A DNA stretch of 39,917 nt from a virus. Position numbers and translations under genes: made by a program. Positions within the stretch are counted from its first letter, which is position 1. Each line of letters opens with the position of its first letter. Of this stretch, positions 1-39,917 are shown one piece after another. The stretch is taken from IMG/VR virus record IMGVR_UViG_3300009149_005307, positions 1 through 39,917 of that record, one strand, 5' to 3'. A model generated the notes under the pieces. It was not told where the DNA came from and searched no databases. It saw only the letters and a list, made by a program, of their open reading frames with translations.

Positions 1-220
1 CCGCATCTAATTCTGCAATCATTCCTAAACGTAAAATCTGCGTATCACGTTCTGTTCCGGGAGGAAGAGCAGCAATCTCACCAGCTTGAACAAATAGTTC
101 TGTTAAAATTTTAGGTTCTTTATTTTCCATAAGAATTTTTTCAGATGCCTCATGTTCTTTAATTTTAATTTTATTTGGTCGTAAATTTGTCTGTTTTAAT
201 ATATCTAGATAATCAGTCAT
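1..220 (-). CDS. Unknown protein, N-terminal part only (cut by window edge)
   Basis: The ATG is read from 220 on the minus strand and stays open to the window edge, giving the first 73 residues. The visible part is mixed charged helix, with an LPPGTERD segment near residue 53 followed by a helix ending GMIAELDA. A helix of this kind with an E-L-D-A run is faintly like ferritin-like phage proteins, but the metal-binding pairs that would prove it lie outside the window. It is the last visible gene of the minus-strand block and follows the HNH gene directly. Function not assigned. Confidence 0.6.
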   Translation of the reverse strand, partial: MTDYLDILKQTNLRPNKIKIKEHEASEKILMENKEPKILTELFVQAGEIAALPPGTERDTQILRLGMIAELDA

Positions 221-221
221 T

Positions 222-725
222 TTAATATACTCCTAGTTCTTTAAGATATTTATCCATACCTAAATTTTTCATTTTGATTCTAAAAAATTCAGAAATAGTT
301 GGGTTATATGGTCTTTTACTCATAAACATTTTTGCTTCATTTGGAGTTCGATTTCCTTTTGTATTGTTACATGATCTACATGATGTTATACAGTTCTCAA
401 AAGTTGTTTTTCCTCCTCTTGAAGAAGGCATAATATGATCAATAGTTAAATCTCTTTCTGAACCGCAATATGCACATTCAAAATCATCTCTAATCATAAC
501 ATTCCTTTTTGTATAAGGAACTTTGTTTTTGTATATCATTCTTATAACTTTTATTAATCTTAATACAAGAGGAACTTTTAGTTCTGAACCATTGGCACAG
601 TGAATTACATATTCGGCATATTTTAAAATTTCTGCTTTTCCTTTTATCCATAAACACATACCTCTCTTCCAACTCACTGTATTTAAAAATGTGTAATCTC
701 CATTTAATACCACACACCTTTCCAT
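222..725 (-). CDS. HNH endonuclease
   Basis: A 167 aa protein with a complete HNH nuclease module in its C-terminal half. It has a CxxC pair at C84/C87, the DH pair at D96-H97, N111, and a second CxxC at C116/C119 followed by N120 and an NRTPNEA segment. This matches the common zinc-stabilised ββα-metal HNH group that cuts DNA. The first 75 residues form a β-rich domain often seen before HNH in phage and bacterial members. The ribosome site AAAGGAG lies 7 nt before the ATG. It may be a homing enzyme or a phage DNA-processing nuclease; sequence alone does not decide. Confidence 0.9.
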   Translation of the reverse strand: MERCVVLNGDYTFLNTVSWKRGMCLWIKGKAEILKYAEYVIHCANGSELKVPLVLRLIKVIRMIYKNKVPYTKRNVMIRDDFECAYCGSERDLTIDHIMPSSRGGKTTFENCITSCRSCNNTKGNRTPNEAKMFMSKRPYNPTISEFFRIKMKNLGMDKYLKELGVY

Positions 726-737
726 GATTCTTCTCCT

Positions 738-1250
738 TTACTTAGTTATTTTTTTTATTCTAGATGATGTAAATGCTCGCATCTTTATAGCATCACCCAA
801 ACCAGCCATTCCTGCATCAAGTTTATATTGTAATATAGGTTCAAATCCCTTTTTCATTTTACATTTTATCATAAAATATCCAGACGCCAATCTAGAATCT
901 TGAAATAAACTTAAACTATCACCAATATATTTACTTGGCTTTTTAAATTTAATTTTAATTGGATTACCAAAAGTTAATGTTGCTGGTATTTTATCTTCTA
1001 ATATATCAATGTTACCATCATATCTCAAATCCTCAAATACATCTTCAAGTGTATCTTCATCTGGAGATCTTATATAATCTATTATTGCTCCTACATATAA
1101 ATCATCTTTTACATGATTAAAAAATTGAATTACCATAACAATTCCCTTTTTTATATCTTTGATAGCTACAATTAAATATTCACCTTTTAATTTGTTTTTG
1201 AAGATTCCTTTCATCGCTTTCCATTTTATAATTGTTGCATAATCTTCCAT
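738..1250 (-). CDS. Unknown protein, 170 aa
   Basis: Family not recognised. The protein is β-rich with lysine-rich patches and ends in a basic tail (residues 155-170), which could suit nucleic-acid contact, though that is a guess. A G-rich ribosome site (GGGGGG) lies 9 nt before the ATG. It sits between the LigD-type phosphoesterase gene and the HNH gene and is almost certainly co-transcribed with them. No signal peptide or membrane segment is visible. Confidence 0.75.
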   Translation of the reverse strand: MEDYATIIKWKAMKGIFKNKLKGEYLIVAIKDIKKGIVMVIQFFNHVKDDLYVGAIIDYIRSPDEDTLEDVFEDLRYDGNIDILEDKIPATLTFGNPIKIKFKKPSKYIGDSLSLFQDSRLASGYFMIKCKMKKGFEPILQYKLDAGMAGLGDAIKMRAFTSSRIKKITK

Positions 1251-1266
1251 TAATTAAATCCCCCCG

Positions 1267-1803
1267 CTATATCTTATTTAAATAACTACTTATTTTGTGT
1301 GACCAAATTAAAGTTGTTCCAAAATCTTCAGGTTGCCCTTCCTCTACATCACATGCCTCACCACCAGATGGAATTCTTGAAGCCATACCAGATCTCTCTT
1401 CTAATTTTAACTTACTTTTAAACAATATATAAGTTTGTTTTTTAAAGTCTTTATCAATGACACCTGTACTGACCATATGATATAAACCTTTAACTTTCTT
1501 TCCTTTGAAGTTTATTACTATATGGCCAGAACTATATTTGACTATTGTACAATCACCTTTATCAAACAATGAAAGTTTTCCTGCACCATACCCATCATCA
1601 ATTGTTCCCAACATCATTGCTTCTTTCTCTGTATGGTCATGTGTTCTAACAGCAAGTACTTTTTGTCCTGGTTCTGTTGGCACACCTTTTCTTACAGCAA
1701 ACGATGCCCACACTTTTGAGTTGGGCATGATGAATCTTAAATCGTAATGAAGTCCAGCTCTTTTGGCTTCATGTTTCATTACAACAAATTTAGATTTATC
1801 CAT
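1267..1803 (-). CDS. LigD-type 3'-phosphoesterase domain protein
   Basis: This 178 aa protein corresponds to the stand-alone phosphoesterase (PE) module of bacterial DNA ligase D, which trims 3'-phosphates and 3'-ribonucleotides at DNA ends. Visible motifs are H11, the LHYDLR block (H19, Y20, D21, R23), W32-A-S before a VRKG turn, an H55-x-H57 pair, a DGYGAG loop at 70-75, and a YILFK strand near the C-terminus that corresponds to the WLLIK strand of LigD. It is a complete PE domain with no ligase or polymerase attached. The ATG overlaps the stop of the upstream gene, with AAGGGA as ribosome site. A LigD-polymerase-like primase is encoded separately at 37040-37738, so two LigD activities are present in this phage. 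A role in end cleaning during repair or recombination is inferred. Confidence 0.88.
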   Translation of the reverse strand: MDKSKFVVMKHEAKRAGLHYDLRFIMPNSKVWASFAVRKGVPTEPGQKVLAVRTHDHTEKEAMMLGTIDDGYGAGKLSLFDKGDCTIVKYSSGHIVINFKGKKVKGLYHMVSTGVIDKDFKKQTYILFKSKLKLEERSGMASRIPSGGEACDVEEGQPEDFGTTLIWSHKISSYLNKI

Positions 1804-2159
1804 TATAAAGTCCCTTGTTCTTCATTGTGTTTTTTTGAAAGTTTTTTAACATATTTTTTAAGCTTTTCTTCCCATCCCTTTGGCATATTTTTCAAAATGT
1901 AATCAATACCCGAAAAATCTCCATGATCGGAATTACGCATTTTACTTCTACCTCTGTAATCTCCACCTGTATTTTTTATAAGATTTAGAAGAACTGGTTG
2001 AATGGAATGTCTGTTTATATTAATTTCTGACTCGTCGGATTCTCCATCTTTAGATATTAAATGACTCAAAAGATCTCTATCAAAATATTCTTTCCATTTA
2101 TCCCTTTCATCCCATTCTTTTTCATTTAACTTTTTTAGATAATTATCAATTATTTTCAT
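1803..2159 (-). CDS. Unknown protein, 118 aa
   Basis: A hydrophilic, Lys/Glu-rich, mostly helical protein with no family recognised. The ATG at 2159 overlaps the last base of the preceding gene, with AAAGG just upstream, so translation is probably coupled. Its stop overlaps the phosphoesterase start in the same way. This tight order suggests shared expression with the DNA-end enzyme, but no function follows from that alone. Confidence 0.75.
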   Translation of the reverse strand: MKIIDNYLKKLNEKEWDERDKWKEYFDRDLLSHLISKDGESDESEININRHSIQPVLLNLIKNTGGDYRGRSKMRNSDHGDFSGIDYILKNMPKGWEEKLKKYVKKLSKKHNEEQGTL

Positions 2160-2461
2160 TATCCTTTAACCTCAGGAACCATACCTGGACTATCTGTGGG
2201 TTCATAAGTTTGTGTAATTGCATCAATAAATCTATCAATACGATATTGATAAAAAGGATTCATAGCTGTTTGTTCTTTAAGTTTTCGTAAACAGTTAATT
2301 TTATTCTTATTTCCTTCAATCATCATACACTCACGAATCCAATTTGGTTTATCATCACCTTCAACTGGAATATTTGAACCTTGTATTTCTTTTGATATTT
2401 GATATGAAGGATCATATAAATAATTAATATAACATTCAACTAAATTAATTTTAATAGACAT
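2159..2461 (-). CDS. Unknown protein, 100 aa
   Basis: A small acidic to neutral protein with several aromatic residues (INYLYDPSYQ near residue 12; NPFYQYRIDRF near 68). Family not recognised. A good ribosome site, AGAGGAT, lies before the ATG. The gene directly follows the GIY-YIG endonuclease gene, with 2 nt between them, so it may be the gene next to which that homing element inserted. Confidence 0.75.
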   Translation of the reverse strand: MSIKINLVECYINYLYDPSYQISKEIQGSNIPVEGDDKPNWIRECMMIEGNKNKINCLRKLKEQTAMNPFYQYRIDRFIDAITQTYEPTDSPGMVPEVKG

Positions 2462-2463
2462 TT

Positions 2464-3249
2464 TTATATCCTCTTAACTTTATAACCAAATTTATAAACA
2501 TTTCTATTCACATAACTTCTAAACTTTTCATAGTCAATATTATTTTCTCTACACCAAACACTTAAAACTTTAATAGTCCAAGTGTTTTTATTAATATCTT
2601 GTATTTCATATAAGTGATTGCTTTTTCTTTCTAATTGATCTTTTTTTATTTTGCTTAAATGCCATCCATTTTTATTTCCGTATTTACCTTTTCTTATTTT
2701 ATCTTTATGTTCTTCTGATAATTTACACCCTGTTCGGTTTGGTAAATTATTATTCAGTTTTGCATACTTATAGCTGCTTTCACTTATTTTTTGTAATGAT
2801 AAATGATCTTTTTTTGTAAGACCTTTGTTCCAAGGAATATTCCCCATCATTCTTTCTTTTATCTTCTTTCCATATTTCTTTTTGTATTCTTTGCTTTGAT
2901 TTTTCCACCATTCTTTCTTTTTATTAGATATATTTTTTTTAGTTTCTTTTGTAGGTTTCCATCCTAAATTTCCTTCACCACCCAATGTTAAGTTATATCC
3001 ATTTGGAAATAAAGTATCATATTGCTTTATAAAATGAAACTCCATTTCATCCATTTCTTCTTTAGATTGACATACCTCTAAAACTGTCCACTCAAAAAAT
3101 TTTATATATTTTAACAAAGCATTATGAAATGGAAGATTATCTCTTGCGCCTTCGTTTAAGTGTGATTTAATTCGTAATTCTAATTCATACGATGTTTGTC
3201 CTATATAACTTCTTTTATTTATTATATTTGTTGCTTTATAAATAATCAT
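2464..3249 (-). CDS. GIY-YIG homing endonuclease with NUMOD-type DNA-binding motifs
   Basis: A 261 aa protein. The N-terminal 95 residues form a GIY-YIG nuclease: IIY at 2-4, YIG at 15-17, R26 in the first helix, the metal-binding E70 and N86 in a GYNLT turn. Two NUMOD3-like repeats follow, one around residues 136-150 (IPWNKGLTKK) and one around 173-195 (LSEEHKDKIRKGK). The lysine-rich C-terminal 60 residues probably add sequence-specific DNA contacts. This layout is typical of free-standing phage homing endonucleases of the Seg type. The start overlaps the previous stop as ATGA and no separate ribosome site is seen, so translation is likely coupled. The neighbours on both sides look intact. 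Confidence 0.93.
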   Translation of the reverse strand: MIIYKATNIINKRSYIGQTSYELELRIKSHLNEGARDNLPFHNALLKYIKFFEWTVLEVCQSKEEMDEMEFHFIKQYDTLFPNGYNLTLGGEGNLGWKPTKETKKNISNKKKEWWKNQSKEYKKKYGKKIKERMMGNIPWNKGLTKKDHLSLQKISESSYKYAKLNNNLPNRTGCKLSEEHKDKIRKGKYGNKNGWHLSKIKKDQLERKSNHLYEIQDINKNTWTIKVLSVWCRENNIDYEKFRSYVNRNVYKFGYKVKRI

Positions 3250-3698
3250 TTTGTAAATTTCTTTCTCATCTTTTTAACTGTTTCTCCAGCCTTCTGTTGA
3301 GTTTTACCTTTCCCTCTCCAATATGTAGATGCTTCATCACCACCATAGACTTCATCTTTTATTCCAGCACAAAATCCTTCTGGGTTCTCCACTTTTCCTT
3401 TCATCTTTTCAACACATTTATCAAAAAATCCCTTAGATTTTGGACCACCTTTCATTTCATCTGATAATGTATTAGCAAATTTTTTAACACTATCTTGGGA
3501 CCATCCCTTGGGATATTTAGTAAACCCTGCTTCAACGACACTACCCATAACTGACATGTTTTCTCCACAACATACGAGTGGACCTTTACCAGCTTTAGAT
3601 ACTGTAACCACACGACCACAAACTTTACATCTTAGTCGGTCGCTTTTTTTAATTACTGCTTCTCGTTGAATTTTATTCAGGTACTTTTCAACTCCCAT
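3246..3698 (-). CDS. Protein with desulforedoxin-like Cys4 metal site
   Basis: The start at 3698 is chosen because AAGGAGG lies about 8 nt upstream; a longer open frame to 3734 lacks such a site. The 150 aa product has a Cys4 knuckle near its N-terminus: C24-x2-C27, a short β-turn rich in Lys and Gly, and the adjacent pair C43-C44 followed by GENM. This spacing and the CCGENM ending match desulforedoxin and the N-terminal domain of desulfoferrodoxin, which bind one iron (zinc is possible). The rest is helical and contains a CVEKMKGKVENPEGFCAG segment resembling a motif common in phage-encoded proteins, then a very basic tail. Redox, structural or DNA-binding roles cannot be told apart. Confidence 0.8.
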   Translation of the reverse strand: MGVEKYLNKIQREAVIKKSDRLRCKVCGRVVTVSKAGKGPLVCCGENMSVMGSVVEAGFTKYPKGWSQDSVKKFANTLSDEMKGGPKSKGFFDKCVEKMKGKVENPEGFCAGIKDEVYGGDEASTYWRGKGKTQQKAGETVKKMRKKFTK

Positions 3699-3711
3699 TG
3701 GACTATCCTCC

Positions 3712-4248
3712 TTATTGAGGGTTTTTATAATCATGTAATGCCATCCTTGCTAATCCATATGCATCAGCTAAATCATGAACATCAAACTCCACTCCCCATT
3801 TTTTATAGGTTTTTAATAATATTAAATCTTTTTTTGCTCGACCATCATCAGTTATAAATTTCTTTAATGTTCCTGGAGCTATTATATTATAATCTATATT
3901 TTTTTTACGAAAAAAAATACGAAGGTAATAATGCAATGCTCCCATTTGTAATATGAAAGCTCCATCACTTGAATATGATGGACCTTCCATATAAACAGAT
4001 TGTAAACCTAAAATTTTTGGAATAAAATCAAACTCTTTTTCAAGAGATATTATCCTATCCTCTGCTTCATCTTTTGTATCTGAAATTAATAATTTTTGCT
4101 CAACAATTTTGCCTTCTTGATCAATCACAATTAATCCAAATGAGTTATACGATGGATCAAGCCCAACAAACATTGGGTCTTTTGATTTTTGTCTTTCTGG
4201 TTTTGCTTCAGGTTTTTTATCTTCAGTTATAACACCTTTTTTCTTCAT
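3712..4248 (-). CDS. ruvC: RuvC-like Holliday junction resolvase
   Basis: RNase H-fold resolvase, 178 aa as in typical RuvC. The acidic residues sit in their usual places: D31 in FVGLDPSYNSFG, E88 in VYMEGPSY, and D159 plus D162 in the C-terminal HDLADAYGLA helix. The TLKKFITDDGRAKKD stretch corresponds to the basic loop before the last catalytic helix. The first 25 residues are a charged extension. The ATG at 4248 has AGGAA about 8 nt upstream; a TTG two codons earlier is less likely. It resolves branched recombination or replication DNA, probably before packaging, and belongs with the exonuclease and replication genes upstream. Confidence 0.9.
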   Translation of the reverse strand: MKKKGVITEDKKPEAKPERQKSKDPMFVGLDPSYNSFGLIVIDQEGKIVEQKLLISDTKDEAEDRIISLEKEFDFIPKILGLQSVYMEGPSYSSDGAFILQMGALHYYLRIFFRKKNIDYNIIAPGTLKKFITDDGRAKKDLILLKTYKKWGVEFDVHDLADAYGLARMALHDYKNPQ

Positions 4249-4262
4249 ATACAATTTCCTTT

Positions 4263-4985
4263 TTAACCGTGGTCAATTCTGACGTTGGGAATATACAATC
4301 TTTCAAGAGTCTCAATAACCTCTCGCTTCAGCTCTTTGCCCTCATCATAAATATCACTCTCAAGTGGAATTTCTCCAAATGGAGTTCGTAAAGTTCCTCC
4401 GCCATAACGCTTTCTAATACGACCAATAACCATCATAATATCACCAAGAGCTAATTTTTTATAATATGTATATAAGTCATTTGGTATTCCACTTAGATCT
4501 TCAGGTTGTTGTCTTTCATATTCAACTGTTATAACTCCCAAATCTGAACTGTTAAGTGGTGATATTCTCACAATATTTGGATGTTTAAATTCAAATGTAT
4601 AGTCGAATGATGAAAACATTTTTACTGTCATTGCATTACTTACGGACAACGCCCACCCTTCCAATTCTCCCATTGACATTGGTCCCATTGGTGGATGTCC
4701 ATGTAAATATAAATTTCCCGATGAAAAATATATTTCAATTACATTTAATATTTCTAAACCTTGCGGTTCAAAAATATAAAATTCATTTGGATTTCCAGGA
4801 ACTGTACTACCCCCAACTCCTGTATTGACTGTTGTTTTCCATACTTGAGGAACATAATATCCAAATTCTTTCAATGTGTGTTTTATAAAATAATCAACTA
4901 TTTTTTCATCAGTTAACTCAAGATGCATAAATGGCCACCCTAAATTATCTTTTACATACTCTAGTACCTCAGATTGTGATAGCAT
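4263..4985 (-). CDS. Probable virion neck or connector-type structural protein
   Basis: A 240 aa protein with a helical N-terminus (YVKDNLGWPF, then EKIVDYFIKHTLKEFG), a β-rich middle with a Pro/Gly/Met-rich loop (GHPPMGPMSMGEL, around residue 95), and a helical C-terminus from about 180. This helix-β-helix layout with a YVPQVWKTTV segment resembles phage neck or head-completion proteins of the T4-like type, but no diagnostic motif is visible and the call is an inference. It lies between the exonuclease and RuvC genes, away from the main presumed structural block, which is unusual but known in large phages. Confidence 0.55.
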   Translation of the reverse strand: MLSQSEVLEYVKDNLGWPFMHLELTDEKIVDYFIKHTLKEFGYYVPQVWKTTVNTGVGGSTVPGNPNEFYIFEPQGLEILNVIEIYFSSGNLYLHGHPPMGPMSMGELEGWALSVSNAMTVKMFSSFDYTFEFKHPNIVRISPLNSSDLGVITVEYERQQPEDLSGIPNDLYTYYKKLALGDIMMVIGRIRKRYGGGTLRTPFGEIPLESDIYDEGKELKREVIETLERLYIPNVRIDHG

Positions 4986-4996
4986 TTAATTTACTC

Positions 4997-6124
4997 CTAT
5001 ATATAAAGAAAATCAACTGAAGATTCTTCAAGAAAAACTCCTGTTTTATTCAAAGCAATTTTTATAGATTCAAGAGGATATACTGTATTGTCATTAATTG
5101 TTTTTTCTATTGATTTTCTTTTCTCAATCATTTCAGTTGAGGTTGGATTATCCAATGCTCTAGATATGAGTTCAAATGATACTAGTTTCAGATTATTGCT
5201 TATGGTTTTATTTTTAATTTCTTCGTCAACGACCTTCCTCAGTATTTTGTTCACAATGCTGGGGGGGACTGGATCAATTAATGGAAGATTGTTTTCTATT
5301 TTTTTATAAATTTCTCCCATATTTCCAGTTAATGCAATCAACTGTTCAAATATTTTTAAGAATCCAGCTGGTCCAACTCCTTTAACACCCTCAACATCAT
5401 CGCCAGGATCTCCAATTACCGCCATAGCCAATGGCAAATATATATCTTCAATAGTATTTTCTCGTTTCAACATATGAGTCATAACAGTTCCTGGTTTAAT
5501 TATTTTCTTATGCTTTGCTGACTTAGAAAACACATATGAATCTTTTGCAGCACATTGCCATAAATCATGATCGTTGCTATAAATAATAGATCCAGTTGTC
5601 TCATCTCGTGGTATCTTTTTTCTACTCAAACAATAATATGGAATAAAATCTGCTTCTAAATGTGATAATCTAATAACTTTTACCGACGGGAGTTTATTAC
5701 ATGCTTTCTCGATCAACGTAAAATTCGCTTGTAGGACTTGAAAGAATAATTCACGATCTTCTCTTTCAAGTCCATACAAGTCATCTATTCGTCTTGAGAT
5801 TTTATATTTTTTACTTATATTTTTATGATAAAACGATTGACCGCTTTCAAAGAAAATTATAAAGTTTATATCAATCCCTCGTTTCATTCCATAGATTTTA
5901 TGAAAACCCAGGAATGAAATAAGGGATGCAAATACAGATGTGTCTTGAAATCTAGTTTGTTTTGAGTTTTCAATTATATTTACAATTGCATGTTGCATAT
6001 AAGTAGTTTGGAGTGTGTTTTTCAAATCAATGTATATATTTAATTTTTTATAGTTGCCGTAGGATATTATTTCATCTAATATAGAATATGTGGGATAATA
6101 ACTTAAAAGTGACGATGGATGCAT
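4997..6124 (-). CDS. 5'-3' exonuclease / flap endonuclease (RNase H-like)
   Basis: A 375 aa FEN-family nuclease. Motifs in order: an N-terminal IYIDLKN strand with D33, ESGQSFYHKN near 93, the acidic LEADF with E157/D159, the YSNDHDLWQ strand with D185/D187, and a helix-three-turn-helix region GDPGDDVEGVKGVGP at 238-252 with D239, D242 and D243. These match the metal ligands and DNA-binding H3TH of T4 RNase H and bacterial Pol I 5' nucleases. The likely role is removal of RNA primers and flaps during lagging-strand synthesis, together with the clamp and clamp loader encoded just upstream. No polymerase domain is attached. Confidence 0.9.
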   Translation of the reverse strand: MHPSSLLSYYPTYSILDEIISYGNYKKLNIYIDLKNTLQTTYMQHAIVNIIENSKQTRFQDTSVFASLISFLGFHKIYGMKRGIDINFIIFFESGQSFYHKNISKKYKISRRIDDLYGLEREDRELFFQVLQANFTLIEKACNKLPSVKVIRLSHLEADFIPYYCLSRKKIPRDETTGSIIYSNDHDLWQCAAKDSYVFSKSAKHKKIIKPGTVMTHMLKRENTIEDIYLPLAMAVIGDPGDDVEGVKGVGPAGFLKIFEQLIALTGNMGEIYKKIENNLPLIDPVPPSIVNKILRKVVDEEIKNKTISNNLKLVSFELISRALDNPTSTEMIEKRKSIEKTINDNTVYPLESIKIALNKTGVFLEESSVDFLYI

Positions 6125-6127
6125 AGA

Positions 6128-6490
6128 TTACTCCTTTATAAACTTGAGATCGGCATCATCTTGAATAAACCAATCTTTCCAATTTTCTCTTTCTTGATTA
6201 TTTATTGTAAATGTAGCATTGTTATAAAATACATGTTTTGGTCTAACTCCTCTTAAAGTCCCAATTTTATTTATTCTACATGCATTATATGAACTTAAAA
6301 AATATACATTTATAACTTCAAGCCATTCTCTACATTCATCACGCAAATGCATCTCATCTGAAGTAAAGAATAAATATCCTATATAATTGTGTTCTCCAAA
6401 ATCTTTAAATCCATCAACTGGCACTTTTACTTCCATATCTTGAATTATCTTATCTTTTAACTGCCTTGATATAGATTTTTTAATCATCAT
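6128..6490 (-). CDS. Unknown protein coupled to the sliding clamp gene
   Basis: The reading frame is open from 6550, but the ATG at 6490 (or 6487) is preferred because it overlaps the clamp stop codon and gives 120 aa without a long overlap. The protein has several aromatic residues (NYIGYLFFTSDE, then VYFLSSYNACR) and an acidic C-terminus. Family not recognised. The overlap with the clamp gene and the nearby exonuclease suggest a role in replication, but nothing in the sequence proves it. Confidence 0.6.
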   Translation of the reverse strand: MMIKKSISRQLKDKIIQDMEVKVPVDGFKDFGEHNYIGYLFFTSDEMHLRDECREWLEVINVYFLSSYNACRINKIGTLRGVRPKHVFYNNATFTINNQERENWKDWFIQDDADLKFIKE

Positions 6491-7253
6491 CTTCAATAAT
6501 AGCTGAACGTGAATAGATGTTAATTTCAATTGCACCAAGAGTTGTTTCAATTTTATTTAATGAAACATTTTGGTTTGCATCTTTGTACATTTTGAAATCA
6601 ACATTTTCATCATGTTCAATACCAAATGGTATTGTTGATAAATTGGAAATATAATTTCCGCCAAAGTCAATATTAGTTGGAATACCAATTTTAAATTTTG
6701 CAAACTGATCTTTTGACTGAGTTGCTGCAATTATTGATGCTTCATTTCCAGTAAATTTTACTTGTATTGCTGCTGTATTGAAGTTATCAGTAATGATTCT
6801 AATTCTTTCTGTGATAATACTTGTTAATGTATCATTGAGAATTATATCCTCTTCTTGCAAACTAAAAATATTTTCTAGTTCATCTTCACTCATAAATTTA
6901 TTATCCATAAATTCAATTGATGGAAACAAGAATTTAATTGAAGATTGATCATCTGAAATTATAAAATAACTTTCACTTTCAGTTTCGCCCTCAACAACTT
7001 CAATAACCACATTCTGACCAGCAAATGTTTTTAGCAAGTCAAGCTTCTTTTTTAAATTTGTAATTGGAATATTTACCCTTGCATTTTCAAGAAGCGATGA
7101 TAAATCCATTTCAAACACAGAAGTTAAATCATTGCTTCTTTGACGAATAATTCCATTTCTAATATCTACATCATTACAAATTTCTTTCAGGTTTGTTATA
7201 CATCTTAAAAAATCGTTAAAATTTTCCGCATCAATTGTGATTTGTGTTGACAT
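6480..7253 (-). CDS. DNA polymerase sliding clamp (PCNA/gp45-like)
   Basis: The 257 aa length fits a PCNA or gp45-type clamp subunit. The N-terminal domain reads as a repeating helix-strand pattern: FNDFLRCITNL helix, NDVDIRNGIIRQRS strand pair, EMDLSSLLEN, then a basic linker. A similar pattern recurs in the second half (LTSIITERI, then VKFTGNEASIIAAT). There is no short signature motif in this family, so the call rests on length, fold pattern and its place between exonuclease, primase and clamp-loader genes. It would ring DNA and tether the polymerase. Confidence 0.75.
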   Translation of the reverse strand: MSTQITIDAENFNDFLRCITNLKEICNDVDIRNGIIRQRSNDLTSVFEMDLSSLLENARVNIPITNLKKKLDLLKTFAGQNVVIEVVEGETESESYFIISDDQSSIKFLFPSIEFMDNKFMSEDELENIFSLQEEDIILNDTLTSIITERIRIITDNFNTAAIQVKFTGNEASIIAATQSKDQFAKFKIGIPTNIDFGGNYISNLSTIPFGIEHDENVDFKMYKDANQNVSLNKIETTLGAIEINIYSRSAIIEDDD

Positions 7254-7298
7254 TCAAAGTTCTCCTTTTAGATTGGTTCGATTTTAGTTTATTTATTT

Positions 7299-7466
7299 TC
7301 ACACTTTAAATTTTCCAGCATAGTATAATCTTTTACATGCCTGATATATCTGTCTGGGTCCCATACTTTCTGTCTTTTCTCCATATTCTTTTCTTATTAG
7401 AATTAGAACTTCAGGGGTTTTTTCAATAATTGTTTTTCGTATTTTTCTTGCAGCTCTTTTATTCAT
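7299..7466 (-). CDS. Small basic protein, 55 aa
   Basis: A short gene between the clamp and a 123 aa gene. AAGGGAG lies 6 nt before the ATG, strong support for so short a frame. The product starts NKRAARKIRK and is about a quarter Lys/Arg, largely helical, with a C-terminal RLYYAGKF. It could bind nucleic acid or a partner in the replication complex, but no family is recognised. Confidence 0.65.
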   Translation of the reverse strand: MNKRAARKIRKTIIEKTPEVLILIRKEYGEKTESMGPRQIYQACKRLYYAGKFKV

Positions 7467-7467
7467 T

Positions 7468-7839
7468 TTATACTCCCTTTATTGCTGTCACATATATGAA
7501 TTTATCTTCTTTTACTTCTTCTGATTTTAAATGATCTAGTGTAATAAAACAGCTTTCAACATTTTCAACTACTTCCATTACTCTTTCAGCTACATTTTTT
7601 GCACCTGTATCTTGTGAGTTAATAGGAATAAAAAACACCATCAATACAGCATCTTTATCATTATATTCACAATTAAACATACAAAGATTATTTCCCATTA
7701 GTTTATACAATTTTTCTTTTGATGCTGCTTGACAAAAAAGTCCATAATGGTCGATCTTTTTTATAGAGCCATCATACTTAATTCCCGATTCAAGTGTGGT
7801 TTCAAAAATTTCTTTCAATCTTTCCTGAATATAACTCAT
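7468..7839 (-). CDS. Unknown protein, 123 aa
   Basis: A mixed α/β protein beginning with an amphipathic helix (QERLKEIFETTLESG). It has a hydrophobic strand (AVLMVFFIPI, around 65) and an acidic stretch near the C-terminus. Family not recognised. It lies one base upstream of the 55 aa gene in transcription order and just downstream of the primase remnant, so it is part of the replication operon. Confidence 0.7.
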   Translation of the reverse strand: MSYIQERLKEIFETTLESGIKYDGSIKKIDHYGLFCQAASKEKLYKLMGNNLCMFNCEYNDKDAVLMVFFIPINSQDTGAKNVAERVMEVVENVESCFITLDHLKSEEVKEDKFIYVTAIKGV

Positions 7840-7855
7840 TGTTTTAATTCCTCTC

Positions 7856-8026
7856 TTAGACTACATACTTTATTGGAGTAACTGATGCACCTCCGAAGTC
7901 TTTTCCTGTTTTATTATAATATACATACATTGTATCAATTATATGCCTGTTGTACTTTTTCATCTTTTTATAGTCATCTAATGGTATTCCATTATCTGAT
8001 AATATTATTATTTCTGGTTTGAATAT
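7856..8026 (-). pseudogene. C-terminal part of the primase, beyond an in-frame TAA
   Basis: This stretch continues the primase reading frame without a shift after the TAA at 8027-8029 and ends at TAA 7856-7858. It begins IFKPEIIILSDNGIPLDDY, which supplies the second acidic strand of a TOPRIM fold that the upstream part lacks, and it has no ATG with a ribosome site of its own. With this part the protein would be 327 residues counting the stop position, close to T4 gp61. Without read-through or repair of the stop, the product would probably be inactive. Confidence 0.75.
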
Positions 8027-8839
8027 TTATTCATAGAAAATAATACTGTGAAGAAGAGCTATATATTTTGATGAAAGTGCAGAAGCATACATTTTGACTT
8101 TATCTTTTAAATTCAATTTATCATATATGTGTTCTGAAAATATATCAAATATTCCTTCCGCTAAAACAATTGTTTTTGATTTAGCGTTATTTCCAAGTAA
8201 TTTATAATAATCAAGAAAATTTGAAAACTGAATTTTCATTTTATAATATCTCATTGAATGTGACTCATCTATATTTCTAAATACTACAGTTGTTCCTTGA
8301 TCTGTTAAAAATCCTACAAAGTTTGTTTGTAGATAATCCTGTATTCTGAAAAGAGATTCTCCAACAGGTATGTGGTTTAATCTTATAAATTCATATACAT
8401 CAAACACCAATCCTTTTATTTCTGTTGATGGTATGTTTGCAAAACGAAGTCTTCTTTTCATATACATGTCTTTATTAGGGAATTGGTTTATATTTAAAGG
8501 AGGCATATAAACATGTTTTAGTTGGGTATCTAAATCTACAAACACTTCCCGCTTTCTTTTTATATTATTTAGAGTTTCAGCATCAATAAATTTATCTGAT
8601 ATATCATGCCCTTCTAGTCTTTTTAATAGCTTTCTTAAAGTTCCACTCTGTTCACATGTTGCATGAAAACAATGAAAAATTGGAGCTTCAAGAGATATAT
8701 ACATATGATAATGATTTTTATCTTCGTTAAACTCACACCAAGGACATGGAATTATTAGATTTTTTGCAGTTTCTTTTACATAACCACCCAACTTATCATG
8801 TAGGTAATCAACAAAATTATCTTGATAAATTCCTATCAC
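8027..8839 (-). CDS. DnaG/gp61-like DNA primase, interrupted by an in-frame stop
   Basis: The N-terminal zinc-binding domain has C32-PW-C35 and C57-FHAT-C62, as in phage primases. A linker follows and then the start of a TOPRIM domain with the conserved glutamate E228 in TIVLAEGIFDIF. The frame stops at codon 271 (TAA), but the same frame continues for 56 codons with the missing TOPRIM acidic motif (SDNGIPLDD). The intact enzyme would make RNA primers with the neighbouring replication proteins. The stop could be a real nonsense mutation, an assembly error or, less likely, recoding. The ATG overlaps the end of the DnaJ-type zinc protein gene. Confidence 0.85.
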   Translation of the reverse strand: MIGIYQDNFVDYLHDKLGGYVKETAKNLIIPCPWCEFNEDKNHYHMYISLEAPIFHCFHATCEQSGTLRKLLKRLEGHDISDKFIDAETLNNIKRKREVFVDLDTQLKHVYMPPLNINQFPNKDMYMKRRLRFANIPSTEIKGLVFDVYEFIRLNHIPVGESLFRIQDYLQTNFVGFLTDQGTTVVFRNIDESHSMRYYKMKIQFSNFLDYYKLLGNNAKSKTIVLAEGIFDIFSEHIYDKLNLKDKVKMYASALSSKYIALLHSIIFYE

Positions 8840-9177
8840 TTCTTACCTCCCATAACATTTCTTACCCAATCAATCATTCCTGTATCATTACATTTATTAC
8901 ATCCTTTACCATTACAACTTTTACATACATAACTATCATATACTCTATCAAATCCTGTATATCCAAACCCTCTACAAGATTTACAATAATCACCTGGTTG
9001 CCATATAGTTATGGTTATATCACTTCCACCCTGAGTTTTTAATCCGCTACCATTACATTTATCACACTTAATAATACTAGTTTGTTCAAATTGGTCTGGA
9101 AGTGCATTTTCAAAATTTTTAATAATAGAATGAATCTTATCTCTTAGAGATGCATTTGGAACGTCATACCAAATCAT
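8836..9177 (-). CDS. DnaJ-type CxxCxGxG zinc-finger protein
   Basis: A 113 aa protein carrying four cysteine repeats like the central zinc domain of DnaJ: C38DKCNGSG, C65KSCRGFG, C85KSCNGKG and C93NKCNDTG. There is no J-domain (no HPD) and no C-terminal chaperone domain. It overlaps both the clamp-loader stop and the primase start by 4 nt, so it is made with them. It might stabilise or recruit a replication or folding partner. The repeats are certain; the role is not. Confidence 0.85.
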   Translation of the reverse strand: MIWYDVPNASLRDKIHSIIKNFENALPDQFEQTSIIKCDKCNGSGLKTQGGSDITITIWQPGDYCKSCRGFGYTGFDRVYDSYVCKSCNGKGCNKCNDTGMIDWVRNVMGGKK

Positions 9178-10160
9178 TTTCCCATCACCGCCTGTCTATA
9201 TGCCTTTAAAGTTTTAATTATATCAAACACCATTGCCATAAAATGCATATGTGGTACAAGTGAATTTTGATGACTGTTTGTATATTTATTGATTATAACT
9301 TTTGCAGGAGTTGGGATTTTTTCAGTAAAGAATAATTCTGAATATATATTTCTATATTCAATATCTTGTTGTGATAAAATATCAATAATTGAACTTACAG
9401 GCGACCCTATTTTAGAATCCTGTCCTTTTTCAATCATACTAAGTATCTGTAATATAAATGATATAATTTTTCTTTCTGTTGTTATAACAGATTCAATACT
9501 TATATCAAGTTTTCCATTTGATGAATTTCTTTGTATTGCATTAGTAATTTTTCTTACATCTGGATATAAATTATTAATTGCTAAGTTGATGTCTTTATCT
9601 TCAAATTTAACATTTTCTGCTATTAATATTTTTTGACAATATTCTAAAACAAATTCTTTTGGAATTTGGTTAAATGTATATACATTAAATCTGCTTTGAA
9701 CTGGATCTGGTATTCTTGATAAGTAATTACATGTAAATATAAAACGCCCATATGCTATCTGATATTTTTCAATAATTGCTCTTAATGAGTCATAACCATC
9801 ATTTGTAAGTTTATCAGCTTCATCAATAAATACAACTTTATATTTATCTCTTGCTGGAGGATGCTTCAAAAAGGGTTCAATTACTTCGTCAACAAAACCA
9901 ATACCTCTAGTCTTTTTTGCTGAACCATTAGCTGTTAATAAATTATCTTTTTTATTAAACAATACTCCATTCTCTGAACAAAGCATTCTTGCTAATGTAG
10001 TTTTACCACCACCAGGAGGACCAGAAAATAAAAGATTTGGAATTTCACATTTTGCAATCATCTTTCCAAATTCATCTTGATATTTCTGTGGAAGTGCCAT
10101 ATCATTTAATTTTAAAGGTCGATATTTTTCATTCCAAATTGAATCTAACAAATCACCCAT
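9174..10160 (-). CDS. Clamp loader AAA+ ATPase subunit (RFC small/gp44-like)
   Basis: A 328 aa AAA+ protein with an N-terminal WNEKYRP motif typical of RFC subunits, Walker A GPPGGGKT at 47-54, Walker B FIDEAD with the DEAD box at 113-116, sensor 1 N145 in FIFTCNYLSR, and an arginine-finger SRF at 156-158. The C-terminal helical domain follows. It loads the sliding clamp onto primed DNA with ATP. T4 needs a second subunit, gp62; the gene just upstream (10175-10573) is a positional candidate but shows no clear likeness. Confidence 0.93.
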   Translation of the reverse strand: MGDLLDSIWNEKYRPLKLNDMALPQKYQDEFGKMIAKCEIPNLLFSGPPGGGKTTLARMLCSENGVLFNKKDNLLTANGSAKKTRGIGFVDEVIEPFLKHPPARDKYKVVFIDEADKLTNDGYDSLRAIIEKYQIAYGRFIFTCNYLSRIPDPVQSRFNVYTFNQIPKEFVLEYCQKILIAENVKFEDKDINLAINNLYPDVRKITNAIQRNSSNGKLDISIESVITTERKIISFILQILSMIEKGQDSKIGSPVSSIIDILSQQDIEYRNIYSELFFTEKIPTPAKVIINKYTNSHQNSLVPHMHFMAMVFDIIKTLKAYRQAVMGK

Positions 10161-10174
10161 TTATTCACTCCTTT

Positions 10175-10573
10175 TCAACATTCGTAAAAATCCTCTGAGT
10201 TTCTTAATATATCTTCATATACTTTATTCATAGAAAAATCTTTTATTGCTGCCATTTTTATTGCCCGATCTATTAAACTAAATGCATCATCACCAAATAT
10301 TATTTTTTTCTTCTCATCGAAAATAAATGAGTCAGAAACATCAATATCGACAAGTGAATCAATCTCTAATAATAGTAACATATTATTAGCAACTATTTCC
10401 GGTCTTGTTGTTGCTTGAAATGCAACAGTCATACTTTTATCTTTCTCTTTTGTGGATATTATCATATCTTCCACTAAAAAAACATATTCTCCATTTTCTA
10501 TTGGATGTTGATCATAAATATTAATTCCATACTCATTTAACTTAGCTTCAACTTCAGAAATCAATTTTCCCAT
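10175..10573 (-). CDS. Unknown protein upstream of the clamp loader
   Basis: The start at 10573 is preferred because GGAGG lies about 11 nt upstream; a start at 10594 has no ribosome site. The 132 aa product is acidic, with helices at both ends and a strand-rich centre (EYVFLVEDMIIST, then MTVAFQATT). Family not recognised. It is the first gene after the hairpin at 10641-10670 and directly precedes the clamp loader, which makes a replication role plausible. Confidence 0.65.
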   Translation of the reverse strand: MGKLISEVEAKLNEYGINIYDQHPIENGEYVFLVEDMIISTKEKDKSMTVAFQATTRPEIVANNMLLLLEIDSLVDIDVSDSFIFDEKKKIIFGDDAFSLIDRAIKMAAIKDFSMNKVYEDILRNSEDFYEC

Positions 10574-10640
10574 TAAAGTTCTAACCTCCAACATCTTTTA
10601 AATTTATATTATGTTCCAAATAATAAAAAAAGATGCTGGA

Positions 10641-10670
10641 ATGGGGGATTTGATTACTTAAATCCCCCAT
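10641..10670 (-). terminator. Hairpin terminator, 11 bp stem
   Basis: A perfect inverted repeat, ATGGGGGATTT at 10641-10651 and AAATCCCCCAT at 10660-10670, encloses an 8 nt loop. Read on the minus strand it lies just after the stop of the gene at 10682, and a T-run follows about 10 nt further on. It probably ends or weakens transcription coming from the helicase and lysis genes before the clamp-loader operon. Confidence 0.75.
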
Positions 10671-10681
10671 TTATCTATAAA

Positions 10682-10915
10682 TTATTTACGTGTTTTTTTC
10701 TTCTGTTTCTGTTGACCAACCCGAGTTTTATGAGTAGATTTTTCTTCAATAACTACATGTGTGGCTAATCCACAATTACCCATTCTCCATCTAGAGGCAG
10801 GATTTATATAAGCGGAACACATACTTGATTCAGCAACTATTTTTGAGCATCCTTTACATTCGTCAACAATAGGAAGTCGTTCTGCCATCAATTTTTCCCG
10901 TTGGGATGTTTTCAT
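10682..10915 (-). CDS. Small Cys-containing protein with basic tail
   Basis: The start at 10915 is chosen because AAAGGAG lies 6 nt upstream; the frame extends to 10939 without such a site. The 77 aa product has CKGC, a further Cys in SSMCSAYINPASRW, and MGNCGLA, giving four cysteines that could hold a metal. It ends in a strongly basic KQKKKTRK tail. The CxxC...C.AY..P..RWR.GNC pattern resembles small conserved phage and bacterial proteins of unknown function. It is the last gene before the hairpin terminator. Confidence 0.7.
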   Translation of the reverse strand: MKTSQREKLMAERLPIVDECKGCSKIVAESSMCSAYINPASRWRMGNCGLATHVVIEEKSTHKTRVGQQKQKKKTRK

Positions 10916-10925
10916 ATTTTCTCCT

Positions 10926-12143
10926 TTAAATCCATGCATTTGAAATTATCATTAGTTTCTGTTTCGCTCTAGTCACAGCTGTATATAACCATTTTGCATA
11001 GTATTCATCAGACCATCTTTGTGTTCGTTGCTCAAATAACAATACTTTATCCCACTCTGACCCTTGGGATTTATGAACAGATACTACATAACCATAATCG
11101 AAAAAATCTATTTTATCAAATCCCTGATCTACTGCTTTCTCGTTTATATTTTTATGTTTTGAATCTTTGTTGTACATTGTATATTGTACTTGCCCAAAAC
11201 ATGTATTAGCAACAAGTCTTTCATGAATATCCCCATCAATTTCAACTGTTATTCGATAAGAATCATCATCTGCCATTAACCACAATACTTTTCCTATCTG
11301 TCCATTCATAATTTGAGCATAATGATTATTAGATAAACATACTATTTTCTCACCTGGATATGGAGCATGTTCTTTAAATCCAAGATGTTTCCTAATTATA
11401 TCATTAAGATTTGCTCTCGTAGTATTAAATCCACATAATACTATCAGGTTATCATCATTGAAATCAATTTTACGCTTCCATAATTTTTGACAATGTGGGT
11501 GATTCCAATCTAATTTAAAAACTTCAGGTGAATATATTTTTTCTGGTATATATCCCTCCTTTCTAATAAAAGCTGATAGTTTAATAATAGGTGAGTTAAA
11601 TGCTTGCCTGTGAATTTGAGTTAATTTATAATCCGGTTTTGATATTATATTAAATCCGTTATCTCCGATTGGAGGTAATTGTCCATGATCCCCAATAGCA
11701 ATTATTGGTTTTTCATAATAATGTAAATCTTTCCATATTTCTTTAGATACCATAGATGCTTCATCAATTATAATAATTTTATTGACTACATCATCTCTAT
11801 CTTTTTTCTTCCACCCTGTAATAACAAAGGTTTTTAATTTCCTATCCCACCTTACTTCGGGTGCATAAATTAATCCATGAATTGTTCCAACATAGTCGTT
11901 AGAAAAAAGAGCATTATTTTCTATTAATTTCTTTTTTAATACAGATGATGCTTTTCCTGTGAATGTTACGAAAGCAACTGATGTTTCAGGTTTCAATTGC
12001 TTTCGCAATTCACATATTAGGGTGGTTTTTCCCGTCCCAGCATATCCCCCAACACTCGTTGTAAACAAATCATATTGACCATAATTACTGTGGATTATTT
12101 GTTGTTTCAAGTCCTTTATTATTGCTTTCTGCTGGTTCGTCAT
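10926..12143 (-). CDS. Dda-like SF1 DNA helicase
   Basis: A 405 aa superfamily 1B helicase. Visible motifs are Walker A GYAGTGKTT at 33-41, TFTGKAS (motif Ia) near 60, IIDEAS at 125-130, GDHGQLPPIG (motif III) at 151-160, QIHRQAF (motif IV), VVSVHKSQGSEWD (motif V) and LYTAVTRAKQ (motif VI). This is the layout of T4 Dda and RecD/Pif1 relatives, which move 5'-3'. It probably helps start replication or clears proteins from DNA. The ATG at 12143 lies inside the end of the transglycosylase gene, and a weak GAGGAAG precedes it by 13 nt, so coupling is likely. Confidence 0.92.
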   Translation of the reverse strand: MTNQQKAIIKDLKQQIIHSNYGQYDLFTTSVGGYAGTGKTTLICELRKQLKPETSVAFVTFTGKASSVLKKKLIENNALFSNDYVGTIHGLIYAPEVRWDRKLKTFVITGWKKKDRDDVVNKIIIIDEASMVSKEIWKDLHYYEKPIIAIGDHGQLPPIGDNGFNIISKPDYKLTQIHRQAFNSPIIKLSAFIRKEGYIPEKIYSPEVFKLDWNHPHCQKLWKRKIDFNDDNLIVLCGFNTTRANLNDIIRKHLGFKEHAPYPGEKIVCLSNNHYAQIMNGQIGKVLWLMADDDSYRITVEIDGDIHERLVANTCFGQVQYTMYNKDSKHKNINEKAVDQGFDKIDFFDYGYVVSVHKSQGSEWDKVLLFEQRTQRWSDEYYAKWLYTAVTRAKQKLMIISNAWI

Positions 12144-12870
12144 TTCCACTATTTTCTTCCTCCGATGATTTCTTAGAGTCATCAATGATAGAGCGATATG
12201 TTACAAATTTCCCTATACAGTTAAATACAAGGGTTGAATATTCCTTATTTTTACCAACATAAAGATATAAACCTTTTGATATATTTCCATTCGCTTCTTC
12301 AAGATGAATCTGAAATACTTTTATCCCACTTTCAATCCCCACATCAATTTCATGAAGATCAGATATTTTTTCAAGACCCAATTTCGGTACCCACTCGGGC
12401 ATAACTTGCATTAACCCTCTGGCTTGTTTACTACTAATTGACATTGGATTAAATCTTGACTCAATTTCAATCATACCAACAATCAATTCTGGAGACATGT
12501 TATAAACCTTTGAAAATTTTACAACATTCTCCGCTATTTCATTAGCAATAATTTTTGGTATGCTTGTATATCGGGTTTTGATGTATTTGGCGATATCTCG
12601 TTGCATAAAACCATTCTGATCTTTTATTAATTCTATTGTGTTTTTTAACTTGATAACCTCATTGTTTAAACTTATATATGAATTTTCAACGTCAGTTTTC
12701 TCTTCGATACATTTATATAAATCATTTTTAGTATCATTAAGTGTTTGATTATATTTTGTGTTGATTCTATCAAATATAAACCATGAACAAACACATCCAA
12801 TAATAAAAGCTATTAAAACTATAAATATAACATACTTCCAATTATTATCTTTATCTATTGTTATATTCAT
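12085..12870 (-). CDS. Membrane-anchored lytic transglycosylase (SLT family)
   Basis: A 261 aa protein with one N-terminal transmembrane segment (about residues 12-34) and then a coiled-coil spacer. The SLT domain has catalytic E137 in IEIESRFNP, the GLMQVMP motif at 152-158, and LYLYVGKNKEYS in the place of the usual AYN-G segment. The C-terminus is acidic and low-complexity. It would cleave peptidoglycan with formation of 1,6-anhydro ends, held at the inner membrane facing the periplasm. It may act in lysis as a signal-anchor endolysin or open the wall locally. The small membrane protein encoded next to it is a candidate partner. Confidence 0.9.
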   Translation of the reverse strand: MNITIDKDNNWKYVIFIVLIAFIIGCVCSWFIFDRINTKYNQTLNDTKNDLYKCIEEKTDVENSYISLNNEVIKLKNTIELIKDQNGFMQRDIAKYIKTRYTSIPKIIANEIAENVVKFSKVYNMSPELIVGMIEIESRFNPMSISSKQARGLMQVMPEWVPKLGLEKISDLHEIDVGIESGIKVFQIHLEEANGNISKGLYLYVGKNKEYSTLVFNCIGKFVTYRSIIDDSKKSSEEENSGNDEPAESNNKGLETTNNPQ

Positions 12871-12888
12871 AACATCTCCTTTTTATAG

Positions 12889-13053
12889 TTAAAAGGCCCA
12901 TTTTATTATAACAGTGGTACCCACTATCCATGGAATTGCAATAAGTGCCATAATAGACCACGCTAAACATGGTAAAAACCATTGATCAAATTTATCTCTT
13001 AATATATCAAAGAAATATTTTTCTTTTTCAATATTATTAAAATTATCATTCAT
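12889..13053 (-). CDS. Small single-pass membrane protein, holin candidate
   Basis: A 54 aa protein with AAAGGAGG 8-9 nt before the ATG. It has a charged N-terminal half (EKEKYFFDILRDKFDQ) and a hydrophobic segment from about residue 27 to 50 that includes LACLAW-like and ALIAIPWIVG stretches. It is the first gene of the minus-strand block and is followed by the membrane-anchored transglycosylase. Size and position fit a small holin or pinholin, but holins share no signature, so this is inference. Confidence 0.65.
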   Translation of the reverse strand: MNDNFNNIEKEKYFFDILRDKFDQWFLPCLAWSIMALIAIPWIVGTTVIIKWAF

Positions 13054-13200
13054 TTACAATATCCTCCTTTCTTTTTTATGTTCTAAATTCAAATCAAACA
13101 TTCCTTCATTTATTAATATATATAGAATAGTGTTTATACTTTAAGAATATTTTTTAATGAATTAGAACAAAAACAAAACTTGAATTATGGAGGATAAAAT
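13054..13200. promoter_or_regulatory. Divergent promoter region
   Basis: This 147 nt AT-rich gap lies between the divergently read blocks and must drive at least one of them. It holds the ATTAATATATATAG box (listed separately), further TATA-rich stretches on both strands (for example TATAAA on the minus strand near 13135) and the ribosome sites of both flanking genes. No clear σ70 -35/-10 pair is seen. Confidence 0.55.
13112..13125 (+). promoter_or_regulatory. Candidate phage promoter box ATTAATATATATAG
   Basis: This 14 nt sequence recurs exactly at 32299-32312. Both copies lie just upstream of plus-strand genes that begin a run, 76 and 28 nt before the ATG. In an AT-rich genome such a word can recur by chance, but two identical copies in the only two divergent gaps suggest a promoter recognised by a phage-altered polymerase. 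Confidence 0.45.
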
Positions 13201-13635
13201 ATGAGCTATGAAGATGAAGCAAGAATAATCATGAACAAATTTGCAAAACAACAACAAGCTATGGCAGAAAATATTAAAGCAAATCCGGGGAAACCAAATG
13301 AAAATTTTAGCAGTCCAGCAAATCCAATTGAACAAAGCATTTTAACTAATTTACAAAATAATCCCGCACCAGCTCCTGTATCTTTACCAGATGCATGCCC
13401 CCAATGTGGTACAATACACCCACCAATTCCGCAAGGTCAAAAATGCCCAAATGCTTCGTTAAATAATAAGGTTTCTGGGACAGGGTTGAATGATACTATA
13501 ATAGGATCACATTTGGTTAATATGAGAGATATAATTATAAGCCAAATGAGCATAAAGAAAGTTAAAGATGGTAATAAATTCTTTGCTTATGCAATTCTTG
13601 AACTTACTAAAGCATTAGAGAAATATAATGAGTAA
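13201..13635 (+). CDS. Unknown protein with short Cys motif
   Basis: A 144 aa protein with an N-terminal helix, a Pro/Asn-rich linker (about 28-60), a CPQCGTIHPP...KCP motif near 66-84 that could hold a zinc, and a helical C-terminus. Family not recognised. It has an excellent ribosome site (GGAGG) and is the first gene of the plus-strand block. The early position and possible zinc site would suit a regulatory or packaging role, but this is not shown. Confidence 0.7.
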   Translation: MSYEDEARIIMNKFAKQQQAMAENIKANPGKPNENFSSPANPIEQSILTNLQNNPAPAPVSLPDACPQCGTIHPPIPQGQKCPNASLNNKVSGTGLNDTIIGSHLVNMRDIIISQMSIKKVKDGNKFFAYAILELTKALEKYNE

Positions 13636-13861
13636 TGCTTTGGGGGATCAGATGTTTATAAATCCTATTGAAAGTGATGGAGATAAATGGACTGGTCGTG
13701 TTGTTGATCTTGGTGTTAATGCCGTCACATATGGAGCCTACCGTGTTTGTGATTTAGTTACATATAATGGTATAGATATAATTAATATGCCGAAATACGA
13801 GGGTTCACGAGTCCATAATATAATCTATCAGAACATAAGAAAAATTGAAGGAGTATATTAA
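13628..13861 (+). CDS. Unknown protein, 77 aa
   Basis: A small β-rich protein whose ATG lies 8 nt inside the previous gene, so translation is coupled. It has an alternating strand pattern (WTGRVVDLGVNAVTYGAYRV) and ends IRKIEGVY. Family not recognised. Confidence 0.65.
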   Translation: MSNALGDQMFINPIESDGDKWTGRVVDLGVNAVTYGAYRVCDLVTYNGIDIINMPKYEGSRVHNIIYQNIRKIEGVY

Positions 13862-14335
13862 ATGATAACTTTAAATAGAGAAATGACATATGTAAATGCA
13901 TATGTACTAGATAAGGAATTTAAATATACAGATAAAGTTAGAGAAGCTATAAATCTTATTGATTATCTTATTAGACAAAAACATAATGATAGAGCTTTAG
14001 CAATTCATATCACAAGTCAAAGTTTTATGAAAAAATATAGTCTTGATTTTTCTAAAGAGTTTTTATGGAAAGTATATAGACAAAGATTGGCTCATATTAA
14101 AAATGGTAAAGATAAATACAAGAAATATTCTATTGAAAAACGATTAGAAGGTGGACCGGTAGATATAAAATTATGTGCTTGTGGGTGTGGTAACCCAGTT
14201 ACGAAAGAGAAAAATAAATATTTGAGTGGTCATAATATGAGAAATAAACCTAAAAAACATTATGACACTCAAGCCAAATATATGCGAAAATGTAGGAATG
14301 ATAAGAAAAATAAGGTTATTCCATTTGAAAGGTAG
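13862..14335 (+). CDS. Putative DNA-binding protein with CxCGCG...GHN motif
   Basis: A 157 aa protein. The first 100 residues are helical and basic. A compact motif around residues 103-125, CACGCGNPV...YLSGHNMR, matches the CxCGCG...GHxxR element found in many phage HNH-associated and DNA-binding proteins. No HNH catalytic core follows; the C-terminus is Lys/Arg-rich. It may be a DNA-binding regulator or a remnant of a homing enzyme. The ATG follows the previous stop directly. Confidence 0.65.
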   Translation: MITLNREMTYVNAYVLDKEFKYTDKVREAINLIDYLIRQKHNDRALAIHITSQSFMKKYSLDFSKEFLWKVYRQRLAHIKNGKDKYKKYSIEKRLEGGPVDIKLCACGCGNPVTKEKNKYLSGHNMRNKPKKHYDTQAKYMRKCRNDKKNKVIPFER

Positions 14336-14386
14336 TTCTTAGGGTTCTTAAGGATCCTTGGGCGCTATAATATATTCATATATTAA

Positions 14387-14402
14387 CATGGAATATTCCA
14401 TG
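14387..14402. promoter_or_regulatory. 16 bp perfect palindrome, operator candidate
   Basis: CATGGAATATTCCATG is perfectly self-complementary and lies just downstream of the TATAAT-containing stretch at about 14366, where an operator for a dimeric regulator would be expected. No other copy was noticed in the window. Confidence 0.4.
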
Positions 14403-14460
14403 CTGAAACTAATTAAATAAAAAATGAAAGAAAGATGTAAAAGGAGCTAGTATAATTACA

Positions 14461-14540
14461 TTGACCTGCGCTGTGGCGCAATTACATCTGTTTGCCCTGC
14501 GCGGGTGCGGAACCCTGCGGGTTCATCCCAGAGGCTAATA
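14461..14540 (+). other. GC-rich island with stacked hairpins
   Basis: About 80 nt of clearly higher GC than all surroundings. It holds a hairpin TGCGC-tgtg-GCGCA (14467-14480), a hairpin GAACCC-TGC-GGGTTC (14510-14524), two CCCTGCG repeats and a flanking AATTACAT repeat (14454 and 14480). It is not a standard tRNA. It could be a leader RNA structure for the 637 aa gene or a small inserted element. Confidence 0.45.
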
Positions 14541-14601
14541 ATTTTGTTAGTAACAAAAAAATATAGAGATCAAAAAGCAATGAAAGGAGATTCAGTAATA
14601 A

Positions 14602-16515
14602 ATGAACGAGAACACAAAATGGTTTTCACAAACACTTTTAACATTCAAAGACAAGATGTATATGACAGATGGATATTTGAGAATATCAATCTCAAGTAAT
14701 ACAGAAGATTATAAATTCTTCAATCCACCTATACTTAATATTTCAATCACTAATAATTTTCAAAAATCTTATAATCTCAACATTCAGAATTGTGAAGATT
14801 TACTTGAGTCATTTACAAAAGCTATGACTCAATTAAATGGAGATGAAACTATAATTGAAAAGAAATATCAAAAAAATACAATTATACTTTTTAAATTTGC
14901 TATTGAAAATATAAATCAAACAAGAGTTGTTGTTATAGAAATTATATCAAGCGAAACTGATTCAACTAAAGTTATAATTCCTCTAAAACCTACATTTCAA
15001 TCTTTTATAAGAAGATTAAAAGCATTTGTTAATAATTATGATGAAATATGTAATCAGTTATTTCTTCAAACAATTCAAACAGAATCAATTCAAATAATTC
15101 ATCAACTTCCAACTTTAATAAAAGGGATATCATCTCAGATTATATCTAAGATTCCTGACGAAGATACAATCTTAGATTCCCCCGCACGAGAAGAAATCGA
15201 GCAAGAAGCTGCCCAGACTATAGAAACAATTGCTGATTTAGATAAATATTTGGGTGATGATATGTCGAACATCAAATTGCCGGAAATTGATAAAGCTGAG
15301 ACTGTAATACCAATTATTGAAATAGATAGCATTTTGGTTGAAAAGGTGTTAAGAGGAGATTTATTTAATCTTGAAAATAAATTAACAAGTTTTGCAACAT
15401 CTAAACAACCATTAATTGATATGAAAAATGATCTACAAACATTCTTTGATTTTCCTCTATTACCAGCACTATCTGAAGATGATAGAAAATCACTAGTATA
15501 TATTTCAACTTTACTTCAAAATTATTACACAAAAGCAAATACAATTAATGATGTACCAATACCAATGAGCACTCCAACTCTTAAATATAAAGGATTGTAT
15601 AATGAAGAAAATATTGAGTTAGCAAAAGATATATTGCTTATTATTGGATATATGAGAACTCTAAGAAGAAGACTTGAAGCTAAAATTACAAATGCTTATG
15701 ATAATAAGTCATTAATGTATTTATATTTAAGATGTATGTTAGATCCATTTTGTTTTACTTTTATAGAAGAATTAACTAAAAAAGACATTATATCATCATT
15801 GAAAAATAGATATGAGTATTTTGATAAAGATGGATTTTTTGATAAGTATAAACAAATGTTATTAGATAATAATTGTTCTGGTATTGATGTAACAGATATT
15901 GTTACATTTGCAGAAGAGATATCAGATAATATTATTAGGAAAACTAATATGATAAATGTGTTGCATCAAGAATCATATGAAAAAGGTCAAATGAAACTTC
16001 CTTCTAAGAATACGTTTAGTTTAGAACAAATTACAAATGAGTTCATCCCACTGGAAGTTAATGAAAAAATGGGATTTAATTTTAAAGATAAAGAAGCATT
16101 AGCAACTTTAAAAGATAATATAAACCCATCAGATGAAGTTTTAACTTTTTTTATAAAACAACAAAAAATAAATAAAACTATAAATGTTGAAAAGATAACT
16201 CCTCTACAAAGATATATTGATAAATATAAGCAAGATATTCCAGATCAATATAGAGATGAAGTTGTAAATCATGTAAAATCTATGCAATATGATGTTTTTG
16301 ATTTTGATAAATGCCCTTGGCCGCTTGACGAATTTGATGATCGTATTGTAAAAGCATTTTATGTTTGGGATACAGAATCAGACACATCGATGAAAAGCAA
16401 CTTTACACATTTCGCTTCAATGGTTGAAGAGGAGCAAATGACAAAAGAAGCTATACTGATTTCATCCAAAATTGAAAAATCGGATGGATGGAGTTCTATT
16501 TCTGATATGATATGA
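14602..16515 (+). CDS. Large unknown protein, 637 aa (probable virion component)
   Basis: Family not recognised. The first 170 residues are β-rich (SISSNTEDYKFF, then TRVVVIEIISS). A Glu-rich helical region follows (about 190-225), and the rest is largely helical with many charged residues. No signal peptide, membrane segment or nuclease motif is visible. It is the first large gene of the plus-strand block and is followed closely by other presumed virion genes, so a structural role is inferred from size and place only. AAAGGAG lies 11 nt upstream of the ATG. Confidence 0.75.
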   Translation: MNENTKWFSQTLLTFKDKMYMTDGYLRISISSNTEDYKFFNPPILNISITNNFQKSYNLNIQNCEDLLESFTKAMTQLNGDETIIEKKYQKNTIILFKFAIENINQTRVVVIEIISSETDSTKVIIPLKPTFQSFIRRLKAFVNNYDEICNQLFLQTIQTESIQIIHQLPTLIKGISSQIISKIPDEDTILDSPAREEIEQEAAQTIETIADLDKYLGDDMSNIKLPEIDKAETVIPIIEIDSILVEKVLRGDLFNLENKLTSFATSKQPLIDMKNDLQTFFDFPLLPALSEDDRKSLVYISTLLQNYYTKANTINDVPIPMSTPTLKYKGLYNEENIELAKDILLIIGYMRTLRRRLEAKITNAYDNKSLMYLYLRCMLDPFCFTFIEELTKKDIISSLKNRYEYFDKDGFFDKYKQMLLDNNCSGIDVTDIVTFAEEISDNIIRKTNMINVLHQESYEKGQMKLPSKNTFSLEQITNEFIPLEVNEKMGFNFKDKEALATLKDNINPSDEVLTFFIKQQKINKTINVEKITPLQRYIDKYKQDIPDQYRDEVVNHVKSMQYDVFDFDKCPWPLDEFDDRIVKAFYVWDTESDTSMKSNFTHFASMVEEEQMTKEAILISSKIEKSDGWSSISDMI

Positions 16516-16531
16516 AGAAGGGGAATTAAGA

Positions 16532-17176
16532 ATGTCATTAAAATTAGGTAAATCGTTTGATCGAAGTTATAATATAAGAATTCCTATTTTAGATGGTCAT
16601 TATAATATTGGGATGTTCTTTTCTAAGAAATCAACATTTTTATTATTTAAAGTGGATCCTGATTTTACTACAAGTGAGTTTAAACATAATGTTAAAATTA
16701 ACATGTATAAAAATTTAGAATCATCTAAATTTTGTGAAACCTTTATAAAATTACATAATTATCGAAAAGATACACTAGATATCTCAAATCAATTTGATAA
16801 AATTAAAGATGAATATACATCTGATATTTCATTTATTTTAAATGAAACCTTAACACTATCAAAGATTCATTTATATGATAAAGATATATATGACACTTTG
16901 AATATTTATGGATTTACAATGACTTCATATAATAATGAATTTGCTTTTATTATAACTGAAAGACATAATGTATTAAAAAGATTAGGTAAAAAAATAGTAA
17001 GAACAAGCGGAATACAAATAGCAACTACACCCGCACTAAATTTATTAAATGAATTTCATCAAGAAGGAAAAATGTGCGGTAAAGCTGGGATTGAAATTCG
17101 TAAACCCAGCGATGAAATTATAAAATTTTCAGATGCAGAAAAAGAGGCAATTATAGATGACCCAACTTCGAGATAG
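16532..17176 (+). CDS. Unknown protein, 214 aa
   Basis: A mixed α/β protein with aromatic-rich strands (STFLLFKVDPDF near 35) and a basic, Gly-containing C-terminal region. Family not recognised. GAAGG precedes the ATG and its end overlaps the start of the 408 aa protein gene by 20 nt, so the two are probably made together. Confidence 0.7.
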   Translation: MSLKLGKSFDRSYNIRIPILDGHYNIGMFFSKKSTFLLFKVDPDFTTSEFKHNVKINMYKNLESSKFCETFIKLHNYRKDTLDISNQFDKIKDEYTSDISFILNETLTLSKIHLYDKDIYDTLNIYGFTMTSYNNEFAFIITERHNVLKRLGKKIVRTSGIQIATTPALNLLNEFHQEGKMCGKAGIEIRKPSDEIIKFSDAEKEAIIDDPTSR

Positions 17177-18383
17177 ATATCACTTTATTCATAATGTTTT
17201 TGCTCATTTTTATAAAGATGTGCTGGATTGGTTTTCAGAAACTTTATATCCAAGATTTGAGTATCGCGTTGTGGGAACATATGATAAAGCTGTGGAATAT
17301 ATACAAAAAAATTGTCAATATGATCGTGAAACTGATAACCCAATGTTCCCAGCTTTGATATTAAATCCATCTGGAGAATTTACACCCGCTGATGGTAATG
17401 CAGGCGGTAGACAATATTGGAGATACCCAAATTTAAATCCGACATTAATTAAAAGGTTATTTGACCCTATTTATAGAGATGATCGAATGATCGTTCATGC
17501 TGGGTTTATTCGTATGAAAGGTGAAATTGAATTGATCATGTTATTGAATAGTTTTTATGAATATTGTGATCTAAGAATGATGTTGATAAATATGTTTGGA
17601 GGTATGGATAGAATTATATACCCACAATTCTTTTCATCGTTTATTATATTACCACCTGATTTTGTTGATTATGAATATAAAAATGAATATACAGGACAGG
17701 ATTATAGACTTGATTGGGCATCAGCAAACGCATCAACACAGTTGGTTAGATCAACCGCAAAAAATGAACTTGTATTACCATTAAATGTTAAACCTCAGAT
17801 TTCATTAACTAGTATGTCAGATGCAAGCAATCGATATGGTGGAACTGACAATGTTGCTGAATGGAAACTTGGTGCTACACTTAACTATGAAATTGAAATG
17901 CCAAACTATTTGATAATAGAATCTGATTACTTAGCTGAAGAAGCTGATATAAGCATAAGTTACGGATCAACATATTCAGCATATAATGATTATCAACCAC
18001 CTGATACAAGAATGTTGTATGATTTTAAATGGGATTGGGGATTAAATTCAGAAACTAATAGCGATAATTTAGGATATATGAATCCAAATGATGCTACAAG
18101 CAGTATGGAATATATTGGTGAGTTTGTTTATAATACAAGATATTTTCATACAGTTACAGCAGCTGAGGCAGGCGATTCAACATCAAATATTTATATCACC
18201 CTTCCAGAACAAATCTTAAAACCTTATATTTTAATTGTTAACTCAGCTTATGGTCAATTGATTTTCGGTGATAATTATCGTATAATTAATAATGGGTGGA
18301 CATTAATGATTAAACGAGATACTGTTGATTTTAAAGAAGGAATGATATTAGAATTATATGTATATAAGCAGTTGGAGACTTAA
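17157..18383 (+). CDS. Probable virion structural protein, 408 aa
   Basis: An N-terminal helical part (RDRYHFIHNVFAHFYKDVLDWF) leads into a long β-rich body with many Tyr, Asn and Asp residues (LNYEIEMPNYLIIESDYL, then ISISYGSTYSAYNDY). It closes in short strands (GWTLMIKRDTVDF, then MILELYVYK). Composition and layout resemble tail or baseplate proteins, but no family signature is visible. An AAAGAGG ribosome site lies inside the previous gene. Confidence 0.65.
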   Translation: MTQLRDRYHFIHNVFAHFYKDVLDWFSETLYPRFEYRVVGTYDKAVEYIQKNCQYDRETDNPMFPALILNPSGEFTPADGNAGGRQYWRYPNLNPTLIKRLFDPIYRDDRMIVHAGFIRMKGEIELIMLLNSFYEYCDLRMMLINMFGGMDRIIYPQFFSSFIILPPDFVDYEYKNEYTGQDYRLDWASANASTQLVRSTAKNELVLPLNVKPQISLTSMSDASNRYGGTDNVAEWKLGATLNYEIEMPNYLIIESDYLAEEADISISYGSTYSAYNDYQPPDTRMLYDFKWDWGLNSETNSDNLGYMNPNDATSSMEYIGEFVYNTRYFHTVTAAEAGDSTSNIYITLPEQILKPYILIVNSAYGQLIFGDNYRIINNGWTLMIKRDTVDFKEGMILELYVYKQLET

Positions 18384-18384
18384 T

Positions 18385-18954
18385 ATGAAAACATCAAAAA
18401 AATCACTAAAACATCTTGAAATGATGATTGGCGATGAAGATAAAGTTGAAAGAGTTGTCACGGTTGCGGCAGGTATTATCGTTAAAGAGGATGAAAATGG
18501 TAATCCAATGGTATTGTTAATTCAACGAGCAGCTGATGATCACTGGCCACTTCATTTTGAGTTTCCACGGGGGAAATGTGATAAACCAATAGGTGAAAAA
18601 CCAAGACCATGTGTTATAAGAGAAGTAAAAGAAGAAACAGGGCTTGATGTTATAATTGACGAATTTATTGGTAAGTTTGAATATTTAGCAGAGGGCGGGA
18701 AACGAAAAAGTATCTGCTATAATTATACATGTGTAATGAAAAATCCAAATCAAAAAGTTAAATTATCAAAAGAGCATAGAACTTATAAATGGATAAGTCA
18801 AATGGGTGAAGCAGAAATGATGGTTCACCCAGATCAAAAAAGATTTATTGAAAAAATATTAAGTGTTAATAATCCAATTGTTTCAATTCCACAAAATGAC
18901 TTTACAAAAAACAATAGGTTAGAGGAATATTTAAAATGGTTATCAAAGAAATAA
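18385..18954 (+). CDS. NUDIX hydrolase
   Basis: A 189 aa protein with start at 18385 because GGAG lies 9 nt upstream. The NUDIX box is nearly canonical: E71-x7-R79-E80-V81-x-E83-E84-x-G86-L. The upstream glycine G63 is eight residues before E71 instead of six, so two residues are inserted in the first loop. The FEFPRGK strand before the box is typical. It hydrolyses a nucleoside diphosphate linked to another group; possible substrates are oxidised nucleotides, NAD-like compounds, Ap4A or sugar nucleotides. The C-terminal 40 residues after the domain are unassigned. Confidence 0.9.
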   Translation: MKTSKKSLKHLEMMIGDEDKVERVVTVAAGIIVKEDENGNPMVLLIQRAADDHWPLHFEFPRGKCDKPIGEKPRPCVIREVKEETGLDVIIDEFIGKFEYLAEGGKRKSICYNYTCVMKNPNQKVKLSKEHRTYKWISQMGEAEMMVHPDQKRFIEKILSVNNPIVSIPQNDFTKNNRLEEYLKWLSKK

Positions 18955-19226
18955 CCGCTTCATATAATAAGATTGAAGATTATCTAAATTTAATTCAACT
19001 TGATTATAATTTAATATCCTATGATATTTATTGTGAGTCTTTAGATCTTGTATTTGAAAATAAGTTAACTGAGGGATTTTTTGATAACATAAAAAATATG
19101 AGTTTACCAAGAGAATTTCTCAGAGTCTTTAACGATATGCGAACTCAAATTGAAAAAATTGCAAAAGAATTTAAACTTGGATTACCAGATGTTGTTTCTG
19201 CATTTAAAGAAAAAACAATTTTATGA
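18936..19226 (+). CDS. Unknown protein, N-terminal part of a frameshifted gene
   Basis: A 96 aa frame beginning inside the NUDIX gene end, with GAGG about 10 nt upstream. It is helical and acidic, ending EKIAKEFKLGLPDVVSAFKEKTIL before TGA. The frame one base further on continues as a sensible helix (YEILKSFRFN) directly after this point, and removing one T from the TTTT run at 19219-19222 joins the two parts without a stop. I read this as the first third of a gene of about 273 codons ending at 19758. Confidence 0.65.
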   Translation: MVIKEITASYNKIEDYLNLIQLDYNLISYDIYCESLDLVFENKLTEGFFDNIKNMSLPREFLRVFNDMRTQIEKIAKEFKLGLPDVVSAFKEKTIL

Positions 19227-19758
19227 GATTCTTAAATCATTTAGGTTTAATATCAGTTTAATATTTAGATGTGTATTTGAGTTATCAAAAGCAGTTAGAG
19301 GTGGGTTATTAGCAATTTTTAAAGAATTATATAAAACTGGAGCCATTCAAAAACTAAAATCCGGAGCTATTAAGATAGATGATATTTTAAATAAATATCC
19401 AAGATTAAAGATGGTTGGTGGAGTTGTCGTTGCTGGTCTTCTTCTCTATCTATGGTTAAATATGACTTTTATTGGTGATCTTGATTATGATTTTAATTTC
19501 TCTGATATTTCAAATGCTCTATCTGGAAGTTTTAGTATTGCTGATTTATTTGTAAGTCCAGAGGGGTTGATGTTACTTACTCTATTCGGAACAGGAGTTG
19601 GTTTTGGTTTATCAATACCTTGGTTGGGGAAATCTGCTTATAATTTCACTTTGGCAATTTTCTATACAGTTTATAATAGAAATAAAGGAAAAGATTTTAA
19701 ATTTAAAGATATAATTGACAGATTTAAGAAAGAGATAAAAATGGAGAGATTAAGATAA
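19223..19758 (+). CDS. Membrane protein, C-terminal part of a frameshifted gene
   Basis: The frame is open from before 19150, but the meaningful part begins near 19223, just after the homopolymer frameshift. It is mainly basic helix, then two hydrophobic segments: KMVGGVVVAGLLLYLWLNMTF (about 19410-19470) and MLLTLFGTGVGFGLSIPWLG (about 19570-19630). The end is a Lys-rich tail. The two segments suggest membrane contact during infection or assembly. No ATG with a ribosome site fits this part alone, which supports the joined reading. Family not recognised. Confidence 0.65.
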
Positions 19759-20030
19759 TGTCTAATTCAGAAGATCAATTCGATGAAATTACAATTAAAT
19801 TAAGAGACCCAGATGATCAATTAGTTAAGATGATAGATTATATTATGCATATTGCAAATATTGGTCATTCATTTATAACAGTTGTTGATCCTGAATTGAG
19901 CGAATATACAAAGAAATTTTCTATGGATGGAGATGGATCATTTTTTATAAAAGAAGTTAAAAAGAATGGTAAAAAAGTTAATGTAAAAGACGATAAAATA
20001 ATAGAAAGTTATTTGAGAAAAATTCAATGA
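19758..20030 (+). CDS. Unknown acidic protein, 90 aa
   Basis: A small protein with an acidic N-terminus, a helix (KMIDYIMHIANIGHSF) and a lysine-rich end. It starts at a TAATG junction with the previous gene and ends at an ATGA junction with the next. Family not recognised. Confidence 0.65.
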   Translation: MSNSEDQFDEITIKLRDPDDQLVKMIDYIMHIANIGHSFITVVDPELSEYTKKFSMDGDGSFFIKEVKKNGKKVNVKDDKIIESYLRKIQ

Positions 20031-20581
20031 TAACTTTGAAAATAAAGAAACCCGGCCATATAATTGAAATCCCTGGTTTACCAACTTTACGAAGTCCAGT
20101 TGATATTGATATAACTAAATTGGATATGCGAAAAGTTGCTATATATTTAAAAACGGCAGGTATAAACCAATATGAGATTATTTCTGAAAAAGAAATAACT
20201 AAAAAGGTATATACACATAAAGATTTTGAAAAGAAAAAATCAGAAAAAGAAGAAGTAATACAACTAGATATAGACAAACGATTTAATAAACTAGAAAAGA
20301 TGATGCTTACCTTACTGACTAAAAAAACTAGTAATGTAGAGTCAGAAAAGGAACAAATTACTGATAAATTGGATAAGCTTGAAAGATTGGTATCTCAAAG
20401 ATTAAAAACTGGGCAGATGTTAAAATATGAACCAGGCGAACCTGAGATTGAAGAATTGGATTCATTTATTCCCGATATTGATTTAAGTGAAATGACAATT
20501 AAATCTGATATAAAAATAGTTAAACGGGATGATGATTTAGAAGATTCTGTAGATATCTTATCTGGTTTAATGAAGAAATAG
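20027..20581 (+). CDS. Coiled-coil protein upstream of the actin-like ATPase
   Basis: A 184 aa protein. The first 60 residues are β-rich, residues 70-140 are a charged helix with coiled-coil character (KRFNKLEKMMLTLL, then TDKLDKLERLVSQRL), and the C-terminus is acidic (DLEDSVDILSGLMKK). Family not recognised. It lies 13 nt before the actin-like ATPase and is a positional candidate for a partner or adaptor of that filament-type protein. Confidence 0.7.
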   Translation: MITLKIKKPGHIIEIPGLPTLRSPVDIDITKLDMRKVAIYLKTAGINQYEIISEKEITKKVYTHKDFEKKKSEKEEVIQLDIDKRFNKLEKMMLTLLTKKTSNVESEKEQITDKLDKLERLVSQRLKTGQMLKYEPGEPEIEELDSFIPDIDLSEMTIKSDIKIVKRDDDLEDSVDILSGLMKK

Positions 20582-20594
20582 TGGAGGATATATA

Positions 20595-21644
20595 ATGGTA
20601 GAAGAAAAAGCGGTTGATGTGAAAAAAGAAAAACAATCAGTAGTGAGTATTGGATTAGATGTTGGTACAATGCATCTTGTGTGTGCCAGATCTGATAGTG
20701 AAGATGTAAAGATAACACGAAATGTTTTTCTAAAGGTTGATAAAGAAGATGTATCAATAAGTCAATTGAGTAATATTAGTTATGTTGAAAATGAAGATCA
20801 TGAAATGTTTATTATCGGTTCAGATTCTTTTGAGTTCGCTAATATTTTTGGACAAGAAGTTTCAAGACCAATGGAAAAAGGATTAATATCGCCAAAAGAG
20901 ATTGCTGCAATTGATGTTATAACATTAATGCTTAAAGATTTAATTGGCGATACAAAAAACAAAGAAGTGTATTGCTCATACTCAATTCCTGCTGCTGCAA
21001 TTGATGAAGGAAGATCTGTAACATATCATGAAAATGTTTTTGCAAGAGTTTTAAATAGTCTTGGAGTTAATCACACATCAGTTAATGAAGCAATGGCAAT
21101 TATATATTCAGAGTGTGCAAAAGAAAAATTCAGTGGTATTGGAATTAGTTTTGGTGCTGGTATGGCAAATGTTGCAATTTCATACAAGGGTGTTGAAGCA
21201 TTAACATTTTCAACAGCTAAAGCAGGAGACTGGATTGATAGAATGGTTGCCGCAGATTTAGATATGGTTGCTAATAGAGTTACAAATCTAAAAGAAAAAT
21301 ATATGAGATTGAGTGGTGAGTCGACTGTTAAAAATAAAAAGACTAAAAGAGTATTGGAAGCGCTATTTTATTATCATAAAGCTTTGATTGATTATACAGT
21401 TAAAAAGATTATCAAAGAGTTTGATGAAAAGGTTGATATTGAAATTGATGATGAAATACCAATTGTTATTTCAGGTGGTACAAGTTTGCCAGAAGGATTT
21501 GTACATTTGTTTAAAACAGTTCTTTCATCATATGAACTTCCATTTGATGTATCAGAGATTAGGAGTGCAAAAAATCCATTAACAGCGGTTGCAAATGGTT
21601 TATTGGTTAGAACCATGGCAGATGTCAAAGGGATGGGGAAATGA
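20595..21644 (+). CDS. Actin/Hsp70-fold ATPase (ParM/MreB-like)
   Basis: A 349 aa protein with the sugar-kinase/Hsp70/actin nucleotide-binding motifs in order. Phosphate-1 is SIGLDVGT at 18-25, connect-1 is VNEAMAIIYSE near 163-173, phosphate-2 is GISFGAGMANVAI at 183-195, a GDWID segment follows near 211, and the adenosine motif is VISGGTSLPEGF at 291-302. Length fits ParM, MreB or Alp proteins and is too short for a full Hsp70. Such proteins form filaments or act as ATP-driven clamps. GGAGG precedes the ATG. A cytoskeletal, positioning or assembly-chaperone role is inferred. It sits among presumed virion genes next to a coiled-coil protein. Confidence 0.88.
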   Translation: MVEEKAVDVKKEKQSVVSIGLDVGTMHLVCARSDSEDVKITRNVFLKVDKEDVSISQLSNISYVENEDHEMFIIGSDSFEFANIFGQEVSRPMEKGLISPKEIAAIDVITLMLKDLIGDTKNKEVYCSYSIPAAAIDEGRSVTYHENVFARVLNSLGVNHTSVNEAMAIIYSECAKEKFSGIGISFGAGMANVAISYKGVEALTFSTAKAGDWIDRMVAADLDMVANRVTNLKEKYMRLSGESTVKNKKTKRVLEALFYYHKALIDYTVKKIIKEFDEKVDIEIDDEIPIVISGGTSLPEGFVHLFKTVLSSYELPFDVSEIRSAKNPLTAVANGLLVRTMADVKGMGK

Positions 21645-22003
21645 AAAAACTTGATAAATATTTAACTATGTTACATGAGGAGTTTAATGCTAGGATTGCG
21701 ATTGCAGATATTGAAGGTGATTTTAATAATGATTGGACTGATTGTTATGAAATAAAATGCCAGCGTAAGATTGAGAACAAATATGAAAAGAATTTTTGTA
21801 AAGCACAATGTTATATGTCTGCAGCAAATAAAGCTATTTCAAGATTAAATTCAATTAAAGGTAAATGCTCAGCAGCTACAAATCCAAACTCTTGTGTGAG
21901 TACATTAAAAACTGTAGTTGAAAGGTTTCAAAAGAAAATGGTAAACGCTAGAAGTACACAAGCCAAAGCAAGCGCTCAAATGGCAAAATTTAAAGAAGCA
22001 TAA
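21641..22003 (+). CDS. Cys-containing helical protein, 120 aa
   Basis: A helical protein with cysteines at regular places (DCYEIKCQRK, FCKAQC, GKCSAATNPNSC), six in total, giving CxxxC-like pairs that could form disulfides or bind metal. A basic C-terminal helix follows. The ATG overlaps the ATPase stop. Family not recognised. A structural helper of the ATPase or of the virion is possible. Confidence 0.65.
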   Translation: MKKLDKYLTMLHEEFNARIAIADIEGDFNNDWTDCYEIKCQRKIENKYEKNFCKAQCYMSAANKAISRLNSIKGKCSAATNPNSCVSTLKTVVERFQKKMVNARSTQAKASAQMAKFKEA

Positions 22004-22020
22004 TTAATGAGGATAAAATA

Positions 22021-22140
22021 ATGGCAAAAATAAAATGTCCGGAAGGACACAGATGGTGACCGATTAAAAAGAAATGTATCCCTGCGGGTCAGGGAAAAGG
22101 TCAAGGTCAAAAACAACAAAGGGGACAAGGAAAAGGACCA
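22021..22140 (+). pseudogene. 5' part of a gene interrupted by in-frame TGA
   Basis: The ATG at 22021 has GAGGA 7 nt upstream. The frame reads MAKIKCPEGHRW, then TGA at 22057-22059, then PIKKKCIPAG and a Gln/Gly/Lys-rich linker that runs without a break into the 142 aa frame at 22141. The sequence on both sides of the TGA is protein-like and symmetrical (CPEGHRW and KKKCIP). A single base change would make TGC or TGT (Cys), TGG (Trp) or CGA (Arg). Confidence 0.6.
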
Positions 22141-22569
22141 ATGGGAACACCAAAACAAGTTCAAGAGGCATATGATTTAGTTGATTCAATTTTAACTGGA
22201 AATTATCAATCTTATAAAAAACTACAAGAGATGGATGAGTTTCTAGATGATATTCTTAACGAAGTTGAAAATAAAGTTGATAATGTACCAGATCAAGACA
22301 TCCCAGAACTACAACAAAGTGTTGAAGATGATATAAGCGGAACAGATAGTGATGAACCGGAGGAAGCATCCGGGAATGACTTATCACAAATTGAGAACAT
22401 ATTATTGAAAACAACAAAAAGATTAATTAAAGAGGAAGATTTTAGAGCATTCTTTAAAGGGATGATGAAGAAATGGAAAATAACATCACCAACCCAACTA
22501 AGTGATGAAAAGAAGAAACAGTTTTTTACTGCAGTTGATAAAGGATGGAAGGCAAAAAAAGAAGCATAA
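22141..22569 (+). CDS. Acidic protein, 142 aa, downstream of an in-frame TGA
   Basis: The main part of the interrupted gene; an ATG at 22141 with AGGA upstream could allow separate initiation. It is helical, strongly acidic in the middle (DISGTDSDEPEEASGND, near 62-78), with a globular C-terminal segment (DFRAFFKGMMKKWKI...GWKAKKE). Family not recognised. It is the last gene before the glycan locus. Confidence 0.65.
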   Translation: MGTPKQVQEAYDLVDSILTGNYQSYKKLQEMDEFLDDILNEVENKVDNVPDQDIPELQQSVEDDISGTDSDEPEEASGNDLSQIENILLKTTKRLIKEEDFRAFFKGMMKKWKITSPTQLSDEKKKQFFTAVDKGWKAKKEA

Positions 22570-22594
22570 AAAATGAATGAAAGGAAGTTAAAGA

Positions 22595-23866
22595 ATGGGA
22601 TTGAATACAGGATTTGCGTGGCAACCCGAAGCACAATTAACACGAAAAATAAGACCTATTTCAGGAACTAAGTTGAGGGCATTGGGATTATCTAGAAATT
22701 TATCAAGGTATGTAAAAGATTTAGAAGAACTAAGAGAATCACCACCCAATATAGTTTTAGCTACAGCCAAAAAAGAACTTGGATTTATACAAAACTATTT
22801 TAAACAACAAAAACTTCAAAAGAAAACAACATATGTCATGGGTTTGGGTGTATATCAGCAGTTACATACAGACCAAAAAAGCGGAACGCCAAAATTATTA
22901 ATTCCAGCAAAATCGAAATTTAAAAATATGTATAGACCTTATATAGGTCAAAATCTAGATGAAAAATCTCTACTTGTTTTTAGAACAGGTGGTATTGGCG
23001 ATCTTCTGTTTATCCAACCAAATCTTCGTCATCTAAAAGAAAAATACCCCACATGCAAAATTAGATTTGCCTGTGGTCCGCAATATCAAGCAATGGTTGA
23101 AACATGGGATTGTATTGATGAAGTTTTAGATCTTCCTTTTGAAATAAAATATTTAAAAATGTCTGATTATCATGCATTATTTGAAGGTGTTATTGAAAGA
23201 TGTAAATTAGCAGAAACTGTAAATGCATATAATTTATTTTCTGAATGGTTGGGATTAAGTTTGCCAGATGAAATGTTAATCCCAAAACAAACAGTTAAAG
23301 AAGATAAACTTAAATTTTGTATTGATAAACTAAATGAATGGCAAGTAACTCAGAAAAAATTTATATTATTACAGGTGAGAGCAAGCTCTCCAATTAGAAG
23401 TCCACGTCCACAATTTTGGGTAAATATTATTGACGAGTTGACGGATCGTGGTCATGATGTTGTTTTAACTGATAATCCAAGACAAGCAGATTTTGTTGAT
23501 GATTTTATTAAAGGTCTTAAAAACCCACATAGAGCATTTAATTTCTGTAGATATTCTTTATCATTAGATTTTTCAATTGCATTAACTAAGTTAGCTCAAG
23601 TTACACTATCTACTGACTCAGCAATGTCACATATAGCTGCATCATTAGATGTTCCGTGTTATGGAATATTTGGACCTTTTCCAGGACATATAAGACTTAA
23701 AACATATCCAAAAGCAAGATGGGTTGATGCAGTTAGACATTGTGCTCCATGTTATTTACATGGTACAGAATCATGTCCTCAAGCTGGCAGTGATGGTATT
23801 AGTCCATGTTATGATAATTTGGATATTAACAAAACTGTAGATGACATTGAGGAGTTTATAAAATGA
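22595..23866 (+). CDS. GT9 glycosyltransferase (heptosyltransferase-like)
   Basis: A 423 aa protein with a GT-B fold of the ADP-heptose:LPS heptosyltransferase family. The first domain has LLVFRTGGIGDLLF at 126-139 and the second has FILLQVRASSPI near 256 and STDSAMSHIAAS at 339-350, then VPCYGIFGP. An extra N-terminal 120 residues of unknown function precede the enzyme. Close to the end, CAPCYLHGTESCP resembles the Cys-rich C-terminus of many GT9 proteins. It probably moves a heptose-like sugar onto a lipid or glycan acceptor. It is the first enzyme of the glycan locus; GGAAG precedes the ATG. Confidence 0.88.
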   Translation: MGLNTGFAWQPEAQLTRKIRPISGTKLRALGLSRNLSRYVKDLEELRESPPNIVLATAKKELGFIQNYFKQQKLQKKTTYVMGLGVYQQLHTDQKSGTPKLLIPAKSKFKNMYRPYIGQNLDEKSLLVFRTGGIGDLLFIQPNLRHLKEKYPTCKIRFACGPQYQAMVETWDCIDEVLDLPFEIKYLKMSDYHALFEGVIERCKLAETVNAYNLFSEWLGLSLPDEMLIPKQTVKEDKLKFCIDKLNEWQVTQKKFILLQVRASSPIRSPRPQFWVNIIDELTDRGHDVVLTDNPRQADFVDDFIKGLKNPHRAFNFCRYSLSLDFSIALTKLAQVTLSTDSAMSHIAASLDVPCYGIFGPFPGHIRLKTYPKARWVDAVRHCAPCYLHGTESCPQAGSDGISPCYDNLDINKTVDDIEEFIK

Positions 23867-24693
23867 TAAAAATATTTTTGAGCGTTAGAAACAGATTAGC
23901 AATTACAAAAAAATGCTTACATGCGTTAGAAATACACTCAGAAATTCCAAACCAAATATACGTTTATAATAATGCCACTAATTATTTACTTGAAAAACAT
24001 TTTCAATATTTTCAGAAAATGTATACTAATAATAAAATTGCACAGATTACTTTTACAACCATTGAATCAACATTCAATGCATTTAGTAAAGCATCAACTT
24101 GTAATTTCTTTGGACTTCAACATGAGCAAGATCCAAACAAAGATTCATATGATTTTTTGTTGATGCTTGATAATGATATAATTGTAACACCTGGTTGGGA
24201 TACAAGATTGTTAAAAGCATGGAATTTTGTAAAGAAAAATAAATTAAATAATATTAGAGTTATAGGACAAAGACCAGGTGGTATTAAACAAGTAAAGGCA
24301 GAACTACATAATATCGATGATATGACTGGAAGAGCTGGTAAACTTGGTGGTTCTGGACTGTGGTCTGTGAGACCATCGTTTTTTAGAGATGTTGGATTTT
24401 TAGATCTTAAACAGTTGGTTGGTCATGATAAAAAACATGATCAGATGTATTGGTTGCTTATGGATAAAGTTAATAAAGGCGAACCATATATTTTGGGACT
24501 TAATTACAAGTTAGGGATTCATTGTGGAAAACAAGCAGGTTCTGTATGTAATCAATTAACAAGATCTAAAAGAAGTGAAGATAAACTGGAGGCAATTAAA
24601 TTTATAGGAGCGGAGGAAGCAATAGATAAAGTTAATTTTAATAAATTTTATAAAAGTATAGAAAATAATAAACAATTATTGGGTGATTGGTAA
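23863..24693 (+). CDS. GT-A glycosyltransferase (GT2-like)
   Basis: A 276 aa protein. The N-terminus is a β-strand and helix (FLSVRNRLAITKKCLHAL) typical of the nucleotide-binding half. The metal-binding DxD is D103-N-D105 in LLMLDNDIIVTPGW, and a GGSGLWSVRPSFF loop near 158 belongs to the acceptor side. This is a cytosolic sugar transferase. It overlaps the GT9 stop by ATGA. The donor sugar cannot be told. Confidence 0.82.
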   Translation: MIKIFLSVRNRLAITKKCLHALEIHSEIPNQIYVYNNATNYLLEKHFQYFQKMYTNNKIAQITFTTIESTFNAFSKASTCNFFGLQHEQDPNKDSYDFLLMLDNDIIVTPGWDTRLLKAWNFVKKNKLNNIRVIGQRPGGIKQVKAELHNIDDMTGRAGKLGGSGLWSVRPSFFRDVGFLDLKQLVGHDKKHDQMYWLLMDKVNKGEPYILGLNYKLGIHCGKQAGSVCNQLTRSKRSEDKLEAIKFIGAEEAIDKVNFNKFYKSIENNKQLLGDW

Positions 24694-24694
24694 T

Positions 24695-25606
24695 ATGGAA
24701 AAAGCTATTCTTCTTGGCCCTTTTGTTGGAGAAATGTATTGGGAGGCTGGAAGGTTTGCTCCAATGTTACCATTTCTTCTTCTAAAAAAATATAAAAAAC
24801 AAAATATTAAATTTATTGTATTAACACGAGAAGAAAGATTTGATTTATATGGCAGGTATGCAGATATATTAATACCATTAAAAATTGATGGAGATTATAT
24901 TACTAAGAAACCAAACTGTTTTAGATTGGATGGATTACGCCCTCCAGAATATGAAAACATGGCTAAAACTTTTAAAGAACAATATTCAAAAAGATTTCAA
25001 ATAATTGATCACATATATCCAGATGTTACAAAAGCAAAATTTGTAAACAAAAATCAATTTTCAACTAAGCAAATGATATTTCAATATAAACCACGAATGG
25101 AAAATTATGAATTGGTTAATTCTTATATACCAAATGGAAAACCTCTTGTTGTTTTAGCACCAAGATATAGAAATGGGTTTAGAAGAAATTGGTCAAACTG
25201 GAAAGGATTTTATGACAAACTTTCAACTGATGAAGATTTAATGACATATTTTAATTTTGTCATTTGTGGTAAAAAAGGAGAGTATGTTCCTGATGAAAAA
25301 AATAGATTTTATGATATGAACAATATACAACTAGGAGAAAAATCATCTACAATTGGTTTATTATTGGTTATATTGCAAAAGTCTATTTTTACATTTGGGT
25401 CACAAAGTGCAATTCCAAATATATCATTATTATATGGGATTGAAGTTTTAGAATTTGGGTGTCAAAAAGCGTTACATACAAAAACATATAATATAAAAAA
25501 CACACCCATAACATTTATAGAAGATAGGCAATATAAAATTGAAGTTTCAAAGATTTATCAACATTTCAAAAATCTACTTCAAAAGAAAAAGGGAGAAATA
25601 AAATGA
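24695..25606 (+). CDS. Unknown GT-B-like protein, paralogue A
   Basis: A 303 aa protein with start at 24695; four residues upstream could be added but bring no ribosome site. It shares a long block with the protein at 25787-26572: GPFVGEMYWEAGRFAP, a FIVLTREERFDLYGRYADILIPLK region and KRFQIIDHIYPD. The second half has PLVVLAPRYRNG and SSTIGLLLVILQKSIFTFGSQSAIPN, which resemble the donor-binding half of GT9 and related enzymes. It is probably a glycosyltransferase of an undescribed family. Confidence 0.65.
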   Translation: MEKAILLGPFVGEMYWEAGRFAPMLPFLLLKKYKKQNIKFIVLTREERFDLYGRYADILIPLKIDGDYITKKPNCFRLDGLRPPEYENMAKTFKEQYSKRFQIIDHIYPDVTKAKFVNKNQFSTKQMIFQYKPRMENYELVNSYIPNGKPLVVLAPRYRNGFRRNWSNWKGFYDKLSTDEDLMTYFNFVICGKKGEYVPDEKNRFYDMNNIQLGEKSSTIGLLLVILQKSIFTFGSQSAIPNISLLYGIEVLEFGCQKALHTKTYNIKNTPITFIEDRQYKIEVSKIYQHFKNLLQKKKGEIK

Positions 25607-25806
25607 GAAACACATGGGTAGCAATAAACAGCGAAAAATTAGCAGCAATGAAGCTTTTTTTAACAGAGTGTGAATACAAACCAGAGTATGATAATTTTCC
25701 AATTAGAAAAATTCAACTTCTTTTAAATGGTTTAGAAGCAGAGGTTAATAAATTATACAATGAGATTGTAGCATTAAAAAGAGCCAATGCTAAGAAAGAA
25801 GAATAA
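25603..25806 (+). CDS. Small helical protein, 67 aa
   Basis: A coiled-coil-like small protein (KIQLLLNGLEAEVNKLYNEIVALKRAN) between the two paralogues. It starts at an ATGA overlap and has AAGGGAG upstream. Family not recognised. It might be a scaffold or partner for the paralogue pair. Confidence 0.65.
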   Translation: MRNTWVAINSEKLAAMKLFLTECEYKPEYDNFPIRKIQLLLNGLEAEVNKLYNEIVALKRANAKKEE

Positions 25807-26572
25807 AGCTTTTTTGGTTGGTCCTTTTATCGGAGAGTTATCATGGGAGTTTTATAGATTTGCTCCTTATATAATTAATCTTAAAAAAAAGAATCCAACT
25901 AAAAAAATAATTGTTTTTACAAGACCATCACGGTTTGATTTATATGGGGTGTATGCGGATATTTTAGTTCCATTGAAATTAATAAGTGATGATTCTGGCA
26001 ATCATAATTGTTTTACAATTAAAGATTTTAATGGAACGGGATATAGTTTATTATCAAAAGCATTTATCACGAAATATCAAAAAAGATTTAAGGTAATTGA
26101 TCATATTCATCCAGATATTTCTAGATTTTATTATAAAGTTAAATGGCAGTTTCCAAGAGATTTAATGGATTATGATTTTAAACCAAGAATTGTTAATACT
26201 AAATATGTTGAAAAATATAATAGTGGTAATTTGATATTTTACAATGTTTATAATAGAACACATCCGCAATGCCTGAGAAAATATGATGTAGAATTTGCTA
26301 ATACATTTTATGAAGAACTTTCATTCAACTATGATAATCAAAATATAACTTCAGTTGGATGTCTTATTGAGTTAATTAAAAAATGTAAATTTGTTATAAG
26401 TTCGTTTGATTCGTTTGTGTCTCACTTAGCATTATTATTAAAAATTCCTGTAATAGCACCGAGAGAAAATATAAGCGAAGACAAGATACATTTACTCAAT
26501 CCTTTAAATACACCAGTTATATTATATGATGAATTAGAAAGGGGGATTGAATGTTATGAAAATAATTTTTGA
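25787..26572 (+). CDS. Unknown GT-B-like protein, paralogue B
   Basis: A 261 aa homologue of the protein at 24695-25606, aligned over the N-terminal block GPFIGELSWEFYRFAP, the FTRPSRFDLYGVYADILVPLK region and KRFKVIDHIHPD. The C-terminal half is shorter; it has VISSFDSFVSHLALLLKIPVIAP, like the donor-side helix-strand of GT9-type enzymes. It overlaps its neighbours at both ends. Probably a second sugar transferase with a different substrate. Confidence 0.65.
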   Translation: MLRKKNKAFLVGPFIGELSWEFYRFAPYIINLKKKNPTKKIIVFTRPSRFDLYGVYADILVPLKLISDDSGNHNCFTIKDFNGTGYSLLSKAFITKYQKRFKVIDHIHPDISRFYYKVKWQFPRDLMDYDFKPRIVNTKYVEKYNSGNLIFYNVYNRTHPQCLRKYDVEFANTFYEELSFNYDNQNITSVGCLIELIKKCKFVISSFDSFVSHLALLLKIPVIAPRENISEDKIHLLNPLNTPVILYDELERGIECYENNF

Positions 26573-27545
26573 TTTAAGATCCACTGGTTTGGGTGATAAT
26601 GGTGGAAGTTCGACTCTTATAAAATCAGGAAATGCTTTAGTTGATTTGGGACACGAAGTATTTTTTATTGATACATTTCGGAATATGAATACATGGACTC
26701 CTTTAAATGCTAAACATATACTTGTAAAAAATAAAAAAGAAATACCCGATGCTGATGCTATTATTGCAACAGGGTATAAATCAGTCGAATTAACGAGTCA
26801 AGCTCCTAAGCGATGTGGTTTAAAAATACATTGGATAAGAGCTTGGGAAACTTGGCAGGGTTCTCAGAGTTGGATAATTGAAAAAATTCTGAAAGCACCA
26901 ACTTTAAAATTAGTTAACGGGATTGGATTACAAGAAAAGCTAAAAGAGCTTGGATTTGAATCCAAGTTAATTAGACCTGGATATGATTTACATGAATTGT
27001 ATCCAACTGGAAAAAGGGGTAATAGCGATAATATTGTAATCGGTGGGTTATATCATCAAAAGCATTTTAGAATTAAAAGAGTTTCTTGGTTGTTGGATGT
27101 GGCATCTTATCTAAAATCTAAAAGAAAGGATGTGAAACTTCATTTGATGGGGGCTACAAAATTCCCATCAGTAACCATTGATAAGTATATAACAAACCCA
27201 ACAACCAAGGATAAAAATTGTTTTTATAATGAAATTGATATTTGGATGGCGCCTGCAATGCAAGAGGGTTTACATATGCCTCCTGCTGAAGCAATGCTAA
27301 CAGGATGTCCAATTGTTACAACAAATAATCTAATGTCTGGAACAAAAGATTATGCGATTCATGGAAAAAATGGATTGGTGTCAAACGATGATTATTTATC
27401 ATTTCAAAGTTATGTTGAGTTATTAGTTAATGATGAAGATTCAAGGGATTTGATGGGAAAAGAAGCAAGAAATACAATTATAAAACTAGGTTCCAGAAAA
27501 GAAAATATGACCAAATTAATTCAATTCATCATGGAAAATAAATAA
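26556..27545 (+). CDS. GT4-family glycosyltransferase
   Basis: A 329 aa GT-B retaining transferase. The start at 26556 is an ATG with GGGGG 10 nt upstream; a TTG at 26547 is less likely. The N-terminal domain has a Gly-rich GLGDNGGSSTL loop. The C-terminal domain has MAPAMQEGLHMPPAEAMLTG, which contains the E-x7-E donor-binding signature, then PIVTTN. It adds a nucleotide-activated sugar to a growing glycan. Confidence 0.88.
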   Translation: MKIIFDLRSTGLGDNGGSSTLIKSGNALVDLGHEVFFIDTFRNMNTWTPLNAKHILVKNKKEIPDADAIIATGYKSVELTSQAPKRCGLKIHWIRAWETWQGSQSWIIEKILKAPTLKLVNGIGLQEKLKELGFESKLIRPGYDLHELYPTGKRGNSDNIVIGGLYHQKHFRIKRVSWLLDVASYLKSKRKDVKLHLMGATKFPSVTIDKYITNPTTKDKNCFYNEIDIWMAPAMQEGLHMPPAEAMLTGCPIVTTNNLMSGTKDYAIHGKNGLVSNDDYLSFQSYVELLVNDEDSRDLMGKEARNTIIKLGSRKENMTKLIQFIMENK

Positions 27546-28360
27546 TGAATTTTTTAAAAGTACAAGATATATTTGATAAGTTAGAAAATTGTATTGAGTA
27601 TAAATTGCCATTTTCGCATATAAGATTTGGTGATGGAGGTATAAAATTTATTCATTCTCTTTTGTTTAAAGATATAGATCAACTCAATATAATTGTACAA
27701 AAAGAAGGATTACCATCAGATAAATTGGTTGAGATATTTGAACTTTGGGGATATTATGCAAGAAAGGCAGATTGTATTGATACTCCCCAAGTATATTTTG
27801 ATGGTACGTTTTGGCCAAGAATAAAGAAACCGAATAAACCAATTAATTCTGAAACCGAATATAAGATGAAAATATGGAAAGATCTTTATAACCGTTCAGA
27901 ATTTGATAATGATACATATTGTAATCCAGAATCTAATTGTTTGATGATATTAGATATACCCGGAAGACGAACCCTACTTGACTTAATGAAAAATAGAAAG
28001 GTATGTATCATAACAGCACGACCAGAAATAAAATCTATGTTACCAGAAGTTGATATAATTCCAATTGTTGGACAATATGAAAATCAATATGAAAATTCAT
28101 TTTTTGAAGTTGTGAAGCGTATAAAAAATACAGCGAAAGATTATGATTTTTGGTTGGTAGCAGCGGGAGAATTGGGAAGAATATATACTGGAATGATTAA
28201 AGAGTATGGTGGTCGTGCTGTAGATATTGGTTTTGTTATAGAGTTTTGGTTAGATGGTTATTTACATCCTCGCTTTCATTTATTTATTGCAACAACAATT
28301 GATAATAATTTTACAATGCGACTTACACCAGAAGGAAAAAAATATGAAAAGTTTATCTAA
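27545..28360 (+). CDS. DUF1792/GT-D-type glycosyltransferase
   Basis: A 271 aa protein. The N-terminal HIRFGDGG at 25-32 and the later DYDFWLVAAGELGRIYTGM...GRAVDIGFVIEFW near 200-245 correspond to the RFGDGE and aaG...DiGh motifs of the GT-D fold (DUF1792), first seen in streptococcal adhesin glycosylation. It lies between a GT4 and a GT-A gene, fitting an ordered chain of transferases. Only the motifs are clear; the sugar is unknown. Confidence 0.75.
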   Translation: MNFLKVQDIFDKLENCIEYKLPFSHIRFGDGGIKFIHSLLFKDIDQLNIIVQKEGLPSDKLVEIFELWGYYARKADCIDTPQVYFDGTFWPRIKKPNKPINSETEYKMKIWKDLYNRSEFDNDTYCNPESNCLMILDIPGRRTLLDLMKNRKVCIITARPEIKSMLPEVDIIPIVGQYENQYENSFFEVVKRIKNTAKDYDFWLVAAGELGRIYTGMIKEYGGRAVDIGFVIEFWLDGYLHPRFHLFIATTIDNNFTMRLTPEGKKYEKFI

Positions 28361-29093
28361 CCCAATCGATATTACAATGGTCGCTGTTTTAAGACCTGGT
28401 GTTATTGAAGAAACTCTTACTTCTATAAATGATAATATAATAAGAGGAGAAAAACACAGATATAGACTTATAATTAATATTGATCCAATTGGTGAAACAG
28501 TTAAACCTATGAAAATTATTAAAATAGCAGCACGATTTTTTGATAGAATAACATATAATATTGCGGATGTACCATCATTTGCAAAAGCCGTAAAGTGGGT
28601 GTGGAGTCGTGTTGAAGCAGATTATGTTTTTCATATTGAGGATGATTGGTCAATTTTAAGAAAAATAAACATCAATAATATGATCAACATACTCAACAAA
28701 TATCCAAAACTATCATCGTTAAGATTATATAAAGAACAAACCCCAAACATAAAAAGAATTAAAACTTTTTCATGTAGATGGAATTATAATGAAGATGGTT
28801 TTTATTTAGCAGAAGGTTGGCAAAAACAATTTGGATTAAATCCAATATTAATTAAAAGAGAGTTTATTGAAGAAGCTGTACCACGAATGGTTGATACAGT
28901 TAATCCTGAAAAACAATTTAGAATGTCTCAAAAATACATGCGCCCTGTTATACAAAAATGGGAATATGGTTTATATACAAAACCAGGCGCCTCAAGATTG
29001 GTTTATGGTAAACGTGGATTGAGATGGAGAGAAGAGCAGAATATGAAAAAACCCGGAGAAGGACAAACCTTTTTAACATGGGTTCCGAAATAA
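28344..29093 (+). CDS. GT-A-like glycosyltransferase
   Basis: A 249 aa protein with the start at 28344 because GAAGG lies upstream; a longer frame runs through the previous gene. The metal-binding EDD (E99-D100-D101) sits in YVFHIEDDW, and a LRLYKE strand and GLNPILIKREF acceptor loop follow. This is the layout of small GT-A transferases. It overlaps the GT-D gene by 17 nt. Confidence 0.75.
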   Translation: MKSLSNPIDITMVAVLRPGVIEETLTSINDNIIRGEKHRYRLIINIDPIGETVKPMKIIKIAARFFDRITYNIADVPSFAKAVKWVWSRVEADYVFHIEDDWSILRKININNMINILNKYPKLSSLRLYKEQTPNIKRIKTFSCRWNYNEDGFYLAEGWQKQFGLNPILIKREFIEEAVPRMVDTVNPEKQFRMSQKYMRPVIQKWEYGLYTKPGASRLVYGKRGLRWREEQNMKKPGEGQTFLTWVPK

Positions 29094-29104
29094 GGAGAAA
29101 AAAG

Positions 29105-29593
29105 ATGAAACAGAATAATATACACCCATCTTTCAAACATGGCAAAAATTTAAAACTAGGAAGTTTTAATGTAATAGAAGAAGATGTAATTGTTGGAGAT
29201 AATGTTGATATTCAAAATTTTGTATTGTTGAAAAAAGGAACTAGAATAGGGAATGACTGTTATGTTGATAGTTATTTTCGTTCTTCTGGGGATAACTTTA
29301 TTGGAGATAATGTTACGTTGAGGTTTGGTTCAACTATTGCTAGAAAGGTAATGGTTGAGAATAATGTATTTATTTCACCAAATGTAATGACAGTTTATAG
29401 TTTACCTGATGGACAAAAGAGTTCAGGAACCTTTATTGGAGAAAATGCTTTTATTGGAACAGCTGCAGTTTTAGCTCCTAATATCTCAATTAGACCTGGT
29501 TCTATTGTTGGAGCAAATTCATTTGTAAATAAATCAATATTGGAGAAAGGTATCTATGCTGGAAACCCTGCTAAACTTATTCGCAAACTATAA
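29105..29593 (+). CDS. Left-handed β-helix acyltransferase (hexapeptide repeat)
   Basis: A 162 aa protein built of repeated [LIV]-G-x4 hexapeptides (VIEEDVIVGDNVDIQNF, IGNDCYVDSYF, IGDNVTLRF, IGENAFIGTAA). It ends in YAGNPAKLIRKL, the usual end of sugar acetyltransferases. AAGGAG lies 9 nt upstream. It would trimerise and transfer acetyl or another acyl group to a sugar. No substrate-specific motif is visible. Confidence 0.85.
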   Translation: MKQNNIHPSFKHGKNLKLGSFNVIEEDVIVGDNVDIQNFVLLKKGTRIGNDCYVDSYFRSSGDNFIGDNVTLRFGSTIARKVMVENNVFISPNVMTVYSLPDGQKSSGTFIGENAFIGTAAVLAPNISIRPGSIVGANSFVNKSILEKGIYAGNPAKLIRKL

Positions 29594-30302
29594 AAAGACC
29601 TGCCCAATAACTAAGGTTCGTTCTGGATGTGTCACATTTGCAAGAGATGAAAGCTATCTCAAATATTTATATTTAACTGATAAAATGAGAGATGCTTGGG
29701 TTATTGTTCCATGGGATATGTCAACGCCTAGTTCTTCAAGTGGCAATATAAAATATTATCATTCTAAGTATCCTGAATATGAATTTACGCTATTTCATAA
29801 TCATTTAAATAAAGATAAGACATATAAAATTGCTTCTATTGCTCCAAATTGTAAGATACATGAAACCGTCTTAGTTGGCGTTGAGGGGTTGAAAGTTGTT
29901 AATACACCTGATGGGTCAAAGATTCAATTTATTCATACTGGGCGCGTTGATATTGAGGAGAATGTTGAAATTGGTCCGTATTCTGTAATACATCGTGGAA
30001 CTATGGAGAATACATTAATAAGAAAAGGTTGTAGATTCGGAGTATATACAAACATAGGTCATAATTGTAACATAGGCGAGAATACAGTTATGGCTGCTGG
30101 TGTAATATTGAATGGTGGAGTTAAACTCGGAAAAAATTGTTGGTTTGCATCTGGTGTATTGGTAAGACATTATGTCAATATATGTGATAATGTAGTAATA
30201 GGACTTGGTTCTGTAGTTGTTAAAGATATAACCGAACCTGGTATATATGTTGGTAACCCTGCAAGGTATTTAAAACCAATAACAGAAGGGTGGAATTTCT
30301 AA
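29556..30302 (+). CDS. β-helix acyltransferase, LpxD/sugar O-acyltransferase-like
   Basis: A 248 aa protein with a 90-residue N-terminal domain, then hexapeptide repeats (VEIGPYSVIHRG, FGVYTNIGHNCNIGENTVMAAGVILNG) and the end YVGNPARYLKP. The IGHNCNIG and GVILNG pattern is shared with LpxD and PglD-type acyltransferases; H171 in IGHN is the likely base. The ATG lies inside the previous gene and has AAAGG upstream. Substrate not assigned. Confidence 0.85.
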   Translation: MLETLLNLFANYKKTCPITKVRSGCVTFARDESYLKYLYLTDKMRDAWVIVPWDMSTPSSSSGNIKYYHSKYPEYEFTLFHNHLNKDKTYKIASIAPNCKIHETVLVGVEGLKVVNTPDGSKIQFIHTGRVDIEENVEIGPYSVIHRGTMENTLIRKGCRFGVYTNIGHNCNIGENTVMAAGVILNGGVKLGKNCWFASGVLVRHYVNICDNVVIGLGSVVVKDITEPGIYVGNPARYLKPITEGWNF

Positions 30303-30895
30303 TGAAGATATTAGTTATTGCAGCACATTATGATGATGCAGAGATAGGATGTGGTGGAACAATAATGAAACATATTAGTGATGGAGATGAGATATTTTAT
30401 GCAATCACAAGTTCAGATGAATATAGAACTGGATTCCCAGAAGAAAGACTTGCAGAACAATGTGATGTTTTAAAAAGAATGGGAATACCCACAACATCAA
30501 TGACTTTGTTTTCATATAAAGATAATCTTCATACAATTATTGGTTCTTTGGATTCTCTTAAACCTGATATTGTGTTCACACATTTTGAAAATGATACTCA
30601 TCAAGATCATGTAAGAGCAAGTACAATTGGGCAGGCAGTTGGAAGAAAAAGATATACCACTACAGTATTTTATGATAGTGGATCATCATATAACTTTAGT
30701 GCTAATGTTTTTTCAATAATTGATTTTGAAGAAAAAATGTATCTTTTAGAATTTTATAAAAGTCAAATTAATGCAGGAGCTATCAGCTTAGATATTATTA
30801 AAAGAAAAAATGCATATTGGTCATCATTAATTACAAATAACCCAGATGGTTATGCAGAAGGATTTGTAGTAAGGAAAATGAAATGGATAATTTAA
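30302..30895 (+). CDS. PIG-L/LmbE-family deacetylase
   Basis: A 197 aa zinc deacetylase. The metal motif AHYDDAE at 8-14 is the family's AHPDDxE with Pro replaced by Tyr, and FTHFENDTHQDH near 92-103 supplies the further His/Asp ligands (H94, H100, D102, H103). The family removes acetyl from N-acetyl sugars or lipids linked to GlcNAc. It begins at a TAATG junction with the acyltransferase, so removal and addition of acyl groups are encoded side by side. Confidence 0.9.
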   Translation: MKILVIAAHYDDAEIGCGGTIMKHISDGDEIFYAITSSDEYRTGFPEERLAEQCDVLKRMGIPTTSMTLFSYKDNLHTIIGSLDSLKPDIVFTHFENDTHQDHVRASTIGQAVGRKRYTTTVFYDSGSSYNFSANVFSIIDFEEKMYLLEFYKSQINAGAISLDIIKRKNAYWSSLITNNPDGYAEGFVVRKMKWII

Positions 30896-31359
30896 ATTCT
30901 CACTCAGATGTATTACTACATTTATTAAAAAACAGACCACATGCAGTAGGTGCTGAAATTGGAGTCCATACTGGAACTACAACGGGTGTTTTGTTAAATG
31001 GATTAAAAACAATTCAAAAATATTATGCAATTGATCCATGGAAATCATATAAACAATATGATGGAAGTATATATAGAAAACCTGGCAATAAAAAAATAAA
31101 GACGTGGGGCGATGCCTACCAAGAGTATTTAAAAACAATCTCTCCATTTGATTGTGTTATTACTATAAAATCAACAAGTGTTGAAGCATGTAAGAAAGTT
31201 TATGATAAAGAATTAGATTGGGTATTTATAGATGCTAATCATGAGTATGAATATATCAAAGAAAATTTAAAGCTATGGATACCAAAGGTAAAGAAAGGTG
31301 GATTTGTTTCTGGACATGATTATGGAAATAAATGGAGTGGAATAAAAAAAAGCAGTTGA
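30883..31359 (+). CDS. SAM-dependent methyltransferase, C-terminus frameshifted
   Basis: A 158 aa class I methyltransferase. SAM-binding motif I is GAEIGVHTGTTTG at 24-36; the following acidic strand is YAIDPW; and DWVFIDANHEYEYIKENLKLW is typical of the Methyltransf_24 group. The last residues GIKKSS are aberrant. The A-run at 31344-31351 (eight A) shifts the frame; with seven A the protein would continue AVDETVPTDTTLNIEDFYIWW and end at 31426. The likely substrate is a sugar or its phosphate. Confidence 0.85.
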   Translation: MDNLNSHSDVLLHLLKNRPHAVGAEIGVHTGTTTGVLLNGLKTIQKYYAIDPWKSYKQYDGSIYRKPGNKKIKTWGDAYQEYLKTISPFDCVITIKSTSVEACKKVYDKELDWVFIDANHEYEYIKENLKLWIPKVKKGGFVSGHDYGNKWSGIKKSS

Positions 31360-31431
31360 TGAAACAGTTCCAACTGATACTACATTAAATATTGAAGATT
31401 TTTATATATGGTGGTTTATAAAGTGACCAAA

Positions 31432-31466
31432 AAAAGAATGAGGGTAAGTAATACCCCCACTCTTTT
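31432..31466 (-). terminator. Rho-independent terminator
   Basis: Arms 31432-31446 and 31452-31466 pair over 15 positions with a 5 nt loop. On the minus-strand RNA the two imperfect positions are G-U pairs, while on the plus strand they are A-C mismatches, and a run of seven T follows only in the minus direction. It ends the secreted-protein transcript and may also stop plus-strand read-through weakly. Confidence 0.85.
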
Positions 31467-31476
31467 CTTCTACTAA

Positions 31477-32133
31477 TTAACCGTTTATCGTTTTACCGAT
31501 AAACCAGTCATACCCAGGTTTGACGAAATCAAATGCTTCAGTATCAGTTTCAATTTTTACTTCGATCCCTGAATCTACATTGATCACCTTAACTTCAATG
31601 TGGTAAAAACCAGGAACCATATCATTCAATTTACTTTTTGCTTCATCAGACATCATGAAATCATTGGTATAAATACCAAAGTTTCCATCTGAATATTTAG
31701 ATATTGCAAATTTTCTCGATTCAGCTTTATGAATTTCTTCAACGGGGGCGGAACCAAGAATAACACCTTGAGGAATAGCATTTGATTGAGCATCAGCAAG
31801 TTGTTTTTCCAGTTCGGCAATACGGTCGGTCAGCGAATTATTTTCATCGATAAGGGCATCATTTTCTATTTCTAGTTCAGATACCTGATATTGAAGTTCG
31901 ATGTTTATGCTAGAACACTCTTCTGCTTGAACTTTCCATCCATGTCTGTTTTGATGTTGGTTTTGATGTCTGTTGTTTTGATCTTGTTTCCAAGATGCTT
32001 TGCCATTTGAATTGGCATTATTTCCGGCGGGGTTGATTGCTGTATTTTTGTCATTACCAGCAAATGCAATACTGTTAAAAGATACGAACATAACCATAAC
32101 CATAATTGCGATAATCGAGATATTTTTTCTCAT
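31477..32133 (-). CDS. Secreted coiled-coil protein (cargo gene)
   Basis: A 218 aa protein with a clear Sec signal peptide: MRKN, a hydrophobic core to about residue 20, and AFA at 23-25 before the cleavage site. The mature part has an Asn/Gln/His-rich stretch (about 50-66), one cysteine, a coiled coil (about 72-117) and a compact C-terminal domain (about 130-218) of unknown family. The start at 32133 has GGAG 8 nt upstream. It is the only minus-strand gene in a long plus-strand block, with its own terminator and leader, and its base composition looks less AT-rich. This pattern fits a moron: a gene that changes the infected cell, here from the periplasm or outside. Confidence 0.8.
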   Translation of the reverse strand: MRKNISIIAIMVMVMFVSFNSIAFAGNDKNTAINPAGNNANSNGKASWKQDQNNRHQNQHQNRHGWKVQAEECSSINIELQYQVSELEIENDALIDENNSLTDRIAELEKQLADAQSNAIPQGVILGSAPVEEIHKAESRKFAISKYSDGNFGIYTNDFMMSDEAKSKLNDMVPGFYHIEVKVINVDSGIEVKIETDTEAFDFVKPGYDWFIGKTING

Positions 32134-32141
32134 GATAGTTG

Positions 32142-32195
32142 GTCTCCTTTTCCGGATTGGCATTTTATAATGCACACGTACTGTTGTCCGGAGAC
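32142..32195 (-). promoter_or_regulatory. Leader hairpin covering the ribosome site of the secreted protein gene
   Basis: On the minus strand GTCTCC (32195-32190) can pair with GGAGAC (32147-32142), which contains the Shine-Dalgarno sequence. TCCGG and CCGGA lie next to the two arms, and an inner hairpin GCATT/AATGC (32160-32173) sits between them. The structure would hide the ribosome site unless melted or bound, so translation may be controlled by heat, a protein or a small RNA. Confidence 0.6.
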
Positions 32196-32298
32196 TAAGA
32201 TTAATAATATACTCTGCTAGTTTTTTATCCTATCCCCAGCAGCTTCGGATAGTCGCGTTTTTGATTTAAAAGTCTTCGCAATGACTTTGCTTACATGA
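32196..32298. promoter_or_regulatory. Divergent intergenic region upstream of the secreted protein gene
   Basis: This gap should hold the minus-strand promoter. A TATATT or TATTAT -10-like box lies at about 32203-32211, with no convincing -35. A more GC-rich stretch with AGCAGCTTCGG and AGTCGCG lies at 32238-32258. No gene is seen. Confidence 0.4.
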
Positions 32299-32312
32299 AT
32301 TAATATATATAG
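32299..32312 (+). promoter_or_regulatory. Candidate phage promoter box, second copy
   Basis: ATTAATATATATAG, identical to 13112-13125, lies 28 nt before the ATG of the glycosyltransferase at 32340. It restarts plus-strand expression after the minus-strand cargo gene. Evidence is the exact repeat and position only. Confidence 0.45.
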
Positions 32313-32339
32313 CATTTAAATATATAACTGAGGAGACGA

Positions 32340-33251
32340 ATGAAAATATTAATGTTAAGCCCTAATCAAATAAGTAGATATAACTGGGGGCATCAATTAT
32401 TCAGAGATGAGTTTGGAAGACAGACTCCAACTAAATATTATGGGAATGGATTTCTGGGATTTAATTCAAAACTAACAGTCCAACAAATTATTAGAAATCA
32501 CTGTGATTGGAAACCTGATTTGATTATGACTTATGGATGGAGATACTCAAAAGATTTTAAAGGACTTGGAAAAATTAATGATATTCCAAAGGTTCATATT
32601 ACTGTTGATTATGGTCGCCCAGAAGGAATCCCAATTCAGAATGCATTTTTTAAACAAAATAAGTACGACCTTGTTTTTGCTATTACTTTAAATGCTTGGA
32701 GATTATTAAGAAAAAATAAAGTATGTGATATGATAGAAATTTCTCCATTTTCAGTTGATACAACAAAATACGTATCATTAGGATTAAAAAAGAAAGATCA
32801 GGTACTTGCTGCATTTACAACTCGATCTGATATATATCCTGACAGAACTAAAGTTCAACAAATTATAAAATCAATGGGGTATCCTGTTGTTACTAGAAGA
32901 ATAGTTCATCAAGAATTAATAAAATCAATAAACAGGTCAAAAATTATTGTAACCAGCAATAATATATTCAGATCGGTAAGTATGAGATATACAGAAACAA
33001 TGTCATGTGGAGGATTTCTGTTAGCTGATGAACCTGAAGATATGGATTTTTTGGGATACATTGATGGAAAACATTTTGTTGTATATAGAGACATGAGAGA
33101 TTTGCAAAGAAAAATTAGATACTATATGACTCATGATAGACAAAGGGAAAAAATTGCAAAGCAAGGAATGGAGTTTGTTAGAGAAACATATAGTAATGAA
33201 AAACGCGTTCAGGATATGATTAAATTAATGAAACAGAGGTTATATTCATGA
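32340..33251 (+). CDS. CgeB-like glycosyltransferase
   Basis: A 303 aa GT-B protein. The C-terminal half carries MRYTETMSCGGFLLADEPED, then FLGYIDGKHFVVYRDMRDLQRKIRYY and a final long helix, as in the CgeB/Glyco_trans_1_2 group. The N-terminal half contains DLIMTYGWRYSKDF. GAGGAG precedes the ATG, and it is the first gene after the promoter-like box. Donor and acceptor unknown. Confidence 0.82.
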   Translation: MKILMLSPNQISRYNWGHQLFRDEFGRQTPTKYYGNGFLGFNSKLTVQQIIRNHCDWKPDLIMTYGWRYSKDFKGLGKINDIPKVHITVDYGRPEGIPIQNAFFKQNKYDLVFAITLNAWRLLRKNKVCDMIEISPFSVDTTKYVSLGLKKKDQVLAAFTTRSDIYPDRTKVQQIIKSMGYPVVTRRIVHQELIKSINRSKIIVTSNNIFRSVSMRYTETMSCGGFLLADEPEDMDFLGYIDGKHFVVYRDMRDLQRKIRYYMTHDRQREKIAKQGMEFVRETYSNEKRVQDMIKLMKQRLYS

Positions 33252-33754
33252 GTATAATGATTGCAACTCAAAATATTATGAGAAAAGTTGCATTACAAAA
33301 AATACCTTTAACAAAGAGTACTATTTTTGAGTTAGGGTGCTCAGATGGTAATTTTGCAAGCTTGTTAGTAGATAGATATTCTGAATATACTGGAGCTGAT
33401 ATTTTAAAACATAAAATTGACATTGCTAGGACTCGTTTTCCTAAAATGAAATTCCTACAAATAAATATATGTAACAATTTAGATATATTAAAGTGTGTAA
33501 ATGTATTCATTTCATTTCAAGCACTTGAACATATACCATGCGATCTTAAAATATTTGAATCGTTATTAAAAGGAACTATTGTTATATTTTCAGTCCCAAA
33601 TAGTCCATATAAAGATCAGCATTTGAGGTGGTTTGAAATCGAAGGTTGGAAAGAAAGGTATTCTTCCTTTATAGATTTTGATTATGAACTTACAATACAG
33701 CATCCAAAAAAAGAAGCAAAAAGAGCATTTCTATTTAAGGGAGTTAGAATATGA
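33248..33754 (+). CDS. SAM-dependent methyltransferase
   Basis: A 168 aa class I methyltransferase. Motif I is FELGCSDGNFA at 28-38, the second strand ends in GADI, and FISFQALEHIPCD is the usual post-II helix region with H in the ALEHI segment. The shape fits small sugar or glycan O-methyltransferases. ATGA overlaps join it to both neighbours. Confidence 0.85.
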   Translation: MSIMIATQNIMRKVALQKIPLTKSTIFELGCSDGNFASLLVDRYSEYTGADILKHKIDIARTRFPKMKFLQINICNNLDILKCVNVFISFQALEHIPCDLKIFESLLKGTIVIFSVPNSPYKDQHLRWFEIEGWKERYSSFIDFDYELTIQHPKKEAKRAFLFKGVRI

Positions 33755-34239
33755 CAACAAAAATTGAGTCAACAGCAATCATAGAACCTGGTGCAATAAT
33801 TGGAGATGATTGTTATATTGGACATTATACAATCATAAGACCAAAAGCAGTTATTGGAAATAACTCACATGTAAGAGCTCATTGTTTTATTGCAGAGGGA
33901 GCAATAATAGGAAATGATGTTCATGTAATGCAGTATTCAAATATATGTAGAGATTGCATTATAGAAGATAAAGTATTCATTGGTATGGGTTGTATGACAA
34001 CAAACACAAGAAAGATTGCATATTTAAGAAATTATAAAGATATATCCGAGGCACCTGTTATTAAATATGGAGCAAGAATAGGAGCAAGAGTTTTAATTCT
34101 TCCTGGAGTTATAATTGGAAGAAATTCATTAATTGGGGCTGGTTCTGTTATTTCAAAAAATACAATTGATGGGTGGGTGTATATTGGAAGCCCTGCAAAA
34201 CCAATTAGAATAGTTTCTAAAGATGAGGTACTGCCATGA
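33751..34239 (+). CDS. WbpD-like sugar N-acetyltransferase (left-handed β-helix)
   Basis: A 162 aa protein made of hexapeptide repeats (IIEPGAIIGDDCYIGH, VIGNNSHVRA, IIGNDVHVMQ). A break loop CMTTNTRKIAYLRNYKD follows, and then GARIGARVLILPGVIIGRNSLIGAGSV and the end YIGSPAKPI. The break loop followed by the GARIGA...IGAGSV segment has the same order as in WbpD/WlbB, the acetyltransferase that makes UDP-GlcNAc3NAcA. Neighbouring WbpB- and WbpI-like genes strengthen the call, but other acetyltransferases share this fold. Confidence 0.75.
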   Translation: MTTKIESTAIIEPGAIIGDDCYIGHYTIIRPKAVIGNNSHVRAHCFIAEGAIIGNDVHVMQYSNICRDCIIEDKVFIGMGCMTTNTRKIAYLRNYKDISEAPVIKYGARIGARVLILPGVIIGRNSLIGAGSVISKNTIDGWVYIGSPAKPIRIVSKDEVLP

Positions 34240-34424
34240 GTTGTGATTGTTTACAAAGTGGATTTTGTGATTTTCAACTTTTTGGTGGCGGTGCGACTAT
34301 AGAGTGTCCTTGCAGAATATGTTTAGTTAAGTCAATGTGTAAAGAATTAATATGTGAAATAAGGGATGAACATCACTTAAAAATATTTGGGTATATTAAT
34401 GCACATCCTCCGGAGGAAAAATAA
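34236..34424 (+). CDS. Small Cys-rich protein, 62 aa
   Basis: A protein with eight cysteines within 39 residues (SCDCLQSGFC, ECPCRICLVKSMC, then ELIC), which could bind one or two zinc ions or a cluster. It overlaps neighbours on both sides (ATGA; TAATG), so it is translated together with the sugar enzymes. Family not recognised. Confidence 0.65.
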   Translation: MSCDCLQSGFCDFQLFGGGATIECPCRICLVKSMCKELICEIRDEHHLKIFGYINAHPPEEK

Positions 34425-35281
34425 TGAATTTTGGTTTAATTGGAGCAGCTGGATTTGTAGCACCTCGACACATACAAGCAATCAAAGATACTGAAAATGA
34501 TTTGAAAGTAGCTCTTGATCCACACGATTCAGTTGGTATTCTTGATAAATATTTTTCCGAGTGTAAATTTTTTACAGAGGTTGAAAGGTTTGATAGACAT
34601 ATAATGAGAGAAGAGGCTCTTGATTATATGTCAATTTGTTCTCCAAATTATTTACACGAATCACATATTAAACTTGGATTAAGATTGGGGTGTAATATTA
34701 TATGTGAAAAACCATTAGTTACCCACCCGAGAAATATACCACAACTTGAAGAAGTCTCAGATCAAATGGGGAAACAAATATATACAATACTTCAATTAAG
34801 ATTACACCCAAGTATCCGTTTATTAAAAAGTATGGTTGATCCAAAACATTATTATGATGTTATACTTGATTATGTGACTCCGAGAGGACCATGGTATTTT
34901 CACAGTTGGAAAGGAAAAGTTGGGCAATCTGGCGGAATCGAAACAAACATTGGTATTCATTTTTTTGATATGTTGATTTGGTTATTTGGAAAATGTGAAA
35001 CATTTAATATTATTTTTAGAGATGAAAGCTGTTCAAGGGGGGAGTTGTATTTAGAGAGAGCTAAGGTGGTATGGAATTTATCATTAAATAAGAAACATCT
35101 TCCAAATAAATTATTATCATTTTATAGATGTATGAAAGTAGATGGTACAGAAATTAGATTTGATAATGTATTTTCAGATCTACACACAGAATCATATAAA
35201 GAAATTTTAGATGGTAATGGATTTGGTATTAAAGAATCATACGACTCAATAGATTTAGTAACTAAGATAAGGGAGAGTTAA
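34424..35281 (+). CDS. Gfo/Idh/MocA oxidoreductase, WbpB/WlbA-like
   Basis: A 285 aa NAD-dependent sugar dehydrogenase. The N-terminal Rossmann motif is GLIGAAGFVAPRH at 4-16 and the catalytic EKP is at 95-97. The C-terminal GGIETNIGIHFFDMLIWLFG near 170-189 (H179, D182) and YLERAKVVWNLS match WlbA/WbpB, which oxidises UDP-GlcNAcA at C3. Length is slightly short for the family (about 315). It lies directly before a 2-epimerase gene, as in wbp loci. The aminotransferase (WbpE) and 6-dehydrogenase (WbpA) are not in this window. Confidence 0.85.
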   Translation: MNFGLIGAAGFVAPRHIQAIKDTENDLKVALDPHDSVGILDKYFSECKFFTEVERFDRHIMREEALDYMSICSPNYLHESHIKLGLRLGCNIICEKPLVTHPRNIPQLEEVSDQMGKQIYTILQLRLHPSIRLLKSMVDPKHYYDVILDYVTPRGPWYFHSWKGKVGQSGGIETNIGIHFFDMLIWLFGKCETFNIIFRDESCSRGELYLERAKVVWNLSLNKKHLPNKLLSFYRCMKVDGTEIRFDNVFSDLHTESYKEILDGNGFGIKESYDSIDLVTKIRES

Positions 35282-35282
35282 A

Positions 35283-36347
35283 ATGTGTGTATTTTTAGTG
35301 GGTGGAACAAGACCAAATTTTATGAAGATTGCCCCTATATCTAGAGCGTTTGAAAAGTATAATATTTCATATGATATTATACATACAGGACAGCATTATG
35401 ACTATAATATGAATCAGGTATTTTTTGATGAGTTTGGGTTAAAAGAACCTCTAGTTCATTTAGAAGTTGGTTCTGGACCACATGGTGAACAAACAGGAAA
35501 AATAATGGAACGATTTGAAAGATTATGTTTTGATGCAAGACCTGATATAGTGTTTACTGTTGGTGATGTTAATTCTACTATGGCTGCTGCCTTGGTTGCT
35601 GCTAAACTTCATATTCCTTTAGCACATCAAGAAGCTGGAATGAGATCTGGTGATAAAAAAATGCCAGAGGAAATAAATAGAATTGTAACAGATCATATAT
35701 CAGATTGGTTATTTCCCATATCTCCACAAGATAGACGCAATTTATATAATGAAGGAATTGATCCGAAACATACATTTTTAGTTGGGGATGTTATGATTGA
35801 CAACCTTCTTTATTACACAAATGATACTAAACCAGAACATACTAATGAAAAACATATACTGGTAGAAATTCATCGACCTGCAAATGTTGATAACAAAGAG
35901 AATCTAACTGAGATTATAATAGCTCTTGCACAGCTATCTGAAGAACATCAAGTTATATTTTCACTTCATCCAAGAACTCGTAAAATGATTGATGAATTTG
36001 ATTTATGGCAATATATGCACACAATAGATTATTGTGAACCAATGGGTTATTTTGAGTTTGTAAAATATATGAAAGAAGCTGGTTGTGTTATAACAGATTC
36101 AGATGGAGTTCAGCAAGAAACATCAGTTTTAAATATTCCATGTGTGTCAATTAGAGATACAACAAATATTGAATATACTATTAAATATGGAACAAATACT
36201 TTAGTTTCCCCCAATAGAGATTTAATATATACACAATCAATATATCCTTTTTATAATAAACATATTGATAGTAATTATCCAGAACAATTAAAACAGTTAA
36301 ATGATGGAAATGCTTCAGAAAGGATTGCAAAGGTATTGATTAGTTAA
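35283..36347 (+). CDS. UDP-N-acetylglucosamine 2-epimerase, WbpI/WecB-like
   Basis: A 354 aa non-hydrolysing 2-epimerase. Visible motifs are GGTRPNFMKIAP at the N-terminus, TGQHYD near 37, VGDVNSTMAAAL near 100, HQEAGMRSGD near 120 with E, EEINR, IHRPANVD in place of the common HRxEN, and TDSDGVQQETSVLNIPC near 275. The HRPANVD form is closer to WbpI/WlbD than to WecB. It would turn a GlcNAc-type nucleotide sugar into the ManNAc form, the last step after the WbpB-like enzyme. AGGGAG lies before the ATG. Confidence 0.9.
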   Translation: MCVFLVGGTRPNFMKIAPISRAFEKYNISYDIIHTGQHYDYNMNQVFFDEFGLKEPLVHLEVGSGPHGEQTGKIMERFERLCFDARPDIVFTVGDVNSTMAAALVAAKLHIPLAHQEAGMRSGDKKMPEEINRIVTDHISDWLFPISPQDRRNLYNEGIDPKHTFLVGDVMIDNLLYYTNDTKPEHTNEKHILVEIHRPANVDNKENLTEIIIALAQLSEEHQVIFSLHPRTRKMIDEFDLWQYMHTIDYCEPMGYFEFVKYMKEAGCVITDSDGVQQETSVLNIPCVSIRDTTNIEYTIKYGTNTLVSPNRDLIYTQSIYPFYNKHIDSNYPEQLKQLNDGNASERIAKVLIS

Positions 36348-36365
36348 TGATAAGGAAACAAATCA

Positions 36366-36587
36366 ATGGAAACTTATTTTGGTCAAGAGGATTTAAGATC
36401 TATTGCCCATGGAGCTATTCTTGATATGTTATCTTATAATGTTAGTAAAAAAGAAGCATATAAATATTTAACAAATCAAATTGATATTATAAAGGGAAGC
36501 TATGAGCTACAATGCTGTATTTATGATTTAGATCCAATATTATATATCAGAGAGTGTGATAAAGTATTAAAGGAGTGTCGAGTATGA
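36366..36587 (+). CDS. Unknown protein, 73 aa
   Basis: A small mostly helical protein (AHGAILDMLSYNVSKKEAYKYL) with three cysteines near the C-terminus. AAGGAA precedes the ATG. Family not recognised. It is the first gene after the sugar locus. Confidence 0.6.
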   Translation: METYFGQEDLRSIAHGAILDMLSYNVSKKEAYKYLTNQIDIIKGSYELQCCIYDLDPILYIRECDKVLKECRV

Positions 36588-36880
36588 GCTGTGATGATTA
36601 TGACTATCTTTGTTCGGACTGCGTCGATGCTTGGGATCTTTCTCGAGATTCAATTTGTACAACATCACCAAATCCTTTACAGAATTTAAATGATGTTAAG
36701 GTTGGTGATTTAGTTGAGTTTAATCAAGGTGGCGAAAGAATTTGGGGAGTAATTGTTGAAATCTGTCCGTGTGATTTAATAGTTGAAGTAATAAGTGATT
36801 TAGAATTATCTCACCCATTTAATAAAGGCGATAAGATAATGATTACAGTTCAACATATTTATAATTGGGTTGGTAAATAG
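36584..36880 (+). CDS. Small β-rich protein with CxxC motif
   Basis: A 98 aa protein; start at 36584 because AGGAG lies 8 nt upstream. It has CSDC near the N-terminus and a compact β-barrel-like region (VKVGDLVEFNQGGERIWGVIVEIC...LIVEVISD), similar in shape to SH3/KOW folds. Family not recognised. Confidence 0.65.
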   Translation: MSCDDYDYLCSDCVDAWDLSRDSICTTSPNPLQNLNDVKVGDLVEFNQGGERIWGVIVEICPCDLIVEVISDLELSHPFNKGDKIMITVQHIYNWVGK

Positions 36881-36903
36881 AACAAACTATAAAGGGGGAT
36901 ATT

Positions 36904-37077
36904 ATGACACAAGTCGCTGTGTACATGTGTGATAAGGGGCATCTACATTATGGAGATGATCCACCCAAAACTTGTCATATCTGTGGAAGTAGGAATTTTG
37001 GACAAATTACAGGTGTAAGTGTAGATACGGAGGAAGAATATGGGATATCCGACGAATCCGGATACGATAATTCTTAA
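36904..37077 (+). CDS. Small zinc-ribbon-like protein, 57 aa
   Basis: AAGGGGGAT precedes the ATG, supporting this short gene. The protein has MC near residue 9, a CHICG knuckle at 24-28 and an acidic tail. The Cys pattern suits a partial zinc ribbon. Its end overlaps the primase-polymerase start by 38 nt, so the two are probably coupled. Confidence 0.65.
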   Translation: MTQVAVYMCDKGHLHYGDDPPKTCHICGSRNFGQITGVSVDTEEEYGISDESGYDNS

Positions 37078-37738
37078 AAATAAATTCTATTCAAAAGGTT
37101 TAACAGAGCTAGATATTTGGAATTATTATCAAAGTGTGAAGCGTTCGATATTAGATGAAACTAAAAGTAGAGATGTTATGTTTGTAATTATGGTTGAACT
37201 TAATAAACCTGTAATAAGAAGGCGTGGTAAGGAAAGTAAAGTAATAAGATTAACACCAACGAATTATGATGATGTTATTACAGGAAGAACACTAAGTATA
37301 CATTCTGCTATGGGATCATATGAAACCTTTGGAATTATAGATATTGATATTCACCCATCAGATGGATTCAAATGGGCGCAAGAAGTAACACGTAGAGTTT
37401 ATGATTATGTAATGGATAAGATGCCAATGGTTAGAACTGCAACCATCCGTTATACAGGAAAACAATCATTCCATATAAAATGTGATTTTGGAAGAAAAAT
37501 GAAGATAGACACAGTTCGTTTTCTACTTACGAAATTTTTAAGAGAATCAGAACTATCTAAAGTTTATACAGTTGAAGGAAAAAGAAGAGCTGGGGTTCCT
37601 AATTTAGATATGGCACCAAATAAATATAGGGGAAATTATATTACACTTAATGCATTATCTACATGGGGATTGAGATGTACAGATGTACCATATTCATCTC
37701 TTATGAGTTTTAACCCAATAAAAGCAATCATTAAGTAA
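37040..37738 (+). CDS. Archaeo-eukaryotic primase superfamily (LigD-polymerase-like) protein
   Basis: A 232 aa protein with the three AEP catalytic motifs: D101-I-D103 in FGIIDIDIHP, S143-F-H145 in TGKQSFHIK and D190 in NLDM. The spacing and the flanks (a helix after the first motif; IRYTGKQSFHIK like the LigD SGGKGLHV strand; a final YRGNYITLNALSTWG strand pair) match the LigD polymerase domain. Such enzymes fill gaps, add ribonucleotides or prime. A separate DnaG-type primase exists at 8027-8839, so this is not the obvious replicative primase. A LigD-type phosphoesterase is encoded at 1267-1803. AGGAAG precedes the ATG. Confidence 0.83.
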   Translation: MGYPTNPDTIILKNKFYSKGLTELDIWNYYQSVKRSILDETKSRDVMFVIMVELNKPVIRRRGKESKVIRLTPTNYDDVITGRTLSIHSAMGSYETFGIIDIDIHPSDGFKWAQEVTRRVYDYVMDKMPMVRTATIRYTGKQSFHIKCDFGRKMKIDTVRFLLTKFLRESELSKVYTVEGKRRAGVPNLDMAPNKYRGNYITLNALSTWGLRCTDVPYSSLMSFNPIKAIIK

Positions 37739-37752
37739 TGGAGATAAATAAA

Positions 37753-38652
37753 ATGATATATTGTGATAATATTATAGAAGGACCTAAACCAGATAAAGAA
37801 ACTACAAAGAAACAAAAACCAAAAGTACCAATAAATAAACATCCTTTAACTTACAGATCAGATCCAGAAGATAACCGAGATTATCAATTTAAAAATAATT
37901 TTGCTTCCGTTAAAGATATGATAGCTACAACTCCTGTTTTTGTTGATCATACACCCGAAATGTCTTCTATTAAGGATCAAGGTTATTTAGGAAGTTGTGT
38001 TGGTTTTGCTGTTACAGCAATGAAAGAATGGCAAGAAGAAAAAGAACATAAAGAAGAAGTTTTAGAAGGAAAAAAAGATATTAGAGAAGGAAAAGAATAC
38101 GATCTATCTGAATCATGGTTATATTGGAATTGTAAAAAGATTGATATATGGCCAGGAGAGGAAGGAACATCAATTAGATATGCAATGACAGTATTAAATA
38201 AAATTGGTGTACCAACAGAGAAAGCATGGCCATATGATGATGTTAATATTGGTAAACCAAAATCCTGGGCAGCAATGATTTCTAAATGGGCATTGATACA
38301 TTCATATTGGAGAATTAATAATTTAATAGAACTGAAAGCTGCTTTAAAAGATGGACCGGTCCCAATTGGTATTGCTTGTTTTCTTGAAATTTTTTATGTA
38401 GGTTTTGATGGAGTTATTAAATATCCTGCAAATCCGAATGAAATATATGGCGGGCATGCTGTATGTGCTGTTGGATTTGATGATAATAGTAAACGAATAA
38501 AATTCAAAAATAGTTGGGGTAAAGATTGGGGTGATAGAGGATATGGTTATATTAGCTATGACTATATTAATGATTTTATGTGGGATGCATGGGCATGTAA
38601 AGATCTTGCTGTAACAAGTGAAATGCTGAAAGGAACTCGGGAGTTGGTATAA
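37753..38652 (+). CDS. Papain-like (C1A) cysteine protease
   Basis: A 299 aa protease with the start at 37753 since GGAG lies 9 nt upstream; a TAATG start at 37738 is possible. After a 45-residue propeptide-like region comes the catalytic core: Q76 (oxyanion hole) and C82 in SIKDQGYLGSCVGFAV, H235 in GGHAVCAVGF and N253 in FKNSWGKDWGDRGYGYI. All four catalytic residues are present. No signal peptide is seen, so it acts in the cytoplasm or virion. Possible roles are head-protein maturation or an attack on host proteins. Confidence 0.93.
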   Translation: MIYCDNIIEGPKPDKETTKKQKPKVPINKHPLTYRSDPEDNRDYQFKNNFASVKDMIATTPVFVDHTPEMSSIKDQGYLGSCVGFAVTAMKEWQEEKEHKEEVLEGKKDIREGKEYDLSESWLYWNCKKIDIWPGEEGTSIRYAMTVLNKIGVPTEKAWPYDDVNIGKPKSWAAMISKWALIHSYWRINNLIELKAALKDGPVPIGIACFLEIFYVGFDGVIKYPANPNEIYGGHAVCAVGFDDNSKRIKFKNSWGKDWGDRGYGYISYDYINDFMWDAWACKDLAVTSEMLKGTRELV

Positions 38653-39149
38653 TGAATCTTTCTGAGTATATAGCATTTATTACAGAAGATATAGATAATA
38701 TTCGAGTATTTCATATTAGTAATAATATTATTAAAATTCTTCAACCAAAAATTCCTAATAATTTTTATACAAAAATGGGTTGGGAAGATGGAAAAATAAA
38801 GCGAATATCTGTTGCACCTGATATTGATCATTGTATTTTATCAATAGGAAATAATAAGGTTGCAGAAAATCCAAAAATATATAGAGTATATGAACCCATT
38901 GATTATGATAAAATTAAAGTAATGACAAATCAAGAGCTTATAAGAAGAAATCTTGTTCCTGATGCGAAACAAACAAAAGAATTTTGGTTATTATCAACAA
39001 CTCGTGTTAAAGAGATTGCAAAAATAAAAGTATTAAAAATGAATGAAAAATATGTTACTGTTCCATATGGACCAGAAGGAAAGCAAACTCCAGCAAGAAA
39101 CAGAAGAGCATACTTTTGGGACTGGAAACTAATTGAAGGAACTATATAA
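38652..39149 (+). CDS. Unknown protein, 165 aa
   Basis: A mixed α/β protein with IRVFHISNN near 17, KRISVAPDIDHCILSIG near 50, a YRVYEPID strand and KEFWLLSTTRV near 108. The ordered R..H / S.AP / E pattern is faintly like ADP-ribosyltransferase or related folds, but this is not proof. It begins at a TAATG junction with the protease. Family not recognised. Confidence 0.65.
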   Translation: MNLSEYIAFITEDIDNIRVFHISNNIIKILQPKIPNNFYTKMGWEDGKIKRISVAPDIDHCILSIGNNKVAENPKIYRVYEPIDYDKIKVMTNQELIRRNLVPDAKQTKEFWLLSTTRVKEIAKIKVLKMNEKYVTVPYGPEGKQTPARNRRAYFWDWKLIEGTI

Positions 39150-39173
39150 TAATTAATAAAAACAAGAGGTAAA

Positions 39174-39632
39174 ATGAATTTAAAAAGCGTAAAATATATA
39201 AATAAGTTTAGACGCCTTCCATATCCAAAAAATCAAATGCTTATAATTGGAAGTGGTGCAATGGCAGTATTGGGATTAAAACGAAATAAAGATTTAGATA
39301 TTTGGGCAACTGATAATGTCATTAAAAAAGTAGCAAAAGATAAAAATTTTATTGCAAAAAAAAGTAATCTGGATGGTAGTAAATTATATGAAACTAAAGA
39401 TGGAAAAATTGAAATTGTTCCAAACCTTGGTATAAAGGATGAAGATATAAAAGAACATTTAAAACGAGCGGTTATATTATATGGTATTCATTTTCATTCC
39501 CCAGAAGATGTTTTGAAATGGAAGAAAGCTGTTAATCGACCAAAGGATAAAAAAGATATTGAGTTACTTGAGAAATATCTAAGAAATAAAGTAGTTGAAA
39601 ATTATTTAGCTACTATACAAATATTAAAATAA
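39174..39632 (+). CDS. Nucleotidyltransferase-fold protein
   Basis: A 152 aa protein with the NTase superfamily start: a MLIIGSGAMAVLGLK strand-helix with GSG at 26-28, then KDLDIW with D40/D42 as the metal pair, and a later acid in KIEIVP. The C-terminus is basic helix (KWKKAVNRPKDKKDIELLEKYL). Members transfer nucleotides to proteins, RNA or small molecules; antitoxin-paired toxins are among them. AAGAGG precedes the ATG. Substrate unknown. Confidence 0.78.
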   Translation: MNLKSVKYINKFRRLPYPKNQMLIIGSGAMAVLGLKRNKDLDIWATDNVIKKVAKDKNFIAKKSNLDGSKLYETKDGKIEIVPNLGIKDEDIKEHLKRAVILYGIHFHSPEDVLKWKKAVNRPKDKKDIELLEKYLRNKVVENYLATIQILK

Positions 39633-39635
39633 GAA

Positions 39636-39735
39636 GGACCTGGCAAGTGGACGGACACCGTATAATTTGGTTGTCAGAAATAGTAATCTTCTGATCGGGG
39701 TGGGCCAGAGTGAGGGGCTACTGGATTTGCCAAAA
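39636..39735 (+). ncRNA. Candidate structured RNA
   Basis: This stretch is more GC-rich than its surroundings. Pairings seen: TGGCAA (39641-39646) with TTGCCA (39727-39732) closing the whole element, TCAGAA/TTCTGA (39674-39694) and CCAG/CTGG (39705-39724), with a small CGG/CCG hairpin near 39652. It lies between two genes. It could be a riboswitch, a leader or a small RNA; it is not a tRNA and matches no ribozyme I know. Confidence 0.5.
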
Positions 39736-39764
39736 GAATAATATTAAAATAAAGGAAATTAATA

Positions 39765-39917
39765 ATGAGAAGATTTTGGTTATTTAGATCGAACATTAGA
39801 AATTTAGAATACTACCATGAGTTTAAAGACTTAAAGACATTTGAAGAAAAATGTCATGATTTTTATATGTTATACCCCATATGGCTTTTGAGAAATAACT
39901 ATTTTGATGAAGTAACC
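39765..39917 (+). CDS. Unknown protein, N-terminal part (cut by window edge)
   Basis: AAAGGAAA lies upstream of the ATG and the frame stays open to the end, giving 51 residues. It has a basic start (RRFWLFRSNIRNLEYY) and an aromatic-rich helix (CHDFYMLYPIWLLRNNYFDEV). Family not recognised from this piece. It directly follows the candidate structured RNA, which might therefore be its leader. Confidence 0.6.
   Translation, partial: MRRFWLFRSNIRNLEYYHEFKDLKTFEEKCHDFYMLYPIWLLRNNYFDEVT

Follow-up and report, generated by a model that had tools for sequence, protein, structure and literature searches.

Predicted LigD-type polymerase, phosphoesterase and ligase enzymes encoded by separate genes in a group of phages

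The DNA analyzed here (the window), a 39.9-kb fragment that constitutes a complete IMG/VR record, carries a gene for what is most likely a minimal, stand-alone enzyme of the LigD-Pol/Prim-PolC type, predicted to perform nucleotidyl transfer, together with a separate gene for a LigD-type 3'-phosphoesterase (PE). Several relatives encode an ATP-dependent DNA ligase beside the polymerase gene, so that all three LigD activities, as predicted from sequence, are carried by free proteins within the phage group. On the reading modestly favored here, the polymerase would serve a phage-encoded, Ku-independent module for the repair of strand breaks and short gaps. The features of the window on which the argument draws are as follows:

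1267 to 1803, minus strand: stand-alone LigD-type 3'-phosphoesterase, predicted, 178 aa (PF13298 and PDB profile matches)
8027 to 8839, minus strand: DnaG-type primase-like protein (phrog_47 "DNA primase," E 1e-9)
37029 to 37034, plus strand: ribosome-binding site of the polymerase gene, GGAGGA, read in the sequence 5 nt before the ATG
37040 to 37738, plus strand: LigD-Pol/Prim-PolC-type primase-polymerase, predicted, 232 aa (motifs, 20-member alignment, AF2 model, and Foldseek)
37340 to 37348, plus strand: polymerase motif I, D101-x-D103, metal ligands (invariant, 20/20)
37466 to 37474, plus strand: polymerase motif II, S143-F144-H145, nucleotide binding (F and H invariant, residue 143 S or G)
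37607 to 37609, plus strand: polymerase motif III, D190 (D in 19/20, E in 1/20)

Polymerase family, fold, and missing elements

The polymerase open reading frame is judged to be a genuine gene from its strong ribosome-binding site and its 21 relatives. An earlier note on this DNA had read the catalytic residues D101, D103, S143-x-H145, and D190 from this plus-strand frame, and these positions hold; D101, D103, and H145 are invariant in 20/20 sequences of the alignment, designated A6, which consists of the window polymerase and 19 viral relatives that are 42 to 65% identical to it. The AEP superfamily is marked by the motifs hhhDhD, sxH, and hD or hE (PMC8656161), and all 20 aligned members contain the corresponding IIDID, [SG]FH, and LD/E, with residue 143 being S in 14/20 and G in 6/20.

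The commonest Pfam family among the polymerase members was LigD_Prim-Pol (8 of 13), but the matches fell under the curated cutoff of 27.4 bits, the window polymerase scoring 13.1 bits and the best member (L037) 24.0 bits. NCBIfam TIGR02778 likewise scored the window polymerase below its cutoff (13.1 versus 214.7 bits). A phmmer search of PDB with the polymerase returned chance matches only, and PHROGs offered no convincing family for it; a sequence-profile search of PDB was topped by the Methanocella NHEJ polymerase (E 0.017). Profile-profile alignment against twelve LigD-type Pols was collinear over 229 columns, with a single-comparison E of 3.7e-8, and paired D101, D103, H145, D190, and N194 with D137, D139, H178, D227, and N231 of the MtLigD Pol.

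The AF2 model of the polymerase, built on 13 sequences, had a pLDDT of 93.3 and a pTM of 0.88. Its top Foldseek matches were AEPs only (probability 1.00), and PDB ranks 1 to 16 were all LigD-type Pols (E 8e-11 to 7e-9; TM 0.76 to 0.82), comprising Prim-PolC, the Mycobacterium tuberculosis LigD Pol, the Methanocella Pol, and the Pseudomonas aeruginosa LigD Pol. The best match was Prim-PolC (6sa0; E 8.4e-11, TM 0.82). The remaining AEPs, namely, CAPP, human PrimPol, and the archaeal and human primases, followed with E values of at least 3e-4 and TM scores of at most 0.57, and a viral structure library held no close match to the model (best E 3.5e-5, TM 0.45). The motif match goes beyond chance because the Pfam family, the profile-profile alignment, and the order of the Foldseek matches all agree with it, and the polymerase almost certainly belongs to the LigD-Pol/Prim-PolC branch of the AEP superfamily. 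Fold, profile, and motifs thus lend strong support to the proposal in the earlier note of a LigD-polymerase-like AEP, and D101, D103, H145, and D190 would be expected, given the fold match and the alignment, to cluster in space.

NHEJ polymerases hold the recessed 5'-phosphate with N13, K16, and K26 and bring about end synapsis through loop 1, the apex of which is H83-R84-S85 (PMC3898472). Residues were mapped onto the LigD Pols by profile alignment at about 17% identity. Of the 5'-phosphate pocket, N13 is retained (as N14) in 20/20 phage polymerases, K16 falls in a four-residue deletion of the family, and K26 is replaced by E or Q in 20/20. The loop 1 region corresponds to a gap of 14 columns, and loop 1 is probably absent from the phage family. 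The loop 2 region, which contains K217 and R220 in the NHEJ Pol, is present in an uncertain register, with K181 in 18/20 and R182 in 19/20 phage sequences. Prim-PolC has an additional loop 3 (PMC7442782); this C-terminal loop is missing from the phage protein because the latter ends earlier, at about Mt residue 275, and has no C-terminal extension. The phage polymerase therefore looks like a reduced LigD-type enzyme that must grip DNA in some other way.

A search with the single protein returned no further polymerase loci, and tblastn against 50,697 reference phage records found no match to either the polymerase or the PE. Three related contigs (248, 223, and 86 kb) were reached through the neighboring clamp-loader gene, and all of them contain the polymerase (62 to 65% identity) and the phosphoesterase. 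Alignment-based scans brought the total to 19 viral loci and two contigs binned into archaeal genomes; 22 loci were counted altogether, with the 21 relatives of the window polymerase being mostly 42 to 65% identical to it. The two binned contigs (L045 and L046) are assigned to Thermoplasmatales and Woesearchaeota genomes and are probably misbinned phage DNA, since their gene content resembles that of the phage contigs. The sole fusion in the family is found in L036 (7758 to 8678), in which the N terminus of the polymerase is extended by a DUF2196 domain (PF09962, E 2.1e-28). Two short fecal "Bacteriophage sp." records (L070 and L071; MT838650 and MT836529) also contain a LigD-type polymerase, with 29 to 31% identity to the M. 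tuberculosis LigD Pol; these possibly viral records are flagged UNVERIFIED, and they were set aside because their polymerase is not of the present family.

Phosphoesterase and ligase partners

The separate phosphoesterase described in the earlier note is a LigD-type 3'-phosphoesterase, an assignment that can be regarded as secure from its profile matches. The product of the minus-strand gene matched PF13298 (E 3.4e-19; 69.4 bits against a cutoff of 31.1) and TIGR02777 (E 3.7e-21, below the cutoff of that model), and the best PDB matches of the PE profile were archaeal and LigD PEs (E 8e-33 to 2e-23). Measured against the catalytic set of the P. aeruginosa enzyme (H42, H48, D50, R52, H84, and Y88), five of six residues are invariant in the phage family (H11, H19, D21, R23, and H57). 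The position of the catalytic tyrosine is occupied by E in 11/14 sequences, and two extra residues lie between the metal histidines.

A PE gene is present in 14/20 polymerase-bearing records, including 8/8 of those of at least 200 kb. The polymerase and PE genes are separated by about 35 kb in the window and in its three closest relatives, compared with about 0.9 kb in L035. Six further contigs, all of them possible fragments, contain a PE gene and no polymerase gene, and because of these the pairing is not strict in the data at hand. Around the PE gene of the window are an HNH nuclease gene on one side and small open reading frames on the other, and the polymerase is not part of this neighborhood. 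The HNH endonuclease gene (222 to 725, minus strand; PF01844, E 1.3e-15) has counterparts next to or near the PE gene in L054, L056, L060, and L052. An open reading frame at 3246 to 3734 (minus strand) encodes a desulfoferrodoxin N-terminal domain (PF06397, E 2e-11), which is unexpected in a phage; similar frames were recognized by eye near the PE genes of L052 and L054. Two LigD-type PE genes stand in tandem on a single contig (L042 and L044; G014, at about 31.0 to 31.7 kb).

The distance between the two genes in the window and its closest relatives, the composition of the PE neighborhood, and the existence of PE-only contigs would all fit an explanation in which the polymerase and PE are LigD-like but functionally unrelated, the PE working, for example, with the HNH nuclease and the polymerase acting alone in end tailing. 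Both genes have nonetheless been kept in phages whose polymerases are only 42 to 65% identical, and all eight large contigs contain both. Pathway genes are, moreover, often scattered in large phage genomes. Such a separation of roles is considered improbable.

An ATP-dependent DNA ligase gene beside the LigD-type polymerase gene is a new observation for this phage group and a minority arrangement, being found in 6/22 loci, five with the genes adjoining and one with an open reading frame between them. The ligase gene may lie on either side of the polymerase gene: in L015 (ligase gene at 8696 to 9715) it overlaps with the stop codon of the polymerase; in L033 (8698 to 9735), L046, and L016 it starts 1, 15, and 140 nt after that codon, respectively; in L024 one open reading frame separates the two genes; and in L037 its end immediately precedes the polymerase start. 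The two genes thus overlap or nearly do so in L015, L033, and L037. The encoded proteins (338 to 345 aa) comprise an adenylation and an OB region, are too short to include a large DNA-binding domain at the N terminus, and conserve motifs I (KxDG, with one KxDS), III, IV, and V. The best curated NCBIfam model in 3/4 of the ligases tested was the NHEJ ligase domain TIGR02779, below its cutoff, and the nearest solved relatives by profile were archaeal-type DNA ligases. When IMG/VR was scanned with this family of ligases, polymerase-bearing contigs only were recovered; the result is supportive and not independent, since the same five members had supplied the patterns. Three further records encode other phage-type ligases at other positions.

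The earlier note had raised the prospect of a ligase and a Ku gene in the full genome. A ligase did turn up beside the polymerase in the six relatives, and none was recognized in the 39.9-kb window or in the 223-kb relative G003. Ku (PF02735) was found at an E value of up to 1 in 0/20 records, most of which are fragments and 8 of which are 200 to 315 kb in length.

Genomic context and proposed role

The window very probably represents jumbo phage DNA. Its replication genes encode a clamp loader (phrog_168, E 4e-59), a Dda-like helicase, a RuvC-like resolvase, a weakly matched 5'-3' exonuclease, and a DnaG-type primase, and it also encodes a virion protein. All relatives of this virion protein among the reference phages are encoded in genomes of 223 to 274 kb (AR9, PBS1, Machias, and others), and therefore the fragment is attributed to a jumbo phage. 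Bacterial contamination was considered and rejected, as the window and its close relatives have phage replication and virion genes in common. Support for a known defense system was also lacking: PADLOC gave no match, and the CRISPR-associated Prim-Pol is a far poorer fold match.

Directly before the polymerase gene is a long run of sugar-metabolism genes (22595 to 36347, plus strand), partly identified by eye, with glycosyltransferase-like genes, hexapeptide transferases, a GFO/IDH/MocA oxidoreductase, and a UDP-GlcNAc 2-epimerase (PF02350, E 7e-93). A papain family protease gene (37738 to 38652, plus strand; PF00112, E 1.2e-17) begins on the final base of the stop codon of the polymerase, and papain-like genes are also found near the polymerase in L014, L015, and L016. 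Frames of approximately 1,000 aa just downstream of the polymerase in L021 (8719 to 11775) and L037 (9750 to 12758) resemble phage RNA polymerase subunits by eye. In L020, L022, L031, L033, L034, and L045, the downstream region repeatedly contains putative genes for QueC (7-deazaguanine synthesis) and dCMP deaminase; these identities were assigned by eye and hint at modified phage DNA.

The DnaG-type primase that the earlier note had listed for the same phage is present as the phrog_47 match at 8027 to 8839, a region for which Pfam gave no match, and replication priming seems to be covered by this other enzyme. Its presence bears on the possibility that the polymerase is itself a replication primase or a repriming enzyme, acting on special templates or in restart independently of the PE and ligase. 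The polymerase is an AEP, and RNA primase activity is known for LigD Pol domains (PMC8656161). Most of the phage AEPs on record are replicative primases (PMC5862659), and the polymerase family is conserved whereas the neighboring ligase is not. However, no helicase or zinc-binding domain is attached to the polymerase, its fold is nearest to the repair Pols and far from the replicative primases, and its gene is paired with a ligase gene in six loci. Together with the DnaG-type enzyme, these observations make a priming role quite unlikely.

True phage NHEJ, in which the polymerase, PE, and ligase would join double-strand ends with the help of a diverged Ku or a host Ku, also has to be weighed; its substrates would be the ends of the genome or breaks that host nucleases have caused. 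All three archaeo-prokaryotic NHEJ enzymes occur in the phage group, as separate proteins like those of Methanocella (PMC4797286), and mycobacteriophage Corndog is thought to rely on NHEJ and a Ku of its own for genome circularization (PMC4351075). The 20 records, however, yielded no Ku, and the phage polymerases lack K16 and K26 and apparently loop 1, elements needed for end binding and synapsis (PMC3898472). End joining of this kind is regarded as unlikely. Ku-independent repair is preferred to it because of the missing Ku, the missing pocket lysines, the probable loss of loop 1, and the pairing of the polymerase with a ligase. The module also fits the fold and profile matches to the repair Pols, the co-occurrence of the PE with the polymerase, and the availability of a DnaG-type primase for replication. 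The end-processing system suggested in the earlier note gains strength from the adjacent ligase; the Ku on which end joining would depend was absent from the 20 related records, and among the functions listed there (repair, gap filling, and end joining), the first two are now better supported than the third.

In the favored Ku-independent repair of strand breaks and short gaps, the polymerase would extend DNA at a gap or broken end by one nucleotide or a few, with a preference, by analogy, for ribonucleotides. Any 3'-phosphate or terminal ribonucleotide would be trimmed from the 3' ends by the separate 3'-phosphoesterase, and the ATP-dependent ligase encoded beside the polymerase in some relatives would seal the nick. 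The three enzymes may act jointly, on gaps and nicks more than on double-strand ends. Several observations count against this repair module: the window has no ligase and none was recognized in G003, a ligase beside the polymerase is confined to a minority of loci, the PE gene is remote in the window and its closest relatives, and six PE-bearing fragments have no polymerase. In addition, the phage family lacks loop 3, the gap specificity element of Prim-PolC, and has lost the 5'-phosphate pocket, which Prim-PolC uses as well. A bolder reading, somewhat less likely than not, is that a group of giant phages possesses a complete Ku-independent LigD-type kit of its own, made up of three free proteins, that mends gaps or breaks in phage DNA, perhaps with ribonucleotides, with the polymerase gripping its substrate without the 5'-phosphate pocket known from characterized LigD-type repair polymerases.

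LigD-type polymerases have been known as repair enzymes of cells, and the phage primase-polymerases that have been described are mostly replicative. If the proposed role is correct, large phages would be able to repair breaks and gaps in their own DNA instead of borrowing host repair. The roles of loop 1 and of the 5'-phosphate pocket could also be probed with the stripped-down polymerase, and the proteins are potential small, free-standing tools for filling gaps and repairing ends.

Comparison with known systems

In a survey of 224 jumbo phages, AEPs are mentioned as AAA+-fused primases and the word LigD appears nowhere (PMC7824862); a second survey, of AEPs in mobile elements, regards those of LigD as cellular (PMC5862659). 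Within the open-access literature, LigD-type enzymes that are encoded by phages as separate genes, are reduced in form, and have no Ku found with them apparently are new, and an earlier description may exist elsewhere. The phage and viral AEP primases (AAA+-fused AEPs, TOTE type, and LEF-1) share virus-encoded AEP catalytic motifs with the polymerase but are mostly replicative, often helicase fused, and a weak match by fold. Corndog resembles the present phages in its investment in a LigD-type pathway; it has Ku, whereas here the enzymes are phage encoded and Ku is missing.

The Pol domain of LigD from M. tuberculosis and P. aeruginosa has a collinear catalytic core but forms part of a fused protein, to which the phage polymerase is approximately 17% identical, with K16 deleted, K26 changed to E or Q, and a gap at loop 1. 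AP-NHEJ deals with double-strand breaks by means of Ku together with Pol, PE, and Lig, which are separate proteins in many organisms (PMC4797286). The NHEJ Pol of Methanocella paludicola (5dmu; TM 0.78) is the best PDB sequence-profile match and likewise works with separate Pol, PE, and Lig proteins. However, the Methanocella genes form an operonic NHEJ set with Ku, and the polymerase has loop 1 and the 5'-phosphate pocket, whereas the phage PE gene is usually remote, the pocket is lost, and Ku was not found. Prim-PolC/LigC of mycobacteria (6sa0 and 5op0) is alike in being the best fold match and a stand-alone Pol with an ATP-dependent ligase nearby, as in the six phage relatives. In mycobacteria, the Prim-Pol and the ligase encoded next to it fill gaps of 1 to 3 nt with ribonucleotides during excision repair, without Ku (PMC5663958). 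In comparison with Prim-PolC, the phage protein is about 100 aa shorter and has neither loop 3 nor the 5'-phosphate lysines, and the phages add a PE.
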